Assembly (NCBI RefSeq): GCF_024105735.1
Contig: NZ_JAAAML010000001.1
Location: 860,895-924,894, forward strand
Source: Parahoeflea alexandrii
Lineage (GTDB): Bacteria > Pseudomonadota > Alphaproteobacteria > Rhizobiales > Rhizobiaceae
Direction of reading: 5' to 3'
Length of the DNA: 64,000 bases
The position numbers and the translations under genes were made by a program. The notes below the pieces were generated by a model. That model was given only the letters and a program-made list of their open reading frames with translations. It ran no database searches and was not told the DNA's origin. Each line of letters starts with the position of its first letter. Position 1 is the first letter of the stretch. This document shows, piece by piece, positions 1 through 64,000 of the stretch.

Positions 1-53
1 CCGACTTCTGGGCCCTGCTGGCCGCGGCGCTGGGCGAGGGCAGGCGGGGGTAG
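1..53 (+). CDS. 3' end of an unidentified host gene (partial)
   Basis: The first bases read as an open frame from base 3 to a TAG stop at 51-53, ending in DFWALLAAALGEGRRG. Codon use is GC-rich as expected for the host. Only 16 residues are visible, so no function can be given. It could be chance, but the helical Ala/Leu-rich tail looks like a natural C-terminus. Confidence 0.35.
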   Translation, partial: DFWALLAAALGEGRRG

Positions 54-768
54 GGGCACCTTGCCGGACGCGGACGATCTCCCCCTTGCGGTGGGAGACT
101 TCGGAGCGGTGACCAGAGACCAGAAGACGGAGGTTTCGATTTCAGCGAACGAAGGCCTGAGCGCGACGCCGGCTGCGGCCCCTCTCCCCCCTGGTGGGGG
201 AGAAAGCGATTTCAGCGCCTTGGCTTCAGCCAAGTGCTAGAAATCGCAAGAGAGGGGGTCTTGCTGCGCCATCGGCTCTTGCCCCGGACCCCCTCACCAA
301 CAAAATCTGCGACTTGGCCCTGCCGGTCCAAGACCGCGATTTTGTGTCCTCTCCCACAAGGGGAGAGGGGCAGCGCGATTGCCCGCGCCGCCGGACCGTG
401 CCGCCGCATTGGGCGGCGCCGGGACGTTTGATGATCCTGGCTTCGGCCAAGTGTCGGAAAACGAATGCTGTCCGGGTTCGAATTCCGGTATTCCATCTCG
501 TAATCTCATCCCGAAAAGTCAGCCCGGCATTCTCCAGACCTTGATGCGGAAACTTCACCAGGCCGTTTGAAGGCTTTTTGGTCGTTCGAACCATGTCGGT
601 CAGGTGTCGGCGGCTCATCACATCTGATGATTACGCGTCAGTGCCGGTGGACCAGTATCAGGTCACACAACGACAAGAGGCACGGGTGAGATGATCAGCC
701 CGGACGACCCAATGACAGGATCGCAACAATCCACAGGACCCACACAGGGACGACGAAGGGGAAATGCC
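54..768. other. Gene-poor intergenic stretch with mosaic palindromic repeats
   Basis: No convincing gene lies here; the open frames are shadows of GC-rich repeat DNA. It holds a half copy of the hairpin repeat seen again at 1338 and 1416 (77-99), an inverted pair GCGATTTC at 206-213 and GAAATCGC at 240-247, and purine/pyrimidine blocks of the CCTCTCCC/GGGAGAGG type near 181-200 and 350-370. Such mosaic repeats are typical of intergenic DNA in rhizobia-like chromosomes. Confidence 0.5.
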
Positions 769-1257
769 ATGATCGCCAGGAGAATTGCACAAATCGCTCT
801 CGCTTTTGCCATCGCCGTTGGCGGCATTCAGTTTACCGCCCCCGCAATGGCGAATGAAGGCGGCGGCCCACCGCTGGGCGAAAGCCGGCTGGGTGTGACC
901 AAGAAGGCGAAGAAGACGTTCAAACAGCGCGCCGCGGAACGGCGGGCCGAGCAGGCTGCGAAGAAAGAGGCCAAGGCGAAAGCCAAGGCCGAGGCCAAGA
1001 AGGCGAAGCAGACAGCCAAAGACAAGAAACGCCTGAACGATGCCAAAAAGAGCGTGGCGCACCTCGAAAGGGAACTCAAAAGGCTCGAAAGGGAGCGCAA
1101 GACGAAGGTCTGGAAGACGAATTCCGAGGTTCGCAAGCACCTGGCCGAGATCAAATCGGTCGAGCGCAACATCAAGCACTCCAAGCGCACGATCCGCACC
1201 ATGGAAAAGAAGCTGGGCATCAAGCGCCCGTTGCTCGGCATCTTCCTCGTCAACTGA
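769..1257 (+). CDS. Exported lysine/alanine-rich coiled-coil protein, unknown function
   Basis: The 162-aa protein has an N-terminal signal peptide (MIARRIAQIALAF... ending in APAMA, cleavage near residue 29), then a highly charged Lys/Ala/Glu/Arg region with heptad character (about residues 45-150) that should form a long helical coiled coil, and a short hydrophobic end (LLGIFLVN). The start at 769 is chosen because it begins the signal peptide and follows a GGGGAAA ribosome site. An upstream in-frame ATG at 691 would bury the signal peptide. Likely periplasmic. I do not recognise the family. The opposite-strand open frame over the same bases is the shadow of the lysine codons. Confidence 0.6.
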   Translation: MIARRIAQIALAFAIAVGGIQFTAPAMANEGGGPPLGESRLGVTKKAKKTFKQRAAERRAEQAAKKEAKAKAKAEAKKAKQTAKDKKRLNDAKKSVAHLERELKRLERERKTKVWKTNSEVRKHLAEIKSVERNIKHSKRTIRTMEKKLGIKRPLLGIFLVN

Positions 1258-1337
1258 CGCGGCGGATGTCAGGAGCAGACCATCTCGCTCCTTGCGGCGG
1301 GGTTTGCAGCCTGGACGAGACCCGCGGCTCGCGCCTG

Positions 1338-1385
1338 ATCTCCCCCCTTGCGGGGGAGATGTCACCGTAGGTGACAGAGGGGGGT
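1338..1385 (+). repeat. 48-bp double-hairpin palindromic repeat, copy A
   Basis: It begins ATCTCCCCCC, contains one hairpin (CTCCCC...TTGCG...GGGGAG) and a second one GTCACC-GTA-GGTGAC, and ends in AGAGGGGGGT. Copy B at 1416-1463 is the reverse complement with changes in the second stem that keep pairing. A half copy lies at 77-99. Confidence 0.75.
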
Positions 1386-1415
1386 AATCACTCCCCTCGC
1401 GCCAGCCTCGCGTTC

Positions 1416-1463
1416 ACCCCCCTCTGTCGGCGATGCCGACATCTCCCCCGCAAGGGGGGAGAT
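1416..1463 (-). repeat. 48-bp double-hairpin palindromic repeat, copy B (inverted)
   Basis: It is inverted relative to copy A, 30 bp away. The second stem here reads GTCGGC-ATC-GCCGAC on the minus strand, where copy A has GTCACC-GTA-GGTGAC. Both stems are fully paired despite different bases, which indicates selection for the folded structure. Confidence 0.75.
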
Positions 1464-2342
1464 TGGCGGTACCGGACCCTCCGTCGTCATCCCGGCCTTG
1501 AGCCAGGATCCAGTAGAGCCTGCGCCTGCAGGCGCGGGAGACTCTTTGAAGCCTACGGTCTAGGTGAGGTGATGCCATGTTTGATTTCATTGCTCCCTCA
1601 TTCCTCACTTTTCATCCCCACCCTCCACCCCCATGCCATACTCGCTCCACTCCCGCTGCCGGATGGATCGCGAACGTTTCGATGCAGGCGGGAGGGAATG
1701 TCCGGGGCCGGGCGTGCTGACGTGGCGCGCGAGGTTTCGGGAGGCGGAGGCCATCGGGGTTCCGCTGGCGGCACCGGTTTTCGCGGGGCAAGTTCCCGAG
1801 TACGCCAGTGGAAAGCCAGCCACCGGGCCGGGATCGTTCCGCGTCCGCCTGAAAAGGCGGGCGAGGGGCGGGTCACCGGGCCGGGCCTGTGGCGGACATG
1901 GCGGGCCGGAAACGGCCGGCCAGGGTCCGTGCCGGAACCCGCGCCAAAAGCATCTCTCGCGGTCTGTCCGGATCGCGGCCGGAGCAATCCGGGCGGAGGG
2001 CCCTGAAGAGGGGCAGGTGGATAAGCCAACCTTCGCGTCATGCAGGCCGCCGCCTGTCGGATGCCGGACAGCATCCGGCGAGTTCCGGGCCGCGCGCGCT
2101 CAGCGCCACCCATGATGCGGGACCCTTGCCGGTCGCCGCATCACCAACACCCATCCCAGAGGCACTGCCCGCGTGCGGCCCTCCGGACTGCCCGCCTGTC
2201 GCGCGAAAGTGCCTGCACTTGAGCGATAACGTACAGGCGCCGCAAAAAGTATTTCCCACACCCCGGCGGAGATTTTCGCGCGGGCGCGGTTTCGGCTGTC
2301 TGAAGCGCGTCGTGACGCCTGAGCGGGATGCAACTTCGGCCT

Positions 2343-2463
2343 CCCACCGTCGTCATCCTCGGCCCCCGAGCCGTGGATCCATTCCGTGGTCTCTCGGCCA
2401 CTGCAGTCTTTGAAGCGTCACGGCATGGATCCTCGCCTCAAGGGCGAGGATGACGACGGTGGG
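2343..2463. repeat. 121-bp element bounded by 19-bp perfect inverted repeats
   Basis: CCCACCGTCGTCATCCTCG at 2343-2361 is repeated exactly as its reverse complement at 2445-2463. The interior carries GGATCC-containing short inverted blocks. The same CGTCGTCATCC core appears near 1483. It contains no coding capacity, so it looks like a non-autonomous palindromic intergenic element rather than an IS. Confidence 0.65.
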
Positions 2464-2485
2464 GGGTGTTCAAGCGCCCAGCCCC

Positions 2486-2761
2486 CTAGTTGTTGACCTT
2501 GCAGCCGCGGCGGCGCTCCTCGGCCTGGATCTGGGCCACCCGGCGCTGTTCCCATTGGCTCAGGGTCGGGTTCCTGGTCCAGCAGTCGGCATTGTTGAAG
2601 GTGCGCTGGCCGAGATTTGTGGAGAAGCAGTAGCCGTTGCGGTCATAGATCGCGTTGCGCTCGTACCAGAGATCCCAGCAACTGGCGGCAGAGGCCGCGG
2701 GGACGAGGCCGGTGAGGCCGACGAGCAGGCCGGCGGCGAATATCATCGGGGTGGATTTCAT
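2486..2761 (-). CDS. Secreted YARHG-domain-like small protein
   Basis: The 91-aa protein has a signal peptide (APAASA-type cleavage near residue 25) followed by a Cys-containing domain with the pattern CWDLWYERNAIYDRNGYCF, which matches the YARHG family of extracellular proteins (Trp-Tyr-x-Arg-Asn ... Gly-Tyr-Cys-Phe). Several Cys suggest disulfides in the periplasm. The start at 2761 is preferred because an AAGGAG ribosome site lies 6 nt upstream; the ATG at 2767 sits on that site. Function of the family is unknown. The C-terminus ends CKVNN. Confidence 0.75.
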   Translation of the reverse strand: MKSTPMIFAAGLLVGLTGLVPAASAASCWDLWYERNAIYDRNGYCFSTNLGQRTFNNADCWTRNPTLSQWEQRRVAQIQAEERRRGCKVNN

Positions 2762-2956
2762 CTGCATCTCCTTTGCATGCGCGGCACGAACCCGGTGTGC
2801 CGGGCCGCCCTGTCTCCATCGCTATCCGCCCGTCAGCCCTGCGCATTGATGCACATCAACGAATGTGTCCGTCGCCCGGCCTTTCGGGGCTCTGCACCGC
2901 AGTCCCGGCTGGAGGAGTGGGCGCAGCCGGGCAGACCGATCTGCTGAAGTCGGTGG

Positions 2957-2986
2957 GGTGCTTGGCGGCGGGGTGCTTGGCGGCGG
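2957..2986 (+). repeat. Two tandem 15-bp repeats
   Basis: The 15-mer GGGTGCTTGGCGGCG occurs twice back to back, followed by a partial third copy. It is non-coding, just upstream of the small membrane-protein gene. Confidence 0.6.
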
Positions 2987-3030
2987 GCTGTGCGTTGTGC
3001 CACCATGGGCCGAACCATGAGAGGCGCTTC

Positions 3031-3246
3031 ATGTCCGATATCGGCTCGATCTTTTCCACCTGGGACATCATCGTGATGATCCTCGTCGCCTGCGCGCCGG
3101 GGTTCGTGATCGGCGCCGCATTCGGCGCCTGGCGCGGGTTTGGCAAAAACCCCGGGCGCCGTCTCAGGGGCGCCATAGTTTTCGGCTTGACCGGTTTCGC
3201 GCTGGCCTTCGCCGGCTGGTGGTTCTATCTGATGGTGTTCAAGTGA
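3031..3246 (+). CDS. Small inner-membrane protein, unknown
   Basis: The 71-aa protein is predicted to span the membrane twice: about residues 9-30 (WDIIVMILVACAPGFVIGAA) and 47-68 (IVFGLTGFALAFAGWWFYLM), joined by a basic, Gly/Arg-rich loop that should be cytoplasmic. The start follows an AGAGG site 8 nt upstream. It lies 5 bp from the next gene, so the two may be co-transcribed. I do not recognise a family. Confidence 0.65.
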   Translation: MSDIGSIFSTWDIIVMILVACAPGFVIGAAFGAWRGFGKNPGRRLRGAIVFGLTGFALAFAGWWFYLMVFK

Positions 3247-3251
3247 GGCCC

Positions 3252-3860
3252 ATGCGCGTGACCCGACATACACTCTCCGCCGCCTTCTTGGTGGCATGTG
3301 CCGCCGTTGCGGCGCAACCGGCGCTGGCCTGGACCGCGGTCGAGCAGGTGAAGACCTATCCGGTCTATGGAAAGTCGGGCCCGGAGCTCTACGAGTCGAT
3401 CGGCCAGAACGGGCCGGTGATCTCGGGGGATCGCCGCACCATCGCCCACACCACGTTCAAGCTGACCTGGGGCCGCGATTACCGCGAGCGCGCCGATGGC
3501 AGCTGCGTGATTGCACGAAATGTGCCGAAGCTGATCATCACCTACACGCTGCCGAAGCCGCGCGAGGGGCTGCCACAGGGCGTGGCCTCGAGCTGGAAGC
3601 GGTTCTATGACGGGCTGGCCGAACATGAGCGGGTGCACGGGCAGCACATCATCGAGATGGTGCAGGCGATCGAGGCAGTCAGCGTCGGGCTCTCCGCGCC
3701 GAACGATCCGGGCTGCCACAAGGTGCGCGCCGAGCTGCAGACCCATCTCAAGCGGCTGTCGGACGAGCAGCGCGCCCGTGGCCGCGCCTTCGACCGGGTC
3801 GAAATGGGCGATGGCGGCGCGGTGCATCAGCTGGTTCTGGGGCTCCTGACCGGCCGCTGA
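3252..3860 (+). CDS. DUF922-like secreted putative zinc protease
   Basis: The 202-aa protein has a signal peptide (cleavage after QPALA, about residue 26) and a domain containing HERVH at 125-129 followed by QH, the HExxH-like motif of the DUF922 family of predicted secreted Zn-dependent proteases. The text YTLPKP and WKRFYDGLAEHERVHGQH fits that family. Likely periplasmic. The start at 3252 follows a GAGG site; the upstream ATG at 3219 lies inside the preceding gene. Substrate unknown. Confidence 0.75.
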   Translation: MRVTRHTLSAAFLVACAAVAAQPALAWTAVEQVKTYPVYGKSGPELYESIGQNGPVISGDRRTIAHTTFKLTWGRDYRERADGSCVIARNVPKLIITYTLPKPREGLPQGVASSWKRFYDGLAEHERVHGQHIIEMVQAIEAVSVGLSAPNDPGCHKVRAELQTHLKRLSDEQRARGRAFDRVEMGDGGAVHQLVLGLLTGR

Positions 3861-4007
3861 GCCGGGATTGCAGGGGCAGGGCGGCCGGTCGCCGGGATGC
3901 TGCCTGCCGGATTGTGGCGGCCTCTGGGGAAAGCCCGATTTGGCTTGCGGCGCCGAGTTGGGCTGCTAGGCTCGGGGACCGCTTCGGGGCCAGAATCAGG
4001 ACGCCGC

Positions 4008-5114
4008 ATGACCGTACGCATCGCCACCTTCAACACCGAGAACCTGTTGAGCCGGTTCGATTTCTCCGGATTCCGCAACGAGCTTCGGCAGGACCGGGTG
4101 GCGCAGCTCTATGATTTCACTTCGGAGGCGCAGTACCACCAGGCCGAGATCGCCCGCGCCATTTCGCTCACCGACGACACGCGGCAGCTGACCGCGCTGG
4201 CGATCGCCGATGCGGACGCCGACATCCTGTGCATGCAGGAGGTGGAAAATCTCGATACGCTGCACCGGTTCGAGTATGGCTACCTGTTCAAGATGATCGG
4301 CGACGGCTATCGCCACAAGGTGCTGATCGACGGCAATGACAGCCGCGGCATCAATCTCGCGCTGATGACGCGGGAGCACACGCTCGACGGGGCGAAGATC
4401 GAGATCCTCGAGGTCACCAGCCACGCGCATCTGAGCTACGAGGCGGCCGGGGTCTACACGCCGGATCTGGCCGAAGTCGCCAAGCCGCACGACAAGGTGT
4501 TCAAGCGCGATTGCCTCGAGGTCGACCTGAAGATCGGGTCGAAACGGCTGACGGTCTATGTGGTGCATTTCAAGTCGATGGGATCCCCGCGCAACGGCGT
4601 CGACGGCCGCACCCACACGATGGCGGTGCGGGTGGCGGAGGCGCGGGCCGTGCGCAAGCTCATTTGCGAGCGCTTCGGTGCCGACGGCGGCGGCAAGCGC
4701 TACGTGGTCGCCGGGGATTTCAACGATTACACCGAGAAGCTGGTGATCACCGGCGACCGCCGCAACGGCTACCGCTTCACGCCGGAAGAGGCCGAGGACG
4801 GCGCGGTCCGTGTGCTGACCGCCGGCGGCTTTGCCGAGAACGTGGTGGCGCGGCGTCCGGAAATGGACCGCTGGACGCTCTACCACACCCGCGGGCCGGA
4901 GGAACGGCATCTGTGCCAGCTCGATTACCTGCTGGCCTCGCCGGCGCTGACGCGCTCGAACCGTGACCGGCAGCCCGACATCATCCGCGCCGGCCAGCCC
5001 TGGCGGACGCTGTTCCCCGAAGGCCAGGACGTCGACCGCTACCCGCGCACCGGGTGGGACCGGCCCAAGGCGTCGGATCATTGCCCGGTGGCGATGACCT
5101 TCGACCTGGTCTGA
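4008..5114 (+). CDS. Endonuclease/exonuclease/phosphatase (EEP) family protein
   Basis: The 368-aa protein shows the EEP fold motifs in order: RIATFNTENL at the N-terminus, MQEVEN (metal-binding Glu), VHFKS, AGDFNDY (catalytic Asp/Asn) and KASDHCPV (Asp-His pair) near the C-terminus. The family hydrolyses phosphodiester or phosphomonoester bonds with Mg; the substrate cannot be read from sequence. There is no signal peptide with the chosen start (4008), so it is probably cytoplasmic. The next gene starts 5 bp after the stop. Confidence 0.85.
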   Translation: MTVRIATFNTENLLSRFDFSGFRNELRQDRVAQLYDFTSEAQYHQAEIARAISLTDDTRQLTALAIADADADILCMQEVENLDTLHRFEYGYLFKMIGDGYRHKVLIDGNDSRGINLALMTREHTLDGAKIEILEVTSHAHLSYEAAGVYTPDLAEVAKPHDKVFKRDCLEVDLKIGSKRLTVYVVHFKSMGSPRNGVDGRTHTMAVRVAEARAVRKLICERFGADGGGKRYVVAGDFNDYTEKLVITGDRRNGYRFTPEEAEDGAVRVLTAGGFAENVVARRPEMDRWTLYHTRGPEERHLCQLDYLLASPALTRSNRDRQPDIIRAGQPWRTLFPEGQDVDRYPRTGWDRPKASDHCPVAMTFDLV

Positions 5115-5119
5115 ACGTG

Positions 5120-5866
5120 ATGGCCGCGATCCCGGAAAACCGCGTGTTCGGTTTCGACCGCGTCCATCTGACGCTCGATGCGGCGGAGCATCCCTGGCTG
5201 ATCGCGGAACGCGGCGCGGTCGAGGCGCACTGGGCGCGCGAGCAGGTGGAGCGGCCATGGCTGTTCAACGGGACGGTGGTGCTCAATCGCGGGCTGGCGC
5301 TTGAAGCGGGCGTGATCTCGGGCATCAGCCACCGGGCACCCTATGCGGCGCTGCTGCACTGGGTGAAGACACGGCCCGGAGCCGATGTCTGGCACCTGTT
5401 CGGCTCGGCGGTGATCCTGTCCTCGGACGGCGCCATGCTACTGATCCGCATGGCCGCGAAGACGGCCAATCCCGGCAAGGTCTATGCCCCTGCAGGGTCG
5501 CTTGACGAGACCGACATCAAGGGCGGCCGCATCGACGTCGAAGGCAGTATCCTGCGCGAGGCACGGGAAGAGACCGGGCTTGACCTGTCGCGGGGCAATG
5601 CCGAAGACCGGCTGTGGTGCTGGCGCCGGGGTGGTCTGGTGGGGGTGTTCCGGCGGTTCCGGATGGACGACCCGGCCGCGGTTCTGGCGGAGCGGATACG
5701 GGAGCATATCCGGACCGATCCGGAACAGGAAATCGATGATGTGGTTGTTGTGCGCAGTGTGGAGGACGCCGGACCGACCGCACCGCCCTACATGCGGGCC
5801 ATGGTCGACTTTCATTTCTCCGCACCCGGGCAAGGTGGCGGTTGGCAGGCCCAAGGAAATGGATAG
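5120..5866 (+). CDS. NUDIX hydrolase family protein
   Basis: The 248-aa protein carries the core of a Nudix box, REAREETGL at residues 146-154, preceded by a less canonical Gly/Glu part (GGRIDVEG). The region VWHLFGSAVILSSDG is the usual first strand pair of the domain. Nudix enzymes cleave nucleoside diphosphates linked to another moiety; the substrate is unknown. An N-terminal extension of about 90 residues precedes the domain. It follows the EEP gene by 5 bp, suggesting one operon. Confidence 0.8.
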   Translation: MAAIPENRVFGFDRVHLTLDAAEHPWLIAERGAVEAHWAREQVERPWLFNGTVVLNRGLALEAGVISGISHRAPYAALLHWVKTRPGADVWHLFGSAVILSSDGAMLLIRMAAKTANPGKVYAPAGSLDETDIKGGRIDVEGSILREAREETGLDLSRGNAEDRLWCWRRGGLVGVFRRFRMDDPAAVLAERIREHIRTDPEQEIDDVVVVRSVEDAGPTAPPYMRAMVDFHFSAPGQGGGWQAQGNG

Positions 5867-5935
5867 GATGCGGGCACGCTGAAGACTTGGCAGGAGCCGG
5901 ATAACCGGCTGCCACGGTAGAGGATGACGCTGGGC

Positions 5936-6856
5936 ATGACAGATTACGCAATCTACGACGTCTTCACCGGCACTGCTCTGGCCGGCAATCCGCTTGCGGT
6001 TGTGTTCGACGCCGATCACTACAGCGGCGACCGGATGCAGGCGATCGCACGCGAGTTCAACCTGTCGGAGACAGTGTTCGTGCTCAAGCCGGAAAATCCC
6101 GCGCATACCGCCCGGCTGCGGATCTTCACACCTGCGCGGGAGCTTCCCTTTGCCGGCCACCCGACGGTTGGCGCCGCGGTGGCGCTGGCGGACCGGCGGC
6201 TGGGCGCGGATGTGCCCGCCAACGGCATAGACCTGGTCAAGATGCTGGAAGAAGAGATCGGGCAGGTGCGCTGCGCCGTGCGGATCAGCGCTGGCCAGGC
6301 CGGGTTTGCCGAGTTCGATCTTCCGAAGCTTTCGCGCAATCTGGGCGCGGACATCGAACCTGCGGATATCGGGCTGGCGCTAGGGCTTGATCCGCACGAG
6401 ATCGGGTTTGAAAATCACAAGATCTCGCTGTGGAGCGCCGGAGTGCCGTTCGTGCTGGTGCCCGTGCATGACCAGGCCGCGGTCGCCAAGGCCGAGTGCA
6501 ATGGTGCAGACTGGGACCGTGTGGCGCCGATGGGTGATGGGCAACTGGCCTCGGCCTATGTCTATTGCCGTGGCGGGACCCATCACCAGGCATCTTTCCA
6601 TGCCCGCATGTTCGCCCCCGGCGAAGGCATCGGCGAAGATCCGGCAACCGGGTCGGCCGCCGCGGCTTTGTCCGGCGCGATCCACCATTTTGACGGCCTG
6701 CGGGAGGGCAACCATGCGCTGCTGATCGAGCAGGGCGTCGAAATGGGCCGGCCGTCGCTGATTCACCTGCACATCGCCTGCAGGGGGGCAGAGGTTTCCC
6801 ACGTCCGGATCGGTGGCGAGGCAGTGCGGATTTCCGAGGGCAAACTGCTGGTTTGA
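5936..6856 (+). CDS. PhzF-family isomerase/epimerase-like protein
   Basis: The 306-aa protein matches the PhzF family (diaminopimelate-epimerase fold). It has NLSETVFV with the catalytic Glu at residue 45, FAGHPTVGAA, and GEDPATGSAAAAL near the C-terminal half. Family members catalyse proton-shift isomerisations; most homologues outside phenazine clusters have unknown substrates, and no phenazine genes are visible here. The start at 5936 is the one that begins the beta-strand TDYAIYDVF; an ATG at 5924 is possible. A small AGCCGG-ATAA-CCGGCT hairpin sits upstream at 5895-5910. Confidence 0.85.
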   Translation: MTDYAIYDVFTGTALAGNPLAVVFDADHYSGDRMQAIAREFNLSETVFVLKPENPAHTARLRIFTPARELPFAGHPTVGAAVALADRRLGADVPANGIDLVKMLEEEIGQVRCAVRISAGQAGFAEFDLPKLSRNLGADIEPADIGLALGLDPHEIGFENHKISLWSAGVPFVLVPVHDQAAVAKAECNGADWDRVAPMGDGQLASAYVYCRGGTHHQASFHARMFAPGEGIGEDPATGSAAAALSGAIHHFDGLREGNHALLIEQGVEMGRPSLIHLHIACRGAEVSHVRIGGEAVRISEGKLLV

Positions 6857-6908
6857 CGGCAGGTACGCAGATTATGGCGTGATTGTTGCAACAGCGTAAA
6901 AAACAGTG

Positions 6909-6937
6909 TGGACAAGCCTCTTCATCCGGTCTATACG
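6909..6937 (+). promoter_or_regulatory. Putative sigma-70 promoter of the tRNA-Lys gene
   Basis: TGGACA (6909-6914) and TATACG (6932-6937) are separated by exactly 17 bp. The predicted start, near 6944, is about 25 bp before the tRNA. It lies outside the prophage, so integration leaves the tRNA transcribed. Confidence 0.5.
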
Positions 6938-6968
6938 CCCCCTCGTTCCGGTTCCGCACGGAACGTGT

Positions 6969-7049
<81 letters not shown>

Positions 7050-7073
7050 TCTTTTGATATCAAAGATATGATC

Positions 7074-7095
7074 AAAGCCCTTCGGGGCTTTTTTT
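7074..7095 (+). terminator. Rho-independent terminator just inside attL
   Basis: AAAGCCC - TTCG - GGGCTTT followed by a T run (7089-7095) forms a tight tetraloop hairpin. It can end the tRNA transcript, and its stem is also palindromic enough to end leftward transcription from the integrase operon. Confidence 0.85.
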
Positions 7096-7146
7096 GTTGG
7101 TTTTTTACAGGCGTTGGAATTTTTTACACTTCCGTGCTGGAAGTGT

Positions 7147-8157
7147 TCACGTCTTGAGCTGATCCCATGCGTGCGCTACGGCCTCTGATGCAAGGTAGTG
7201 ACGGCGAATAATTGCATCTGCTTCCTCGGGCGAGTGGCCCGATATCGCGGCAATATCGGCGATCGGCAGGCGGGCATTGTGGTGCAGCCACGAGATGCCT
7301 GTGCCGCGCAGATCATGGAACGTCACGCCGGTGATCTTCAGCCGGGTCATTTCCTTGCGCCAGCTCGCCCTGAAGCCGGTCGATGTCCAGCGGTCGCCGC
7401 GGGAGTTGACCAGAACAGTAGCGCGTCCCGCCTTGCGTGCGTCCTCGAGCATCGGGCGCAGCATGGCGGCCGGGGTGATGCGGACGCGGGCGCCGGTCTT
7501 GCCCTGGCGGATCCATGCCTGTTCGCCGTCCCAGGCGAGTGTCGGCATGGTCAGGCAATCGCCCTGACGCTGCAGCGTGGTCAGCGCCATGATGAAAACG
7601 GCCCGCAGGTGCGGCTGCGCCTCGGTCATCACTCTCGCAATCGCGTCCCTTGGCCAGAGAATGTCGGACCTGGTCGCATGGTGCAGCCGCTCGACGCGCT
7701 CCAGCGGGTTGCGCAGGATGGTTTCGCGATCGGCTGCGAAGGCGAGGATGCTTGAGAGCACCGACAGGTGGTAATCAGCGCTTCGTGGTGTGGCGCGCAT
7801 GGTATCGCGCCAGTCGATGAACAGGGTGCGTGCGCCGCGGGCCTCTATGGCTTTTGCCGGCATGTCGCCGAACTCTGCGCGGATCACCGCCTCGATCCGC
7901 TCATAGTCGGCGCGGGTCTTCGGTTTGAGCGCGGTGAAGCGGGCGCTCTTGCGCCAGTCGTCGATGATGGCGGACAGCGTTCCCGGGGCTGCAGCGGTTG
8001 TTCTGGTGGCCATGTGGCGCGCATACTCGCGGACGTAGGCGGGTGTGCCGGGCCTCGCCGTGATGCGTGGGCCTCCACGCCAGGAATAGTGATACTCGAT
8101 CGGTCTGCCCGACCGGTCCCTGGTCTTAATGATGTGAACGCCCGGGAGCTTTTCCAC
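7147..8157 (-). CDS. int: Phage tyrosine integrase
   Basis: The 336-aa site-specific recombinase shows the catalytic set: Arg in LTTLQRQGDCL (box I), HDLRGTGI (His and Arg of box II), ISGHS (His) and RRHYL (Tyr nucleophile). An N-terminal core-binding SAM-like region lies at about 80-160 of this frame. I chose the GTG start at 8157 because GGAAGG lies 6 nt upstream; a longer frame to 8307 runs through the neighbouring gene. It is the last gene of the leftward operon and directly borders attL, so it should catalyse recombination at the tRNA-Lys site. Confidence 0.9.
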   Translation of the reverse strand: MEKLPGVHIIKTRDRSGRPIEYHYSWRGGPRITARPGTPAYVREYARHMATRTTAAAPGTLSAIIDDWRKSARFTALKPKTRADYERIEAVIRAEFGDMPAKAIEARGARTLFIDWRDTMRATPRSADYHLSVLSSILAFAADRETILRNPLERVERLHHATRSDILWPRDAIARVMTEAQPHLRAVFIMALTTLQRQGDCLTMPTLAWDGEQAWIRQGKTGARVRITPAAMLRPMLEDARKAGRATVLVNSRGDRWTSTGFRASWRKEMTRLKITGVTFHDLRGTGISWLHHNARLPIADIAAISGHSPEEADAIIRRHYLASEAVAHAWDQLKT

Positions 8158-8356
8158 GGCTGGCCTTCCATTGCGCAAGAGCAGATTCCGCACTGGTTTC
8201 GTCGCTTCTGTCAAGGCTGTGGGCCGACCCAGCGGGCGCAAGCTCCATTTCGCCGGTCGGATGCATGGTGATGCGCAGGCCGTGTTCCGCCGCTGCCTGG
8301 GCTGCATCCCTTATCTCGCATTTGAGAAAAGTGCGGGAACGGCTGGGGCGGCTCAT
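8126..8356 (-). CDS. Small excisionase-like / AlpA-context phage protein
   Basis: The 76-aa protein begins MSRPSRSRTFLKCEIRDAAQAAAEHGLRITMHPTG, a pattern common to short phage proteins encoded directly before integrases in alphaproteobacterial prophages (a helix followed by a strand, then a disordered tail). Its 3' end overlaps the integrase start by 32 bp in another frame, implying coupled translation. Position suggests a directionality factor; sequence alone does not prove it. The first part of the longer open frame (to 8695) is a shadow of the upstream gene. Confidence 0.6.
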   Translation of the reverse strand: MSRPSRSRTFLKCEIRDAAQAAAEHGLRITMHPTGEMELAPAGSAHSLDRSDETSAESALAQWKASRGKAPGRSHH

Positions 8357-8390
8357 GGTACGGCTTTCAGGGTCTGGTCGGCTGCGACCA

Positions 8391-8780
8391 TCAAGCCACC
8401 CGCCTTTCCCGATCGAGATCGTTCGCCAGATCAGCCGCGCCGTCGCGATCAAGCACAAGCCGGGATGGCCGGGCCGCTGCGGAGTTCTCGACGACGGGCG
8501 GGAAGTCAGCCGGCTTGGCGTAGGGATGCAGTTCGAGCCATGCGACGGCCACGGATTCAGACACATTGACCGGCGCCGACGCCATGTCCAGATCAAGCCG
8601 GTAGACCGCCTCGATGTTGTCGAGATCGCTGTCGTAGGCCTGAACCCATTCTTCGGCACTGCCGAATTCCGTTCCGAAGCGTTCCGACTGCTCAAAGAAC
8701 CGGTTGACGGCTCCTGGTCGCGAGAACGTGGTCAGCGCGGTCAGGACGAGGATGGTCTGATTTGAGGTGAGGAAGGTCAT
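8391..8780 (-). CDS. Hypothetical phage protein
   Basis: The 129-aa acidic protein has a hydrophobic N-terminus (LTSNQTILVLTALTTF) and a Trp/Tyr/Asp-rich middle (EEWVQAYDSDLDNIEAVYRLDLDM). The start overlaps the stop of the Lar-like gene by 4 bp. No family recognised. It belongs to the repressor-controlled leftward operon. Confidence 0.6.
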   Translation of the reverse strand: MTFLTSNQTILVLTALTTFSRPGAVNRFFEQSERFGTEFGSAEEWVQAYDSDLDNIEAVYRLDLDMASAPVNVSESVAVAWLELHPYAKPADFPPVVENSAAARPSRLVLDRDGAADLANDLDRERRVA

Positions 8781-9244
8781 GCTTCACCGCCTTTCTGGCT
8801 TTGCTCGACGGGCATGCCGCCTGCTGGGTCGATGGGATTGACCGCAATGAATGCGCGCTTCAAATCACCAATTTTGATCAACGGGGCGTGGTTGTATTTC
8901 ATCATCGGCTTGACGATGTCATCCGGGTGTTCGCCGTCGCCAACGTCCTTTTCGTAGACCTTGGCAAATGGCTCCAGCGCTTCCCTCATCCGCTCGTTCG
9001 TGACCACGAGACGGGCGATTTCTGCGTCCTTGGTGGCGTCGATGCGGGCATTCCAAAATGCCGCTATAGCTTCGCTATCGAGAGTATCGACGTGATCCTT
9101 TCTTTTGATCGGGGGCCATGTCGCTTCGCACTTCCCGCAGGAGAGCGTGAATCCGCCACCCTCCACAGTGCTTCCGGGATAGTCTGCGTCTTGCAAGTCA
9201 GTCCCGCAAAACGGGCACGGCTTCAATTCTGCCTTGTCACTCAT
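8777..9244 (-). CDS. Lar-like (restriction alleviation) zinc-ribbon protein
   Basis: The 155-aa protein has KPCPFCG near the N-terminus, a second pair LSCGKCEATWPP, and EAIAAFWNARI, the hallmark arrangement of Lar-family proteins (two CxxC knuckles and a terminal WN(T/A)R). Lar of the Rac prophage modulates type I restriction; most family members are untested. A C-terminal extension of about 80 residues follows. The start at 9244 overlaps the upstream stop (ATGA). Confidence 0.7.
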   Translation of the reverse strand: MSDKAELKPCPFCGTDLQDADYPGSTVEGGGFTLSCGKCEATWPPIKRKDHVDTLDSEAIAAFWNARIDATKDAEIARLVVTNERMREALEPFAKVYEKDVGDGEHPDDIVKPMMKYNHAPLIKIGDLKRAFIAVNPIDPAGGMPVEQSQKGGEA

Positions 9245-9417
9245 ACCGGCAAACTCCAATCAAGCGCACAGGCCAAGAACCATGCCATGCCGATCAGGCT
9301 GATGGTCGCGACGATCTGCACAAATGTGGGTGGATAGATCGGGCAGGGACCGCCAAGCGCCTCGCGCTCTCTGATCAGCCCCTCGCCATCGATCGACGGA
9401 TGGATGATGCGGGTCAT
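9241..9417 (-). CDS. 58-aa single-pass membrane protein
   Basis: This short gene reads MTRIIHPSIDGEGL...LIGMAWFLACALDWSLPV, with one membrane segment at about residues 32-53. Its ATG overlaps the exonuclease stop by one base (TAATG) and its stop overlaps the next start (ATGA), so it fits exactly in the operon. Function unknown. Confidence 0.65.
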   Translation of the reverse strand: MTRIIHPSIDGEGLIREREALGGPCPIYPPTFVQIVATISLIGMAWFLACALDWSLPV

Positions 9418-10091
9418 TACGCCGCCGCCCCGAACGCGAGCTGCATCCGCCGATGGACTTGCCGGACCTTCTCGACGTCATCGATGCAGTAGTCCGCGAT
9501 CTTCTGGTATTCACCAGCCGCGAACAGCTCGCCGACCATGGAGCCGTCGATATCGCCTTTCCCGTCGATCCCGAGCGCAAAGCACAGTTCATCCATCTTG
9601 ATATAGTCGCGCGCCCCAGCCCACTTGGTCATGGTGTCGAACACATCGTCGCCCCAGGGCTTCGGATCGCGCGGGAACCATGACGGCATACGCACGCCGA
9701 GAACAATGGCGCGTTGCCAGAGAAAGCGCAGATCGAAATTCGCGATGTTGTGCCCGACAATGGTCGGAATGCGGCCAAATGGGATATCGGACAGCGCTTC
9801 CGAGAAGCCGGCCAGAAGTGCCCGCTCGTCTTCGTGATACAGCGGCCATGACCAGCACTCGACCGGATCGTCATCAAGTGCAAAGCCGATGAATGCGACA
9901 TGGCCGTATGCACCATTCAAACCGGTCTTGCTGACTGCCTCGGCCACGGCTTCCGGCTTTTTTTCGGCTTCCCACGCGGCAATGGTGTCGGCCTTCTTCA
10001 TCGAAGCAGGCGGCGTAACGTTGGCCGCAACGCGCTCGATGATGATCGGGTCGGCGGTCGGGATGGTTTCGATATCGAGATAAAGGTGCAT
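9417..10091 (-). CDS. DEDD-family 3'-5' exonuclease (PolB proofreading-like)
   Basis: The 224-aa protein has YLDIET (Asp6/Glu8, Exo I), VGHNIANFDLRFLW (Exo II) and IADYCIDDVEKV (Exo III, Tyr-x3-Asp), the metal-binding residues of DnaQ-like exonucleases; the layout matches the stand-alone PolB-exonuclease-like group. A GGAG site lies 9 nt before the ATG. No polymerase of that family is in the prophage, so it may act in repair, recombination or degradation of competing DNA. Confidence 0.85.
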   Translation of the reverse strand: MHLYLDIETIPTADPIIIERVAANVTPPASMKKADTIAAWEAEKKPEAVAEAVSKTGLNGAYGHVAFIGFALDDDPVECWSWPLYHEDERALLAGFSEALSDIPFGRIPTIVGHNIANFDLRFLWQRAIVLGVRMPSWFPRDPKPWGDDVFDTMTKWAGARDYIKMDELCFALGIDGKGDIDGSMVGELFAAGEYQKIADYCIDDVEKVRQVHRRMQLAFGAAA

Positions 10092-10115
10092 GGTCGTGTC
10101 TCCGAGGGTTAAGGG

Positions 10116-10865
10116 TTAAGCTGCAATTCCAGTGACTTCCTCAAGCCCACGTCCATCCATCGCCAGCGTGTGGCCGATGCGGCGTTCGAGCTCGACATAT
10201 TTGCGGTAAAGTGAGGGGTTGAGCCGGGCGGCGGTCTTCAGGTCGCTGCGGTTCGCCATGATGCAGAACACGCAGGACAGTCGGCTCATGCCAGCCGCAT
10301 AGGCCGGGTGCGGCGTCTGTCCAGCTTCGCGGATCAGGGCGAATACGTCCGCCTTGGACATCTCGAAAATCGGGAGCCAGTCATACCATTCGCGACCGGC
10401 TTTGCTGTTTCCGGCGTGAAAGCGGAAAGGCGTCTGTTTCGATCGTGCAGCGCTTTCTTCCGCACGGATGCCCATGCAGTTGACGACGAGGCCGCCGAAC
10501 TCCGGATGCGCTTTCAGATATTGGCGGATCGTGCGCTCAATCGGCCCACGCTTCAAATCGCTGGTGCATTGCCGATGGCTTGGGCTCGGCCACATGCCTC
10601 GCCGCTCAACCATTTCCAGAAGCGTCTTGTTTGGATTGCGGCAAGTCTCAATCGGCAGATCGCCGACCGTGGCGTGAATGTGATCCACATTCCCAGCCCA
10701 CTCGACTTCGCCGAGGTCGGCATGAATCACCAGCAGTTGTTTGGCGGGAACCAGTCGACGCAGGACAATTGCCATTGCCTGGCTGTCTTTGCCGGCGCTG
10801 TGGTTGATGACAAACAGCGCCCCTCGCGAGATCAGATCTTGGATTTTTGCGGGAGTGGTCGACAT
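10116..10865 (-). CDS. Phosphoadenosine phosphosulfate reductase-like (PP-loop) protein
   Basis: The 249-aa PP-loop ATPase has NHSAGKDSQAM (SGGxDS-type pyrophosphate loop), CMGIRAEESAARSK (GIRxxES...R) and LSCVFCIMANRSDL (CxxC). It resembles phage PAPS-reductase-like and DndC-like proteins, which activate substrates by adenylation; the true substrate is unknown. I chose the ATG at 10865, with GGAG 9 nt upstream, over the ATG at 10880. It is the first gene of the leftward operon and sits directly behind two repressor operators. Confidence 0.85.
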   Translation of the reverse strand: MSTTPAKIQDLISRGALFVINHSAGKDSQAMAIVLRRLVPAKQLLVIHADLGEVEWAGNVDHIHATVGDLPIETCRNPNKTLLEMVERRGMWPSPSHRQCTSDLKRGPIERTIRQYLKAHPEFGGLVVNCMGIRAEESAARSKQTPFRFHAGNSKAGREWYDWLPIFEMSKADVFALIREAGQTPHPAYAAGMSRLSCVFCIMANRSDLKTAARLNPSLYRKYVELERRIGHTLAMDGRGLEEVTGIAA

Positions 10866-10902
10866 CAAGTGAGGCTCCATTGCCGTGATTGGCTATGGAG
10901 CG

Positions 10903-10931
10903 ACTATCTACACAATACGTGTAACTGTCAA
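10903..10931 (-). promoter_or_regulatory. Leftward early promoter
   Basis: On the minus strand TTGACA (10931-10926) and GATAGT (10908-10903) are separated by 17 bp. Both hexamers are overlapped or touched by the two operator palindromes, so repressor binding should shut it off. It would drive the operon from the PP-loop gene to the integrase. Confidence 0.65.
10909..10923. promoter_or_regulatory. Repressor operator OL1
   Basis: TACAC-AATAC-GTGTA is a palindrome with 5-bp arms, lying in the spacer of the leftward promoter. It matches three other sites in the switch region. Confidence 0.7.
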
Positions 10932-10944
10932 CACAAAACGTGTA
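10930..10944. promoter_or_regulatory. Repressor operator OL2
   Basis: AACAC-AAAAC-GTGTA is centred 21 bp (two helical turns) from OL1 and overlaps the -35 hexamer of the leftward promoter. Confidence 0.7.
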
Positions 10945-10949
10945 ATTTA

Positions 10950-11627
10950 TTATTCGAGCGGTCTATACGATCCGATCACCCTTGCAATTATCTCGACGGA
11001 GTCGCCGTTTTCAATGCTGCCAAGGTAGACTGGCTTTTGGAATTTTGGGTCGGTGCTGTCCGGGAATAGTTGCCAAGCGCCGTCCACGAAGCGAAGGCGT
11101 TTAAGGGAAGTCTCGGCCAGTTCCCCAATGCGGCGGCGCACCACCACGATATCGTTTTCAACTGCGTCTCGAGAGTGTCCGGTCCGGACTGCGATGACAT
11201 AATCGCCGTCCTGCACCACTCTGTTCATGCTGTTGCCCCGCACCAGGAAAGCCATTTGGGCGTCCGGAGGATACTGCGGATCAGGAGACATCGGCACATA
11301 TGAGTTGTCGTGAAATGAGAAGCTTTCCTCTTCAACCCAGTGACCAGCCTGAACTTCTCCGGTGACTGGAACGGCACCGATCCTATCGCGCGGCTCGAAC
11401 GGGACTGCTTCTTTTGCGTCCTTCGGTTCACCTGTCATCAACCATGATGCGTTCACCCCGAACGCCCTGGCGTATTTCCTGACGGTGTGAATTTTTGGAA
11501 TTCTGGCACCATTCTCATGTGACGCATACGTGCTGTAGGTCCACTGCAGGGTTTCGGCGGCTTCTCGCGCGCTACGATACCCTGCGTTCTCCCGTGCTGT
11601 CGCCAGTCGCTTGCCGATTGTTTCCAT
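10950..11627 (-). CDS. Phage repressor, HTH plus S24/LexA autoprotease
   Basis: In this 225-aa protein, residues 1-65 form a Cro/CI-type helix-turn-helix (SAREAAETLQWTYSTYASHENG). Residues 85-225 are an S24 peptidase domain with a candidate Ala-Gly cleavage bond at 94-95 (EVQAGHW), Ser133 in FLVRGNSMN and a candidate general-base Lys176. It should bind the four TACACAAAACGTGTA-type sites and hold both early promoters off; RecA-stimulated self-cleavage would induce the phage. No Shine-Dalgarno sequence is obvious before its ATG. Confidence 0.9.
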   Translation of the reverse strand: METIGKRLATARENAGYRSAREAAETLQWTYSTYASHENGARIPKIHTVRKYARAFGVNASWLMTGEPKDAKEAVPFEPRDRIGAVPVTGEVQAGHWVEEESFSFHDNSYVPMSPDPQYPPDAQMAFLVRGNSMNRVVQDGDYVIAVRTGHSRDAVENDIVVVRRRIGELAETSLKRLRFVDGAWQLFPDSTDPKFQKPVYLGSIENGDSVEIIARVIGSYRPLE

Positions 11628-11652
11628 GATTTAGCGGCATATCAAAAAAAAA

Positions 11653-11667
11653 TACACAAAACGTATT
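11653..11667. promoter_or_regulatory. Repressor operator OR1
   Basis: TACACAAAACGTATT, between the divergent repressor and Cro-like genes, overlaps the -35 hexamer of the rightward promoter. Confidence 0.65.
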
Positions 11668-11694
11668 GACCAAAAATTACACAAAACGTATAAA
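11666..11694 (+). promoter_or_regulatory. Rightward early promoter (leaderless mRNA)
   Basis: TTGACC (11666-11671) and TATAAA (11689-11694) are spaced by 17 bp. The -10 ends only 6 bp before the ATG at 11701, so the transcript should begin at or next to the start codon. Confidence 0.75.
11678..11692. promoter_or_regulatory. Repressor operator OR2
   Basis: TACACAAAACGTATA overlaps the -10 hexamer of the rightward promoter, with its centre 25 bp from OR1. Confidence 0.65.
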
Positions 11695-11700
11695 TTCGCC

Positions 11701-11925
11701 ATGAGCAACTTTCGAAACATCATTGAGAAGTGGCCAAGCCGAGGCGAATTCGCCGCTGATCTTGGCGTCACCCCGCAACATGCGACGAACATGTACACCC
11801 GCGATGGCATTCCATCGAAATATTGGGCTGCGCTTGTCTCATCTGCATCCGTTCGCGGCATTGATGGCGTCACTCTCGATGACTTGGCGCGCATTGCCGC
11901 CAAGGGGACGGGAGTTGCCGCATGA
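11701..11925 (+). CDS. Cro-like HTH protein
   Basis: The 74-aa protein contains a helix-turn-helix (SRGEFAADLGVTPQHATNMYTR) like the Cro/CI and carnitine-operon-activator-like HTH of small phage antirepressors. It is divergent from the repressor and shares its operators, so it is probably the lytic-side regulator. There is no Shine-Dalgarno; the promoter places the transcript start at the ATG. The downstream gene overlaps by 4 bp. Confidence 0.8.
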   Translation: MSNFRNIIEKWPSRGEFAADLGVTPQHATNMYTRDGIPSKYWAALVSSASVRGIDGVTLDDLARIAAKGTGVAA

Positions 11926-12146
11926 TCTCCAACACGCGCACAGTCCCCGCAACCCCAGACAGTGCGCGTCTAGCCGGACGGGTTCGCCGCCTGTCCGGCG
12001 CAAATTCCCCGATTGAACGCGCCAGCCGCCAAGCATCGCCGCGCCAATCGTCATTCACTGCCTTCATTCCGATCAACACACAGATGAAGGCCCAAAGTCA
12101 TGGAAAAGATATCCGCAATCCCGGAAAGGCGCGCGCACATGTCTGA
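11922..12146 (+). CDS. Hypothetical phage protein
   Basis: The 74-aa basic, Ser/Arg/Pro-rich protein lacks recognisable domains. The ATG overlaps the Cro-like stop (ATGA) and a GGGAG site precedes it, which supports translation. Its 3' end overlaps the next gene by 8 bp. It may be disordered. Moderate chance of being spurious. Confidence 0.45.
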   Translation: MISNTRTVPATPDSARLAGRVRRLSGANSPIERASRQASPRQSSFTAFIPINTQMKAQSHGKDIRNPGKARAHV

Positions 12147-12600
12147 CGTAGCAATCGCCAGAAACCTGATCCGCGAGATCGCCGGAGACGCATGGAACGG
12201 CAAAGGCGACATGCTCGCTCGCGTCCACTCCGCCTGTCTCAAGCACGGCAAGGACTTCACCGCGCGGCGCATCCGGTCGTTCTGGCATGGTGAGGCGGCA
12301 ATCGTCGCCCACAACGAGATTGTCAGTCTGGCCGAGGTTGCGGCTGCAGAGAAGACGAAACGCGACAGGATCAACGAGGCAAAGGCCAGCCATGCAGAAT
12401 TCATCAATCGCGCATCGGCTGTTCTTGACCGTCTTTCCGCTCAGGATGCGGATTTCCATGGCGAGTACATTGCAGCGCTTCGCGATCTGGCGAGCGGCGC
12501 GGCTGGCGGCACGGCAACGAACCATCGCGGCGAGCGCCGTTCGGGTGGTGTTGGACGCCGCGCAATGGACGCAATGGATTGCGCCGGAGATCGCATCTGA
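12139..12600 (+). CDS. Hypothetical early phage protein
   Basis: The 153-aa protein begins MSDVAIARNLIREIAGDAWNGKGDM, with a basic stretch FTARRIRSFWHGEAAIV that looks DNA-binding and a helical C-terminal half. Similar proteins occur at this place, after Cro and before recombination genes, in alphaproteobacterial prophages. The start at 12139 is preceded by GGAAAGG 9 nt away; an in-frame ATG at 12100 is less likely. Role unknown, possibly regulatory. Confidence 0.65.
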   Translation: MSDVAIARNLIREIAGDAWNGKGDMLARVHSACLKHGKDFTARRIRSFWHGEAAIVAHNEIVSLAEVAAAEKTKRDRINEAKASHAEFINRASAVLDRLSAQDADFHGEYIAALRDLASGAAGGTATNHRGERRSGGVGRRAMDAMDCAGDRI

Positions 12601-13130
12601 TGCTGACCCAGACAACCATCAAGAACCGGACGACCGTGCCAGGCGTCCCGACCGGGGCGGTTAAACCTCCCAAGCCTGCCCCGGTCACCTTTACCATTCC
12701 GGCCCCGCCCTCGACCAATAACTTGTTTCTCAACAAGGCTGGCAAGGGCAGGGTGCCGACAGCGCAATATCTGGATTGGAAGATGCAGGCCGCGACCGCG
12801 ATCCGCATGCAGAACGTCCAGAAGGTCGCGGGACGGGTCATCATTCTGATCGGAGTCGAGCGGCACTCAAGCCAGGCCGATATCGACAACAGGATCAAGG
12901 CCACACAAGACGCGCTGGTCAAGGCTGACATCATTGATGATGACCGCTTCGTGACCGCCGCTTTCGCCTTCTGGTCGCCGAAGGCCAATCATCTGGCGCA
13001 TGTCGCCATCTACCCATGCCAGCGCATGACGCTGACGTTCCACCCCTCGCACGATGGCGCAAGCGGGGCATTGGTGGTTGACGCGCCACAACTCGAAAAT
13101 GGAGAAGATCATGCCGATTTCACTCGCTGA
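12600..13130 (+). CDS. RusA-family Holliday junction resolvase
   Basis: The 176-aa protein matches RusA: TIPAPPSTNNLFLN at the start of the fold, then the acidic cluster ADIDNRIKATQDALVKADIIDDDR with the Asp residues that bind Mg. RusA resolves four-way DNA junctions, here probably during phage recombination-dependent replication and packaging. The start overlaps the previous stop by one base (TGATG). Confidence 0.88.
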   Translation: MLTQTTIKNRTTVPGVPTGAVKPPKPAPVTFTIPAPPSTNNLFLNKAGKGRVPTAQYLDWKMQAATAIRMQNVQKVAGRVIILIGVERHSSQADIDNRIKATQDALVKADIIDDDRFVTAAFAFWSPKANHLAHVAIYPCQRMTLTFHPSHDGASGALVVDAPQLENGEDHADFTR

Positions 13131-13980
13131 TCTCAAGCAGGTGCGAGCGGACAAGCCGCCGCGCATGCTCATCTACGGCCCGCCCGGCATTGGCAAGACC
13201 ACGCTGGCGAGCGAATTCCCGAACGCTGTTTTCCTGCAGGTCGAGGACGGTACGCCCGGCGATGCCGAGCTGACCAGCTTTGGCAAGCTCGGAACATACG
13301 GCGAGGTGGTCGAGGCTTTGGCTGCGCTCTATGAAGGCGACCACGGCTACAAGACGCTGGTCATCGACAGCGTCACCGAAATGCAGAAGCTCGTCTATGA
13401 GGAAACCTGCACGCGCGGTGATGAAAATGGCGTGAGCTATGCCCGCATGGAGGACTTCCCATATTCGAAGGGGTTCATGTTCGCGACCACGGTCTGGCAG
13501 GAATTCATCGCCATGCTGGACGCGCTGCGCAATGATCGCGGTATGGCGATCATCCTGATCGCCCACTCGGCAATCCAGGAGCACAAGGACCCGGAGCTTC
13601 CGGCCTATGACCAGCATCAGATCTCGCTGCATGCGCCCAAGAAGGGCGATCAGGGCAGGGCGGATCACCGAGCGTTGTTCGAGCGGTGGCTTGATGCCGT
13701 GATCCTGCTCAAGCGCAACGTGGTCATCAAGGCCGACGACAAGACCGGCGTGGCCGCCAAGAATGACAAGAGCACGGCTCGCGTTCGCGCCGCCGGCGGC
13801 GAGGTCGTGACCATGAACACGGTCGGCAAGCCCAGCCTCAACGCCAAGAACCGCTACGGCATTCCCGCGACGGTTCGCTACGACAAGGGGCAGGGCTTTG
13901 CAGCCCTCGCGCCATATCTCCCCGGATTTGAAGAAACGCCCGCGCCCATGGCTGCGGTCAAACAGAAGGATGCCGCGTGA
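13111..13980 (+). CDS. Sak4-like phage P-loop ATPase (RecA-like recombinase)
   Basis: The 289-aa protein has Walker [10 protein letters not shown] at 23-31, Walker B-like TLVIDSVTE and [10 protein letters not shown], fitting the phage nucleotide-binding protein family that includes Sak4 single-strand annealing recombinases. Sak4 proteins usually work with a phage SSB, and one follows two genes later. The ATG at 13111 is chosen because GGAG lies 6 nt upstream; the upstream frame to 13054 overlaps rusA. Confidence 0.85.
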
Positions 13981-14243
13981 TGTCGGACGCTGGAGCAGTT
14001 GCCCGCGATCAATTGCGGTCATTCGTCGAGCGCATCGAGCGCTTGAACGAGGAAGCCAAGACCATCGCCGATGACATCAAGGATGTCTACGGCGAGGCCA
14101 AAGCCATGGGGTTCGATACGAAAGTTCTGCGCGAAGTGATCAAGCTTCGCAAGCTCGATCAGAACGAGCGGATGGAACTTGAATCGATCCTCGACACCTA
14201 CCTTCACGCGCTTGGAATGGCGCCGGAACCGGAGCAAAACTGA
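13980..14243 (+). CDS. GapR-like nucleoid-associated protein (DUF2312)
   Basis: The 87-aa protein closely follows the host GapR family: [45 protein letters not shown] and [10 protein letters not shown]. GapR of Caulobacter clamps overtwisted, AT-rich DNA ahead of replication forks and helps topoisomerases. A phage copy sits here between a recombinase and an SSB. Its start overlaps the upstream stop by one base and its own stop is shared in the same way. Little doubt about the family. Confidence 0.92.
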
Positions 14244-14833
14244 TGGTACAGATCGCAGGACACTATGACCAGAATGCCGAACCGTCGTCGGGCGATTTCG
14301 ACCCGATCCCGGCCGGTGAATATCCCGCATTCATCGAACAATCCGAGATTGCTGAGATCTCCAGCAAGGCCGAGAAGGGCCGCTGCCTGGTGCTGACATG
14401 GAAGATCACGGGCGAGCACTTCGCCGGTCGCCTGATCTGGCAGCGGCTCAATATGTGGGCCGAGAACATGAACAATCTCGACAAGGTGATCAGCATCGCC
14501 AATTCGCAGTTCGCCATGGTCCGCGAGGCCACGGGCAAGCTGAACGTGGCCGATACCGACGAGCTTCTGCAGATCCCGTGCATCATCAAGGTCAAGGTCA
14601 AGACCGACCCGACCGGGCAGTATGGGCCGCAGAACGAGATCACCAGCGTCAAGGCCGCGAATGCTGGCCCCGCCGCTCGCACTGCACCGCCCGCATCCCG
14701 CGGCCCGGCACCGACGTCCCGTGGTCCTGCCCCAAGCAAGGCCCCTGCGGCTGGTGGCGGCAAGGCCAATCCGTTCGGGCACCTGAAATCGGGTGCGCAG
14801 CAGCAGCTGGTCGACGACGACATCCCGTTCTGA
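14243..14833 (+). CDS. DUF669-family single-strand DNA-binding-like protein
   Basis: The 196-aa protein has an N-terminal DUF669 fold (FDPIPAGEYPAFIEQSEI...LTWKITGEHFAGRLIWQRLNMW), a disordered Ala/Pro/Gly linker, and the C-terminal tip DDDIPF. That acidic Pro-Phe tail is the protein-docking signal of bacterial SSBs. Together with the neighbouring Sak4-like ATPase it forms a likely SSB/annealase pair. It overlaps gapR by one base. Confidence 0.85.
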   Translation: MVQIAGHYDQNAEPSSGDFDPIPAGEYPAFIEQSEIAEISSKAEKGRCLVLTWKITGEHFAGRLIWQRLNMWAENMNNLDKVISIANSQFAMVREATGKLNVADTDELLQIPCIIKVKVKTDPTGQYGPQNEITSVKAANAGPAARTAPPASRGPAPTSRGPAPSKAPAAGGGKANPFGHLKSGAQQQLVDDDIPF

Positions 14834-14840
14834 CCATGCA

Positions 14841-14880
14841 GCCGGGCGGGTAACAGGCCTAGTAAACCAACCCGCCCGGC
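14841..14880 (+). other. Strong 11-bp perfect hairpin without T run
   Basis: GCCGGGCGGGT (14841-14851) pairs fully with ACCCGCCCGGC (14870-14880) around an 18-nt loop. It sits between the SSB-like gene and the next gene. Lacking a U-tract, it is not a standard terminator; it may protect the upstream mRNA 3' end or tune the ratio of upstream to downstream expression. Confidence 0.7.
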
Positions 14881-14928
14881 ACCTTCACCATCAACGATTT
14901 TCACATTGACCGCGAAAGGACCGCGACA

Positions 14929-15141
14929 ATGAACGGCGAAGCCTTGCCTTGCAAGTGGCCTGAATACCAGCGCCCGGCACAATCGAGCCCGAACTTCACC
15001 CCGCCACAGCCCGAGAGCATTTGCGCCCCGGCCGATCTGACATGCGCCAATGAGGTCGAGGGCTTCCACGCTTTCAATCGTGCCCGTGCCCGCGCGCTGA
15101 TTGCCAAGACTGCCCGCGCGATGCGGGCGGAGGTGGCGTGA
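14929..15141 (+). CDS. Hypothetical phage protein
   Basis: The 70-aa protein has a Pro-rich N-terminus and an Ala/Arg helix at the end (FNRARARALIAKTARAMRAEV). An AAAGGA site lies 10 nt upstream, and its stop overlaps the next start. No family recognised. Confidence 0.55.
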   Translation: MNGEALPCKWPEYQRPAQSSPNFTPPQPESICAPADLTCANEVEGFHAFNRARARALIAKTARAMRAEVA

Positions 15142-15533
15142 TGCGGATCGTTTCCGAGCAAGAGTTTCACGCACGGATAGCGCATGTCCTTTCCGCCGAC
15201 ACTGACGACATAGAAATCGGCAGCGTCACGGGTCCGGGCAGATCGGGCGCGGTGGCCGCTGTTTACGCTAGTCATCTGTTGCACATTCCGTTCATCCCAT
15301 ATGGCGCAAAAGTTCCGACGCATCTAGGCAGGCTGCTTATCATTGATACGGCCATGGAGAGTGGCGCGACGTTGCGCAAAGCCGAGCGCAAGTACGCCTA
15401 TGCCGACCCGCTGGTGATTGCCTGCTACCATGAGCCGCCTCGTGTAGCGTTCTGGTATGAGGCCGGAAAACCGCAGCGTTTCAGGCACGAGGCGATTGAA
15501 CGCGCCCGCAGGCCATTGGCGCTTGCATCATGA
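15141..15533 (+). CDS. Phosphoribosyltransferase-like protein
   Basis: The 130-aa protein contains GSVTGPGRSGAVAAVYAS (the pyrophosphate-loop side) and RLLIIDTAMESGATLRKAE, the PRPP-binding signature of type I phosphoribosyltransferases (here DTAMESGAT in place of DDVxxTGxT). It is shorter than housekeeping PRTases. It could act in nucleotide salvage or merely keep the fold for another role. Translationally coupled to both neighbours. Confidence 0.65.
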   Translation: MRIVSEQEFHARIAHVLSADTDDIEIGSVTGPGRSGAVAAVYASHLLHIPFIPYGAKVPTHLGRLLIIDTAMESGATLRKAERKYAYADPLVIACYHEPPRVAFWYEAGKPQRFRHEAIERARRPLALAS

Positions 15534-16516
15534 CCGCGCTTCCCCCGCCCATCAATCCAACCGTCGAGGCAATCGAGGCCGTGGCGCGTCCACAGTCCCG
15601 CCCGGTCCGCATGTCGCTGTCCGACATCGGAAAGCCGTGCGAGCGGTCGATCTGGTACGGCTTCCGCTGGGCCACAAACGCCGCGCCGCGCCCATCTCGC
15701 TGGAACCGGGCCGGTGACATCGCCATGGCCGTCAAGCCGCTTCTGACCCGCTGGCTGACCGATACCGGTGTGTCCGTCGAAGTACTGGACATCTCGACCG
15801 GCACCTATCACGGCGTCACGGCGCTGGACGGTCATTTCTACTCGCCAATCGACGGCATTGCGACCGGCATCAAGGAAGCGCCGAAAACGCCGCACCTGGT
15901 CGTGACCGCCGCACTCAACACGCAAGCCTATCGCCGGACCGTCAAGGACGGCGTTGCTGTCGCCAATCCCGCCCATCTGGCCAAGGCGCAACTCGGAATG
16001 CATCTGCGCGACCTGACCCGGGCGATCTATGTCTGTTGCGACCGCAATGACGGCAGCGTCCATGCCGAGCGGATCCACTATGACGCGGCCCACGCCATGG
16101 CGATCCTTGCCCGTGCCGAGCGCATCAAGTTCGTGCAGCGCGCACCGGTTCGCATTGCCGACGATCCCGATCATTACCAGTGCCGTGGCTGCGAGGCGCA
16201 CTCAGTCTGCCATGGCGGGGCATTCCCGCCGCGCAATTGCCGGACGTGCTTGCATTCAGGCTGCGTCCAGAACGGCGAATGGTTCTGCATCCGCCATGAC
16301 CGAGAACTGACCACCGACGATCAGCGGGCCGGTTGCCCTAGCCATCTCTACATCCCGTCGCTTGTGACGGGCGATCAGATCGACGCCGACGAGCGCGCCG
16401 AGACCGTCACCTATCGCCTGCCAGATGGCCGCGAATGGGTGGATGGCGCGGATCGCAATCAGTCATCACCCGAACTTTTGCAAGCGCTGGAAGGCGCGGA
16501 ATGGAGCGAAGCATGA
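15530..16516 (+). CDS. Cas4/RecB-like phage Fe-S protein with degenerate nuclease site
   Basis: The 328-aa protein belongs to the phage PD-(D/E)XK exonuclease family with Cas4-type cysteines: C37 in IGKPCERSIWYGF, then C218, C221 and C227 (YQCRGCEAHSVC), plus RNCRTC (237/240). Asp108 in SPIDGIA is kept. Where relatives have an E-x-K (typically LEFKTHN) this one reads VVTAALN at 124-130, so catalytic Glu and Lys are replaced by Val125 and Ala127. It is therefore probably a nuclease-dead, DNA-binding Fe-S protein. It lies just before the sliding clamp. Confidence 0.8.
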   Translation: MTALPPPINPTVEAIEAVARPQSRPVRMSLSDIGKPCERSIWYGFRWATNAAPRPSRWNRAGDIAMAVKPLLTRWLTDTGVSVEVLDISTGTYHGVTALDGHFYSPIDGIATGIKEAPKTPHLVVTAALNTQAYRRTVKDGVAVANPAHLAKAQLGMHLRDLTRAIYVCCDRNDGSVHAERIHYDAAHAMAILARAERIKFVQRAPVRIADDPDHYQCRGCEAHSVCHGGAFPPRNCRTCLHSGCVQNGEWFCIRHDRELTTDDQRAGCPSHLYIPSLVTGDQIDADERAETVTYRLPDGREWVDGADRNQSSPELLQALEGAEWSEA

Positions 16517-16797
16517 ATATTTTCGACAAGATCACCGCCGCCGAATGGAAGAGTGCATCGCGTCTCGGATCTCCGGCACGCAATGAGTATGAATTCCTGC
16601 TCCGCAACGAGGCGATGGCCCGCCTCAATCCAAACGGGTTTCGTACGCCGCCAAAAGAGCCGCGCATTGATGCGAGCGGAAAGACGCGTGGCGATCGCAA
16701 GCGCCAGCGGCGGGATCGCATCAATTGGCATCCCATCGTTCCGCCGCAGCATCTGCACAGCGCAGCCCGCCGTCGCGCGAAAGGCGGTGCAGCATGA
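16513..16797 (+). CDS. Hypothetical basic phage protein
   Basis: The 94-aa protein begins MNIFDKITAAEWKSASRLGSPARNEYEF and ends in an Arg/Lys-rich tail, suggesting nucleic-acid contact. It overlaps both neighbours by 4 bp. No family recognised. Confidence 0.6.
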   Translation: MNIFDKITAAEWKSASRLGSPARNEYEFLLRNEAMARLNPNGFRTPPKEPRIDASGKTRGDRKRQRRDRINWHPIVPPQHLHSAARRRAKGGAA

Positions 16798-17933
16798 CCA
16801 TGAACCTGACCACCACAGCGGGCGCACTTCATTCCGCCCTCAAGACCGTTGGCCATGCAATCGAGCGGCGCAACACACTCCCTATACTGTCGCACGTCCT
16901 GATCAAGAACGACACCATGACGGCCACCGATCTCGATATCGAGATCAAGACCAAGATCCCGTCGTCGTCTGCCAAGGGCTCCATCTGCCTCGATCATCGC
17001 GTCCTGTCCGCGATTTCGGGCAACCTGCCCAAGGACACCGCATTGACCCTCGGAACAATTGAGGGTCAATCGGGCGCATCGTTGGCATTCGATGGCGGGC
17101 TCTACACGCTCAACACGCTGCCAGCCGAGGACTACCCGGACCCGGTCAAGAGGCCGATCAAAAAGACGATCAAGGCTCCCGAGGGCTTTCTCGACAAGCT
17201 GCGCTTCGTGTCGCACTTCATGAGTACCGAGGAAACGCGGTACTACCTCAACGGCGTCTGCATCTATGACGGCAGGCTGGTCGCAACGGACGGCCATCGC
17301 CTTGGCTACGTCGATTGCGGGATCGAGTCCAAGAATCGGCCAATCATTCCGCGCGGCGCTGTCGCTGCCTTGCTCGAGCTTGGCGAGCCGTCGCAGATCA
17401 GTTTCGGCGAAAATGTTGTCATCTTCGATCTGCCAGGCACGGTTCTCCGGTCAAAGCTGATCGACGGCACCTATCCGGACTATCAGCGCGTCATCCCCAA
17501 TATTGCGGACAATGCGCCCGAGATGACGGTCGATGGCAAGGTTCTCAGTGCTGCGATCAGGCGGGCGTCTTCACTCTATCCATTCCGGCGAACCGAAGCG
17601 GTCACATTTGCCTTGTCCGATGATGGTCGCCTGGCGCTAGTGCGAGAACGGATCGACGCCGGAACGTCACGCGAGATCATCCCGGCAACAGTATCCGGGC
17701 CGCCGCTCATTGCCGCCCTTGATGGCCGATATCTGCAGCACATGGTCAAGGCGCATCGCGGATCCGGCACACTCACGCTGCGTTTCATCGATGCCGGTTC
17801 GCCGATCAGCGTTACATCAGAACGGGAGGGCTTCAACTCGATACTAATGCCGATGCGCACCGGAAGCGAGCAGACTGCCCGCGAAGCACTGACCTTGCTT
17901 GCTCCGGCACGGCGTCTGGAGGCAGCGGAATGA
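16794..17933 (+). CDS. dnaN: Phage-encoded DNA polymerase III beta subunit (sliding clamp)
   Basis: The 379-aa protein is a full-length bacterial-type clamp: N-terminal domain (LHSALKTVGHAIERRNTLPILSHVLI), central domain (TRYYLNGVCIYDGRLVATDGHRLGY) and C-terminal domain (DGRYLQHMVKAH...FNSILMPMR). The motif TDGHRL is diagnostic of DnaN. It should ring DNA and tether the host polymerase, and might displace or compete with the host clamp. The conventional C-terminus MPMRL appears as MPMRT plus a tail of about 27 residues. It starts inside the upstream stop. Confidence 0.92.
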   Translation: MTMNLTTTAGALHSALKTVGHAIERRNTLPILSHVLIKNDTMTATDLDIEIKTKIPSSSAKGSICLDHRVLSAISGNLPKDTALTLGTIEGQSGASLAFDGGLYTLNTLPAEDYPDPVKRPIKKTIKAPEGFLDKLRFVSHFMSTEETRYYLNGVCIYDGRLVATDGHRLGYVDCGIESKNRPIIPRGAVAALLELGEPSQISFGENVVIFDLPGTVLRSKLIDGTYPDYQRVIPNIADNAPEMTVDGKVLSAAIRRASSLYPFRRTEAVTFALSDDGRLALVRERIDAGTSREIIPATVSGPPLIAALDGRYLQHMVKAHRGSGTLTLRFIDAGSPISVTSEREGFNSILMPMRTGSEQTAREALTLLAPARRLEAAE

Positions 17934-19345
17934 TCCACCCGTCGTATGAGGATCTGATCGCCCGCAAGGCCGTGGCCTTCACCCCGCGCGGCTTTGACCA
18001 GATCCCAGATCTCCATCCCGATCTGTTCCCGCACCAGCGCGCCGTGACCGAGTTCGCCCTGCATGCGGGTTGCGCGGCCATGTTTCTCGATACCGGACTC
18101 GGCAAGTCGTTCTCGGCTCTGGAATGGGGCAGGGTCGTTGTCGAGAAGACGAACAAGCCCGTCCTGATGCTGGCCCCGCTGGCAGTCGGCCCGCAACACG
18201 AACGCGAGGCCCGGCGCTTCGGCATCGATGCCAAATACATCCGCTCGGCCGACGAGATCGAGGGACCGGCCCGGATCTACATCACCAACTATGAGCGGAT
18301 CGACAACTTCCTGATCAACCAGTTCGGCGGCGTGATCCTCGACGAGAGCTCCATCCTCAAGAGCTTCGCAGGCGTCACCACGCGCAAGCTGATCCAGTTG
18401 TTCTCGCAAACGCCCTATCGGCTTTGCTGCACGGCCACACCGGCGCCGAACGATCATACCGAGCTGGGGCAGCACTCTGCCTTTCTTGGCATTATGGACG
18501 CGCCGGAAATGATGTCCCGGTGGTTCATCGCTGATCAGCAGAACGCGGGCAAGTACCGGCTCAAGAAGCCGGCCGTCAAAGCGTTCTGGCGCTGGGTCGC
18601 GTCATGGTCGCGGTGCGTCTCGCTGCCGTCCGATCTCGGCTTTCCCGATGACGGCTATGTCCTGCCCAGGATCTCGACAATCGAGCACACCGTTAAAGCC
18701 GACCGGACAATCAATGCAGGCGAGGAAACCAAGGGCAAGCTCGCCGGTCAACAGCGCCTGTTTCGCATGCCGGACACTTCCGCAACGGCTATTCACGCCG
18801 AGAAGCGACTGACCTGTCAGGATCGCGCCGATCTTGTTGCTGAGTGCGTCGACAGCGATCCGGAAGAACAATGGCTGATCTGGTGCGACACCGACTATGA
18901 CGCCGATGCCGTTGCCGAGCGCATTCCGGACGCATTGGAAGTCCGCGGATCAATGCAGCTATCCCTGAAAGAGGCGCGGCTCGACGCATTTGCCCAGGGC
19001 AATCTCCGCGTCCTGATCACGAAGCCCTCAATCGCAGGCTACGGCTTGAATCTTCAAGGCTGCGCTCGCATGGCCTTCGCAGGCCTCAGTTTCAGCTACG
19101 AAAACTATTATCAGGCCATCCGCCGCTGCTGGCGCTTCGGGCAAAAGCGCGAGGTCGAGGTGCATATCGCCATGGCTGATACTGAGGCAGCGATCAAGCG
19201 CGTTATCGACCGCAAGTCCGGCGACCATCTCGCCATGAAGATCGAGATGCAGATCGCGATGCGCGAAGCGGCCGCCAATTCCCGAGTTCTTCAATCCTAC
19301 GAACCGAAACAGGAGGCCACGCTCCCGGCGTGGATCAGCGCATGA
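17930..19345 (+). CDS. SNF2/DEAD-box superfamily 2 helicase
   Basis: The 471-aa protein has helicase motif I DTGLGKS at 54-60, motif II LDESS at 137-141 (DExx variant), motif III CTATPAPND at 167-175 and motif VI-like YYQAIRRCWRFGQKREV, which resembles the QxxGRxxRxGQ motif of SNF2 enzymes. Such helicases directly precede DNA methylases in many phages. Possible roles are origin remodelling or restriction evasion; DNA substrate unknown. Confidence 0.88.
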   Translation: MIHPSYEDLIARKAVAFTPRGFDQIPDLHPDLFPHQRAVTEFALHAGCAAMFLDTGLGKSFSALEWGRVVVEKTNKPVLMLAPLAVGPQHEREARRFGIDAKYIRSADEIEGPARIYITNYERIDNFLINQFGGVILDESSILKSFAGVTTRKLIQLFSQTPYRLCCTATPAPNDHTELGQHSAFLGIMDAPEMMSRWFIADQQNAGKYRLKKPAVKAFWRWVASWSRCVSLPSDLGFPDDGYVLPRISTIEHTVKADRTINAGEETKGKLAGQQRLFRMPDTSATAIHAEKRLTCQDRADLVAECVDSDPEEQWLIWCDTDYDADAVAERIPDALEVRGSMQLSLKEARLDAFAQGNLRVLITKPSIAGYGLNLQGCARMAFAGLSFSYENYYQAIRRCWRFGQKREVEVHIAMADTEAAIKRVIDRKSGDHLAMKIEMQIAMREAAANSRVLQSYEPKQEATLPAWISA

Positions 19346-20253
19346 CCAATGTTCTCGACCAGTCCGCAGGCACGTCCTGGCATGCCTACAATGCCGACAC
19401 CGTGGAATTCACGGCAGGCATGCCGACCAACTCTATCGACCTGTCCGTTTACTCACCTCCGTTTTCGTCACTTTATATCTATTCCGAGAGCGAGCGGGAC
19501 ATGGGCAACGTCGACTCGCATGATGAGTTCTTTGCCACATACCGGCACCTGATCCGCGAAAAGCTGCGCATCACAAAGCCGGGCCGACTGACAGCGATCC
19601 ACGTCAAGGATCTGGTTTTCTATTCCAACAGTTCCGAGAAGGGCGATCGCGGCCTCTATCACTTCACCGGCGAGTGCATTCGCGTTCACGTCGAGGAAGG
19701 CTGGACGTTCCATCGGCTGATCACGATCTGGCGCTGCCCGGTCAAGGAGATGCAGAAAACCAAGTCGGACAGGCTACTTTACAAGAACTTCCGGACCGAT
19801 GCGGCGCGCACCGGCGGCGGCATGCCCGAATACATCGCCGTGTTCCGCAAATGGAACGACGACATGGAAAACACTCCGGCCGTCGTTCATCCGCCCGCGC
19901 AATTCCCACTCGATGTCTGGCAGGAATGGGCCTCGCCGGTATGGATGGATACCCACGAAACGAACGTGCTCAATGTCGGCGCCAAGAACGACGAGGAACG
20001 GCATCTTTGCCCGATGCCGCTGGACCTGACCCAGCGCATCGTCCTGCAATATTCCAACCCGGGCGAGACCGTCTATTCCCCCTTTATGGGCATCGGCTCC
20101 GAAGGTGTGGTCGCGATCCGTGAGGGCCGCAAGTTCCTCGGCACCGAATTGAAGCCCGCCTATTTCCAGCGCGCTGTCCGCAATCTGCAGGCGGCCGAGG
20201 AAAACCAGACTGCCGGCGATCTTCTCGACACCTTCTCGGGAGACGCGGCATGA
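19342..20253 (+). CDS. DNA methyltransferase (N4-cytosine/N6-adenine type)
   Basis: The 303-aa enzyme has motif IV VYSPPF (SPPF, favoured by N4-cytosine methylases; N6-adenine ones usually have DPPY) and, near the C-terminus, the SAM motif YSPFMGIGSEGVVAIREGRKFLGTEL. The order IV before I marks the beta class. It overlaps the SNF2 helicase by 4 bp, so the two are made together. Likely protects phage DNA from restriction or marks it; recognition sequence unknown. Confidence 0.88.
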   Translation: MTNVLDQSAGTSWHAYNADTVEFTAGMPTNSIDLSVYSPPFSSLYIYSESERDMGNVDSHDEFFATYRHLIREKLRITKPGRLTAIHVKDLVFYSNSSEKGDRGLYHFTGECIRVHVEEGWTFHRLITIWRCPVKEMQKTKSDRLLYKNFRTDAARTGGGMPEYIAVFRKWNDDMENTPAVVHPPAQFPLDVWQEWASPVWMDTHETNVLNVGAKNDEERHLCPMPLDLTQRIVLQYSNPGETVYSPFMGIGSEGVVAIREGRKFLGTELKPAYFQRAVRNLQAAEENQTAGDLLDTFSGDAA

Positions 20254-20444
20254 GGATTACCGACCCGATCAATCAGAAGGTTTCGTTTCTCGAAGCCGAG
20301 ATCGCCCGCGAGGACCAAATCATCGCCAATGCCATGGCCGCCAAGCAGATCGGCGATGGCTACTGGAAAAAGCGCTGGGAACTCCAGAACAAGCTTGCCG
20401 TCGCCAAGGCGCTGCAGGGTGCGGTTCGGGAGGTGTTGGGATGA
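20250..20444 (+). CDS. Small helical hypothetical protein
   Basis: The 64-aa, mostly helical protein (KVSFLEAEIAREDQIIANAM...LQNKLAVAKALQGAV) could form a coiled coil. ATGA overlaps on both sides. No family recognised. Confidence 0.6.
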   Translation: MRITDPINQKVSFLEAEIAREDQIIANAMAAKQIGDGYWKKRWELQNKLAVAKALQGAVREVLG

Positions 20445-20575
20445 TCCTCACCTGTTACCGATGCCCGCGCCAGCTCTGCTTTCACGGCTCCAATCGCTCG
20501 CTGTTCGTTCGTTTGTTCGGATGGATCAACAGGGGGGGGCGGTACTTCTGCGCCTCCTGCGGAGGTGAAGAATGA
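20441..20575 (+). CDS. 44-aa zinc-ribbon-like protein
   Basis: This very short gene reads MILTCYRCPRQLCF...GRYFCASCGGEE with paired cysteines (CxxC at 5/8 and FCASC near the end), so it probably folds around one zinc. It overlaps the upstream stop and the downstream start by 4 bp each, which makes it a convincing gene despite its size. A run of eight G (20532-20539) lies within it. Confidence 0.6.
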   Translation: MILTCYRCPRQLCFHGSNRSLFVRLFGWINRGGRYFCASCGGEE

Positions 20576-21195
20576 GCGGTAAACCCCACGACCTCACCGG
20601 CCAGTCATTTGGTAATTGGATCGTCCTGGAATTCGCAGGTGCGGAACCGCCGAAGCACAAGGCGAAATGGTTTTGCCAGTGCGTTTGCGGCGCCCGGAAG
20701 GTAGTTCCCGCCGACAGCCTCAAGCGTGGCAAATCCAAGTCGTGCGGATGCCTCACGAACACCATGCGGATCAAGAGCTGTCAGCGTCACGGCCACACTT
20801 CAATCGGCTTCCAGTCGCGCACCTACTCGACGTGGCATGCCATGAAAGAGCGGTGTCAAAACGAGCGCCACATGTCCTATCCCGACTACGGCGGGCGCGG
20901 AATTTCGGTCTGCGATAGATGGAACGACTTCGCCAACTTCCTCGCCGATATGGGTGAAAAACCAGACAACGTTTCGATCGATAGGATCGACGTGAACGGC
21001 AACTATGAGCCATCCAACTGCCGATGGGCGAATGTAGCAACACAATCGGCAAACAAGCGAAAGCGCGTCAAGTATCAGGACATCTACGCCCTGATCGCCG
21101 CGGCATCTGCGGTCTGCAAATCACCAAGAAGTCAAACCGAGGTCAATCGGCTTTCCGATGCCCTGAAAGCACTGGAGGCCAGCCATGGGATTTGA
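20572..21195 (+). CDS. HNH/AP2-type phage endonuclease-like protein
   Basis: The 207-aa protein has an N-terminal Cys-bearing domain (WFCQCVCGARKVVPADSL...SCGCL) followed by the common phage module GGRGISVCDRWNDFANFL and SIDRIDVNGNYEPSNCRWA, found with AP2 and HNH homing-type endonucleases. The His-Asn-His core is not complete, so activity is uncertain. It may be a mobile endonuclease gene inserted between the methylase and the second helicase. Confidence 0.7.
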   Translation: MSGKPHDLTGQSFGNWIVLEFAGAEPPKHKAKWFCQCVCGARKVVPADSLKRGKSKSCGCLTNTMRIKSCQRHGHTSIGFQSRTYSTWHAMKERCQNERHMSYPDYGGRGISVCDRWNDFANFLADMGEKPDNVSIDRIDVNGNYEPSNCRWANVATQSANKRKRVKYQDIYALIAAASAVCKSPRSQTEVNRLSDALKALEASHGI

Positions 21196-22882
21196 ACTTC
21201 GATATTACCAGAACGAGGCGATTAAATCGATCATCGATTATTGGGATGCCGGCGGCGGAAATCCGCTGATCGAAATGGCGACAGGCGTCGGCAAGTCAAT
21301 GGTACTTGCCGGTCTCACGAAAAAGCTTCTCGAAGACTATCCGGCCATGCGCATCTTGATGGTTGTCCATCGCAAAAAGCTGATCCGGCAGAACTTCGGC
21401 GCGCTGTTGAAAGCTTGGCCGGACGCCCCGGTCGGCATCTATTCCGCCGGGCTGGGCAAGAGGGACGCCCATCATCGGATTACCTTCGCCGGCATCCAAT
21501 CCGTCTACAACAAGGTGCGCCAGCTCGGGCCGCGCGATGTCATACTGATCGATGAGTGCCACCTTGTCCCGGCAAAGGGCGAAGGCCAATATCGGCAGTT
21601 GCTTGACGACATGCATGCCATCGCACCGCATGCGCGCGTCTGTGGATTTACCGCGACTCCCTACAGGACGGACACCGGCAGGCTTGACGCCGGATCGTCG
21701 CGGCTTTTCGATGAGACGATCTACAAATACGACATCGGTAAAGGCATTGCGGACGGCTATCTGGCCCCGCTTGTTTCGCGCGCCGGCATTGATGAAATCG
21801 ATGTATCCAACGTGCGCAGGGCCGGCGGCGAATTCGTCGGAACCGAGCTTGAAAAGGTCTCTTTCGACATCATCGACAAGGCTGTGGCCGAGATTTGCGA
21901 GATCGGAAAAACCCGCAAATCGTGGCTGATATTCTGCCCGGGCATCAAACACTCAGAGGCCGTTTGCGCGGCGCTCAAGGCGCGCGGCATCATCTGCGGG
22001 ACCGTCCATAGCGGGAACGCGGAAGGACTGAACGACAGCAATCTCGAACGGTTTGAAAAGGGCGAGATCAGGGCGCTGGCATCTGCCGACATGATCACAA
22101 CCGGCTTTGACGCGCCGGGCGTCGATTTGATCGCAATGCTCAGAGCAACCCTGTCCGTTTCCCTCTACGTCCAAATCGCGGGCAGGGGAACGCGCGTTGT
22201 TTGGCCGCATGGCTTCGATCAGAACAAGGGCGATGCCGAGGACCGCATCAACGCCATCGCCCGGTCGCCGAAACCGAACTGCCTCGTTCTGGATTATGCC
22301 GGCAATATTCGCCGTCATGGCCCGGTCGATGCCGTGGGCGCCGAGAGCAAGACGTTCAATCCAGAAAGCGACACCGGCAAAGTCTCGGTTGATAGCGTGC
22401 GCGCCAAGGAATGCCCGGGCTGCCAGGAACTGATCGCGATCAACTCTATCACATGCAAGATCTGCGGACATGAATTCCCGCGCGAAGAAAAGCCCAAGCA
22501 CGAGGCCGAGGCCGAGAAGTCGGTCGGCATCCTGTCAGGTGAGAAGGTGCCTCCGCAGCAGATCCCGGTCGTCGACTGGCGGCTCGATCGGCACACAAAG
22601 GCCTATTCGCCGGACAGTGTGCGCGTGACCTACATCGCCGGCATTTCCGAATACCGGGAATGGCTCGCCTTCGAGCATGGCGGATACGCCAGCCAGAAGG
22701 CCATGCAGTGGTGGGCCATGCACGGCGGTTCGTCGCCCTACCCCAAGACCACCGATGAAGCGCTGCACCGCATGGAAGAACTGACCATGCCGGTCACCAT
22801 CAGCGTGAAGCCGAACAAGAAATATTTCGACATCGTCGGCCGATCGTTTCCGGCGCGGCGCGAGCTGGAGGCAGCAGAATGA
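21185..22882 (+). CDS. DEAD/DEAH-box superfamily 2 helicase with C-terminal zinc ribbon
   Basis: The 565-aa protein has motif I MATGVGKSM (about 32-40), motif II LIDECH, motif III FTATPYR, motif V MITTGFDAPGVD and motif VI QIAGRGTR, so both RecA-like domains are intact. A zinc ribbon, CPGC...CKICG, follows near residue 412. It resembles the helicase used by phages for origin melting or fork processing and the translocase of type I restriction enzymes. It overlaps the HNH-like gene by 11 bp. Confidence 0.9.
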   Translation: MGFELRYYQNEAIKSIIDYWDAGGGNPLIEMATGVGKSMVLAGLTKKLLEDYPAMRILMVVHRKKLIRQNFGALLKAWPDAPVGIYSAGLGKRDAHHRITFAGIQSVYNKVRQLGPRDVILIDECHLVPAKGEGQYRQLLDDMHAIAPHARVCGFTATPYRTDTGRLDAGSSRLFDETIYKYDIGKGIADGYLAPLVSRAGIDEIDVSNVRRAGGEFVGTELEKVSFDIIDKAVAEICEIGKTRKSWLIFCPGIKHSEAVCAALKARGIICGTVHSGNAEGLNDSNLERFEKGEIRALASADMITTGFDAPGVDLIAMLRATLSVSLYVQIAGRGTRVVWPHGFDQNKGDAEDRINAIARSPKPNCLVLDYAGNIRRHGPVDAVGAESKTFNPESDTGKVSVDSVRAKECPGCQELIAINSITCKICGHEFPREEKPKHEAEAEKSVGILSGEKVPPQQIPVVDWRLDRHTKAYSPDSVRVTYIAGISEYREWLAFEHGGYASQKAMQWWAMHGGSSPYPKTTDEALHRMEELTMPVTISVKPNKKYFDIVGRSFPARRELEAAE

Positions 22883-23751
22883 GAAAGATTGAGGTTTCCA
22901 AATATCTCAAGACGGAAGGTGAGCCGGGTCCGGCGCCAATGCTGCAGTGGATCGAAATCAGCCTTCTGGTTGTCGACGACAGCTATCAGCGCGAGCTGAA
23001 GGCTGGCAACTGGAAAGCTATCCATCGTATTGCAACGGGCTTCCGCTGGTCGCGCTTCTCTCCCGTTTTTGTCGCTCCGGTGGAGGGCGGTCGGTACGCC
23101 ATCATCGATGGCCAGCACAGGGTTCATGGGGCGATGATGGCCGGCATCGAGAGCGTGCCGTGCCAGGTGGTGCACATGACCCGAGAAGAACAGGCTGCAG
23201 CTTTTGCCGCCGTGAATGGCGATGTGACCAAGGTCACCGCCTGGCAGGTGTTCAAGGCAGCGCTGGCCGCTGGCGAAAAATGGGCGGTCGAAGCCGCCAA
23301 TGTAGCCAGCGAGGCTGGTTGCGAGTTGATGGTGCAGAATGCAAGTAGCTGGACCAAGAAGCCGAAGCAGATCTATGCAGTTACCGGGTTTCGAAAACTG
23401 CTGACCGCGCACAAGCGTGAGAATGTTGTTGCTGCTCTGACTGCAATCGCCCAGGCCGAGGGGTTCTCGGATGTGCCGGATATGTGGGACGGCAGCATCA
23501 TCCTACCGGTTCTTTCGGCATGCTCGCAACGACCGCGAGCGGTGACGAGAGGCGAAGCGTTTATCGACTTTCTCGAAATGTGGCCGCTTCTCGATGAGAT
23601 GGAACGTATTCAGTCCCAGACCAAAGAGCGGATCCGCAAGGGGCTGCCTTACATCGGCAAGAAAGAGCAGCTTGAAAGCGCGCTAATTGATGCCATCGAC
23701 CGGAAGTTTGTCGATCGAATGATGCTGCCGGCGCCAGAGGCGGTGAAATGA
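22879..23751 (+). CDS. ParB/sulfiredoxin-fold domain protein
   Basis: The 290-aa protein has the ParB N-terminal signature: SYQRELKAGNWKAIHRIA, then FSPVFVAPVEGG and IIDGQHRVHGAMMAG (the GxxRxxA phosphate-binding box). The C-terminal half is helical and lacks an evident centromere-binding HTH. ParB-fold proteins may be CTP-dependent clamps or nucleases; which applies here is unknown. It sits between a helicase and a DnaA-like protein. Confidence 0.8.
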   Translation: MRKIEVSKYLKTEGEPGPAPMLQWIEISLLVVDDSYQRELKAGNWKAIHRIATGFRWSRFSPVFVAPVEGGRYAIIDGQHRVHGAMMAGIESVPCQVVHMTREEQAAAFAAVNGDVTKVTAWQVFKAALAAGEKWAVEAANVASEAGCELMVQNASSWTKKPKQIYAVTGFRKLLTAHKRENVVAALTAIAQAEGFSDVPDMWDGSIILPVLSACSQRPRAVTRGEAFIDFLEMWPLLDEMERIQSQTKERIRKGLPYIGKKEQLESALIDAIDRKFVDRMMLPAPEAVK

Positions 23752-24089
23752 ACGCCCGGGTTCAAGAAATCATGCGCGAGCTGCCGCCGAGCGTCCGCAG
23801 CATCGTGGTTGATGCGGCGCATCAGTACGGCGTGAAAATCTACAGCATTTTCAGCCCAAGCCGTCGCAATCCGGTCGTCATGGCCAGATGGTCGGCGATG
23901 TACCGGGTAAAATCCGAGATCGAGGTCGCATCAACGATCAAGATTTCCGAGTGGTTCGATCGTGATCACACATCGGTCTTGAGCGGCTTGGCTCGCTATT
24001 CCGCGATCACCGGCAAGCCGCGCCTGACCAACTATGACCTGACCAGGCGCGTCAACAATCCATCACAAATCAAGGGTGTGAAGCTATGA
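23748..24089 (+). CDS. Stand-alone DnaA domain IV-like DNA-binding protein
   Basis: The 113-aa protein consists of the DnaA C-terminal HTH domain alone: SPSRRNPVVMARWSAMYRVKSEI (basic loop and helix), KISEWFDRDHTSVLSGLARY at 65-84. The DRDHTSV segment is the DnaA-box recognition signature (GRDHTTV in DnaA). There is no AAA+ ATPase domain. It could bind host DnaA boxes or the phage origin, acting as initiator or competitor. Confidence 0.85.
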   Translation: MNARVQEIMRELPPSVRSIVVDAAHQYGVKIYSIFSPSRRNPVVMARWSAMYRVKSEIEVASTIKISEWFDRDHTSVLSGLARYSAITGKPRLTNYDLTRRVNNPSQIKGVKL

Positions 24090-24583
24090 CCATTCACAAG
24101 GATTGGAGGATAATGGATCCTGCCGAGAAGATTGCGGCGATCAAGAGGGTCTATGAGCCGGGGTATTCCGCCTCGCAGATCGCGTCGCTAATCCCCGGCG
24201 CGGTGCGCAACGGCATCATCAGCATCTATCATCGCAAGGCTTCCGAGTTCGTGAACTGCCCACTTCTGCCGCGACAGGGCGGCAACGGGCAACGGAAGAA
24301 GCGACCGGAAAAACAGAGAGCTCCGCGCATCGTTCGCACATCGACGATCAAGGCAGCACTCGCGCCGCGCCGCAAAGCGTCCGAACCAAAGCCGCCGAAG
24401 CCTGTAGCTGAACCAGTCATCAATCCTGAATTCCGCATGATCGCATTGATCGACCTTGGTCGCGACGAATGCAAGTGGCCAGTCGAGGGTGCTGGCGAGC
24501 ATGCGCGGTTTTGCGGATGCGTCACCCATGAACCCGGAAAGTCGTATTGCGAGTTTCATCACCAGATATCGGTGCAGCCGTGA
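24086..24583 (+). CDS. GcrA-like cell-cycle regulator
   Basis: The 165-aa protein has the two GcrA blocks: an N-terminal HTH (DPAEKIAAIKRVYEPGYSAS then QIASLIPGAVRNGIISIYHR) and a C-terminal sigma-70-contacting block (CKWPVEG at 129-135, RFCG and PGKSYCEFHHQ). The linker is basic and Pro-rich. GcrA in alphaproteobacteria binds RNA polymerase sigma-70 and prefers promoters with methylated GANTC. The N-terminus departs from the usual WT(D/E)ERV start (here KDWRIMDPAEK). Confidence 0.88.
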   Translation: MTIHKDWRIMDPAEKIAAIKRVYEPGYSASQIASLIPGAVRNGIISIYHRKASEFVNCPLLPRQGGNGQRKKRPEKQRAPRIVRTSTIKAALAPRRKASEPKPPKPVAEPVINPEFRMIALIDLGRDECKWPVEGAGEHARFCGCVTHEPGKSYCEFHHQISVQP

Positions 24584-24840
24584 GCGATAACATCGGCATC
24601 CAGTGTCCGAAATGCCAATCGGCGCGCCACTTCGTCATCGACACCAGGCCGGAAGACGAGCGGGTCATGCGGCGGAGAAAGTGCAGGGCATGTGATTTCC
24701 GTTTCACGACCGTCGAGATCATCAAGGCCGATGTGGTCATGAGCGAGAAGCACGGCAACGCGATCAAGGTCAACCACGCCTTGGCCCTGGTCTCACGGCT
24801 CAAGACCTCGATTGAAGCAATGGCGGGCGATCGTGATTGA
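24580..24840 (+). CDS. NrdR-type zinc-ribbon protein without ATP-cone
   Basis: The 86-aa protein has CPKCQSARHFVIDTRPEDERVMRRR-type sequence followed by KCRACDFRFTTVE, matching the N-terminal zinc ribbon of NrdR, the repressor of ribonucleotide reductase genes. The ATP-cone domain that senses nucleotides in NrdR is absent. I use the GTG at 24580, which overlaps the gcrA-like stop by 4 bp. It may bind NrdR boxes or be a general DNA-binding ribbon. Confidence 0.75.
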   Translation: MSDNIGIQCPKCQSARHFVIDTRPEDERVMRRRKCRACDFRFTTVEIIKADVVMSEKHGNAIKVNHALALVSRLKTSIEAMAGDRD

Positions 24841-25177
24841 CCAGTTCAATCCTGCCGTCTGCGGCGTCTGCGCCCGGTCCGCGATTGGCATCGGCCACTC
24901 CCCGCCACGCGCATCCAAGATCCTTTGGCTCTGCGACGATCCGAAATGCATTCAAGCCGCGAAGGCAGTCCATTCAATGAAGCAAGACGAGTTCACCCGG
25001 ATCGAGAGCCTGGCCGCGGCCAAGGGGGGCGATGCCGGGATAGAGTTCCTGGAGACGATCGGCAAGACCGATTTCACGGCTATGAACATCGACGAATGGT
25101 CCGAATTCCGCCGGCGCATCATTGCGGGCTACCGCGCCGCCCTGCTTGCCGACATGACCGGCGAGGTGGTGCTGTGA
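24833..25177 (+). CDS. DUF6511-like hypothetical phage protein
   Basis: The 114-aa protein begins IDQFNPAVCGVCARSAIGIGHSPP and has WLCDDPKCIQAAK, a Cys-pair layout typical of a short zinc-binding phage protein found next to replication genes. I chose GTG 24833 (8-bp overlap); TTG 24812 is possible. Its stop overlaps the primase start by one base. Confidence 0.65.
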   Translation: MIDQFNPAVCGVCARSAIGIGHSPPRASKILWLCDDPKCIQAAKAVHSMKQDEFTRIESLAAAKGGDAGIEFLETIGKTDFTAMNIDEWSEFRRRIIAGYRAALLADMTGEVVL

Positions 25178-27441
25178 TGTCAGACACGACCGTCTCCAAT
25201 CGCGAGACAGCACTCTCGCTTGCCGCTGCAGGCTTTTCCGTCTTTCCCTGCCATTCCGGGGGCGAGAAGGCGAAGTCGCCGATGCCGTTTATAAAGTGGC
25301 GCGAGGCCTCGACGACGAGCGAGCGCCAGATCCTGCAATGGTGGCAGAAATGGCCGGACGCGGCCATCGGGCTCGACCTGGCCAAGTCCGGCCTGATCGT
25401 CATCGATGCGGACCGGCATGACGAGAGCGCCGATGGTGTCGAGGCGTTCGGCCAGCTGATGTCGGATCACGGATTTGACCCGGACAGCGCGCCGCTGGTC
25501 GCTACGCCGTCGCAGGGCAACCATCACTATTTCCGGCAGAGACCAGGCGAGGCGCTCGGCAACTCGGAAGGTGCGATCCGCGGCAAGGGCATCAATGTCC
25601 GCGGCCATGGCGGCTATGTCATTGCGCCCGGAACCGTCATGGCAGATGGCCGCGTCTATGAGCTATGGGGCGATATCACAGATCCGCCAGTCATTCCGGA
25701 CTGGCTGCATGGGCTGATCACCACGCCGCTTGAGCCGGTGCGGGAAAGGGTATCGCTTTCTCCGACACCCTCACACGAGCAAGCCGATCTTGATGAGATC
25801 GCGGAACTGCTCGGCTACATCAACCCCGACTCCGGCTATCAGGACTGGCTTGCCGCCCTCATGGCCGTCCATGCTGCTACGGGCGGATCCTCGACGGGGT
25901 TGGCCGTGGCCGATGACTGGTCCGCACGGGGCTCGAAATACAAGGGCACGAAGGAACTCGCGGCCAAGTGGAGGTCATTCAAAGGGCAGGGCGTCAATCT
26001 TGCCACCTTGGCCGCGCTGGCCCGCGAGAACGGCGCGGACCTGTCCGCCATCGCCATCAAGCATCGCGGCCATGAGCACGACTATGATCCGGTCGAGGCG
26101 GCGGAAGCGGCCCGCCGGCTGATCGAGCATCATGACGGGACGCTGGCAGATGCGGAGACGGGGGAGGTTGTACAGATTGAACAAAACGTACAACCCGAGA
26201 GGGTCACGAATATCGACTATCCGCCCGGACTGGTTGGAGATGTTGCGCGGTGGATCGTCGCTACCGCACGAAAGCCACAACCGGCGCTCGCTATAGGGGC
26301 GGCATTGACGATAGTCGGAACGGCTGCCGGTCGCCAGTTCATGGGGCCGACAGAGGCAGGAACCGCACTCTATGTTCTAGCGCTGGCTCCAACGGGGCAA
26401 GGCAAGGATTTGCCACTCAAGCAGGCTCGCAGGATTCTAAACGCATCAAGTCTTCCCCATCACCTGGGAGCGGACGAATTCATGTCGTTCTCCGCTGTTG
26501 TCAATGTGCTCAAGCGCAGGCCTCTTTGCCTGTGCCCCATGGACGAGTTTGGCGACTTCATGCGGAGAATATACGACAAACGGGCTAGTTCTCACGCGAG
26601 AGCGATCTCGAAAATTTTCAGAACAATGTGGGGCGGCAACTTCGATGAGGTATCGACCGCAGAGTGGGCTGAAAAGGAAAGCATTTCGATCTGGGCGCCG
26701 CACCTTTCTATATTCGGGGCGTCAACCCATGAGCAATTTTACACGGCGCTCGAATCGGGAGCTGTGTCAGATGGAACCCTAAACCGCTTCCTCCTGATTG
26801 AGGGGGCCAAGCGACCGAAGCCAGTGAAGCCAAAGGCCGATCAATTCATCGTTCCTCGTCAAATCATCGACGATATGAGGATTATCTATTTTCGGTCCGG
26901 CGAAATGGCAGCCTCAAACAGAATCTTCCCAGACACGGATATCGCCGGGACACCGGGTGCTGCATTCAGAATGAAGTGGTGCGCCGACGGCTCGGAAGAA
27001 TTTTTCGCGACCTTTTCCAGAGACATCGAAAACAAGATGTTCGCGGAGCCGGAGAACGTAGATTTCATCGTTCGAACGGCAGAGATGGCCGTGAGGATCG
27101 CCACCATTGTCGCTGCCGGCAGGCACAATGACAGCATCCGGCTAGATGACATACAGTTTGGAGCTAATCTTGCCATGCAGAGCGCCGATCTGATGATCGC
27201 TGGCGCGGCCGACTACATGGCCGAGACAGACCATCAGGCGAATGCCCAGCGCGTCGTCAGAATAATCAGGGAGCGCGGCGGCCGGATGGTCTATCGTGAT
27301 ATCGCCAGGGCAATGAAGCACATGAAGGCACGGGACATAAAGGATATGATGGCCGGTCTTTGCGAAATGGAAATCCTACGTCGCGAGGAAATTCAAAAGC
27401 CGAGCGGAGGTCATCCTGTAGTCTGGTTTTCAGCCACCTAG
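25177..27441 (+). CDS. Bifunctional primase-polymerase with C-terminal ATPase domain
   Basis: In this 754-aa protein the N-terminal prim-pol domain (1-180) has catalytic DAD at 77-79 and SQGNHHYF at 112-119. A PriCT-like region (about 205-290) follows, then a DUF3987-like domain with Walker A APTGQGKD at 404-411 and CPMDEFG. It should make primers and may unwind DNA at the phage origin. The true start is ATG 25177; the longer frame upstream is a shadow. The C-terminal half is AT-richer (47% GC in 26881-26940 versus 63% in 25561-25620), hinting at recombination between unrelated halves. Confidence 0.9.
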   Translation: MSDTTVSNRETALSLAAAGFSVFPCHSGGEKAKSPMPFIKWREASTTSERQILQWWQKWPDAAIGLDLAKSGLIVIDADRHDESADGVEAFGQLMSDHGFDPDSAPLVATPSQGNHHYFRQRPGEALGNSEGAIRGKGINVRGHGGYVIAPGTVMADGRVYELWGDITDPPVIPDWLHGLITTPLEPVRERVSLSPTPSHEQADLDEIAELLGYINPDSGYQDWLAALMAVHAATGGSSTGLAVADDWSARGSKYKGTKELAAKWRSFKGQGVNLATLAALARENGADLSAIAIKHRGHEHDYDPVEAAEAARRLIEHHDGTLADAETGEVVQIEQNVQPERVTNIDYPPGLVGDVARWIVATARKPQPALAIGAALTIVGTAAGRQFMGPTEAGTALYVLALAPTGQGKDLPLKQARRILNASSLPHHLGADEFMSFSAVVNVLKRRPLCLCPMDEFGDFMRRIYDKRASSHARAISKIFRTMWGGNFDEVSTAEWAEKESISIWAPHLSIFGASTHEQFYTALESGAVSDGTLNRFLLIEGAKRPKPVKPKADQFIVPRQIIDDMRIIYFRSGEMAASNRIFPDTDIAGTPGAAFRMKWCADGSEEFFATFSRDIENKMFAEPENVDFIVRTAEMAVRIATIVAAGRHNDSIRLDDIQFGANLAMQSADLMIAGAADYMAETDHQANAQRVVRIIRERGGRMVYRDIARAMKHMKARDIKDMMAGLCEMEILRREEIQKPSGGHPVVWFSAT

Positions 27442-27450
27442 GAGAAGACA

Positions 27451-27732
27451 ATGAAGATCGCAAATACGATGATTGCATGGAACTCAGGCGGCGACATTGA
27501 ATGCGGCCCGTGGCCCGACAAAACCCGGTGGTCAAGGGAGTTTCGCTTTACGGCGGGAGCTTGTGACTCCGATTTCAAGAACCGACCTGAGGCGGAAATC
27601 ACCGCCATGGTCTTCATCTTGTTCAATACCGTTGTGGTGCGGGACGGCATTTCGGTCGAGGCCGCGCACCGGGCGTTCTTGAAAATAGATGAATACCGGG
27701 ATGCGATAGCACCTGACCTGCCTGGAACCTAG
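27451..27732 (+). CDS. Hypothetical phage protein
   Basis: The 93-aa protein begins MKIANTMIAWNSGGDIECGPWPDKT. AGGAG precedes the ATG by 7 nt. It lies directly after the primase and ends at the tail of the convergent RHH gene (4-bp overlap). No family recognised. Confidence 0.6.
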   Translation: MKIANTMIAWNSGGDIECGPWPDKTRWSREFRFTAGACDSDFKNRPEAEITAMVFILFNTVVVRDGISVEAAHRAFLKIDEYRDAIAPDLPGT

Positions 27733-27950
27733 GGGGCGTCTTTTGGGTCCAGCTTTTTGAGCCGCACCAAGGACGCACTTACCAGTCCACGAATGGCCTC
27801 GGGGCGAGAAGGCGTGGATGGCTCGTTGGCAATGAATGCGTCGAGAGCGGCGAGCAAATCATCATGCATCCGAACGGAAATCTGCGTCCCCTGACCGGTC
27901 GGTGCAGGGCCTCGTTTTTTCTTTGGTACCAAAGTTGTTGACTTGCTCAT
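27729..27950 (-). CDS. Ribbon-helix-helix (Arc/CopG-like) repressor
   Basis: The 73-aa protein has a basic N-terminal arm, then TQISVRMHDDLLAALDAFIAN (beta ribbon and helix A) and SRPEAIRGLVSASLVRL (helix B), the RHH layout. It is the only minus-strand gene in the early right region. The start at 27950 leaves a TTGGTACCAA palindrome upstream and another inside codons 6-10, consistent with self-regulation. Confidence 0.75.
   Translation of the reverse strand: MSKSTTLVPKKKRGPAPTGQGTQISVRMHDDLLAALDAFIANEPSTPSRPEAIRGLVSASLVRLKKLDPKDAP
27921..27934. promoter_or_regulatory. RHH operator candidate inside its own gene
   Basis: CTTTGGTACCAAAG is a perfect 14-bp palindrome overlapping codons 6-10 of the RHH gene. 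It shares the TTGGTACCAA core with the site at 27957. Confidence 0.55.
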
Positions 27951-27956
27951 GAAACA

Positions 27957-27966
27957 TTGGTACCAA
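27957..27966. promoter_or_regulatory. RHH operator candidate upstream of its gene
   Basis: TTGGTACCAA palindrome 7 bp before the RHH start codon, centred 34 bp from the other copy. Binding would cover the divergent intergenic region. Confidence 0.55.
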
Positions 27967-28036
27967 ATAAACAGGCCGATGGGAAGTGCGAATTCCACAT
28001 CGGCCCTAACCGAAACCAATCTGACTGGAGATTGAT

Positions 28037-28198
28037 ATGGCTATCGCCCGTATACCACTTTCGAAAATCGCTCGCGACCCGATTGTTGCGGCTTTCCTCG
28101 CTCGCGGTGAGCGCGACAACGGCATGGAATACGCCGTTCCGGCCGCGCCCAAGCCCGTGCTTCCGAACGGCGCGGCGCGCGTCCTGGTGGCGGCATGA
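28037..28198 (+). CDS. 53-aa hypothetical phage protein
   Basis: A short gene reading MAIARIPLSKIARDPIVAAF... ending ARVLVAA. GGAG lies 7 nt upstream and its stop overlaps the next ATG by 4 bp, supporting translation. No family recognised. Confidence 0.5.
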   Translation: MAIARIPLSKIARDPIVAAFLARGERDNGMEYAVPAAPKPVLPNGAARVLVAA

Positions 28199-28467
28199 TC
28201 ACGCGGCGCACTGTTTTGAAAGCCGTGCCGTTCGCTGGTCTCGCGGTCAGCACCGGGGCTCTTGCCTCGCCAGACGAGCGGATCGAAAGCGCGCTGGAGA
28301 CGATCCGCGCCGCCCTCGCCGAGAAGTATCCAGACTTTCAGGTGCTGGTCGGCGGGGGTATCCAGACCATCGAAAATGCTGACACGGGCGCGCTCGACAT
28401 GCCCGTAGTCCACCGGCTCGAAATTATCGGTTTTGCGCACGGGTTCAATCCGCCTCGCATGGCCTGA
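28195..28467 (+). CDS. Small protein with twin-arginine-like signal
   Basis: The 90-aa protein starts MITRRTVLKAVPFAGLAVS, matching the Tat consensus (R-R-x-hydrophobic-L-K), with a cleavage-like ALASPDE at about 22-26. The mature part is a small mixed fold. Being the last gene before the repeat array, it is unusual for an exported protein. Function unknown; a disordered coupling partner of the previous gene is also possible. Confidence 0.6.
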   Translation: MITRRTVLKAVPFAGLAVSTGALASPDERIESALETIRAALAEKYPDFQVLVGGGIQTIENADTGALDMPVVHRLEIIGFAHGFNPPRMA

Positions 28468-28479
28468 AATTCGATGGCG

Positions 28480-28613
28480 CCACTTGAGGTGACACTTGGT
28501 GACACTTGGGCCACTTGAGGCGAGCAAGTGTCACCATAAGGTGCCACTTGGGGTGACACTTGTTAGAGATTAAGTGACTGTAATTGTTAATCTTATATCA
28601 AGTGTCTCAAGTG
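28480..28613. repeat. Nine-copy CACTTG repeat array, candidate phage replication origin
   Basis: CACTTG starts at 28481, 28493, 28503, 28512, 28545 and 28557, and the reverse CAAGTG at 28525, 28599 and 28608. Most copies extend to TGACACTTG. The pair spanning 28480-28499 is repeated with two changes at 28544-28563. AT-rich DNA (28563-28680) follows. The region is non-coding and closes the replication gene cluster, as expected for iterons beside an origin; it could instead be a regulatory array. Confidence 0.6.
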
Positions 28614-28750
28614 TCACTACATAAATACTAAATCGTGAAATACAACTATAAGGAGGCCTATACAACCTATAGAATGTAATATTTCCGGGGGTGCCTATTC
28701 ACGCGGGACACTCGCGCCACTCGATAAATCAACCGACGAAGGAGCCTAAA

Positions 28751-28951
28751 ATGATCCAAGTGAAAGTCTTTGCCGATACCGCCTTTGGTGGATTTGCCAG
28801 CGTAGAAAAGCAGGCAAATAATTTCCTTTCCACGATTGATCCGGAGAAGGTCGTCGTCGTTACGCCGTCTCTTGGAAGCGTTGGGCATCAGGAAGACTTG
28901 ATCGAAATCTACCAGTCGTTTTCGATCACTGTGGTCTATCGGGCCGACTGA
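28751..28951 (+). CDS. 66-aa hypothetical phage protein
   Basis: Reads MIQVKVFADTAFGGFASVEKQANNF... ITVVYRAD, a compact alternating strand/helix pattern. A strong AAGGAG site 7 nt upstream fixes the start. Isolated between the repeat array and the NusG-like gene. No family recognised. Confidence 0.65.
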   Translation: MIQVKVFADTAFGGFASVEKQANNFLSTIDPEKVVVVTPSLGSVGHQEDLIEIYQSFSITVVYRAD

Positions 28952-28979
28952 TCCAGCCATCATCATGCCTAAAAAATTC

Positions 28980-29003
28980 GGTCGCCTGATTGGCGGCCGT
29001 TTT
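28980..29003 (+). terminator. Possible terminator before the late region
   Basis: GGTCGCC-TGATT-GGCGGCC forms a 7-bp stem (one G-T pair) followed by GTTTT. The T run is short, so it may be weak. Its place between early genes and the NusG-like gene fits a regulated terminator. Confidence 0.4.
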
Positions 29004-29090
29004 CACCCCTTGACCAACTCGACCGAATAACGGCATCTTCAAATCAGCCTGGCACGGCCCGTCCGGTCTCATCAACGGAGATCGGCAACT

Positions 29091-29714
29091 TTGGAACACA
29101 CAGACCACTCATGGTACGCGGTCCGCATTTCCGGACAGGCTACCCGCGTTTCCCATCGCCGGATCATTTTCACCGGGCCGAAGGGCGGGTCGCATCAATA
29201 CCTCGTGCCCGACATCAATCAGAAAACCAATATCGAGGTCGAGCTCGAACATCAGGGCATCGAGTACTTCTTGCCCATGTCGATCAGCGAGGCGCCGCAT
29301 CGCCGCAAGCGCAACGTCATGGTTACCCGTCGCGCGCCTCTGCTGCCCGGTTACGTCTTCGTCCAGCACGTCCCGGACTGGCAACGCCTTGAAGATGCCG
29401 AGGGCGTCGTCGGTGTGCTCAAGTGCGGGTTGGACAACGTCCGCATTCCAAGCCGCGACATCCACGATCTGCGCATGATCGAATGGCAGGCGTTCTGCGA
29501 TTATCTCGATCCGCCGGAAGATCGGGAAAAGCGGGCCGTCCACGATCGGTTCGTCGAGGGCGCGCGCTACATGATCAGCCACAAGACCTATGGGCAGATA
29601 CCGGTCACCATCCTGTCAATCACGAACCGGAACCGGGTCAAGGCCATCGCCGACAAACTTGGCCGTATCGATTTCCTGCCGGCCGATATTGACGAGGTGA
29701 ACGAAGCGGCGTAA
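29091..29714 (+). CDS. NusG/RfaH-like transcription antitermination protein
   Basis: The 207-aa protein has an NGN domain: SWYAVRISGQ at 7-16, HQGIEYFLPM at 54-63, HRRKRNVMVTRRAPLLPGYV at 70-89 and GVVGVLK. A C-terminal region (VEGARYMISHKTYGQIPVTI) resembles a KOW domain. It should ride RNA polymerase and let it read through late genes. The start is a TTG with GGAG about 10 nt upstream. It stands alone directly before the terminase, the usual place for a late-gene regulator. Confidence 0.82.
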   Translation: MEHTDHSWYAVRISGQATRVSHRRIIFTGPKGGSHQYLVPDINQKTNIEVELEHQGIEYFLPMSISEAPHRRKRNVMVTRRAPLLPGYVFVQHVPDWQRLEDAEGVVGVLKCGLDNVRIPSRDIHDLRMIEWQAFCDYLDPPEDREKRAVHDRFVEGARYMISHKTYGQIPVTILSITNRNRVKAIADKLGRIDFLPADIDEVNEAA

Positions 29715-30014
29715 CTTTCGCGCAATAGGTGATTTGGCGACGAGGGCTTTTCCCCCGCCAGCATGGCAGGCTTCACCACCTGCAAGCGCCGGTCTCTCTG
29801 AGTGCCGGTGCTACTGCAATTCCAATCCCTCGCACGGCTTAGGCTATGTGACGCGGCTTTCGAGCCAGCTTTCTTCAACCAGCGCAAACTCCTGACCTTC
29901 GCCAACCGGTGCGAGGGATAGCCCATCGATTATGGATCACAGCCCGTTTGCGTTGGCAGTTCATGATGCCGGGCCAATCGTGGGAAGCCGGATCAAATTC
30001 GCGAGGTGTCAGTC
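29715..30014. other. 300-bp non-coding gap with long inverted repeat before the terminase
   Basis: I see no gene. ATCCCTCGCAC at 29825-29835 is repeated inverted as GTGCGAGGGAT at 29909-29919, separated by 73 bp, and short GGC/GCC hairpins occur near 29750-29815. Candidate roles are a loading site for the NusG-like protein, a packaging (cos/pac) site, or the late promoter. Confidence 0.5.
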
Positions 30015-30551
30015 ATGGCGCTAACACCGAAACAAGCTCTTTTCGTCAAGGAATACCTCGTCGATCTCAACGCCACTCAGGCAGCGATCAGGGCAGGGTA
30101 CAGCGAGAAGACAGCGCGCCAGGTCGGTGCCGAAAACCTGACAAAACCTGTCATTGCCGAAGCTATCGCCGCCGCCCAGGCCGAGCGCTCCGCACGCCTT
30201 GAGGTCAATGCCGATTGGGTCTTGCGTCGCTTGGCCGACGAGGCCGAGGCAGACGTCGCCGACCTCTATGACGATGAGGGCAATCTGAAGCCGGTCCATG
30301 AATGGCCGTTGATCTGGCGGCAGGGCCTTGTCGGCGGAATCGATGTCGAGGAAATCCGCGAGGATGGCCGCACGATCGGTCAGGTCAGGAAGCTCAAGCT
30401 GTCCGACCGGATCAAGCGTATCGAGTTGATCGGCAAGCATGTCGGTGTTCAGGCCTTCCGCGATCAGGTCGGGCTGTCTGACCCGAACGGCGGGCCGATC
30501 CAGACGGAAACGAGGACATGGCGAGAAGCGCTGCGCAGCGAGAAGAGCTAG
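30015..30551 (+). CDS. terS: Terminase small subunit
   Basis: The 178-aa protein has the Terminase_2 N-terminal HTH: LTPKQALFVKEYLVDLNATQ followed by AIRAGYSEKTARQVGAENL. Its central part (NADWVLRRLADEAEADVADLYDDEGN) is the usual oligomerisation/DUF280-like region. It recognises phage DNA for packaging. The 3' end overlaps the large subunit by 34 bp. I prefer ATG 30015; GTG 30006 is possible. Confidence 0.92.
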   Translation: MALTPKQALFVKEYLVDLNATQAAIRAGYSEKTARQVGAENLTKPVIAEAIAAAQAERSARLEVNADWVLRRLADEAEADVADLYDDEGNLKPVHEWPLIWRQGLVGGIDVEEIREDGRTIGQVRKLKLSDRIKRIELIGKHVGVQAFRDQVGLSDPNGGPIQTETRTWREALRSEKS

Positions 30552-31966
30552 GCGCGACAACTCACCTCACCAACCCGGCGCTGTTTGACTTCTGGGAGCA
30601 GGTATTCCTCGGCGAGGTCGATACTGCCGTCCTGCATGGAGGCCGTTCCAGCTCCAAGACGCGGGACACAGCCTGTCAGCTGATCCGCCTCATCGACCAT
30701 CTGCCGGTCAAGATGCGCGTGTTGTGCATCCGGCGTTTCCAGAACCGAATTCAGGAGTCGGTCTACACCGAGCTTAAATGGGCGATCGGCCATCTCGGGC
30801 TTTCCGATCGATACGAGGTCCAGAAGACCACGATCATCCACCGGGCAAGCGGCTCGGAATTCATCTTCTACGGAATCGAGCGCAATCTCGAGGACATCAA
30901 GGGAACGTCGGACATCGACATTCTCTGGGTCGAGGAAGCCGAGAAGCTGACCGAAGACCAGTGGGTTGTGATTGCGCCGACGATCCGCAAGGAAGACAGC
31001 CTCGCGATCCTGCTGTTCAACCCGAAGCTGGTCACCGATTACGTCTGGAAGAACTTCGTCGTCAACACGCCGTCTCACTGTCTCGTTCGACAGATCAACT
31101 ACCTCGAAAACCCGTTTCTCTCCCAGAAGGCCCTACGCGACATCGCGCTGATGCAGGACCGCGACCCGGAGATGTTCGAACACATCTATGGCGGCGTTCC
31201 GCTCGGGGATAGCGAGCTTTCGATTTTCAAGCGGCGTTGGCTGGACGCATGCGTCGACGCCCACAAGGTTCTGGGCATCGAGTTGACCGGCCGCAACGTC
31301 ATCGGGTTCGACCCGGCCGACGATGGTGAGGACAAGTGCGCCACGGCTGAAAAGATCAGCGGCGTGTTTGCCGACGTTGACGACTGGTCTTCGGGCAAGG
31401 ACGAGCTCGTCCAGAACGCAAAGAAGGTTTGGGGCAAGGCGAGGATCCGCGGCGCGCTAGTCTCATACGATACGATCGGCGTCGGTGCCTTTGTCGGCGG
31501 CTACATCGATGAGCAGAACGACGCGAATGGGACCGCCGTCGAGCACTATGCTTTTCATGCCGGCGGCGGCGTGATGGACGCGGATCAACCCAGTGATCCG
31601 CAGAACAGCAACAGCCCGCTCAACAAGGACGAGTATCTGAACCTCAAGGCGCAGGCTTGGGCGAATACCTCGCGCCGCGCCATGCTGACGTTCAACGCCG
31701 TCACGCGGGGCAAGGAAATCAAGACCGAGGACATCTTGTCCTTCTCATCGGACATCGGCGCCCAGAAGCTCGACGCGCTGTTTACCGAGTTGTGTGTGCC
31801 CTGGTGGGTCGAGAGCGAGGGCAAGAAGCGCGTCGTGCCGAAGCTCAAGCTCAAGAAGGATCTCGGCGTCAAGTCGCACAACCTGGCTGACGCGGTGATC
31901 GCTGCCGACAATGTGAATGCAACCGGCAGCGCCGTCGCCATGTTCCTGAGAAAGAGGCACCAATGA
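30518..31966 (+). CDS. terL: Terminase large subunit
   Basis: The 482-aa protein of the PBSX-type terminase family has a Walker A-like loop LHGGRSSSKTRDT near residue 40, Walker B ILWVEEAE with the catalytic Glu, and a C-terminal RNase H-like nuclease region beginning VIGFDPADDGEDKC. It powers DNA entry through the portal and cuts the concatemer. Confidence 0.95.
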   Translation: MARSAAQREELGATTHLTNPALFDFWEQVFLGEVDTAVLHGGRSSSKTRDTACQLIRLIDHLPVKMRVLCIRRFQNRIQESVYTELKWAIGHLGLSDRYEVQKTTIIHRASGSEFIFYGIERNLEDIKGTSDIDILWVEEAEKLTEDQWVVIAPTIRKEDSLAILLFNPKLVTDYVWKNFVVNTPSHCLVRQINYLENPFLSQKALRDIALMQDRDPEMFEHIYGGVPLGDSELSIFKRRWLDACVDAHKVLGIELTGRNVIGFDPADDGEDKCATAEKISGVFADVDDWSSGKDELVQNAKKVWGKARIRGALVSYDTIGVGAFVGGYIDEQNDANGTAVEHYAFHAGGGVMDADQPSDPQNSNSPLNKDEYLNLKAQAWANTSRRAMLTFNAVTRGKEIKTEDILSFSSDIGAQKLDALFTELCVPWWVESEGKKRVVPKLKLKKDLGVKSHNLADAVIAADNVNATGSAVAMFLRKRHQ

Positions 31967-33345
31967 CCATCCATCCGATGATCACGAATGCGGTGCGCAG
32001 GCTTGAGAGCATGTTTCCGGGCTACTTCGCGACGACAACCAAGCGCAACCACTACGTCGACTTCGGCTTTCCGGAACAGGTCGACTTCAATCAGCTCTGG
32101 CAGATGTACAGCCGCAACGGCATTGCTCGAGCTGCGGTGAGCAAGACGATCCTCAAGACATGGCAGGATCAACCGTTCCTGCAGACCGACGACAAGCCGG
32201 ACGACATAAATCCGGCCGAGCAGGAGGTCATGGACAAGTTCGCTGAGCTCCGGTTCTGGCAGAAGCTCGCCACAGCCGACCGTCGCTCGCTGGTGGGTGC
32301 TTATTCCGGCATCATTTTCCGGTTTGCCGACGATCAGATGATGAATCAGCCTGTCACCGGCAGCCTGCCGGGCCTTGATGCGCTGGTCGAGATCATCCCG
32401 GCATGGGCTGGTCAGTTGACCGTCTCGACATGGGACACGGACGAGCGATCGCCGACTTATGGTCAGCCGACCATGTTCAGCTTCAATGAGACGGCCGTCG
32501 ATACCAAACAGGGTCAGACCCGCTCGTTCGAGGTGCATCCGGATCGGGTGTTTATCTGGTCGGAGGACGGAACGGTCCATTGCGAGTCTGCGCTGCTGCC
32601 GGGCTACAATGATCTCGTCACCATCGAGAAGGTGACCGGTGCCGGCGGCGAGGGGTTCTGGAAAAACGCCAAAAGCGCTCCTGTCCTGCAGGTCGACAAG
32701 GACGCCAAGATTTCCGACATGGCCAAGACCATGGGCGTTGCCGAGGCGGATCTTGCCGATGCCATGAATGCCCAGGTTGAGGACTATCAGAAGGGCTTTG
32801 ACGCGCTGCTGATGCTGCAGGGCATGGAAGCCAAGACGCTGGGCGTCACGCTTCCGCAGCCAAAGGAATTCATTGACGGGCCTATGCAGAGCTTCGCGGC
32901 GTCGTGGGGCATTCCGATCAAGATCCTCGTGGGTATGCAGACCGGTGAGCGCGCCAGCAAGGAAGACGCCGACGAATGGGCGCAGACCAACATGGCGCGC
33001 CGAAACAACTCGGTGATCCCGAACATCATGGGCGTGGTCGAGAAGCTCAAGAACTTCGGCATTCTCAAGCCCCTGAAATGGTCGCTCTACTGGCCTGACC
33101 TGACCGAAAGCAGCATGGGCGAGAAGATCGACCGGGCCGACAAGATGGCTGGCATTAATCAGAAGCATGCGCAGCCCGGCGGATCCGAGATCGTGTTTAC
33201 CGAAGACGAGATTCGGGAGGTTGTTGGCTTCGATCCGTTGCCCGAGGCGCAGAAGTACCGTGATCCGGTCTTTGATAGAGAGAAAACCGACGAAAAGACC
33301 GCGGAAGACGACGCGGCCGCGCTTGAAAATGCGGCCCGGCAGTAG
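31963..33345 (+). CDS. Portal protein (DUF1073 family)
   Basis: The 460-aa protein contains the DUF1073/phage portal pattern YSRNGIARAAVSKTILKTWQ, ADRRSLVGAYSGIIFRFADD, ILVGMQTGERASKEDADEWA and SLYWPDLTESSMGEKIDRADKM. It should form the 12-subunit ring at the capsid vertex. It overlaps terL by 4 bp. No C-terminal extra domain is seen. Confidence 0.88.
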   Translation: MTIHPMITNAVRRLESMFPGYFATTTKRNHYVDFGFPEQVDFNQLWQMYSRNGIARAAVSKTILKTWQDQPFLQTDDKPDDINPAEQEVMDKFAELRFWQKLATADRRSLVGAYSGIIFRFADDQMMNQPVTGSLPGLDALVEIIPAWAGQLTVSTWDTDERSPTYGQPTMFSFNETAVDTKQGQTRSFEVHPDRVFIWSEDGTVHCESALLPGYNDLVTIEKVTGAGGEGFWKNAKSAPVLQVDKDAKISDMAKTMGVAEADLADAMNAQVEDYQKGFDALLMLQGMEAKTLGVTLPQPKEFIDGPMQSFAASWGIPIKILVGMQTGERASKEDADEWAQTNMARRNNSVIPNIMGVVEKLKNFGILKPLKWSLYWPDLTESSMGEKIDRADKMAGINQKHAQPGGSEIVFTEDEIREVVGFDPLPEAQKYRDPVFDREKTDEKTAEDDAAALENAARQ

Positions 33346-33383
33346 CTGCGGCGATTGGTACTAACAAGCTCTAGGAAACCATC

Positions 33384-34526
33384 ATGACCAAGAAGATCCG
33401 TGTCAATATACGGTCGCTGGCCAATGTCGCCGCCGTCCGCAAGGAAAAGCGCAACGGTCGGGACGTCGTGATCGTGCCCTCGGCCACGCTGCCCGACGAT
33501 ATCGTCATGAACGGGATCAAGTACCCGGCCGATGAGATCGCCAAGTCTTTCATGACCCTCAACCGGACTCCGGCGCCCTTTGGTCATCCCAAGGTCAATG
33601 GCAAGTTCGTCTCGGCCCGTGACCCTGAGGGGATCAACGTCTCTTATGTCGGCGCATGGAATGAAAACGTCCGTCGAGAAGGCGGGCGAGTACTCCTCGA
33701 CAAGGTCATCGATGTCGCCATCGCCAACCAGTCCGAAAACGGCAAGGCCGTGCTTGAGGCGATCGACAAGGGCGAGCCGGTCCACACCTCGACCGGTCTG
33801 CTTTGCGAGCTCGGCGCGGCAAATGGCGATGATCACAAGCATACCGCCATGAACATCATGTTCGACCATGACGCCATTCTTCTGAACGAGGACGGCGCGG
33901 CCACGCCCGACCAGGGCGTCGGAATGCTGGTCAATGCCTCCGGCGAGGCCGAAGAAATTGAGGTCATCAATTCCGCTATCGATGAGGCGGATCGTGATCT
34001 CGACTGGGCGCTGGATTCAGCCGTCCGGGCTCTTGAGAAGCGCCAGCGTGCGCCGCTCATGGAGCGACTGAAAACCGCACTTATCGAAGCGTTTCGCTCC
34101 GAGCGGGAAACCCAGGCAAACGAAAAGGACATCGATATGCCGATTGATGAAAAAGCATTCGATGCGCTTTCCGCGAAGGTCAACTCCCTCTCGGAAGCCG
34201 TCGACAAGATCCCCACGACCGTGGCCGAGGCCATGACCAACGCCGTCAAGCCGCTGGTCGAGGCGCAGGAGGCGCTGGTCGCCAACCAGAAGGCCAAGGA
34301 CGAGGCCGAGCTTGCTGAGCTGCAGGCGAAAATCGTCAAGGCCAACATCCTCGATGAGGAAGGAGCCAAGGAACTGACCCTCAACGCTGCGCGCAAGCTT
34401 GCCGAGAAGGTCAAGGTCGGCAACGCCGCTGGCGTGAACTCGGCTTTCAAACCCGGCGCCGACAACGATGAGTGGGCGGGCTACGACCTGAACGCCAACA
34501 TCAAGACCGAGAAGGGAGCCGCGTAA
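33384..34526 (+). CDS. Capsid maturation protease/scaffold (DUF2213-like)
   Basis: The 380-aa protein has two parts. The N-terminal 200 residues (DIVMNGIKYPADEIAKSF, PFGHPKVNGKFVSARD, MFDHDAILLNEDGAA) resemble DUF2213 head-maturation proteases. The C-terminal part is a long Ala/Glu/Lys coiled coil (from about 255) as expected of a scaffold; an internal ATG at 34138 could make scaffold alone. Confidence 0.75.
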   Translation: MTKKIRVNIRSLANVAAVRKEKRNGRDVVIVPSATLPDDIVMNGIKYPADEIAKSFMTLNRTPAPFGHPKVNGKFVSARDPEGINVSYVGAWNENVRREGGRVLLDKVIDVAIANQSENGKAVLEAIDKGEPVHTSTGLLCELGAANGDDHKHTAMNIMFDHDAILLNEDGAATPDQGVGMLVNASGEAEEIEVINSAIDEADRDLDWALDSAVRALEKRQRAPLMERLKTALIEAFRSERETQANEKDIDMPIDEKAFDALSAKVNSLSEAVDKIPTTVAEAMTNAVKPLVEAQEALVANQKAKDEAELAELQAKIVKANILDEEGAKELTLNAARKLAEKVKVGNAAGVNSAFKPGADNDEWAGYDLNANIKTEKGAA

Positions 34527-34966
34527 TGGCCAATGTCATTTATCGTGGTCCGATCAAGGACGAGCCGGAAACGGTCAACAAGCCGGTGGCGGGCGCCTAC
34601 CTGCCCGGCATCATGGTCACGGAAAGCGCAACCGCGTTGACCGTCGCCGTCGCGGCCGACATGGAAAAGGATCTGCTGATCCTGTCCAATCGCCGCTTTG
34701 TGGGTCAGGACGTGGCCACAGCCTATGCGTCCGGCGATACCGGCGTAGCCTATCGTCCGCGCCCCGGCGAAGTCTACCAGGTGCGGTTGGCAGGCGCTAC
34801 CTATGCCTACAATGCCCCGCTGACCGTGGGCGCTTCGGGCTACCTCGAGGCGACCAGCACTGCCGAGAAGGTTGTGGCCTATTTTCAGGGCACGGCCGGC
34901 GCAATTACCGCAGGCGCATTGGCCGATGTTCGCATCGCCAACAGCTTCCTGACGGCAGCGGCATAA
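34526..34966 (+). CDS. Capsid decoration/stabilisation protein (structural cement)
   Basis: The 146-aa beta-rich protein (PVAGAYLPGIMVTESATALTV...GAITAGALADVRIANSFLT) resembles DUF2190-type head decoration proteins. It overlaps the scaffold stop by one base and precedes the major capsid gene by 12 bp, the usual place. Confidence 0.75.
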   Translation: MANVIYRGPIKDEPETVNKPVAGAYLPGIMVTESATALTVAVAADMEKDLLILSNRRFVGQDVATAYASGDTGVAYRPRPGEVYQVRLAGATYAYNAPLTVGASGYLEATSTAEKVVAYFQGTAGAITAGALADVRIANSFLTAAA

Positions 34967-34978
34967 GGAGATCCTGAG

Positions 34979-35977
34979 ATGCTGACCTTTACCCCTGCGC
35001 AGCAGGAACTCCTGCTCAACAACCGCCGTGCGTTCAACACGCGCCAGGCGGCCATGGCTGCCGAAATGGGTGGTGAACTCATGATTGGCAACGCCGCCAC
35101 GCTGCCCCGTGATGTCTGGGGACTGTGGGACCGGGAGGCTGTCGAAATCCAGCGTTCAGTTCTTGCCGTCTTCAATGATCTCTCGGCCAGCGTTGCGACC
35201 CCGATGCCGATCGGCAAGATTGTTCACCATTTCCAGACTGTTTCCGACAGTGGCGAAGTGAACATCTCGCTGGACGGCAGGTCCAAGGGACGTACCGATC
35301 AGCCGGTGATCGACTACCACGGCACTCCGCTCCCGATCATCGACAGCCCGTTCTCCTACGGATGGCGTCAGGTCGCGGCGGCACAGACCGAGGGCTTCCA
35401 GCTCGACGCCGCCGGGCGCATGAACGCCATGCGCAAGACGGCCGAAAAGCTGGAGAGCATTGCGCTCGACGGTGACGCCAAGATCGTGGTCGGCACCGCG
35501 ACCCTTTACGGGCTGCGCAATCATCCGAAGCGCGCCACCCGCGCCACCGGACAGGCACTGTTGACCGCGACCGGTCCGCAGTGGGTTGCCGATGTCACGG
35601 CCACGCTCAAGCTGCTGCATGCCAAGAACTTCCGGGTTCCTGCTACGCTTTATGTCAACTGGGATGACTGGTTCTATGCCAGCAACACCGACTATTCGTC
35701 GCAGTATCCCAACAAGACGATTGCGCAGCGGGTGCGTGAAATCGGCGGCATCGAGAACATCGTGCCGGCGTCGGGTGTGGCTGCAAGCCAGATCATTGCC
35801 GTGGTCAAGCGCCGCGACGTGGTCCAGGTGCTTAACGGGATGCCAATGGCGACCCGTGCGCAGTTCCGCGCCAATCCTGAGGACGATTACAACTTCGTCA
35901 CGATGGCGGCCTCGGCTATCGAAATCAAATACGACGCCGAAGACCAGTGCGGCGTTGCGGTTTCGACCATCGCTTGA
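34979..35977 (+). CDS. Major capsid protein
   Basis: The 332-aa protein shows features of the linocin/encapsulin-like major capsid group (DUF6260): LPRDVWGLWDREAVEIQRSVL, IGKIVHHFQTVSDSGEVNIS, IDYHGTPLPIIDSPFSYGWR and KLESIALDGDAKIVVG. It would form the HK97-fold shell. A strong AGGAG site lies upstream. Confidence 0.85.
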   Translation: MLTFTPAQQELLLNNRRAFNTRQAAMAAEMGGELMIGNAATLPRDVWGLWDREAVEIQRSVLAVFNDLSASVATPMPIGKIVHHFQTVSDSGEVNISLDGRSKGRTDQPVIDYHGTPLPIIDSPFSYGWRQVAAAQTEGFQLDAAGRMNAMRKTAEKLESIALDGDAKIVVGTATLYGLRNHPKRATRATGQALLTATGPQWVADVTATLKLLHAKNFRVPATLYVNWDDWFYASNTDYSSQYPNKTIAQRVREIGGIENIVPASGVAASQIIAVVKRRDVVQVLNGMPMATRAQFRANPEDDYNFVTMAASAIEIKYDAEDQCGVAVSTIA

Positions 35978-36047
35978 TGATCTCTATGGCGGGCCGCGCA
36001 GTCGGCCCGCTTTGTGAGACCATCCGCAACCTGAAAGGATCAGGATC

Positions 36048-36389
36048 ATGAAGCTTGAAATCACACAGAAGGGCATCTTCGACCAGAACGGCAAGGAAGC
36101 CGAGATCGGCTCGACCATCGACGTCAAGGGCGACACTGTGCCGGCATGGCTGGTCAACAAGTGCCGTCCGGTCGGCGGCTCCGGCAAGAAGGCTGTGACC
36201 AATCCGGCGCAGGATCCGGTCACTCCGGTTGTCGAAGGCTACGCCGTGGCCGAAAAGTCGCCTGGCTGGCTCGTCGTCAACAAGGACGGCGTTGCCGTGA
36301 CCAAGGCCATGCGCAAGGATGAACTCGAAGGCTTCGACGCGATGAGCGACGAGGACAAGGGTGCATTCGCCGAGCTGCACAAAGGCTGA
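36048..36389 (+). CDS. Small head-region hypothetical protein
   Basis: The 113-aa protein has IGSTIDVKGDTVPAWLVNKC, a motif seen in small head/neck proteins after the capsid gene. AAAGGA lies before the start. Role unknown. Confidence 0.65.
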   Translation: MKLEITQKGIFDQNGKEAEIGSTIDVKGDTVPAWLVNKCRPVGGSGKKAVTNPAQDPVTPVVEGYAVAEKSPGWLVVNKDGVAVTKAMRKDELEGFDAMSDEDKGAFAELHKG

Positions 36390-36395
36390 TCGAAT

Positions 36396-36875
36396 ATGGC
36401 CGGTTATGGCACCGATGAAGGGTTCACTGCATGGCTGACTGAAAACGGCTATGCAGTTCCGTCTGGCTCGCCGGCATCGGCCGTGATTCGTCAGCGCGGA
36501 TCATCCTACGTCGATGCCGTATATGGCGGGCGATTTGTTGGTGATCCGACAGACCCGGTTACGCAAGAGCGCTCATGGCCGCGGATCGGCGCTTTCGCAT
36601 ACGGCGTCGAGATCGGAAGCGATGCTGTTCCTGATGCGGTTATCAAGGCATCCTATCATGCCGCCCTTGCCGCAGCGACTTCCGATCACAGCCTTTCGCT
36701 TTCCACTCCGGCCGCCGTCAAGCGCAGGAAGGTCGGTGATGTGGAGGTGGAATTCGCCGAAGCCGCGGCGACTTTTCAGTTCGCTGACGATGTGCCGGTC
36801 TCCGTCCTTGATGGCCTTCTCGCGCCACTGCTCAGGAGCAGGACCGGCGTTCTGATCCGGACCATTGGGGCATGA
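36396..36875 (+). CDS. DnaT-like / head-tail connector adaptor protein
   Basis: The 159-aa protein has GFTAWLTENGYAVPSGSPAS and IKASYHAALAAATSDHSLSL, resembling the phage family labelled DnaT-like ssDNA-binding, which occupies the gp6/gp15-type connector position. Placement directly after the capsid favours a connector role. Overlaps the next gene by 4 bp. Confidence 0.75.
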   Translation: MAGYGTDEGFTAWLTENGYAVPSGSPASAVIRQRGSSYVDAVYGGRFVGDPTDPVTQERSWPRIGAFAYGVEIGSDAVPDAVIKASYHAALAAATSDHSLSLSTPAAVKRRKVGDVEVEFAEAAATFQFADDVPVSVLDGLLAPLLRSRTGVLIRTIGA

Positions 36876-37621
36876 AGACTTACAGGATCTCCGACAGGGC
36901 CAAGGGCAAGAAGGGATCGAAGGCCAACCTTCCGCCGATCGAGGAAAGCGTTCGCAACCGTGTCGCCTATCTCAGGGTTTTGCGAGCCATGCTGCGCGAG
37001 CTCGGTCAGATGGGCCGGAAGGCGCGGGAAAGCTTCGATTTCGAGAGGCTGGCGCAGACCGCTGCCATGCTGGTCCTGACAGCGGAAAGCACGGTAAATC
37101 GCATTCTGGACCTTGAAGCGCAGCGGCACACCACGGCTTTCATGCAGACCGCAAAGCGTGCCTTGGGTGTGGATCTGGCCGATGTGGTTCTGAAAGAGGA
37201 TCTGGCCGAGTATCTGCGACTGGCCGGGATGCGAAATGCGGGCCTGATCAAGGGCTTGAGCACGGACGCCGTAAAAAGGATTCAAGAGACCGTTTCGACT
37301 GCCCTGATCAATGGAACACCTGCGCGGGAATTGCAGGCTAGGATCTCGGAACAGCTTCGGATCTCTGATCGCCGGGCGCAGCTGATAGCCCAGGATCAGC
37401 TTGCAAAGCTCAACAGTGATCTGAACCGCATTAGGCACGAACAGGCCGGGATTACGGAATATCGGTGGGCTACTTCGAAAGACGAGCGGGTGCGCGAACG
37501 CCATCGGGCATTGGAAGGCAAGGTCTACAAATACGGACAGCCAACTGGGGCGGAAGGCGGATTGCAGCCTGGTCAGCCGATCAGGTGCCGGTGCGTTGCA
37601 ATTGCGATTGTTCAGTTCTGA
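36872..37621 (+). CDS. Head morphogenesis (minor head) protein, Mu F/SPP1 gp7 type
   Basis: The 249-aa protein has a helical N-terminus and the family C-terminus RRAQLIAQDQLAKLNSDLNR, YRWATSKDERVRERHRALEG and PGQPIRCRCVAI with its Cys pair. It is thought to assist portal/capsid assembly. It lies further downstream than usual (after the capsid rather than after the portal). Confidence 0.85.
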   Translation: MKTYRISDRAKGKKGSKANLPPIEESVRNRVAYLRVLRAMLRELGQMGRKARESFDFERLAQTAAMLVLTAESTVNRILDLEAQRHTTAFMQTAKRALGVDLADVVLKEDLAEYLRLAGMRNAGLIKGLSTDAVKRIQETVSTALINGTPARELQARISEQLRISDRRAQLIAQDQLAKLNSDLNRIRHEQAGITEYRWATSKDERVRERHRALEGKVYKYGQPTGAEGGLQPGQPIRCRCVAIAIVQF

Positions 37622-37809
37622 AGATGTTCGCCGGGTAATTCGTCTTCGTCTTCGACCAGCATCATCGCGGTCATCAAATTCTTGATCGGATCGAGTCGCG
37701 CGGCGATATCGCCATCCTGACGCTTCAGGTGGAGCTCTATGGCTTCCACTCTCGCGGCGAGGTCAAGGAGCAATTGGCGGATCTCTTGAAACTGCTCTTC
37801 GGTCATCAT
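37612..37809 (-). CDS. Opposite-strand 65-aa coiled-coil protein (tentative)
   Basis: MTEEQFQEIRQLLLDLAARV followed by IELHLKRQDGDIAARL has heptads resembling the small helical proteins that phages place in structural operons. It runs against the operon in an otherwise empty 365-bp gap, with a 10-bp overlap into the preceding gene's end. No good ribosome site is visible, so it is tentative. Confidence 0.4.
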   Translation of the reverse strand: MMTEEQFQEIRQLLLDLAARVEAIELHLKRQDGDIAARLDPIKNLMTAMMLVEDEDELPGEHLQN

Positions 37810-37986
37810 TGAGGTTTCGCATATGGCTTGCCGGTGTCAAGAGCGCAGGGCGGCAATAGTGGCCGCTTCGAAGGCAAAGAGCATCCGCCAAGCCGGATCA
37901 GCTGCCCGGTTCGTCATCCGGACATCCGCCGAAGACTTGGCCAGAGCGGTCAACTTGCGCCGCAACGGCGTCAAGGGAGTAAAGTG

Positions 37987-38172
37987 ATGGTCAAGGTCAC
38001 CAATACCGGCGACACAAAGCAGCACGTCCACACTACGGGCGGCGTCGTAACGATCTACCCCGGCAAGACCCGTGATGTCGAGTTGTCCGGTCCGGGCGCC
38101 AAGCTGGTCGATCGGTCCGATGTGCTCGAGGTCAAGGTCAGGCGCGGTCGAAAGGCTGTGAAGGCCAAGTAG
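37987..38172 (+). CDS. 61-aa hypothetical structural-region protein
   Basis: Reads MVKVTNTGDTKQHVHTTGGVVTIYPGKTRD, a small beta-sandwich-like sequence with a basic end. A GGGAG site sits 9 nt upstream. The upstream part of the longer frame (from 37828) is poor coding sequence. Possibly a small head-tail joining protein. Confidence 0.6.
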   Translation: MVKVTNTGDTKQHVHTTGGVVTIYPGKTRDVELSGPGAKLVDRSDVLEVKVRRGRKAVKAK

Positions 38173-38643
38173 ATGCCCGACATCACATTCCGGCGGATCA
38201 GGCATCATGATCTGTCCAAGGTGCAGACCAGCCTTATGGGACCGAAAAAGGTCAAGGTGGGTTTTCCGTCCGGGAAGGCAGACGCCGGCAACATTAAGAA
38301 AGCCATCTGGAACCATTTCGGCACGAAAGGCGGGGCCAGTGGAGGCGGCTGGGGTGGCCCGATCCCAGAGCGGCCATTTCTGACCAACGCCATGCGCGAC
38401 AACCGTGCCAGCTACCGCCAAGGTATGAAGATCAGCGCCAAGAAGCTGCTGATTGGCGCGACATCGCTGAATACCGTGCTGTCCAAGCTCGGGATCAAGG
38501 CGCAAGGCGATATCCAGACCGAGATCACCTCTCTTTCCTCGCCGCCAAATAGCTCGGTGACGATCGAAATGAAGGGATCTAGCAATCCGCTTATCGACAA
38601 TGGCGAGATGCGCGCCGCGGTGACATGGAAGATTGACGAATGA
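38173..38643 (+). CDS. Tail completion/virion morphogenesis protein (HK97 gp10-like)
   Basis: The 156-aa protein carries KVKVGFPSGKA...WNHFGTKGG and IPERPFLTNAMRDNRASYRQ, then PLIDNGEMRAAVTWKI at the end. This IP(E/A)RPF plus LxDTGxL(R) layout is that of gp10/HK97-type and Mu G-like tail completion proteins. Confidence 0.8.
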   Translation: MPDITFRRIRHHDLSKVQTSLMGPKKVKVGFPSGKADAGNIKKAIWNHFGTKGGASGGGWGGPIPERPFLTNAMRDNRASYRQGMKISAKKLLIGATSLNTVLSKLGIKAQGDIQTEITSLSSPPNSSVTIEMKGSSNPLIDNGEMRAAVTWKIDE

Positions 38644-38972
38644 TCGATGTCGCCATTGCTATCGACGGTGAGGCCGTCAGCGTGACGCGCACCAGGTCGG
38701 CAAGCGGCTCTTATGACGCCAATGGTGACTGGACTGCCGGCGCATCGACTTCGGTCGGGATCATGGCCGTTGTGCAGCCGGTAAAAGGCAATCAGTTGAT
38801 GGACATGCCGGAAGGCATCCGAACCGAGGCCGGCTGGATCGTATGGAGCCGGTCGGACATGGCCGTTGATGACCGGATCACGGACGACGGCAAGACCTAT
38901 CGCGTTCTGTTCGCATGGCCGCGCACAAGGGACGGGGATTTTTATCGGGCGGCGCTGGGGCTGGTGGCATGA
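38640..38972 (+). CDS. Head-closure/neck protein
   Basis: The 110-aa protein with GIMAVVQPVKGNQLMDMPEG, WIVWSRSDMAVDDRI and GKTYRVLFAWPR resembles small head-tail joining proteins that follow gp10. Overlaps both neighbours by 4 bp. Confidence 0.7.
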   Translation: MIDVAIAIDGEAVSVTRTRSASGSYDANGDWTAGASTSVGIMAVVQPVKGNQLMDMPEGIRTEAGWIVWSRSDMAVDDRITDDGKTYRVLFAWPRTRDGDFYRAALGLVA

Positions 38973-39472
38973 CCAATGACGAAGCCCACAGCGCGATTGT
39001 CCGATGGGTGGCCGCAAAGACCGGTGTGACCACGATCAAGGCGCATCAGGGCGGCGCGGCTCCGGCGCTCCCGTACATCATGGTCAACATGACCGGCTTT
39101 GCCGAGGTGCGCGAGAACGCCATCGATATCGAGTTCACCGAGACCGACGAGCTCAACAGTGAAGATGAAAAGATCGTCGAAGCGGCTCCGGTCACCGAAA
39201 TGGAGTGGCGGTTTTCCGTCCATGCCTACGGCGACAATCCGACCGATCAGCTTCGACCTATCGTCTCGGTCATGAAGCTATCGCAGGGTACGGAGCCGGC
39301 CTATCCGGGTCTGACGATCCATGAAGCTTCCCAGATCCGCAACGTTCCGGACTGGATCAACAACGAATGGCAGCCGCGCGCACAGATGGACCTGTTCGCC
39401 CGCGGCATCATCCGCGATGCATCGAATGTCGATGTCATCGACGAATACAGCTTCGACATCGCTCAAAGCTGA
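38969..39472 (+). CDS. Neck/tail terminator protein (LIC_12616-like)
   Basis: The 167-aa protein (MTNDEAHSAIVRWVAAKTGV...APALPYIMVNMTGFAEVREN) has the signature of the phage neck terminator family found directly upstream of DUF3383 sheath genes. The start at 38969 overlaps the previous stop. Confidence 0.78.
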   Translation: MTNDEAHSAIVRWVAAKTGVTTIKAHQGGAAPALPYIMVNMTGFAEVRENAIDIEFTETDELNSEDEKIVEAAPVTEMEWRFSVHAYGDNPTDQLRPIVSVMKLSQGTEPAYPGLTIHEASQIRNVPDWINNEWQPRAQMDLFARGIIRDASNVDVIDEYSFDIAQS

Positions 39473-39506
39473 TCTGACTACCCCGACAACCTGAAAGGAT
39501 AACGGC

Positions 39507-40649
39507 ATGGCTATTGTGCCTTATACTCGCGTGGTGAACGTCTCGCTCACGCGCAATGATGCATTTCCGAGCCGCCGTGGTTTCGGGACTCAGCTGATAG
39601 TGACCACGGAAAGCGTGACCGACGTTGTCGACGCCACGGTGCGCACGAAGCTTTACGCCTCGATCGAGGAAGTCGCTACCGATTGGGCAACCACGACCGA
39701 GCCTTACAAGGCCGCCGCGTCTGCCTTCTCGCAGAACCCGCGTCCAACACAGATCAAGATCGGTCATGTGGTTGATGACGACACGATGACCAGCGCCGAA
39801 CTCCAGGCGCAGCTTGATCTGCTCTATGCTTACGACAGCGACTGGTATTTCATCAGCTGCACGTCCGAGCTTCGCGATACCGCGGCCACAGTCGGTTTCC
39901 TGGTGTGGACGGAGAGCAAAAACAAGCTGGCATTGATCGACAGCAACGCGGCCGACACCGAAGACCCGGCAGATGTCGCAGTGCTCGCTGCTGTGAACAA
40001 GGGCACCTATGAGCGCTCCGGCGTGTTCTATCACACCACGGCAGCCGCCTATCCATCGGCCGCTCTTCTGGCCTACATGCAGACCCGCAACTTCGATGAT
40101 GCGGGTTCCGCCTACACCGCCAAGTTCAAGAACCTGAAGGGCATCGCCGCGGTCAACATCGACAGCGCCGCGATCACCGCGGTTACCGGGTTCACGCCGG
40201 GCGTCGGGCAGTCAACCAGCGCTGGTCATTGCGCGAACACCTACATCGACATCGGCTCGCGCAATTTTGTTGTAGAGGGTTCGACTCTCACGCCAAACGT
40301 CTTCCTCGACGAGGTGCACGCGACGGACTGGATCATTGCTCGGACCGAGGAAGAGGTTCTCGGTGTGATGCTGAACAATCCGAAAATCCCGTTCACCGAC
40401 CAGGGCATGCAGATGCTGGCCGGCGCGGTCCGTTCGGTCATGCAGCAGGCCGTCCGAGCCGGGTTGGTCGCTCAGGACATTGATCCGACAACCAGCGAAT
40501 ACGCCCCGGCCGTTGTGATCACGGTTCCGAGCGTGTTCGATGTGCCGGAAAGCCAGCGCAAGGCTCGCATCGCCCCGGCGATCACTGTCCGGTTCCGCTA
40601 TTCCGGCGCTGTGCATTACTCGGTCGTCACCTATCAGATGACATTCTAA
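39507..40649 (+). CDS. Contractile tail sheath protein (DUF3383)
   Basis: The 380-aa protein begins VPYTRVVNVSLTRNDAFPSR and has the DUF3383 pattern (QPRPTQIKIG-like PRPTQIKIGHVVDD, DWYFISCTSEL, YPSAALLAYMQTRN, PKIPFTDQGMQMLAGAVRSV). A sheath defines the virion as contractile-tailed. A GGAT-type ribosome site precedes it. Confidence 0.9.
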   Translation: MAIVPYTRVVNVSLTRNDAFPSRRGFGTQLIVTTESVTDVVDATVRTKLYASIEEVATDWATTTEPYKAAASAFSQNPRPTQIKIGHVVDDDTMTSAELQAQLDLLYAYDSDWYFISCTSELRDTAATVGFLVWTESKNKLALIDSNAADTEDPADVAVLAAVNKGTYERSGVFYHTTAAAYPSAALLAYMQTRNFDDAGSAYTAKFKNLKGIAAVNIDSAAITAVTGFTPGVGQSTSAGHCANTYIDIGSRNFVVEGSTLTPNVFLDEVHATDWIIARTEEEVLGVMLNNPKIPFTDQGMQMLAGAVRSVMQQAVRAGLVAQDIDPTTSEYAPAVVITVPSVFDVPESQRKARIAPAITVRFRYSGAVHYSVVTYQMTF

Positions 40650-40662
40650 GGAGGCCTGACAG

Positions 40663-41097
40663 ATGGCTATTTCTTCCGCATACAGCATGGTCAACGTCTC
40701 CGCGACAGTCGATGGTCAGCAGGTGCAAGGCGCATGGGATGGCGATGACGCGCTCATTGTCACCCCTGGCGCCGACAAAGGCACCGGTCTGATCGGCGCA
40801 GATGGATCGGGCATCTTCTCGATTTCGGCTGACAAGTCGGCATCGATCAGCATCAAGCTGATGCACACGAGCCCGACCCACCGGCTTCTGTCGCAGAAAA
40901 TGAAGCGCCAGCAGGCCTTGGGTGGCGCCGCTGCATCGTTTCCGTTCAATTTCATTGACACGGTATCCGGCGAGGGCGGTACGGCGGACAAGTGCTACAT
41001 CATGACCGCTCCTGCCGACAGCAAGGGCAAGAACGCCACCGTTCGCGAGTGGGTTCTCTGGGCCGTCGAGTGGAACCCGGAGATCCCGAATGGCTGA
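40663..41097 (+). CDS. Tail tube protein (DUF3277-like)
   Basis: The 144-aa beta-rich protein SAYSMVNVSATVDGQQVQGA with a ~GADGSGIFSISADKSASISI core matches DUF3277 tube proteins, always next to DUF3383 sheath. AAGGAGG lies before the start. Confidence 0.88.
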   Translation: MAISSAYSMVNVSATVDGQQVQGAWDGDDALIVTPGADKGTGLIGADGSGIFSISADKSASISIKLMHTSPTHRLLSQKMKRQQALGGAAASFPFNFIDTVSGEGGTADKCYIMTAPADSKGKNATVREWVLWAVEWNPEIPNG

Positions 41098-41527
41098 GAA
41101 GAAAATCGCAGGGTTCGAGATCAAGGTTGATCGCCCGCTCGCAACCGAAGCGCTCAAGATGCAGGCCCGGCTCATGTCGGCCGCCGGCGGATTGGCCGAG
41201 AAGCTGCCAGGCATCCTTGCGAGCCGGGCGGAAGGCGCGACCGATGAGCAGCGGGCCAAGGCGGATGCCGATGCGCTCACTGCGCTGGCCGGGATCTTTG
41301 AACGGCTCTCGCCAGAAGCCTACGCATCACTGGTCGGCGACATCATCGGCATGGCCAAGATCAAGCGGCCATCGGGGCACTATGATCAGGCGGATATCGA
41401 CGGGGACTTCTCCGACAACCTCGGAGCCATCATTCCGGTTGCCGTCTTTGTACTGAAAACGGTGTTCGGCGATTTTTTTACCGGCGCGCTGGCGAGTGGA
41501 GCCCGCGCAATGAAGGTGCAGGGTTAA
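41090..41527 (+). CDS. Tail assembly chaperone (G-like)
   Basis: The 145-aa protein encoded between tube and tape measure, with RPLATEALKMQARLMSAAGG and LSPEAYASLVGDIIGMAKIK, fits the tail chaperone family. Near its end lies a T7 run in register for -1 slippage, giving a longer G-T product (see next feature). Overlaps the tube gene by 8 bp. Confidence 0.82.
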   Translation: MAEKKIAGFEIKVDRPLATEALKMQARLMSAAGGLAEKLPGILASRAEGATDEQRAKADADALTALAGIFERLSPEAYASLVGDIIGMAKIKRPSGHYDQADIDGDFSDNLGAIIPVAVFVLKTVFGDFFTGALASGARAMKVQG

Positions 41528-41712
41528 ACCCTGCCCAGGTCGAGAAGATCGCGCCAAACCTCAATCTTTGGCTTTGGCGTCCGATCATCGCGGATCCACC
41601 GATCTATACGCAATCAGACCTTCGCGAGTGGGTGACCCTCGCGGATGTCATGGACGCTCATGAAGCGCTCGATCTCCGGTCGGCGATGAACGAAAAGGCG
41701 CAGCAGGCCTAA
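41473..41712 (+). CDS. Minus-1 frameshift extension of the tail chaperone (GT-like)
   Basis: T-TTT-TTT at 41473-41479 is a perfect X-XXX-XXX slippery heptamer in the chaperone frame. After a -1 slip the frame stays open to TAA at 41710-41712, encoding NPAQVEKIAPNLNLWLWRP and ADVMDAHEALDLRSAMNEK. This frame has no start codon of its own near the front, so frameshifting from 41090 is the likely route. The fusion would be about 207 residues, as for lambda G/GT. Confidence 0.72.
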   Translation, partial: FFYRRAGEWSPRNEGAGLNPAQVEKIAPNLNLWLWRPIIADPPIYTQSDLREWVTLADVMDAHEALDLRSAMNEKAQQA

Positions 41713-42188
41713 TCGCACTTTGCTCCGCGAACCACGCATGGCCATTCGAACTTGCCGGCCCATATTCCGCGCTTCTGTGCCTTCGCTTCGCGTTGCACGG
41801 ATGCGTATCGGCCACGGCTGTATTTTGGCCAGTCTATGGCGTGGCCGTTGGCAACCATCCACCGGTTCACGTCGGCACCATCGGCGCGACGGCATGCCGC
41901 AACAAACCGATCCCAACTCTTTCCGGTCACGGTGCACGCCGTAGGTCTGGATTTTGCAAGGAAAGCGTCGAGGGCTTCGGCGGAAACTCGGCCGCACCGG
42001 TAGCTCTTCCCTGTGGCATCTTGGCATGATTGCCGTGCTTCTGGTGCGTCTATGCCGTCGAAGCGTATGCGCTTGCCTTGGATCTCTATCGTATCGCCGT
42101 CAACGACCGACGCACGACCTGCAATGTCGGAAGCAGCCGCTGGAGAAGTGGCGACAAGGACGCAGATGGTCAGCAACGTGTTCCGCAT
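41709..42188 (-). CDS. Secreted SNase-like (thermonuclease family) nuclease
   Basis: The 159-aa protein has a signal peptide (LLTICVLVATSPAAASD), then VVDGDTIEIQGKRIRFDGID and APEARQSC, the SNase start with catalytic Arg and Asp-Ala-Pro-Glu, and a downstream SWDRFVAACRRADG. It is predicted to be exported to the periplasm. Encoded against the tail operon, it looks like host-benefit cargo (a moron). Its 3' end overlaps the chaperone extension by 4 bp. Confidence 0.85.
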   Translation of the reverse strand: MRNTLLTICVLVATSPAAASDIAGRASVVDGDTIEIQGKRIRFDGIDAPEARQSCQDATGKSYRCGRVSAEALDAFLAKSRPTACTVTGKSWDRFVAACRRADGADVNRWMVANGHAIDWPKYSRGRYASVQREAKAQKRGIWAGKFEWPCVVRGAKCD

Positions 42189-42364
42189 TTCTGGCACCTC
42201 CATGATCTAAATGAGGTCTGAAGAGCTACCAGGGCATAGATGATCAGCCAGAAGCCCGCTGTCACGATCGACAGGATGATGTGCAGGATGTGGTTCGGGC
42301 TGCTTTTGGTGCATGGCATCGTTGCATCGCACGAGGGGCAGTAGCGCATTTCAGTTTTCTTCAT
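42170..42364 (-). CDS. Small membrane protein with split zinc ribbon
   Basis: The 64-aa protein has YCPSCDATMPC at the N-terminus, a membrane hairpin (about residues 25-50, ILHIILSIVTAGFWLIIYAL) and SWRCQKCGTRC at the end, so the two Cys knuckles would meet on one face of the membrane, as in LITAF-like proteins. GGAAGG lies 7 nt upstream. It is the first gene of the opposite-strand unit with the nuclease (19-bp overlap). Confidence 0.7.
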   Translation of the reverse strand: MKKTEMRYCPSCDATMPCTKSSPNHILHIILSIVTAGFWLIIYALVALQTSFRSWRCQKCGTRC

Positions 42365-42416
42365 TTGGCTTCCTTCCGGGCCTCAATATGCCGTTGGGCA
42401 GATCGAGATTCAATAA

Positions 42417-44030
42417 ATGGTTGTTGACGAACTGATTGCTATTCTCGGTTACGAGGTCAAGGGCGAGGAAAAGCTGCGCCGGTTCTCACAGTCGATCGAC
42501 CGGGCGGCTGCAAACCTTGTCCGCTTCGCCGCGGTCGCCGGCACCGCTGCCGCCACGGCCATGGGTGTCCTCGGGCGTTCGGTCATCAACACCTCGGCCG
42601 AGTTCGAGGGCTATGCGGCCACGCTGGAAACCATCGAAGGCTCGAGCGAGAAGGCTCAGGCCTCACTCGACTGGATCAGCGAGTTCGCCAAGAAGACGCC
42701 ATTCGAAGTTTCGGAACTGACCGAGGCTTTCGTGCGGCTTCGTGCCTATGGCATGGACCCGACGCAAGGGCTGATGGAAAGCCTTGGCGATGCGTCCTCG
42801 GGCATGGGCAAGAGCCTGATGCAGGCCGTCGAGATGATCGCCGATGCATCGACAGGCGAGTTCGAGCGCATCAAGGAATTCGGCATCAAGGCCAGACAGG
42901 AAGGCGACAATGTCACTTTCTCATGGAGTCAGAACGGCGAGGAACTGAGCAAGACGGTCAAGAAGACCGGAACAGAGATCACGAAGTTCATCCAGGATCA
43001 GTTCGGCGCCAGGTTTGGTGGCGCTATGATGCGCCAGTCGAAGACATGGAACGGCATGATGTCGAACCTGTCGGATGGCTGGGTAGATTTTCAGCGTCGA
43101 ATCGGCGAAGCCGGGTTCTTTGATGCTGTCAAAAACCAGCTTGCCGGGCTGATGGACGCCGTTGCCCGCCTTGATGCAGACGACACGCTCGACCGGTGGG
43201 CGAAGAGCCTGTCAGACGTCCTCACATCGTCCGTTGAGGTGATTTCGAATTTCGCAACACGGATGGCGCGTCATTTCGACACGATCTCGGGACTAATCAA
43301 CACCAATTCCGAAGCGTGGAACGTTCTCAAGGCCGTTCTTCTCGGCGTTGCCATCTGGTTGTTCCCGATCTCGGCTCTGTTCGTCGCGCTTGGGTTGGCA
43401 ATTGACGATTTTCTGACTTATCTGCGCGGCGGTGAAAGCGTCATCGGTGATGCGATCGCCTGGCTGGGCGAGCTTAAAAACGCAATTCTTGCGTGGCTGG
43501 AAGCACTTCCCGGCAATATCGGGGATGCTTTCGCTGATGCGTGGCGAGTGGCGTTTGATCGTGCCAAGGGCGTCTTTGACGAGTTCGTCGCATGGGCCAA
43601 TGCCAAGCTGTCCGCGATCAATCCGCTCAACTGGCTTCCAGACATCGGCGGAGATACGTCTGGGGCAGATGCCGAAGGGAATATCCCTCTCAGGCCCGGG
43701 CAGTCTTCGACATCTTCGCGCGCAGCAGGCCCGAACGCCGATGGCAATATCAGCCTCCGACCTGGGCAAAGTTCTGCGGATATCAATCAGATGCTTTCCA
43801 ACGCTCAAGCCAACATCGCCAAGACCGGCAATGATAACGCAGCCACGGCAGTCACCAACACGGTGAACGACAGTAGCGACAAGTCCGTCACGGTCAATGT
43901 CGGTGGCGTGAACGTCCAGCAGGCAACGCAGGCCCCGGCAGCTGTCGGGCAAGCGGTCGGAAACGCCGCTGCAGGCGCTGCCAGGGCCGGCCTGCCGCCG
44001 GCGCGCATTTCCGGTGGAGGCGGTTTCTGA
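42417..44030 (+). CDS. Tail tape measure protein
   Basis: The 537-aa protein starts with the conserved tape-measure region (SAEFEGYAATLETIEGSSEK, FAKKTPFEVSELTEAFVRL, GSLGDASSGMGKSL-like), has hydrophobic segments around 300-330 (LLGVAIWLFPISALFVALGL) and a disordered tail with a repeated NIxLRPGQSS motif (about 423 and 445). Its length suggests a tail of roughly 80 nm, by the usual scaling. Confidence 0.9.
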   Translation: MVVDELIAILGYEVKGEEKLRRFSQSIDRAAANLVRFAAVAGTAAATAMGVLGRSVINTSAEFEGYAATLETIEGSSEKAQASLDWISEFAKKTPFEVSELTEAFVRLRAYGMDPTQGLMESLGDASSGMGKSLMQAVEMIADASTGEFERIKEFGIKARQEGDNVTFSWSQNGEELSKTVKKTGTEITKFIQDQFGARFGGAMMRQSKTWNGMMSNLSDGWVDFQRRIGEAGFFDAVKNQLAGLMDAVARLDADDTLDRWAKSLSDVLTSSVEVISNFATRMARHFDTISGLINTNSEAWNVLKAVLLGVAIWLFPISALFVALGLAIDDFLTYLRGGESVIGDAIAWLGELKNAILAWLEALPGNIGDAFADAWRVAFDRAKGVFDEFVAWANAKLSAINPLNWLPDIGGDTSGADAEGNIPLRPGQSSTSSRAAGPNADGNISLRPGQSSADINQMLSNAQANIAKTGNDNAATAVTNTVNDSSDKSVTVNVGGVNVQQATQAPAAVGQAVGNAAAGAARAGLPPARISGGGGF

Positions 44031-44611
44031 TGACGGCAATCGCCTTTTCAAGCGCTATCGGCCCGATCGCGATCAACTGCGTGATTTCCGAAAAGCACAC
44101 CGCCGAACTGGACATCACCGAGATCCCGATCGAGACCGGCGCGAAGGTGACGGACCATGCCGTGGTCATGCCAAAGAAAGTCACTCTCGACATCGCCAAC
44201 GACGCAGCCGCAGCAACGTTCAACGCGCTGGTCAGGTTTCAGGAAAGCCGGGTTCCGTTCTCCATCGTGAGTGGCCTCAAGGTCTACTCAAACATGCTGG
44301 TCAAGCGGATCGATGCCGAGCGGGACGCAACATTCTCGCGAGTGCTGCGCGCCAAGGTCGATTTGCAGGAGGTCATCATCGTCAGCACGGCCTATGCCGC
44401 GGATCCCGGCGGCGAGACAGGTGCAGGCGCTTCGAACCGTGGGCAGGCGGGTGGCCGTAAAAGCGCCAGGGCTGCCCCTCCAAGCGCGGAGCGGTCCAAG
44501 GATGCTGCCACGGCCAACCGGGCGTCTGGAACCGTTCAGCGGGGCGATGCGGGCGTTTCCAGCGCCCCGGCAGCTGACCAGTCATATCTCTCAAGCTTCT
44601 TCGGGGGCTGA
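44030..44611 (+). CDS. Baseplate Dit-like/hub-adaptor protein
   Basis: The 193-aa protein follows the tape measure and has a compact N-terminal domain (ITEIPIETGAKVTDHAVVMP then KKVTLDIAND) like phage baseplate Dit/gp-Dit-like proteins of DUF3383-sheath phages, then a disordered Ala/Gly/Arg tail ending SYLSSFFGG. Overlaps the tape measure stop by one base. Confidence 0.7.
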   Translation: MTAIAFSSAIGPIAINCVISEKHTAELDITEIPIETGAKVTDHAVVMPKKVTLDIANDAAAATFNALVRFQESRVPFSIVSGLKVYSNMLVKRIDAERDATFSRVLRAKVDLQEVIIVSTAYAADPGGETGAGASNRGQAGGRKSARAAPPSAERSKDAATANRASGTVQRGDAGVSSAPAADQSYLSSFFGG

Positions 44612-44613
44612 CC

Positions 44614-44934
44614 ATGAATGTCTTTTCAGTCCTCGACCATCCTGATCAGCAATTCGGCACAGTCATTGATGGTCGGCGAGTGACCGTTCGGCTACGCTAT
44701 AATCCGGCGAAGGATCGATGGGCATTTGATCTTTCGATCGATGATGTGCCGGTGCTGCATGGCCGCAAGATCGTGACAGGCGTTGATCTGCTCGCGCCGT
44801 TCCGGTTTGGCCTTGGCGTGATCTTCGCCGCTGCAGTGACGCCAGGTGCTGTTCCGGATCGCAATGCACTGCCAGACGGCACGGTGAAGCTGTTCCATGC
44901 GACGGATGCGGAAGTCGCCGCGGCGGTGGCCTGA
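44614..44934 (+). CDS. Baseplate plug-like protein (DUF6983-like)
   Basis: The 106-aa protein (VTVRLRYNPAKDRWAFDLSI and GRKIVTGVDLLAPFRFG) matches the small baseplate plug proteins found between Dit-like and hub genes. One-base overlap with the hub gene. Confidence 0.75.
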   Translation: MNVFSVLDHPDQQFGTVIDGRRVTVRLRYNPAKDRWAFDLSIDDVPVLHGRKIVTGVDLLAPFRFGLGVIFAAAVTPGAVPDRNALPDGTVKLFHATDAEVAAAVA

Positions 44935-45821
44935 TGGCAACTCAGTATCTGCGCAAGGTCCGGGCCACGTTCAGCGGCGGCCTGACGATCAACCCCGGCG
45001 CCGTGCAACCGCATGAGATCAAGATCGAGTTCTCGATAAGCAAGAGCGTGTCGAGTTCGGCGAACACCGCCGAAATCAAGCTCTACAATCTGGCCGAAGG
45101 CACGCGCAACGGCATGGGCAAGGAGTTCGACGCGGTCACGCTGGAGGCCGGCTACATGCCGCCGGGCGAGGGCGGGAATGTCGGGATCATCTTCAAGGGT
45201 GCTGTGCGGGACGTTGAACACAAGCGTGACGGGCCGAACATCATCACTACGATCACATGCGGCGATGGCGACAAGGCCTTGCGCCGGGCAACGATCAGCA
45301 AGTCCTACCCGGCCGGGACCAAAGTGACCGATGTGATCGAGGACATATCCGCCGAGCTCGAGGGCAAAGGGATCACCCGGGGCGAGTTCAAATATCCGGA
45401 TGAACTGAAATCCAAGACCTTCAAGCGGCCATATGTCGTCTGCGGGTCATGCGCCAGGGAAATGGACACGATCGGCCGGGGGAACAACTTCTATTGGTCG
45501 AGCCAGAACGAAACGATCGAGATCATTCCGGGCGACGGCTTTGTCGGCAGCGTGACGCTGATCACGCCGGAAACCGGAATGATCGGAACGCCGGCCATCA
45601 CTGACAATGGCGTCAAGGTCGCGGCGATGCTCAATCCAGAGATCAGGCCGAACCGGCGCGTGCAGGTGAAAAGCCAGACGCTCGAAATGAACGCTGCCGA
45701 TGGGATGTATCGGGTGTCTGACGTGACCTATTCCGGCGACAACATGACCGGCGAGTTCAAGGTCGACATCACCGGGGAAGCGGTCAAGGGCGGCAAGGTC
45801 GATGAGGGCGTGAAACCATGA
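44934..45821 (+). CDS. Baseplate hub protein
   Basis: The 295-aa protein has KIEFSISKSVSSSANTAEIK and LYNL at the N-terminus, the pattern of phage protein D/gp27-like hubs, followed by YPAGTKVTDVIEDIS and a beta-rich C-terminus. It should form the central ring carrying the spike. Overlaps its neighbours. Confidence 0.82.
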   Translation: MATQYLRKVRATFSGGLTINPGAVQPHEIKIEFSISKSVSSSANTAEIKLYNLAEGTRNGMGKEFDAVTLEAGYMPPGEGGNVGIIFKGAVRDVEHKRDGPNIITTITCGDGDKALRRATISKSYPAGTKVTDVIEDISAELEGKGITRGEFKYPDELKSKTFKRPYVVCGSCAREMDTIGRGNNFYWSSQNETIEIIPGDGFVGSVTLITPETGMIGTPAITDNGVKVAAMLNPEIRPNRRVQVKSQTLEMNAADGMYRVSDVTYSGDNMTGEFKVDITGEAVKGGKVDEGVKP

Positions 45822-46483
45822 CCGGATATCTCGGCAAACAGACCAATCTGCCCGAGGACACAGTCGGGTCCATGGCGCAAGCTGAGCGTGACACCATCTG
45901 GGGTCCGATCCCCGGCGAGATCGTCAGCTATGACGCCGCCAAGGGCACGGCGACTGTGCGGCCACTCTACAAGCCGAAGGTCGTCGGCCAGACGCTGACC
46001 ATGCCGGATCTATTCGAAGTTCCTGTTGATCAGCCCAGGACCGGCAATGCTGGCCTGACAATGCCGATCCCAGCCGGGACGAAAGTGATGCTCACGCCAC
46101 AGATGCGGGCGCTCGACGAATACGAGGAAGGCAACGAGGGCACGCCCTACGACGCCCGCTCCTTTCACGTCTCGAACATGCGGGCTTCGCTTTCGGGTGG
46201 AGATAGTCTCTCCGATCCGCTGCCGAACGCGGACGCTGACAACACACATCTGCGGTTCTCGCCAGATGGTGAATTCGGGATCAAGGGAAGTCCGGACGGC
46301 AAGATCAAGATCGATGGTGCCGAGGGCAACATCTACGACCTCTTAGCCACGGCCATTGAATTGATTGCTTCGGATGGGCTCAACATTCTCTCCGGCTCGT
46401 CGGCTGGAAACGGCATCCATGAGCTCGAAAACAAGGCCGCGTTGACAGAGATCGCCGGCAAACTGAGGGCGATGGCGCTATGA
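45818..46483 (+). CDS. Baseplate spike protein (Gp138 N-terminal OB domain)
   Basis: The 221-aa protein has the Gp138_N pattern GPIPGEIVSYDAAKGTATVR then PLYKPK, PMPIPAGTKV-like TMPIPAGTKVMLTPQMRALD, and a repeat-rich beta-helix C-terminus (DGEFGIKGSPDGKIKIDGAE). It should pierce the outer membrane during infection. Confidence 0.82.
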   Translation: MTGYLGKQTNLPEDTVGSMAQAERDTIWGPIPGEIVSYDAAKGTATVRPLYKPKVVGQTLTMPDLFEVPVDQPRTGNAGLTMPIPAGTKVMLTPQMRALDEYEEGNEGTPYDARSFHVSNMRASLSGGDSLSDPLPNADADNTHLRFSPDGEFGIKGSPDGKIKIDGAEGNIYDLLATAIELIASDGLNILSGSSAGNGIHELENKAALTEIAGKLRAMAL

Positions 46484-46848
46484 CCGTTTACACCCGCGTT
46501 GGCCTCGATATCGACCAGACGACGAATGATCTGCAGTTGGCCGCTGATGGCAATCTGTCACTGGCGACAGAAGCCAAGGCAGTCGGCCAGCATGGGCGCC
46601 AGCGCCTGCAGACCTATTCCGGGGAATGGTTTCTCGACAATACCGCCGGCGTGCCGTGGCTCGATCAGATCCTCGGGCGCGCCTATGACCCCGCATTGGC
46701 CGAAAGCGTGGTCAAGTCAGAACTGCTCGACACCGATGGCGTGACCGAGATCACAAGCTTCTCGGTGTCATTCGACAAGGCTACACGCGGGCTTCTGATC
46801 CGCGATGTGGAAGTGCTGACCATGTTCGATGAGGTTGCAAACGTATGA
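46480..46848 (+). CDS. Baseplate wedge protein (gp25/gpW-like, DUF2634-type)
   Basis: The 122-aa protein (TKAVGQHGRQRLQTYSGEW-like QHGRQRLQTYSGEWFLDN and GVPWLDQILGR) is a short wedge protein that joins sheath to baseplate. Overlaps the J-like gene by 4 bp. Confidence 0.85.
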   Translation: MTVYTRVGLDIDQTTNDLQLAADGNLSLATEAKAVGQHGRQRLQTYSGEWFLDNTAGVPWLDQILGRAYDPALAESVVKSELLDTDGVTEITSFSVSFDKATRGLLIRDVEVLTMFDEVANV

Positions 46849-47741
46849 CCGACTATGGACCAATCAGCACGGGCTTTTCGCGCAAGCCACTAAACACGAT
46901 CCTTGCCGAGATCGAGGCTTCGCTGATCACTGAATTTGGTCCTGGCATCATCCAGACCAGCCAAAGTCCGATGGGCCAGATCAACGGCATCTTTGCCGAG
47001 GGGGCATCTAAGGCGTGGGAATTGTCCGAGAACATCTATCAGTCTCTCGATCCAGATCAGGCCGAAGGCATCCGGCTCGATATACTTGGCCGGATCCGTC
47101 GCATTGTGCGCGCGGCCGGGGAGACGGATGAAAGCTTCCGCCGCGCCATCACCAATGCCGGTCAGTCCCGGATCGATATCCAGGACGTGAGCCGGGCAAT
47201 CGCAGCGCTGGACGGCGTGACCTATTCCTATGTATGGGTCCGCGACAATGCCGAAGATCTGGCGGACAGCGGCATGGCTGTCGGATCTGTCTGTATCGCG
47301 GTCACGGGCGGTGATGATGACGAGATAGCGACTTCCATCCGGCAATATATCGCGCCGGGCGTGTCTCAATTCGGATCCACTGCCATTGAAAGCGTGGTGG
47401 ACGGCTATTGCCGGACGTTCCGCGTTCTCCGACCGATCGATGTGCCTGTGGAACTCACCGTGATCGTGCGGACATTCAAGGATGGGCTCGGCTGCCCGCC
47501 ACCGTCCGCAAGCGCGATCAAGACATCGCTGCTTGAAGGGCTGTATCTGCTCAATGGTGAGGACATCAGCTTTTACCGGGTCCGATCGGTCATCGAAACG
47601 GCATTCTCGAATGTCGAAGTGCTGACTATCAACGGCGAACGTGACGAAATTGCACAAGGCGACAATCAGCCGGTCATCATCGGCTTTATCGAGCGGGCGT
47701 CTCTGGCGTCTGCCGATGTGACGATCACGGTGAACGCATGA
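46845..47741 (+). CDS. Baseplate J-like protein
   Basis: The 298-aa protein contains SQSPMGQINGIFAEGASKAW and GIRLDILGRIRRIVRAAGET, the Baseplate_J core, and a C-terminal assembly domain (FYRVRSVIETAFSNVEVLTI). It forms the wedge ring. Confidence 0.88.
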   Translation: MTDYGPISTGFSRKPLNTILAEIEASLITEFGPGIIQTSQSPMGQINGIFAEGASKAWELSENIYQSLDPDQAEGIRLDILGRIRRIVRAAGETDESFRRAITNAGQSRIDIQDVSRAIAALDGVTYSYVWVRDNAEDLADSGMAVGSVCIAVTGGDDDEIATSIRQYIAPGVSQFGSTAIESVVDGYCRTFRVLRPIDVPVELTVIVRTFKDGLGCPPPSASAIKTSLLEGLYLLNGEDISFYRVRSVIETAFSNVEVLTINGERDEIAQGDNQPVIIGFIERASLASADVTITVNA

Positions 47742-48541
47742 CATGCGTCACCCAAGATGAGTTCGTCGAGGCAGGGATCAACCGCGTCCTGACCCAGTAT
47801 CGCGAGAGCCCGAAGCTCTTGCACACGATCCGGACATACCTGATCCAGTTGTGGCAGGCTCAGAACTCGATATGCGATCTGCCCCAGTTCTTCAATCTCG
47901 ACACCGCGACCGGCGATCAGCTGACCATCATCGGCAAGTGGATGGGCTTTCCGCGCTGTCACTGTGTCTGCGACGTGCAGCCAGTGTTCGGTTTCGAATG
48001 CGCGGTGGACGTTCCCGGCTCGCGTCCGATTGTCGGCTTCTGCGAGGGCGGCACATGGCTGGCATGCGGCGAGGATGGCGTCTCCGAGATCTGCATCACC
48101 GATGATGAGGTCTATCGCAGCCTGCTGATCGCTCGATCCTACCAGATGCAATCGCGGTACGGATGGGATGATCTGACCACGGCTATTCAGGCCATATTCG
48201 GCGCACAGGCGCGGATCATGTCCTCCGCGCACAATCAGGTGGTCATCGCCCCTTTTCGTGCACTGACGGATCTGGAGACGGCCATTCTGCAGGTCATCCC
48301 GCGTGCACTTCCTCTGGCACCGGGCGTCTCATCCCGTTGGCATTTCGGCACGTTCGCTGTGTTCGGCTTTGGCGAAGGATGGGGCGGCTTCTGTGAGGAA
48401 TGGGAGCCGGACGGGCTGGCGCTGGTAACCGAAGACGGAACGCCGATCGTGACCGAAGATGACGTTGAGATCTTTACCGGTCCACTGACCAAAGACGCCG
48501 ACTGGCTTTGCCGGGCGGACGTGAAACCTTATTCCTGCTGA
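47738..48541 (+). CDS. Tail protein (DUF2612-like)
   Basis: The 267-aa protein has AQNSICDLPQFFNLDTATGD and QLTIIGKWMGFPR, then DEVYRSLLIARSYQMQSRYG, as in DUF2612 proteins that link baseplate to fibres. An unusually Cys-rich insert (CHCVCDVQPVFGFEC) is notable for a virion protein made in the cytoplasm. Confidence 0.8.
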   Translation: MTCVTQDEFVEAGINRVLTQYRESPKLLHTIRTYLIQLWQAQNSICDLPQFFNLDTATGDQLTIIGKWMGFPRCHCVCDVQPVFGFECAVDVPGSRPIVGFCEGGTWLACGEDGVSEICITDDEVYRSLLIARSYQMQSRYGWDDLTTAIQAIFGAQARIMSSAHNQVVIAPFRALTDLETAILQVIPRALPLAPGVSSRWHFGTFAVFGFGEGWGGFCEEWEPDGLALVTEDGTPIVTEDDVEIFTGPLTKDADWLCRADVKPYSC

Positions 48542-48561
48542 CCCCCTGAAAAGGCAATCCA

Positions 48562-49503
48562 ATGGCTGATTTTGATCCACCTTTTGCGAGCGTGGGCGGT
48601 GTGAACCGTTCGCCGACAACCGATGAGCAGAGCGGCGGCTTTTCCTGCGGATCGGCTGACCTGACCCTGTTCAACCGCCTGCTTGGCCGCATTGAGGCCG
48701 AATTGAAGGCTGTCCAGGACGAAGGCGGCATTACTGGATCCGAAGGCGACGACACAACTGTGTTGCAGGCCATCCAGGCAATGATCCTGGCTGCAACGGG
48801 TGGCGGCGACGTTTCCAATTATGTGCTGTTCACGCAGGCCCAAGCGCGTCTCCCGATCTTCCCGGAAGCGCAGACCAGTGACGGCAAGATCACCGTCACG
48901 GCGCCATCAACCGGCACCGTTCGCGTTCCTTCCGGCGTCACTGTCCTGCACCGCGGTATTCGCACGATCACGACAGCCGAAACCGATCTCACGACCACAG
49001 CAAGCAAAACCTATCATTTGCGTTGCGCAATCGCCGCCGGCACGTTGACGTTCTCGCTCGAAGACCTTGCAGACACCGGCTACAACCCGACCGTGGCGGC
49101 CGAGACCAATTCGGCGTTCGACAGCACCTATGACGACATGCTGGTTGCACGGGTCGTTACCAATTCTTCGAACGTCGCGACGATCACCAACCTGGTGAAC
49201 AAGGACCGGCTTTTCGCAACCGAGATTGTGTCGGGAGCGCCATCAACCGGCCCGAGCGGATCATTCACTCTTTCGCTCACGAAGACCATCGATTGGGCTC
49301 GCGCTCCAAAAATTCGAGCAATACACGGCAACGTGGCCTCGAACAGCCCGAACCCGGCCGGAAGTGTGGACGGCTATGCGGCCTACCTCTCCAGCTCGAC
49401 GGTCACGCGCTATTCGGCTGCAGGAACTGTGATCACCGACTGGGTCACCGGCAACACCAACTCGTCAATGGTCGGCTATATCTCTTTTGATCTGGGGGCG
49501 TGA
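48562..49503 (+). CDS. Tail fibre/structural protein 1
   Basis: The 313-aa protein has a helical N-terminus and a Thr/Ser/Asn-rich beta region (TVRVPSGVTVLHRGIRTITT). No enzymatic motif seen. It lies directly after the baseplate genes, so it is likely part of the receptor-binding apparatus. Confidence 0.7.
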   Translation: MADFDPPFASVGGVNRSPTTDEQSGGFSCGSADLTLFNRLLGRIEAELKAVQDEGGITGSEGDDTTVLQAIQAMILAATGGGDVSNYVLFTQAQARLPIFPEAQTSDGKITVTAPSTGTVRVPSGVTVLHRGIRTITTAETDLTTTASKTYHLRCAIAAGTLTFSLEDLADTGYNPTVAAETNSAFDSTYDDMLVARVVTNSSNVATITNLVNKDRLFATEIVSGAPSTGPSGSFTLSLTKTIDWARAPKIRAIHGNVASNSPNPAGSVDGYAAYLSSSTVTRYSAAGTVITDWVTGNTNSSMVGYISFDLGA

Positions 49504-49506
49504 TCT

Positions 49507-50586
49507 ATGGGCATTGAAATCAAGGACCTGCCTGCTGTTGTTGCGGCTGAAGCTGCCGACGTCATTGCGGCGCAGCGATCGGGGTCAGCCAAGCGCCTCA
49601 CCCTTGAGCAGGTTTCCGACCTGGTCATTGCCAGGTTGACCGCCTCGTCTCCGGAACTGCTCGACACATGGCTTGAGCTCGTGGCGCAGATCGAGGACAA
49701 TGAAGACGCGCTGGCGGCGCTGGTTGCGGTTGTGGCGGGAAAGGCGTCGCTGACAGGCACAGAAACCCTGACGAACAAGACGTTGACCGCGCCGGTGTTG
49801 AACACGCCGACCGTCAATGCGCCGCTGGGGGAGTTCTTGCGCGGTCATCTGTCAGGCTTGCGACTGGCGAACAATTCCGGCGATGCGACGAACGACATCG
49901 ACATCGCGGCGGGCTCCGCGGCGAGCGATGGCGCGACGCCGGTGCTGATGACGCTCGCAGCCGGTCTCACGAAGCGGATGGATGCCGCGTGGGCGGTGGG
50001 CACCAACAACGGCGGCTGGCTGGACGGCACCTCGATGCCCGACGGGACGGGCCATGCCTTCCTGATTCAGCGGTCCGACACCGGCGTGGTCGATATCGGT
50101 GTGTCCGCCTCGCTGACGCCGACGCTGCCGACAAGCTATGACCGAAAGCGGCGTATAGGTTCGATCATCAGGCTCTCAGGCGCAATCCGGCCTTTCTTGC
50201 AGGATGGAGATAATTTCTGGCTGGCAGCGCCTGTCCGCGATGTCGCATCGACAAACCCAGGAACCTCCGCGGTTACATACCCGCTTTCGGTTCCGGTAGG
50301 TGTCAACGTGATTGCGGCCGTCAACGCTGGAGGAACAAACGGATCAAGCAACTGGTACGGGATTGTTTCATCTCTCGATGTTGCTGATGCGGTGCCCACG
50401 AGTACGAGCTACAATTGCTCTTCTTACAACAACACAAACTCGGCCAACAACCTCCACCTTAATCAGGTGGAGGTGCGGACAAACACGTCCGGTCAGGTGC
50501 GCGGGAGGATATCTGCCTCCGGTGCAAGTGACCAATTCCAGATCAACACACTCGGCTGGCGCGATAGCCGTGGACGAGAGGCTTAA
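49507..50586 (+). CDS. Tail fibre protein 2
   Basis: The 359-aa protein has IEIKDLPAVVAAEAADVIAA, then the fibre motif GTETLTNKTLTAPVLNTPTV (seen in many fibres), a beta-rich middle and a C-terminal receptor-like domain ending WRDSRGREA. Probably trimeric; receptor unknown. Confidence 0.78.
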   Translation: MGIEIKDLPAVVAAEAADVIAAQRSGSAKRLTLEQVSDLVIARLTASSPELLDTWLELVAQIEDNEDALAALVAVVAGKASLTGTETLTNKTLTAPVLNTPTVNAPLGEFLRGHLSGLRLANNSGDATNDIDIAAGSAASDGATPVLMTLAAGLTKRMDAAWAVGTNNGGWLDGTSMPDGTGHAFLIQRSDTGVVDIGVSASLTPTLPTSYDRKRRIGSIIRLSGAIRPFLQDGDNFWLAAPVRDVASTNPGTSAVTYPLSVPVGVNVIAAVNAGGTNGSSNWYGIVSSLDVADAVPTSTSYNCSSYNNTNSANNLHLNQVEVRTNTSGQVRGRISASGASDQFQINTLGWRDSRGREA

Positions 50587-50589
50587 CCG

Positions 50590-51108
50590 ATGCAGTATTG
50601 GAATTTACGCCACAATTGGGCAAGCGATATCTTTAGGGCAGGTTCGCGCCTTATCGATCTCGTCGCGGACATCGAACTAACCGAGACGTCGCGAGTCGTG
50701 ATGGACGGTTATGTGAACCTGAAGCACAAAGATATTGCGCCCGGAGCAATCGGGATGTCGGCTTTTATCGGCTACAGGACCGCAGCTAATCTCGCTGCGC
50801 TTGGCTCGCGGCCTACCGGGGCGAGATCCACCCCACTTTGGAATGATTCGACGGCCCCACTTACGTGGATACCGGGTGCCAAGGATGGAGGGAACATTCG
50901 GGATGCTACCCACCATTACGGGACGCTGCTCCTCAAGGCTGTCATTAATCTGCCGGCTGGGGCCTATCGCATTGAGCCGTGGCTTTTCGCACACACTGAT
51001 TCACCGGGCTACACCAACCGGGACGATCTGATCTGTGTCAACACAGACGCTGGGCAGTCCAGCAATCAGACGTACGGTTTTTTCAGCGGGCTGGTGTTCC
51101 CGCTTTAG
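50590..51108 (+). CDS. Putative fibre-tip or fibre-associated protein
   Basis: The 172-aa protein (MQYWNLRHNWASDIFRAGSR...YGFFSGLVFPL) is beta-rich with many Tyr/Trp, 3 bp after the fibre gene. It may be a tip or chaperone. No family recognised. Confidence 0.6.
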   Translation: MQYWNLRHNWASDIFRAGSRLIDLVADIELTETSRVVMDGYVNLKHKDIAPGAIGMSAFIGYRTAANLAALGSRPTGARSTPLWNDSTAPLTWIPGAKDGGNIRDATHHYGTLLLKAVINLPAGAYRIEPWLFAHTDSPGYTNRDDLICVNTDAGQSSNQTYGFFSGLVFPL

Positions 51109-51260
51109 CGGCAATCGGGAAGCGAAGTCTCGAAGCCAGCCGAACGCTTGAACACGCAATCGCCGTAACCGGCCGCGTTCAAATACGCTGACCCTGCCAG
51201 CACCAAAAAGGCGGCGAATGCGATTAGTGGCAATCCCTGCCAACGGCTCAATTTATCCAT
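51105..51260 (-). CDS. 51-aa single-pass membrane protein (tentative)
   Basis: Reads MDKLSRWQGLPLIAFAAFLV then LAGSAYLNAAGYGDC, with one membrane segment (about 9-28) and two Cys in the exported part (CVFKR, PDCR). Its stop overlaps the fibre gene's stop by 4 bp. The composition is protein-like, but no strong ribosome site is visible. Could be another opposite-strand cargo gene. Confidence 0.45.
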   Translation of the reverse strand: MDKLSRWQGLPLIAFAAFLVLAGSAYLNAAGYGDCVFKRSAGFETSLPDCR

Positions 51261-51360
51261 GCAGCTGCATATCACGGCGCGGCGACCTCAATCAACTGAC
51301 TTTTCGCGCTCGGGCCTTCACGGTTTCCGGGCGATTTGTAATGCCCAAAAGGAAACCGAC

Positions 51361-52065
51361 ATGAATTTCGAAACCTGGACCCAGTCCCGGCTGCTGGCGC
51401 ATGGCCACAATCCGGGTCCGATTGGCGGCGCGTTCGGCGTTCGCAGCCGCGAGGCGCTGAAGGCGTTTCAGCGGGCGAATGGCCTTCCTGTTTCCGGCTT
51501 GGCAGACACCGCTACCGTCGCGGCGCTCCGGACAAACCCGGAGCACGAAACCAAGCCGGTCAGCAAAGCACCGGCCGAACTCATGCCGCCGTGGATGGCG
51601 GAGATGTACCGCAAGAAGGGGCTGCATGAGGTGCGCGACAACGCAGCACTGTCTGCATGGCTGCGTATCGGCAAGTTCCTTGGTAATCCGTCCCGGCTGC
51701 CTTGGTGCGGTGACGCGATCGAGAGCGCGATCGTCAAGACGCTGCCCGACGAGCCGGTGCCGGACAATCCGTTCTGGGCGCAGGGATGGGCGAAGTTCGG
51801 GATCAAGGCCGGCCCTTCCGATATCGGCGCCATCGGTGTTATCCGGTGGTCTTCGAAGGCCGGTCATGTCGGCATCGTCGCGGAATACGACTCCCGCCGT
51901 CGCCGGGTGAAGCTCCTGGGCGGCAACCAGTCGAATGCGATCACGCTCTCGTGGTTCGACCTCAATGACTTCATCGCCTTCCGATGGCCTCGTACCTACC
52001 CGATGAAAGCCTATCCGGCCCTGGTCGAATCCGGTGCCAGCGGCAGCAAGGGCGGGACACGGTGA
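51361..52065 (+). CDS. Endolysin: peptidoglycan-binding plus CHAP/NlpC-like domain
   Basis: The 234-aa protein has an N-terminal PG_binding_1 domain (GGAFGVRSREALKAFQRANG then LPVSGLADTATVAAL, residues 20-57) and a C-terminal amidase-like domain with PWCGDAI (Cys nucleophile) and GHVGIVAEYD (His), as in the TIGR02594 family. No signal peptide, so a holin is needed. AAAGGAAA precedes the ATG at 51361. Confidence 0.88.
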   Translation: MNFETWTQSRLLAHGHNPGPIGGAFGVRSREALKAFQRANGLPVSGLADTATVAALRTNPEHETKPVSKAPAELMPPWMAEMYRKKGLHEVRDNAALSAWLRIGKFLGNPSRLPWCGDAIESAIVKTLPDEPVPDNPFWAQGWAKFGIKAGPSDIGAIGVIRWSSKAGHVGIVAEYDSRRRRVKLLGGNQSNAITLSWFDLNDFIAFRWPRTYPMKAYPALVESGASGSKGGTR

Positions 52066-52313
52066 TGAAGCGGCCTCCTTGGAAGCAGCGCCGTCGCATC
52101 GTCCACGCCACGCTCCTGTTCTGCGCCGGCATGGTGGCGTGGCTTATCTGGAGGGGCGAGGACACAAACCTCGCCTCGGCCGTCGCCAATGCCTGCTTCT
52201 TCCTCGCAGGCTCGGTCATCGGCGCCTACGTGTTCGGCGCGGCGTGGGACGACAAGAATGTCATGCAGAGCATGGGCGCTGATGCCTATCAGGATCAGGA
52301 GCCACCGTTGTGA
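52065..52313 (+). CDS. Two-pass membrane protein, holin-like
   Basis: The 82-aa protein has two hydrophobic segments (about 12-29 and 38-60), a basic N-terminus (KRPPWKQRRR) and a charged C-terminal tail, typical of class II holins. It overlaps the endolysin stop by one base (TGATG). Confidence 0.7.
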   Translation: MKRPPWKQRRRIVHATLLFCAGMVAWLIWRGEDTNLASAVANACFFLAGSVIGAYVFGAAWDDKNVMQSMGADAYQDQEPPL

Positions 52314-52723
52314 TCGCGGTCATCATGAAGGCGGTGTGGCGCATCCTCGGCTTCACCATCCCCCTGCCGATCGGCGTGATCCTCGCCGCCCTCGCATGGC
52401 TGCACTTCGACAAGGCCAGCACCATCCGCCAAGCCGTCAACGAGCGGGTCACAGAGATGGTGGCCGGCGCAGAGATAGCTGCACTCGAGGCGAAGCTCGA
52501 GGCAGAGCAGAAGATCGCCGCGGCCCGTGGCGCGGCTGCCGCTGAAGCAAACCGGCGACTGGTGGTGGAGGTGAACGCCCGCACCAACCTCGCGAACCGC
52601 CTAGCCGCCATCCAGACAGAAAACGAGATCCTAAATGACGACCTGGCAGATCTTCTTTCGCGCCCTGTTGCTGGGGATTGTGCTGTTGATCCTGATCTTC
52701 TTAACCGGCTGCGCGGACGGTAG
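52310..52723 (+). CDS. Inner-membrane spanin (Rz-like)
   Basis: The 137-aa protein begins with GTG, has a membrane segment at about 13-30, and a long coiled coil (EIAALEAKLEAEQKIAAARG and beyond). Its last 89 bp overlap the lipoprotein gene in another frame, exactly as in Rz/Rz1 pairs. Confidence 0.82.
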   Translation: MIAVIMKAVWRILGFTIPLPIGVILAALAWLHFDKASTIRQAVNERVTEMVAGAEIAALEAKLEAEQKIAAARGAAAAEANRRLVVEVNARTNLANRLAAIQTENEILNDDLADLLSRPVAGDCAVDPDLLNRLRGR

Positions 52724-52985
52724 ATTCGTCGCGGCCGAACGGGAACGAGCAAGTGCCGAGCAGGTCGAAGACGCGCTATCTGTCGCGGAAGAGGCTCAGC
52801 GGATCGGGCGGGCCATCCCGGAGTATCCCGACGCCTGCCGACGAACTCACCGATCAGGCGTCAAAGATGGCGACCGGCTCGACGCCGCGCTCGTCAAAAC
52901 AGACCGGGCCTTGTCCCGGGCGAACGGACAGATCCGGGAGTGCGCCGGATGGTATGACGACGTCAGGAAGGGCTTCGCACAATGA
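52635..52985 (+). CDS. Outer-membrane spanin lipoprotein (Rz1-like)
   Basis: The 116-aa protein has a lipoprotein signal with lipobox LTGC at about 23-26, then a helical tail. It overlaps the Rz-like gene in a different frame. Rz and Rz1 fuse the two membranes at lysis. Longer than lambda Rz1. Confidence 0.8.
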   Translation: MTTWQIFFRALLLGIVLLILIFLTGCADGRFVAAERERASAEQVEDALSVAEEAQRIGRAIPEYPDACRRTHRSGVKDGDRLDAALVKTDRALSRANGQIRECAGWYDDVRKGFAQ

Positions 52986-53287
52986 TTGAAAAACACGACC
53001 TGGCTTTCTGGATCGCCGTGGGAGGGGCTGTTGTTGTGAAGTTGCTGACATCACCATACGCAGGCATCAAGCGTGCAGTTGCGACGGTGTTTGCTGCCGT
53101 CTTTTCAGCCTATCTCTTCACCCAGCCGGCGATTGCCTGGCTGGGGCTCGACCCGGATCAATACACAACAACAATGGCGGCCGTCATCGCTTTGACGGGT
53201 GAGGGAGCTATGCGCTTCATCATCAACATCTCAAACGATCCGACAAAAGCGCTCGAGATCCTGAAGATGTGGAGGGGCGGCAAATGA
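52982..53287 (+). CDS. Holin or holin-like membrane protein
   Basis: The 101-aa protein has three hydrophobic segments (about 8-24, 31-52, 63-80) and a charged tail (KALEILKMWRGGK), matching class I holins. With the other two-pass protein this gives two holin candidates; which forms the lethal hole is unclear. Confidence 0.72.
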   Translation: MIEKHDLAFWIAVGGAVVVKLLTSPYAGIKRAVATVFAAVFSAYLFTQPAIAWLGLDPDQYTTTMAAVIALTGEGAMRFIINISNDPTKALEILKMWRGGK

Positions 53288-53721
53288 TTGCTCAGCGGAT
53301 GCAGATCTCAGACCGTCATTGGTGGATGTGGATTGCGGGCTTCTGGGCGCTGATCCTGTTCGCCGCCTCTGGCCCTACGATCGAGCGGACTCTGCTTCCG
53401 GTCGTGAGCAAGTTCGAGATCATCCAGATAGAACCAGACGGCATCGGATCCCGCGTTTTCGCCCGGTTCGAGAAGTGGCGATCCTGCGAGTATCTGGGCA
53501 TCAATTGGAACCGCATCCGCCCGGACGGAACGACGCAGCGCGTCTTCCTCAACCTCAAGCCAGTGGGTGACATGAGCGGGTCAACCCGGCCAAGGGGCAA
53601 GCACATTGCTGGACCCTGGTATGTGGGCATGTCACCCGACCAGATCAGGCACCATTCCGAAGCAACCATCACTTACCGTTGTCACCCACTGTGGATCACA
53701 GAAATCAAGGTTTGGCCTTAA
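53284..53721 (+). CDS. Membrane-anchored hypothetical phage protein
   Basis: The 145-aa protein has one N-terminal membrane segment (WWMWIAGFWALILFAASGP) and a C-terminal domain with paired Cys (SCEYLG...YRCHPLW). Similar proteins follow holins in alphaproteobacterial phages. Overlaps the holin by 4 bp. Function unknown. Confidence 0.65.
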   Translation: MIAQRMQISDRHWWMWIAGFWALILFAASGPTIERTLLPVVSKFEIIQIEPDGIGSRVFARFEKWRSCEYLGINWNRIRPDGTTQRVFLNLKPVGDMSGSTRPRGKHIAGPWYVGMSPDQIRHHSEATITYRCHPLWITEIKVWP

Positions 53722-53773
53722 AGCATCCGCTGCCGGGGCGGCTATCCCGGCTCAACAAGAAGGAAGAAGACCA

Positions 53774-54007
53774 ATGTCAAAGGTACGCGCAAAGTTTTTC
53801 GTCAAGCAGATCATCAACCACCACAATGGTAATCCTGAAGCGGATCAGGCCGGCGAGGTGGTGCTTGGCCCGGTCTACGACGACGCCAACAAGGATTGGT
53901 CGAAGTGGACGCCGCAGGGCGAGATCAAGATGATGATCACAAATCCTGCCGCGCTCGATGCATTTGAGCTGGGTGGGCAGTATTTCGTGGACTTCACACC
54001 AGCTTGA
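53774..54007 (+). CDS. Conserved small phage protein, unknown
   Basis: The 77-aa protein (MSKVRAKFFVKQI...GEVVLGPVYDDANKDWSKWT...GQYFVDFTPA) is of a type common in phages of this group, ending in the (Y/F)xVDFTPA motif. AAGGAAG precedes the ATG. A terminator follows. Confidence 0.75.
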   Translation: MSKVRAKFFVKQIINHHNGNPEADQAGEVVLGPVYDDANKDWSKWTPQGEIKMMITNPAALDAFELGGQYFVDFTPA

Positions 54008-54105
54008 CGTCCCAGAGATCCAGCATTCCCGCTGGATAACCCGCCATCGGCAAGCGACCGTAGCCCGCCGGTGGTTTCACTACTCGAAACTCAACCCGCT
54101 CAGAG

Positions 54106-54139
54106 AGCCCCGTGGTCCCGCCGGATCACGGGGCTTTTT
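54106..54139 (+). terminator. Rho-independent terminator of the late operon
   Basis: AGCCCCGTG (54106-54114) pairs with CACGGGGCT (54127-54135) around a 12-nt loop and ends in TTTTT. It closes the long late transcript. Confidence 0.85.
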
Positions 54140-54169
54140 CGCGTTCCAGAATGGTGCTATCCGTCCGGC

Positions 54170-54418
54170 ATGAGCGATGAGGTCAGCCTCGAGACATTCG
54201 GCGATCTGCTGCGCTACGGCTATAGGCTGACCGGACACTGCCGCCCGTGCGGTCGGCACGATGATATTGATCTGATTAAGTTGCCGGTCGATCGGAACTA
54301 TGTCTGTGCAAGATTCAAATGCCGAGTGTGCGGCGGATCGGTGGGGATCACGGTAAGCCGAGTGCTTGCCGGCAATGATCGATCGCTTGATGCGCTCGAC
54401 CGGTGGCGAAGGGGTTAA
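54170..54418 (+). CDS. Zinc-ribbon-like small protein at the prophage end
   Basis: The 82-aa protein has HCRPCGRH...KCRVCGG, two CxxC pairs for one zinc. It lies beyond the late terminator, so it needs its own promoter. The ribosome site is weak. No further family known. Confidence 0.6.
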   Translation: MSDEVSLETFGDLLRYGYRLTGHCRPCGRHDDIDLIKLPVDRNYVCARFKCRVCGGSVGITVSRVLAGNDRSLDALDRWRRG

Positions 54419-54431
54419 TAGTCCGGGCCGG

Positions 54432-54635
54432 CTATTCGCCGGGTGGGCAAGTCACAAACCCGCAGTTACCTTCCGGGACGTTCATTGGTGTTCCGAAATA
54501 GGTGAAGGCCAGAGCCGTGGCACCAATCACCAGGGCAATGTTCAGTGTCGTCAATATCATCAAACGTCGAGTCATGTTCGCCTTATAAGCCTTTGGGTCT
54601 AACTGCATCAAGTCATGTTTCTTCACCGGATTCAT
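54432..54635 (-). CDS. 67-aa single-pass membrane protein at the prophage end
   Basis: The protein has one membrane segment (about 25-46, LMILTTLNIALVIGATALAF) and an exported tail with two Cys (GNCGFVTCPPGE). It is opposite to the late operon and next to attR, a typical place for lysogen-expressed cargo. In-frame starts at residues 10 and 21 are possible. Confidence 0.6.
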   Translation of the reverse strand: MNPVKKHDLMQLDPKAYKANMTRRLMILTTLNIALVIGATALAFTYFGTPMNVPEGNCGFVTCPPGE

Positions 54636-54753
54636 AGGCCTAGTTTTTTTTACACTTGGCTTTTGTCGCTACTGATTTCAAAGAGGTATTTCAGGCGGTT
54701 TTTTACAGGGTGAATTCCGGCAACGTCTTGATACTGCGCCGGTTGCGTTCCGC

Positions 54754-54803
54754 CTCTTAATCAGCGGGTCCACGGTTCGAGCCCGTGCTCACCCACCATT
54801 TTT
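54754..54803 (+). other. attR: 50-bp attachment core
   Basis: It is identical to 7000-7049. It contains only the 3' part of tRNA-Lys (anticodon loop to CCA) and cannot fold as a tRNA because the 5' half is missing. It marks the right prophage edge. Confidence 0.93.
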
Positions 54804-54852
54804 CTCAGGCCAGTGTCGTGATGTTCCGCGCCTGCGGAATGCTGTACCTGTC

Positions 54853-55023
54853 TCACTCGAAAAGCAGCAGGTGTTCCCGGGTCGGATGCGGATACACGTG
54901 GCCAGAGAAGCGGCGGTAGACCTCTGATTCCCCGACTTGTCCCACTGCATGCCCGATGTTGTTGGCACCCCAGGACCTGCCTTGATCGCCGAAGATGAAT
55001 TCGAGGATTTCTTCCGGGCAAGG
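54853..55023 (-). pseudogene. Remnant C-terminal fragment of a host gene
   Basis: Reading the minus strand gives CPEEILEFIFGDQGRSWGAN, then GHAVGQVGESEVYRRF and YPHPTREHLLLFE before a TGA. The amino-acid pattern is protein-like but has no start codon and is preceded by a stop. It may be the end of a host gene cut by an old integration. Family not recognised. Confidence 0.35.
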
Positions 55024-55424
55024 TCAAGTTTTTGAGCGATCCAATTATACTGTCGATTTTCAACCATCAATTGAATATCTATTTATGCCATATAATATAT
55101 GTTATGTTCAAAATCTTATAATTTTTATGTCTAAATCTCAACCAATGCGAGAAAAAAATCTATAGTAACGTAATAAATACGAAAATCCATCAAACAAATA
55201 TGCAACGTTAAAGTTATCAAATTTTAATTCTACAAAAAAGGAACATTTTTTACTTCATATGTACTTTCGAATATTAGTCAATCATCATATTGATGACATG
55301 TGTCAAAAAGGCCACACGGTGATTTCTGTTCCGTAAGTACTTAAGGATTCGTAATTTCATGACTCGCGTCAGCCGAATGATATGTGTAACAAGCAATCAT
55401 CGGGTGTAGGTTTTTGGGGTAAAA
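55024..55424. other. AT-rich intergenic region upstream of the secretion genes
   Basis: From about 55070 the sequence is strongly AT-rich (long runs such as TTTATGCCATATAATATATG) in contrast to the GC-rich surroundings. No gene is seen. It precedes the TolC-like gene and probably holds its promoter. A similar AT-rich block lies at 62108-62437. Confidence 0.6.
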
Positions 55425-56861
55425 ATGATAAAATCGCTTTTCTATTCGTGCTGCTTTTCAGTTGGGTTCAGTGCATTCGTGGCTTTTCCGGCCAACGCGC
55501 TGACGCTGAAGGAAGCGGTTGACGAGGCGCTGAAGTCAAATCCTGAGATTCTGTCTTCGATCCAGAACCGCGAGGCGGTCGAGTTCGAGCTCAGGCAGGC
55601 CCGTGGCCTCTACCTTCCGACCCTTGATCTTGAAGCCTCCGCAGGTGGCCGCAAGCTTGACAGCCCCGGCCGTCGCCGTCTCGGCAATGAGGACGATACC
55701 CTCAATTCCTCCGATGTCGGCCTGACCTTTACCCAGACCCTGTTTGATGGCGGCGCCCGCCGCGCCGAGGTCGAGCGCCAGGCAGCCCGCGTCGACGGCG
55801 CCTCGTTCCGTGTTGCCGAGCGTTCGGAAGCCATCGCGCTGGCCGTCACCCAGGAATACTTCGAGATCCTGCTGCAGGCCGAGATTGTCGCGATTGCGCG
55901 CAAGAACGCCAATGTGCTCTCGGGGATCGTCTCCGACATTTCCACTGGCGTTTCCGGTGGCACGCTGACATCGGCCGACCGTACGCAGGGCCGTGAGCGT
56001 CTGCTTTCGGCGCAGGCACGTCTCAAGGAAGCCGAAGAAGATCTTGCCCAGGCGCAGATCCGCTTTCTCCGCCTGGTCGGTGTGAAGCTCGGCTCGATGA
56101 AATATCCGCCGTCGGTAAGCAAGGCGCTTCCCCGCAGCTCCGCCGAAGCCGTTGATATCGCCCGGCGCCAGAGCCCGCGGATCGCGGCTGCGGGCGCCGA
56201 TGTCGATGCTGCCGACGCACTCGCCCGGGGCGCCAAGGCTGCCTATCTGCCGGTGATCTCGTTCGAGGCGAAGGCTCGCGTCGGCAATGACATCGATGGT
56301 TCGGAAGGCCGCACCTCCGACCTCGAGGCCAAGGTCGTGGCGCGCTGGAATCTGTACCGCGGCGGCCGTGATCAGGCCTCTGAGCAGGAGCGTATCCGCC
56401 GCGCCAGCCAGGCCCGGATGGACAATGTGCTGGTGCATCGTGAAGTCCAGGAATCGATCCAGTCGGCCTGGGACAAGCGCTCGAAGCGCGCCCAGCAGGC
56501 GTCGCTTCTGCGCGAGCAGGCCTCAGCGTCAGGATCGCTGGTGTCGTCCTACCGGGACCAGTTCCGGGTTGGCGAGCGTTCGCTTCTTGATGTGCTGAGT
56601 GCCCAGAACACCCGGTTCAACACCGAGGTGCTGGCCAAAACGGCTCAGTATGCCGCAGTCTATGCCGATTATCAGACGCTGGCAGCCATGGGGTCGCTTG
56701 TTCGCGCTTTCAATCTTGAGAGCGCCCCGCAGGCAGAAGCCTATGCCAGGGAAGAGTTCAAGGCTGTTTCGCATGAAACCGAACCGGTTTACCACCGGCT
56801 TCCGTCACGGCAGGTGAGCGGTGCGCCCTTCGATCTGCTTGCCCCCGTCAGGAAGAACTGA
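55425..56861 (+). CDS. TolC-family type I secretion outer membrane protein
   Basis: The 478-aa protein has a signal peptide (cleavage near ANA-LTLKEA), then two TolC repeats (LTLKEAVDEALKSNPEILSS, SSAEAVDIARRQSPRI, TQTLFDGG, RWNLYRGGRDQASEQE, VGERSLLDVLSAQN). It forms the outer-membrane channel for the exporter encoded next. It resembles LapE/AggA-type proteins. Confidence 0.9.
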   Translation: MIKSLFYSCCFSVGFSAFVAFPANALTLKEAVDEALKSNPEILSSIQNREAVEFELRQARGLYLPTLDLEASAGGRKLDSPGRRRLGNEDDTLNSSDVGLTFTQTLFDGGARRAEVERQAARVDGASFRVAERSEAIALAVTQEYFEILLQAEIVAIARKNANVLSGIVSDISTGVSGGTLTSADRTQGRERLLSAQARLKEAEEDLAQAQIRFLRLVGVKLGSMKYPPSVSKALPRSSAEAVDIARRQSPRIAAAGADVDAADALARGAKAAYLPVISFEAKARVGNDIDGSEGRTSDLEAKVVARWNLYRGGRDQASEQERIRRASQARMDNVLVHREVQESIQSAWDKRSKRAQQASLLREQASASGSLVSSYRDQFRVGERSLLDVLSAQNTRFNTEVLAKTAQYAAVYADYQTLAAMGSLVRAFNLESAPQAEAYAREEFKAVSHETEPVYHRLPSRQVSGAPFDLLAPVRKN

Positions 56862-56905
56862 TTCTTCCTGTTGAGCGGAGTGGCAAGATCGGACGGTGAG
56901 CTGCG

Positions 56906-57445
56906 ATGAACTTCAACGAGGCTTTCCGCGAAATCAGCGTTCATTTCGAGCGCAGCGGTTCCGCGACCGTTCTGTATTCGGGCATTCCCAACGATCAGCT
57001 TGAGGCGGCCGACATCGAGACCGTGCGCGAGGTCTCAAGCCGCATCGGGCTGGATGTCACCAAGATCCATCTGGCGGACCTGCTCGGCGGCAATGCCGAC
57101 CTTCCCGCGCTAGTCAGAACCGCAGACGGTTCATTCATCCCGGTTTTCGGCCTTAATGACGACGGATCTTTCGTCTGCAAGGAGGCTATCGGCGCCATCG
57201 CCTCAGAGAGTGTCGATCTTCGCGGCAGGGCTGCGGAACTCGACCCGACCGTGCTGGATTTCAAGAAGGTCTATTTCAACAACCGCGAAGAGGCCGGCGA
57301 GCTGCATGCCGGCCGGATCGAGAAACAGCACTGGCTGTCTTCGGCCGTGCGCCCCTACTGGCGCTCTTTCGTACGGGTTGCGTTCGCGGCGCTTTTCATC
57401 AACATCCTGGCGCTTGCGTCGCCCCTGTTTGTCATGAACGTTTAG
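56906..57445 (+). CDS. N-terminal part of a LapB-like ABC exporter, ends at in-frame TAG
   Basis: The 179-aa open frame gives the N-terminal, degenerate C39-like domain and the first membrane helix (FVRVAFAALFINILALASPL). It stops at TAG 57443-57445 within the conserved PLFVMNV(Y)DRVLPN motif, where relatives have Tyr. The same frame continues downstream without shift. Confidence 0.75.
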   Translation: MNFNEAFREISVHFERSGSATVLYSGIPNDQLEAADIETVREVSSRIGLDVTKIHLADLLGGNADLPALVRTADGSFIPVFGLNDDGSFVCKEAIGAIASESVDLRGRAAELDPTVLDFKKVYFNNREEAGELHAGRIEKQHWLSSAVRPYWRSFVRVAFAALFINILALASPLFVMNV

Positions 57446-57451
57446 GACCGG

Positions 57452-59023
57452 GTGCTGCCGAACGAGGCCATCTCGACCCTCTGGGTGCTGGCCGTCGGGA
57501 TCAGCGTCGCGTTTCTGTTCGATTTCATGCTCAAGTTCGCCCGCGCTGCGCTGATCGACTACACCGGGCGCAAGATCGACCTGAAGATAGCCTATGTGCT
57601 GTTCCAGAAAGTCATGAACACCTCGCTTTCGGCCCGGTCGATGTCGACGGGCGAGTATGTCAGCCGGGTGTCGCAATACGAGTTCGTACGGGAATTCTTC
57701 ACATCGAACACGATCGCGACGATGATCGATACGTGCTTTGTGTTCATCTTCATCGCCGTGGTCTACTCGATCGGCGGCCCGCTCGCCTATGTGCCGGCAG
57801 TTGCGCTCGTTGCCGTGGTCATCATCGGGCTGGTTGCACAGACGCTGATCAGCCGCCGGGTCGCGGCGGCGGCCAACGAGGCGGCGCTGCGACAGTCGAT
57901 GCTGGTCGAGACCATCTACACGACAGAAACGGTCAAGGGACTGAGGGCCGAAGGCCTGCTGCTCAAGCGCTGGCGCGACCTGACCATCAACAGCTCGGCA
58001 ACCAACGAGCAGATCAAGAGCATCTCGGCCTTTGCGGTCAATGCCACGCAGTTCGTGCAGCAGCTTGTGACCGTCGGCATCATTCTGGTCGGGGCCTACC
58101 TGTTCCGCGAAGGCCATGTCACCACCGGCGCCATCATCGCCTCGGTGATCCTGTCAGGCCGTGCCGTCAGCCCGCTGGGGCAGCTGGCGATGACGCTGGC
58201 GCGGTTCCGCCAGGCGCTCCTGTCGCTCCGGATCCTCGACAAGATCATGGAGCAGCCCGAGGACACGCCGGAAGCATCCGGTTTCGTCAACCGGGTGATC
58301 GCGCGCGGCGATATCGCTTTTGAAAACGTTCATTTCCGTTACCCGCAGGCCGATCAGGATGCGCTCGATGGCCTGTCGTTTTCGATCCGCTCCGGCGAGA
58401 AGGTCGGTATCATCGGCCGTATCGGTTCGGGCAAGACCACCGTCGGGCGGCTGATGTCGCGGCTTTACCAGCCAAGCGAGGGCAGGGTGCTGATCGACGG
58501 CATCGACATGCAGCAGTTTCATCCCTCCGAAGTCCGCTCGGCGGTCGCCGTGGCGGGCCAGACCAGCGACCTGTTCTCGGGATCGGTCAAGGACAATCTG
58601 CTGATGGGCAACCCGAACGCCTCGGATGAGGATCTGATCGCGGTCTCGCGCAAGGTCGGCATCGAATCCTTCGTTGCGCGGCATCCGCGCGGCTTCGACA
58701 TGCAGGTCGGTGAAAACGGCGGCAATCTTTCGGCCGGGCAGAAGCAGTCGGTCGCCATTGCGCGGCTGCTGCTGGCCGATCCGAAGATCATCTTCCTGGA
58801 CGAGCCTTCGGGAGCCATGGACCTGGCCAGCGAACGTCACCTGATCGGCTGCCTGCGGCAGGCGATCGCGCCGGACGTGACGCTGATTCTCTCCACCCAC
58901 CGCTACAGCATGCTCGACCTGATCGACCGGCTGATCGTCATCGAGAACGGCAAGCTGATCGCCGACGGTCCCAAGGAACAGGTGATCGCGGCGCTGCAAC
59001 GCAAATCGAACGGGATCCAGTGA
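57452..59023 (+). CDS. C-terminal part of the LapB-like ABC exporter
   Basis: The 523-aa frame after the TAG can start at GTG 57452, two codons downstream. It has the remaining membrane helices and a full ATPase: Walker A GRIGSGKTT, Q-loop, signature NLSAGQKQS, Walker B IIFLDEPSGAMD and the His-switch STHRYS. No good ribosome site precedes the GTG. It could be made as a half-protein, but helix 1 would be missing. Confidence 0.75.
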   Translation: MLPNEAISTLWVLAVGISVAFLFDFMLKFARAALIDYTGRKIDLKIAYVLFQKVMNTSLSARSMSTGEYVSRVSQYEFVREFFTSNTIATMIDTCFVFIFIAVVYSIGGPLAYVPAVALVAVVIIGLVAQTLISRRVAAAANEAALRQSMLVETIYTTETVKGLRAEGLLLKRWRDLTINSSATNEQIKSISAFAVNATQFVQQLVTVGIILVGAYLFREGHVTTGAIIASVILSGRAVSPLGQLAMTLARFRQALLSLRILDKIMEQPEDTPEASGFVNRVIARGDIAFENVHFRYPQADQDALDGLSFSIRSGEKVGIIGRIGSGKTTVGRLMSRLYQPSEGRVLIDGIDMQQFHPSEVRSAVAVAGQTSDLFSGSVKDNLLMGNPNASDEDLIAVSRKVGIESFVARHPRGFDMQVGENGGNLSAGQKQSVAIARLLLADPKIIFLDEPSGAMDLASERHLIGCLRQAIAPDVTLILSTHRYSMLDLIDRLIVIENGKLIADGPKEQVIAALQRKSNGIQ

Positions 59024-60315
59024 TGCGCGCGATGGAGCAGGATACGCCGCCGGCATTGTCGCGTTACATCGTGTGGGTCTGCCTTTTGTTGGTGGTGTCG
59101 TTCCTGGTGTGGGCGGCATGGGCGCGGGTTGACGAGATCTCGCGCGGCGACGGCAAGGTGATCCCGCTTTCCAAGACGCAAGTTGTGCAGTCGAGTGAAC
59201 CCGGCGTGGTGCAGGAAATCGCGGTGACGATCGGTCAGCTGGTCGAAAAGGGCGACCTGCTGATCCGGCTGGACAGTTCCGGCAATCTGGCTTCGCTCGG
59301 CGAATCCCAGGCCCGCTACGATGCGCTGCAGGCGCGGATCGCGCGGCTGGAACTGGAGATCGACGACCTGTTCGATACCGAGTTCGTCTGCCCGGAGCAG
59401 ACCAGGCGGGTGTCGCAGGGGATCTGTGACAACGAGGCCAGCCTGCTCGATGCGCGGCGGGAAAACTATCTCAACAAGCTGCAGGTGCTCGAGGCCAGGC
59501 AGCAGCAGCGGCTGGACGAGATCGGCGAGGCCAAATCCAATGTCGAACAGACCGATCTGGTCATCCAGGCGATGCTCAACGAGCGTGACAAGATCGCACC
59601 GCTGGTCGAACGCAGGCTGCATCCCGAAATCGACCTGTTGCGGCTCGACCGCGAGATCGCCCAGCAGCAGGGTCAGCGCGTCAATGTCAACCAGAGCCTG
59701 AAGCGGCTGGAAAGCGCGCTGCGCGAGGCGGAGCTCCAGGTTCAGGAACTGGATTCGCAGTTCAAACAGGAGGCCCGCCGCGAGCTCGGCGATACGCTGG
59801 CCGAGGTCAGCGTGCTCGAGGCAACACTGACCGGTGCCCAGGACAGGGTTCGCCGCACCGACATCGTTTCGCCTGTGGACGGCATCGTCAACACGCTGGA
59901 AGTCAACACGATCGGGGCGTTCCTGCAACCCGGATCGGTGGTGGCCGGCGTTGTTCCGGTCACCGACACGCTGCTGGTCGAGGCGCGGATTTCGCCCAAG
60001 GACGTGGCCTTCGTGCAGCCCGGGCAGAAGGCGCTGGTCAAGCTCACAGCCTATGATTTCTCGGTCTATGGCGGTCTCGATGGCTCGGTGTCGAACATCT
60101 CCGCCGACAGCATCGTCAACCCGGATACCGGCGAGACCTATTACCAGGTCCTGGTCCAGACCGGAGATTCACAGCTCGGCAAGGGCAACGTCAAGCACGC
60201 CATCCGGCCCGGCATGATCGCCTCGGTGGAAATCCTGACCGGGGAAAAATCAGTTCTCGATTATCTCATCAAACCGCTGAGCAAGGCACGCTACGAAGCC
60301 TTGACCGAGCGCTGA
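59023..60315 (+). CDS. HlyD/LapC-family membrane fusion protein
   Basis: The 430-aa adaptor has one membrane helix (RYIVWVCLLLVVSFLVWAAW), lipoyl-like halves flanking long coiled coils (about 90-270), and the beta-barrel motif SPVDGIVNTLEVNTIGAF. Together with the ABC exporter and TolC-like protein it forms a type I secretion system. Overlaps the ABC gene by one base; GTG 59020 is an alternative start. Confidence 0.9.
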   Translation: MRAMEQDTPPALSRYIVWVCLLLVVSFLVWAAWARVDEISRGDGKVIPLSKTQVVQSSEPGVVQEIAVTIGQLVEKGDLLIRLDSSGNLASLGESQARYDALQARIARLELEIDDLFDTEFVCPEQTRRVSQGICDNEASLLDARRENYLNKLQVLEARQQQRLDEIGEAKSNVEQTDLVIQAMLNERDKIAPLVERRLHPEIDLLRLDREIAQQQGQRVNVNQSLKRLESALREAELQVQELDSQFKQEARRELGDTLAEVSVLEATLTGAQDRVRRTDIVSPVDGIVNTLEVNTIGAFLQPGSVVAGVVPVTDTLLVEARISPKDVAFVQPGQKALVKLTAYDFSVYGGLDGSVSNISADSIVNPDTGETYYQVLVQTGDSQLGKGNVKHAIRPGMIASVEILTGEKSVLDYLIKPLSKARYEALTER

Positions 60316-60340
60316 GAACCTATGGAGAGCCCCGCGCGCG

Positions 60341-60937
60341 ATGTCTGATCCAGATCCGTTCAAGCCTCATTTCAGGGCGATCAACTCCGGCGGAAAGCGC
60401 CGGGGCTTTCGCCTGGAAGGCGTGTTCTGGAAGGCGCTGGACGCGGTCACCCGCAGCGAAGGCGTGTCTGTGGCCGAATACATCTCGAAACTCAACGATG
60501 TCCGCACCGGCGACAACGGGCTGAGTTCGCATCTGCGGGCCTCGATCATGCAGCGTGTGCTTGAGCAGCATGAACGCTTGCGGGACCGGTTCAGCAAGTT
60601 CAATTCGAAGACCATCGTCGCAGCCTGTCCGGTGCCGGGGTTCATCATTTCGGTGGACAAGCGGATCCTCTACCAGAACAGCGGCTTCCTTATGTATCTG
60701 CAGACCCGGTTCACCGGTCTGGACAGCGTCGAGGCGTTGAGCAACATCAAGCTTACGCTGGAGTCTCCGCTGATCGACATGATCGAGGAAATGAAGCGCG
60801 ACAGCAGCCGTCCCAAATACACCGGGTTCACGGTCGGCTATGGCGAGCGCCGCCTGCGCGGGCGGCTGAGCATGGCACTGGCGCCGGACATGGACGACCC
60901 GCCCGCGGCGATCGCCTTTGTCTCCGGTCCCGCCTGA
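60341..60937 (+). CDS. Ribbon-helix-helix (RHH_4-like) protein with C-terminal sensor-like domain
   Basis: The 198-aa protein has residues 20-80 like the RHH_4 family (RGFRLEGVFWKALDAVTRSE...LSSHLRASIMQRVLEQHERL). The C-terminal half (VPGFIISVDKRILYQNSGFL onward) looks like a small PAS-like fold. It lies 25 bp after the adaptor gene and could regulate the locus; this is inference. Confidence 0.7.
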   Translation: MSDPDPFKPHFRAINSGGKRRGFRLEGVFWKALDAVTRSEGVSVAEYISKLNDVRTGDNGLSSHLRASIMQRVLEQHERLRDRFSKFNSKTIVAACPVPGFIISVDKRILYQNSGFLMYLQTRFTGLDSVEALSNIKLTLESPLIDMIEEMKRDSSRPKYTGFTVGYGERRLRGRLSMALAPDMDDPPAAIAFVSGPA

Positions 60938-61006
60938 CGAGCCTCATCGGCGGGGAGCGGTGCTCGGTTTCACCGGCTTTGGCGTAGCGGCCGGGGGGCC
61001 GCCGTA

Positions 61007-62107
61007 TCAGAAGCCCGCGCCCGGCGCGATGCTTGCGATGTTTTTAAGCGAGGCTGTGAGGTTTTGCTTTCCGCCCTTGTAGCCGAAGACATAGTTGGCA
61101 GTGCCTGAGAGCGAGAACAGCGGTGCGTAGCTGCGCTTTGCGGTGTCGGTCTCGACGGCATCGGTCATGTTGTCGAGGATGAGGGTGCGGTCTTCCAGGG
61201 TGACGGAGAGTACGGCGTGGAACAGGCGGCGGCTTGTGTCCTTGACGACGACGATCTCCATGGCGTTCACCGGCACGCCGAGCCTTGCGAGTACCGCCAT
61301 CTTGAGGATGGCGTAGTCCTCGCAGTCGCCGCTTGCGCGGCCGAGCGTCTCGTTAGGTGTCGACCACTGGTCGAGACGGCCGTGGGTTTCCTCGTCGGTG
61401 CGGTAGGTGACGAGGGTGTTGACGGAAGCCGAGACGTGGCGGAGCTGGGCGGTGATGTCGGCACCGCCGAGATCGAGGCGGTCGGCGAGGTCAGCACAGC
61501 TGTTGATGCAGATGGCGGAGGCGCCGGTGCTTGCCGCATTGCGGATCAGGCCCGAGATGCGGGCGCCGCTGCCGATCTTGCCGAAGCGGATGCGGTGGGC
61601 GCCGAACAGCGGCCGGTCCTGGCGGATGGTGCGGCTGACGGCCTGGCTTGTGGCCTGATAACTGGTGGCCTGATAACTGGTGGCCTGATAACTGGTGGCC
61701 TGAGAACTGGTGTCCCGCCTGGCGGCCCGGGTTGCGGGGCGGGGCGCGGGGACGGGGATCGAGGCGGTGGTGATCCGGTCGCGGGGTGCGAGAGCTGCGA
61801 AACCGGAAAGCGGGGCGCGCTCGGGGGCGATGTTGCTGGCTGCGGCATGGGCAAACCGGTCCAGGCCAAGCGGCTCGAGACCGGCCTGTGTCAGGCGCAG
61901 GGTGGTGACGCGGTGGGCGGAAAGCAGCCATTGCGGAGCGGGGACCCCGGTCTCGGCCAGAATGACCGGCGTGGCGGCGGGGGATGAGACCTGGAGTTGT
62001 GCCTTGGGTTCGGCGTAGACATTGGCCTGTGCTGCGGTGGCACAGAACAAAGAGAATGCAATTGCAGTATTTCTGAGAGTTACTGTCTCTTTTGCAAAGC
62101 TATACAT
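61007..62107 (-). CDS. LapG-like transglutaminase-like cysteine protease (BTLCP)
   Basis: The 366-aa exported protein has a signal peptide, a low-complexity region with four TSYQA-type repeats near 133-153, and a C-terminal BTLCP domain with ASGDCEDYAILK (Cys), RRLFHAVLSV (His) and LILDNMT (Asp). LapG cleaves the N-terminus of LapA-type adhesins in the periplasm and is held off by LapD at high c-di-GMP; no lapD is in the window. GGGAAGG lies upstream of its start. Confidence 0.88.
   Translation of the reverse strand: MYSFAKETVTLRNTAIAFSLFCATAAQANVYAEPKAQLQVSSPAATPVILAETGVPAPQWLLSAHRVTTLRLTQAGLEPLGLDRFAHAAASNIAPERAPLSGFAALAPRDRITTASIPVPAPRPATRAARRDTSSQATSYQATSYQATSYQATSQAVSRTIRQDRPLFGAHRIRFGKIGSGARISGLIRNAASTGASAICINSCADLADRLDLGGADITAQLRHVSASVNTLVTYRTDEETHGRLDQWSTPNETLGRASGDCEDYAILKMAVLARLGVPVNAMEIVVVKDTSRRLFHAVLSVTLEDRTLILDNMTDAVETDTAKRSYAPLFSLSGTANYVFGYKGGKQNLTASLKNIASIAPGAGF
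61651..61710 (-). repeat. Four tandem 15-bp repeats in the LapG-like gene
   Basis: TGGCCTGATAACTGG is repeated at 61651, 61666 and 61681, with a one-base variant at 61696. The unit is 15 bp (five codons), so copy-number changes keep the frame. It lies in the linker between signal peptide and protease domain. Confidence 0.9.
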
Positions 62108-62437
62108 CTTTTTGGCCTTCCCCGTTTGTTGGGAGAAGACTACTCAAATAAACATAAGATCTTAGAAACAAACAGAACTAACGAAACCGGTGTTGTTTCG
62201 ATAAAAATTGATTCAATTTTCTTGAAAGAGCTTCGGATCGATTCCGGCGGTCAAAACGGCAGGTTGCAGTATGTGCATTACCGTTTTCTAAAAAGCATAT
62301 AATGATATGCAATAGGATTAACCATGAGTTTATTAATTTCCAGATCGCATATGAGTGTATTCATTTTCGATTCAAAGTAATTGTTGACGAAATACTAAGT
62401 GGTTAAGGATGGGTGAATTCTGTTTGGGAGTCCTGTC
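62108..62437. other. AT-rich divergent intergenic region between protease and adhesin
   Basis: The 330 bp are markedly AT-rich with no gene. It must contain promoters for both the LapG-like gene (leftward) and the adhesin (rightward). AT-rich islands of this kind are bound by nucleoid repressors (MucR/Ros type in alphaproteobacteria), but no specific site can be named. Confidence 0.55.
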
Positions 62438-64000
62438 ATGATTGAAGACCGCGGCCTTGATACTTCGGAAACCATTATCGAAAACGCAGATGCCGACAGC
62501 GGCATGGATGCGGTTTTGCTGGCCCAGGCCGACACCGGTACCGACCCGGCGGGCACTCCTCCATCCGATCCTTCCGCATCCGGCGGAGCGCCGGGGATCA
62601 GCGTGATCGTTCCTGACGCCGACAACCGCGTCACGCTGGCCGCCAGCGCCAGCATCGAGGACATCCAGCTCGACGGCAACGACCTGCTGCTGGTTCAGCC
62701 GGACGGTTCCCAGATCCGGATCATCGGCGGCGCACTGAGCGTGCCGACCTTCGTCATCGGCGACATCGAGGTGCAGCAGGAGGTGCTGGTTGCGGCGCTG
62801 GAAACCAGCGGCTTCAACGTCGCGGCAGGCCCCGGCAACACGCTTTCGGTCTCGCCGCAGTCACCGACAGGTTCGGGCGGAGAATTCGAGGATTCGAGCG
62901 GTGCCTCCATTGCCGGCGACGGGCTGGAGACTCTGGGCCTGCTGGGTGACACTTCGGGTGGCGGAGATGGCGGAGCCGCAGCCGCGTTCGACGAGGACAC
63001 CGGCAACATCGCTTCGGTGCTGACCGGCGGCGTTTCAACCGGCGGCATCGTCGAATCGGTCGACAATCCGGGCGGCGTGGACGCTGATCCTGTTGCCGCC
63101 ACCGGCTCGATCACCTTCTTTGATCCGGATTTCGGCGAGACCCGCACCGCGGAAATTGCAGCGAGCAACGTGGTCTCCCAGGTGCTCAAGAGCGGTGGCT
63201 CGCTCACCGCCGCACAGCTTGATGCGTTGCTCGCCGGCTTCAGCCTCGACACGCCCGGCGGGATCACCGTCGAATCGACCACGGCTGCAGGCGGCTCGAT
63301 CGACTGGACCTACCAGGTCGGCAATGCTGCCGTCGATTTCCTCGCCGCGGGCGATGTTATCACGCTGTCTTTCGACGTGCAGATCAATGACGGCATCTTC
63401 ACCGTGACGCAGACGGTGACGGTCACGGTTACCGGCACCAACGACGTTCCGGTGATCGAGGGGGCCACGAATCCGGCTGCGATCCTGGAGGTCGCCGGCG
63501 ACAGCTCGACGCAGGACATCCCGGCGACGGTCGGCACCATCACCATCACCGACCAGGACCTTGGCGACACGCTGACGGTCACGGTGACCGGCGATGCGAC
63601 CGCCAACTACAACGGCACCGGCACGGTTCCCGCCGAGGACTCGGTCGATGTCGCAGCCCTGATCGCCGAGGGCGCGATCAGCTTCGATGCGCTTATCTCC
63701 GACGGCGAGACCCAGACCATCAACTGGACCTGGGATCCGGCCGCCGCCGATCTCGACTGGCTGCGCGAAGGCGAGAACCTTGTGCTGACCTATGTCGCCC
63801 AGGTCGATGACGGCCAGGGCAATGTCGGCGCCCAGAACCTGGTGATCACCATCACCGGCACCAACGACGTTCCGGTGATCGAGGGGGCCACGAATCCGGC
63901 TGCGATCCTGGAGGTCGCCGGCGACAGCTCGACGCAGGACATCCCGGCGACGGTCGGCACCATCACCATCACCGACCAGGACCTTGGCGACACGCTGACG
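62438..64000 (+). CDS. Start of a giant LapA/VCBS-type repeat adhesin (runs off window)
   Basis: The ATG at 62438 follows GGGAG. The first 520 residues are open to the window edge: an acidic N-terminus, a BapA/LapA-prefix-like beta domain (DNRVTLAASASIEDIQLDGN then DLLLVQPDGSQIRIIGGALS) and then VCBS/cadherin-like modules with VTGTNDVPVI. A candidate LapG cut is in NVAAGPG near residue 130. Length and C-terminal secretion signal are outside the window. Confidence 0.85.
   Translation, partial: MIEDRGLDTSETIIENADADSGMDAVLLAQADTGTDPAGTPPSDPSASGGAPGISVIVPDADNRVTLAASASIEDIQLDGNDLLLVQPDGSQIRIIGGALSVPTFVIGDIEVQQEVLVAALETSGFNVAAGPGNTLSVSPQSPTGSGGEFEDSSGASIAGDGLETLGLLGDTSGGGDGGAAAAFDEDTGNIASVLTGGVSTGGIVESVDNPGGVDADPVAATGSITFFDPDFGETRTAEIAASNVVSQVLKSGGSLTAAQLDALLAGFSLDTPGGITVESTTAAGGSIDWTYQVGNAAVDFLAAGDVITLSFDVQINDGIFTVTQTVTVTVTGTNDVPVIEGATNPAAILEVAGDSSTQDIPATVGTITITDQDLGDTLTVTVTGDATANYNGTGTVPAEDSVDVAALIAEGAISFDALISDGETQTINWTWDPAAADLDWLREGENLVLTYVAQVDDGQGNVGAQNLVITITGTNDVPVIEGATNPAAILEVAGDSSTQDIPATVGTITITDQDLGDTLT
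63431..64000 (+). repeat. Identical 147-bp segments of adjacent adhesin repeat modules
   Basis: Bases 63431-63577 and 63854-64000 are identical over all 147 visible bases, spaced 423 bp (141 codons). This marks tandem modules under concerted evolution. The second copy is cut by the window edge, so the identity may extend further. Confidence 0.95.

Follow-up and report, generated by a model that had tools for sequence, protein, structure and literature searches.

A lone DnaA domain IV and GcrA in an alphaproteobacterial prophage: a likely late-gene activation module

Why does a prophage carry homologues of GapR, DnaA and GcrA, together with a sliding clamp, ahead of its structural genes? The window (the whole stretch of 64,000 nucleotides of Parahoeflea alexandrii DNA analysed here) contains such a set, and the sequence-only reading had proposed that it forms one compact early operon by which the phage might take over the host cell cycle. 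The prophage of that reading is real; it occupies 7,000-54,803 in tRNA-Lys, with borders formed by a 50-bp tRNA-Lys repeat and with integrase, terminase and tail sheath all present (Table 1). The integrase gave no match in Pfam and NCBIfam profile searches and was recognised by its PHROG family. The host chromosome still has its own gapR, gcrA and dnaA.

Table 1. Features of the prophage and its early region (positions in the window)
Feature	Position	Strand	Evidence or remark
attL	7000..7049	+	3' part of tRNA-Lys(CTT), 50-bp exact repeat
Integrase	7147..8307	-	phrog_1, E 2.2e-35
CI/LexA-type repressor, HTH + S24 peptidase	10950..11627	-	PF12844, PF00717
Sak4-like recombinase	13054..13980	+	phrog_124, 6.3e-40; GapR start overlaps its end
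GapR homologue	13980..14243	+	PF10073, 1.7e-33
DUF669/SSB-like protein	14243..14833	+	PF05037; phrog_2300, phrog_6015
Phage DnaN sliding clamp	16794..17933	+	PF00712/PF02767/PF02768, E 2.6e-13/4e-12/1.9e-6; phrog_947, 7.8e-65
SNF2/DEAD helicase	17930..19345	+	domain match; block 17930..20253
N6/N4 DNA methylase	19330..20253	+	domain match
ParB-N-like protein	22879..23751	+	phrog_1033, 2.2e-20; C5-cytosine methylase instead in siblings
Stand-alone DnaA domain IV, without AAA+ domain	23748..24089	+	PF08299, 9.8e-10; model and fold match
GcrA, HTH + sigma-interacting domain (SID)	24086..24583	+	PF07750, 3.5e-18; PDB 7ye1
NrdR-like zinc ribbon protein	24547..24840	+	PF22811, 1e-11
Primase-polymerase	25174..27441	+	PF09250, 2.2e-31; phrog_3022, 6.7e-79
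NusG-type antiterminator	29091..29714	+	PF02357, 9.8e-10; phrog_25909, 1.1e-18
Terminase large subunit, late genes begin	30518..31966	+	phrog_3717, 1.8e-62
attR	54754..54803	+	second copy of the attL 50 bp

Cell-cycle homologues in the early region

The proposed homologies were borne out, as GapR, DnaN, the stand-alone DnaA domain IV (DnaA-IV) and GcrA each score above the Pfam cut-off and all lie on the plus strand of a co-oriented early region. The compactness of the cluster was upheld only in part. DnaA-IV and GcrA, overlapping by 4 nt, are the sole adjacent pair among the four genes, which are spread over 10.6 kb and separated by eight or more further ORFs.

The gapR reading frame begins with GTG at 13977 or ATG at 13980. 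Its product matches PF10073 with 114.5 bits (cut-off 22.6), which includes the DNA-binding domain, and PDB 6cfx (1.3e-26); it passes the subfamily model NF010247 (124 against 94) and falls below the Caulobacter-type equivalog NF052541 (88.3 bits against 140). Judged by these scores, it is a GapR-family homologue and not the Caulobacter-type equivalog. The activities that define GapR are binding to overtwisted DNA and stimulation of topoisomerases. In a weakly resolved tree of 90 columns the window copy clusters with Hoeflea-type chromosomal GapR, as expected for a host capture, and 155 phage records are matched by it in tblastn. DnaN has all three clamp domains and exceeds TIGR00663 (161.5 bits against 137.65).

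GcrA matches PF07750 over residues 13-165 (66.9 bits against 26.9), so that both the DNA-binding domain (DBD) and the SID are covered; the SID is conserved in the alignment and the match to PDB 7ye1 has an E-value of 9.8e-11. A GcrA in the strict sense binds methylated GANTC and sigma70. Since the score against NF050816, the NCBI equivalog for cell-cycle GcrA, is only 55.3 bits against 280, the phage protein is a homologue and not an orthologue of the host cell-cycle regulator.

The DnaA-IV protein has 113 aa and matches PF08299 with 38.8 bits (cut-off 31.5). It is not a DnaA initiator, because no AAA+ ATPase family is found among its Pfam and NCBIfam matches; TIGR00362 aligns solely at model positions 347-415 of 437. 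The seven best PDB matches of its AlphaFold2 model (pLDDT 84.8) are all DnaA, 3pvp and 1j1v being the best, and the top three are domain IV on DNA with probability 0.97-1.00, at fold-match E-values of 9e-3 to 0.24, none below 1e-3. Both the fold and the recognition motif were found; the motif reads DHTS, with the His of DnaA kept. This His is replaced by Arg (DRTT/DRST, not DHTT) in 25 of 25 readable host GafY sequences (30 loci, of which four had no candidate and the false ORF L361 was left out) and is kept in 58 of 64 phage DnaA-IV matches and in all 23 matches from the slots described below. The proposal is that the window DnaA-IV works like GafY, not that it is GafY. An alignment-based genome scan for DnaA-IV gave 92 pattern matches and no relative, and a single-sequence scan of viral contigs gave no match.

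In two sibling prophages the overlapping DnaA-IV and GcrA genes are retained, and neither has GapR between the Sak4 and SSB-like genes. GapR is absent from one of them, G201. The genome of the other, G017, has two GapR matches among the matches listed, one without an assigned place; in the stretch of its prophage contig that was covered (34.8 of 49.8 kb) neither GapR nor DnaN was found. This does not agree with a single fixed host-takeover operon, and the gene content is best read with GapR and DnaN as optional extras that would help phage replication. For 201 relatives, tallies of GapR and DnaA_C were dropped as a measure of co-location, since chromosomal copies filled the matches listed.

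One gene position ahead of the terminase

Related phages were collected with the window's terminase as the sole criterion; 79 of 95 loci were kept, and the 46 contigs of at least 30 kb were used. GapR was found in 26, DnaA-IV in 22 and GcrA in 15 of them. This recurrence in related phages bears out the sequence-only reading in treating the co-occurrence as remarkable. The median distance upstream of the terminase is 3.1 kb for GcrA and 3.4 kb for DnaA-IV, and in 37 of 37 cases the gene lies on the terminase strand. DnaA-IV and GcrA occur together in 3 contigs against 7.2 expected (Fisher p=0.012, for contigs of common lineage that are not independent). The p-value is 0.007 without the near-duplicates G210, G227 and G231, and 0.037 with home-made HMM calls in 41 slots. 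In the pair G204 (GcrA) and G214 (DnaA-IV) both flanks can be aligned, at 76% and 78% nt identity, and the unaligned core of 524 and 400 nt contains one or the other regulator, which is a one-gene swap. As read from these sequences, DnaA-IV and GcrA occupy a common gene position in the same orientation, one being substituted for the other. No description of GcrA as an exchangeable partner of DnaA-IV was found in the literature searched.

The surrounding DNA does not clearly track the regulator type. The mean identity fraction of pre-terminase DNA is 0.050 within and 0.019 between types, with equally high values in 107 of 2000 label shuffles; one GcrA/DnaA-IV pair shares 47%. GapR is positively associated with DnaA-IV, being present in 18 of the 22 DnaA-IV contigs (Fisher p=0.001). 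The best 80 of 179 viral GapR loci, taken whole, contained GcrA only in 20, DnaA-IV only in 13, both in 6 and neither in 41; both in 6 against 6.2 expected (p=1.0) is no exclusion, and with matches above 22 bits it becomes 2 against 5.1 (p=0.08). Among the six, L044 and L045 depend on 13-bit GcrA matches and L035 and L050 on DnaA-IV matches of 20-21 bits. An operon of GapR, GcrA and DnaA-IV as a unit was rejected, both partners being present in only these six of the best 80 loci.

Joined forms also exist. One ORF (L122) combines the GcrA DBD with DnaA-IV, and another (L118) DnaA-IV with NusG; in the closely related L117 a stop lies at the latter junction, and this join may be contig-specific. 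In L010, GapR, a SID-only GcrA (Pfam-confirmed) and DnaA-IV are consecutive overlapping genes; L012 has a SID-only GcrA by home-made HMM.

The proposed antiterminator partner

The slot ahead of the terminase was surveyed in 44 of the 46 contigs; G206 and G245 were left out with less than 2 kb before the terminase, and G224 gave 5.4 kb. Where the slot has DnaA-IV, GcrA or a LexA DBD, in 31 of 35 cases the next 2 kb contain a co-oriented NusG-like, GafZ-like or third-family gene. With three near-duplicates dropped, 24 of 31 DnaA-IV/GcrA slots have a NusG or GafZ-like partner. Four of the 44 slots have neither a regulator nor a gene at the antiterminator position, five have only the latter and three only a regulator. 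Both regulator types are present in each of two NusG clusters and in one GafZ-like cluster.

NusG was found in 20 of 44 slots by a home-made HMM against 11 of 46 contigs by the Pfam genome search, and all four members given to hmmscan were confirmed. The window NusG has the NGN domain PF02357 (39.3 bits against 22.2). Paralogues of NusG of the RfaH/LoaP type, like lambda Q, provide operon-specific antitermination ahead of long gene clusters; the window-type protein would be comparable, and differs in having a DnaA-IV or GcrA gene as partner. The GafZ-like phage profile matches host GafZ with 94% probability (E 1.1e-7; NusG control 0.5%). As DUF6456 this family is below the Pfam cut-off, so that the profile-profile comparison is its sole support; the GRKRR family reached 46% in the same kind of comparison.

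GafY is a DnaA domain IV homologue that activates gene transfer agent (GTA) genes, and GafZ is an antiterminator (PMC9632790, PMC11150451). The host locus mucR - DnaA_C - DUF6456 - sufE corresponds to the published gafYZ synteny (PMC9638019). Many of the related phages resemble the alphaproteobacterial GTA activators GafY-GafZ/GafA in that a lone DnaA domain IV gene stands beside an antiterminator gene and would control phage-like structural genes, in that the pair can be split or fused, and in that 12 of 44 sister slots have a member of a GafZ-related family at the antiterminator position. They differ in that GcrA is added or substituted, and the prophage in the window has replication and integration genes of its own, unlike a domesticated GTA. 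The window DnaA-IV has DHTS instead of DRTT, and its partner is a NusG paralogue 4.5 kb downstream of the regulator pair with the primase between, which counts against late activation in the window; in many sister slots the two genes are closer. Further evidence against late activation comes from 42 viral loci retrieved with DnaA-IV as the query, of which only four have NusG and two a GafZ-like gene within 2 kb. The isolate RHph_N28_2 has the order DnaA-like - HNH - NusG.

Proposed late-gene activation and its alternatives

DnaA-IV and GcrA share one spot, mostly one for the other, and are therefore likely the phage's own late on-switch and not a means of host takeover. The explanation we lean towards is a GafY-type late-gene activator working with a NusG-type antiterminator, with GapR and DnaN as optional, predicted replication aids. 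DnaA-IV would bind specific DNA sequences without the ATPase needed for origin opening, GcrA would contact sigma70 region 2 by its conserved SID, and the antiterminator would carry RNA polymerase through the late operon, so that the packaging, head and tail genes are switched on. GapR, from a Hoeflea-like host lineage, could handle positive supercoils on the replicating phage DNA. No binding site for the window DnaA-IV or GcrA was found, which counts against late activation, as does a published scan of alphaproteobacterial phages in which known GcrA or DnaA sites showed no asymmetric distribution (PMC9437464).

Takeover of the host is less supported than this late module and appears unlikely. 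In that reading the phage GcrA and DnaA-IV would target GcrA/CcrM promoters and DnaA boxes of the host, and GapR its chromosome, so as to keep the host in a replicating state or to block its initiation. GcrA has kept both its DNA-binding and sigma-binding domains, and SID-only GcrA could be a competitor. Such a role was suggested for the GcrA of phiCbK (PMC3556154), and PMC9632790 cites earlier work that reported a stimulation of replication on overexpression of HdaB (=GafY). The authors of GafY propose that it does not act on oriC (PMC9632790, PMC11150451). The prophage is poor in GANTC (45 against 269 expected; host flanks 28 against 80), but this says nothing on GcrA because phage loci without GcrA are equally depleted (0.20-0.22 of expectation). 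The DnaA box TTWTNCACA is absent from the whole 64 kb, which is uninformative because merely 0.7 are expected in the prophage. Takeover leaves unexplained the swap of DnaA-IV and GcrA in a common slot before antiterminator and terminase, and a sibling does without GapR.

It is rather improbable that the genes form a phage replication set, in which DnaA-IV marks a phage origin or blocks oriC, the replisome includes DnaN, GapR and the primase-polymerase, and GcrA is merely co-located. The neighbouring Sak4, SSB, DnaN, helicase and primase-polymerase genes and the association of GapR with DnaA-IV would fit; on the other side, DnaA-IV lacks the AAA+ ATPase, the prophage contains no DnaA-box cluster, and GcrA, which replaces DnaA-IV, is known for a role in transcription. 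Less probable still is a chance neighbourhood of accessory genes that were captured into a variable stretch and have no common task: GapR and the ParB-like gene stand at places that in siblings are empty or have a C5 methylase, gene order varies across lineages and 41 of the best 80 of 179 GapR loci lack both regulators, but the invariable strand, the fixed location, the exclusion among the terminase-selected contigs and the recurrent antiterminator coupling exceed what random insertion would give.

Related genes are known from several phages. Roseophage RDJLPhi1 likewise combines a GafA-type activator with a truncated host cell-cycle regulator of which the DNA-acting part is left; there it is CtrA without the receiver domain, here GcrA with a lone DnaA-IV, and the accessible text of that study does not describe a one-slot exchange (PMC6363796). 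Caulobacter phages like phiCbK encode a PF07750 protein proposed to raise host replication genes (PMC3556154), whereas the window-type GcrA occupies the slot ahead of antiterminator and terminase, where DnaA-IV takes its place in other phages. Erythrobacter phage R34L1 also carries a GapR (DUF2312/UPF0335), described there as an auxiliary metabolic gene not reported from a phage before (PMC12185513); here GapR is common and optional.

It is quite possible, if less likely than not, that alphaproteobacterial phages have a plug-in late switch with a regulator half and an antiterminator half, each swapped independently. If so, the regulator half would be cut from regulators of the host cell cycle and SOS response (DnaA domain IV, GcrA or a LexA DBD), the antiterminator half would be a NusG paralogue or GafZ homologue, and the window prophage would be a double version, with DnaA-IV for DNA and GcrA for sigma70. 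Phage GcrA, so far read as a tool on the host cell cycle, would by its exchange with a GafY-type DnaA-IV gain a job inside the phage as a late-gene activator, and loss of DnaA-IV or GcrA is predicted to abolish late transcription and not host cell-cycle progress. This would account for phage genes annotated 'DnaA' or 'cell cycle regulator'. It would also connect the way in which ordinary phages turn on their late genes with gene transfer agent control, placing host GcrA and the GTA activator GafY in one pool of phage-borne transcription switches.

Regulators carried by the prophage

The prophage in tRNA-Lys(CTT) looks complete. GapR, DnaN, the lone DnaA domain IV (DnaA-IV) and GcrA of its early region all exceed their own Pfam cut-offs, which upholds the sequence-only reading that the four lie together in one co-oriented prophage region. 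Separate gapR, gcrA and dnaA genes of the host's own are present elsewhere in its genome; since its chromosomal GapR groups among Hoeflea sequences, we infer that the host is Hoeflea-like. The prophage DnaA-IV is not a DnaA, as it is without the ATPase, and by motif it is not GafY (DHTS versus DRTT). Aligning GcrA of the window with that of nine phages or prophages and of the host leaves 13 fully conserved columns: the DNA-binding part contains seven of them, the sigma-interacting domain (SID) six.

Features of the prophage in the window
Feature	Position	Strand	Remark
Terminal repeat	7000-7049 and 54754-54803		50 bp, exact
Integrase		-	
DNA_pol_B_exo2-type exonuclease and PAPS-reductase-like genes	9417-10880	-	integrase on one side, repressor on the other
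Repressor			CI-type
Early region		+	holds GapR, DnaN, DnaA-IV and GcrA
GapR	from 13977/13980		
DnaN clamp	16794-17933	+	
ParB-N-like gene	22879-23751		
DnaA-IV	23748-24089	+	
GcrA	24086-24583	+	
Antiterminator			NusG-type
Terminase, portal, sheath, tape measure			

A stable pair with variable neighbours

Two related elements were compared, a viral contig (G201) and the prophage of another genome of the same genus (G017). The early gene order is common to all three, and in both siblings GcrA directly follows DnaA-IV. GapR is absent from both between Sak4 and the SSB-like gene; no GapR match exists across the entire 42 kb of G201, and neither GapR nor DnaN in the 34.8 of 49.8 kb of the G017 contig examined. 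The genome of G017 contains a second, unplaced GapR match. A C5-cytosine methylase in the siblings replaces the ParB-N-like gene. Elsewhere GapR adjoins the ParB-like gene (loci L011, L012, L081 and L110), and the window's ParB-N-like gene is 78-81% identical to those of L011 and L012. From the sibling gene content and this neighbourhood, the stable unit is DnaA-IV with GcrA; the presence of the clamp, like that of GapR and the ParB-like gene, varies. For GapR and DnaN an optional part in helping replication is the preferred reading, a predicted role.

Other loci arrange the same domains differently. In L010 GapR, a 76-aa SID-only GcrA and DnaA-IV are consecutive and overlapping, with GapR and GcrA meeting at ATGA. 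L012 combines GapR and DnaA-IV with the ParB-like gene and with a SID-only GcrA (by home-made HMM only). A single ORF joins the GcrA DNA-binding domain to DnaA-IV in L122 (PF07750, 5.6e-8; DnaA-IV weak, 4.5e-4), and another joins DnaA-IV to NusG in L118 (3.7e-14, 5.4e-18); each join is known from one contig, and that of L118 is broken in its near relative L117. In Agrobacterium phage Atu_ph08, one row of genes (1027-4366) consists of GapR, GcrA, an uncharacterised gene and a C5 methylase, of which every member except the methylase is annotated as hypothetical. Positions 273-352, at the C-terminus of the 353-position phage family phrog_4212, match GapR, a possible GapR fusion.

Exchange of regulators upstream of the terminase

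For a sample independent of the regulators, the window's terminase was used as query (best 79 of 95 viral loci), and whole contigs were searched in the 46 of at least 30 kb. GapR was present in 26, DnaA-IV in 22 (19 above cut-off) and GcrA in 15 (14 above cut-off). GcrA and DnaA-IV lie at a median of 3.1 and 3.4 kb upstream of the terminase, always on its strand (37/37); GapR lies about 10 kb upstream, on that strand in 24 of 26. GapR and DnaA-IV go together more often than expected (18 of 22 DnaA-IV contigs, p=0.001), GcrA and DnaA-IV less often (3 contigs versus 7.2 expected, Fisher p=0.012), these and the following p values being guides only because contigs share lineages. The exclusion persists without three near-duplicates (p=0.007) and with home-made HMM calls in 41 slots (p=0.037). 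In a broader set, the best 80 of 179 viral GapR loci, it is absent when all matches are taken (6 with both, 6.2 expected) and only suggestive above 22 bits (2 versus 5.1, p=0.08).

The slot was surveyed in 44 of the 46 contigs over 7 kb upstream of the terminase (less in one). Contigs G204 (GcrA) and G214 (DnaA-IV) align at 76% across 2.5 kb before the slot and at 78% after it through the antiterminator; the only unaligned segments, 524 and 400 nt, contain GcrA and DnaA-IV respectively. Phages of both kinds occur within each of two NusG-like protein clusters and one GafZ-like cluster, and NusG is 98% identical between G202 (GcrA) and G241 (DnaA-IV). In G226 and G227 the slot is taken, directly before NusG, by a LexA DNA-binding domain on its own (PF01726, 9.6e-12; peptidase absent).

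A NusG-like, GafZ-like or third-family gene follows on the same strand within 2 kb in 31 of 35 slots bearing DnaA-IV, GcrA or the LexA domain; counting NusG or GafZ-like genes alone, with near-duplicates removed, 24 of 31 DnaA-IV/GcrA slots have such a partner. Among the 44 slots, four hold nothing recognisable, five only the antiterminator-position gene and three a regulator alone. With the home-made model, NusG is called in 20 of the 44; hmmscan confirmed NusG in all four members submitted (the window, L118, L240 and L235), and the fast Pfam genome search found it in 11 of 46 contigs. The GafZ-like family falls under the Pfam DUF6456 cut-off; its profile matches host GafZ over 124 columns (94% probability, E 1.1e-7; NusG control 0.5%). 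Among the best 80 of 179 GapR loci, NusG lies within 1.5 kb downstream in 22 of 39 regulator-bearing ones. Where DnaA-IV itself served as the query (42 loci), just 4 show NusG and 2 a GafZ-like gene within 2 kb; about 20 of the 42 belong to a different DnaA-IV family. Some 20 viral contigs (L125, L126, L129-L146) carry a lone DnaA-IV of another family, starting MNYWTQP or similar, with no GapR, GcrA or NusG within the stretch covered. In 7 of 10 slot slices scanned (L233-L236 and L238-L240) the antiterminator-position gene is separated from the terminase by a tRNA gene, Met(CAT) in six and Val in one.

Late genes of the phage as the likely target

In Caulobacter, GafY, homologous to DnaA domain IV, and the antiterminator GafZ jointly activate the gene transfer agent, and GafY was proposed by its authors to have no action at oriC (PMC9632790, PMC11150451). 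The window's host itself has a locus mucR - DnaA_C - DUF6456 - sufE (L006, G000:C8:434264), the same arrangement as the GafY-GafZ pair described between mucR and sufE in Hyphomicrobiales (PMC9638019). Roseophage RDJLPhi1, encoding GafA together with a CtrA devoid of its receiver domain, is a precedent for a phage with a host cell-cycle regulator beside a GafA-type activator (PMC6363796). Phage GcrA (PMC3556154) and phage GapR (PMC12185513) have been published, and GcrA, DnaA and UPF0335 entries are tabulated for phiLM21-like prophages (PMC12429752); for GcrA as an exchangeable partner, no published description was found in a search reaching few subscription papers.

Gene identity, order, strand, exchange and coupling are read directly from the sequences. 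A GafY-like mode of action is predicted for the prophage DnaA-IV: it would bind a late promoter, GcrA would contact sigma70, NusG would load onto the polymerase and late transcription would pass terminators. No binding site for the regulators turned up, and the pre-terminase DNA does not clearly track the regulator type in the slot comparison. The host takeover proposed by the sequence-only reading, in which the phage regulators would act on the host cell cycle, is the less likely reading. In its favour, GcrA-type sites are scarce in the window phage and a SID-only GcrA could rival that of the host, but where the regulators sit, how they are exchanged and which partner genes they have all suggest late genes of the phage itself as the target. 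In a published scan, known GcrA and DnaA sites were not unevenly distributed in such phages (PMC9437464). GANTC stands at 0.12-0.22 of expectation in the window prophage, G017, the G201 contig and 71 GapR-bearing loci, whatever the regulator, and at 0.36 in the host flanks. The regulator cluster of this prophage is part of a wider phage pattern than is visible from the window alone.
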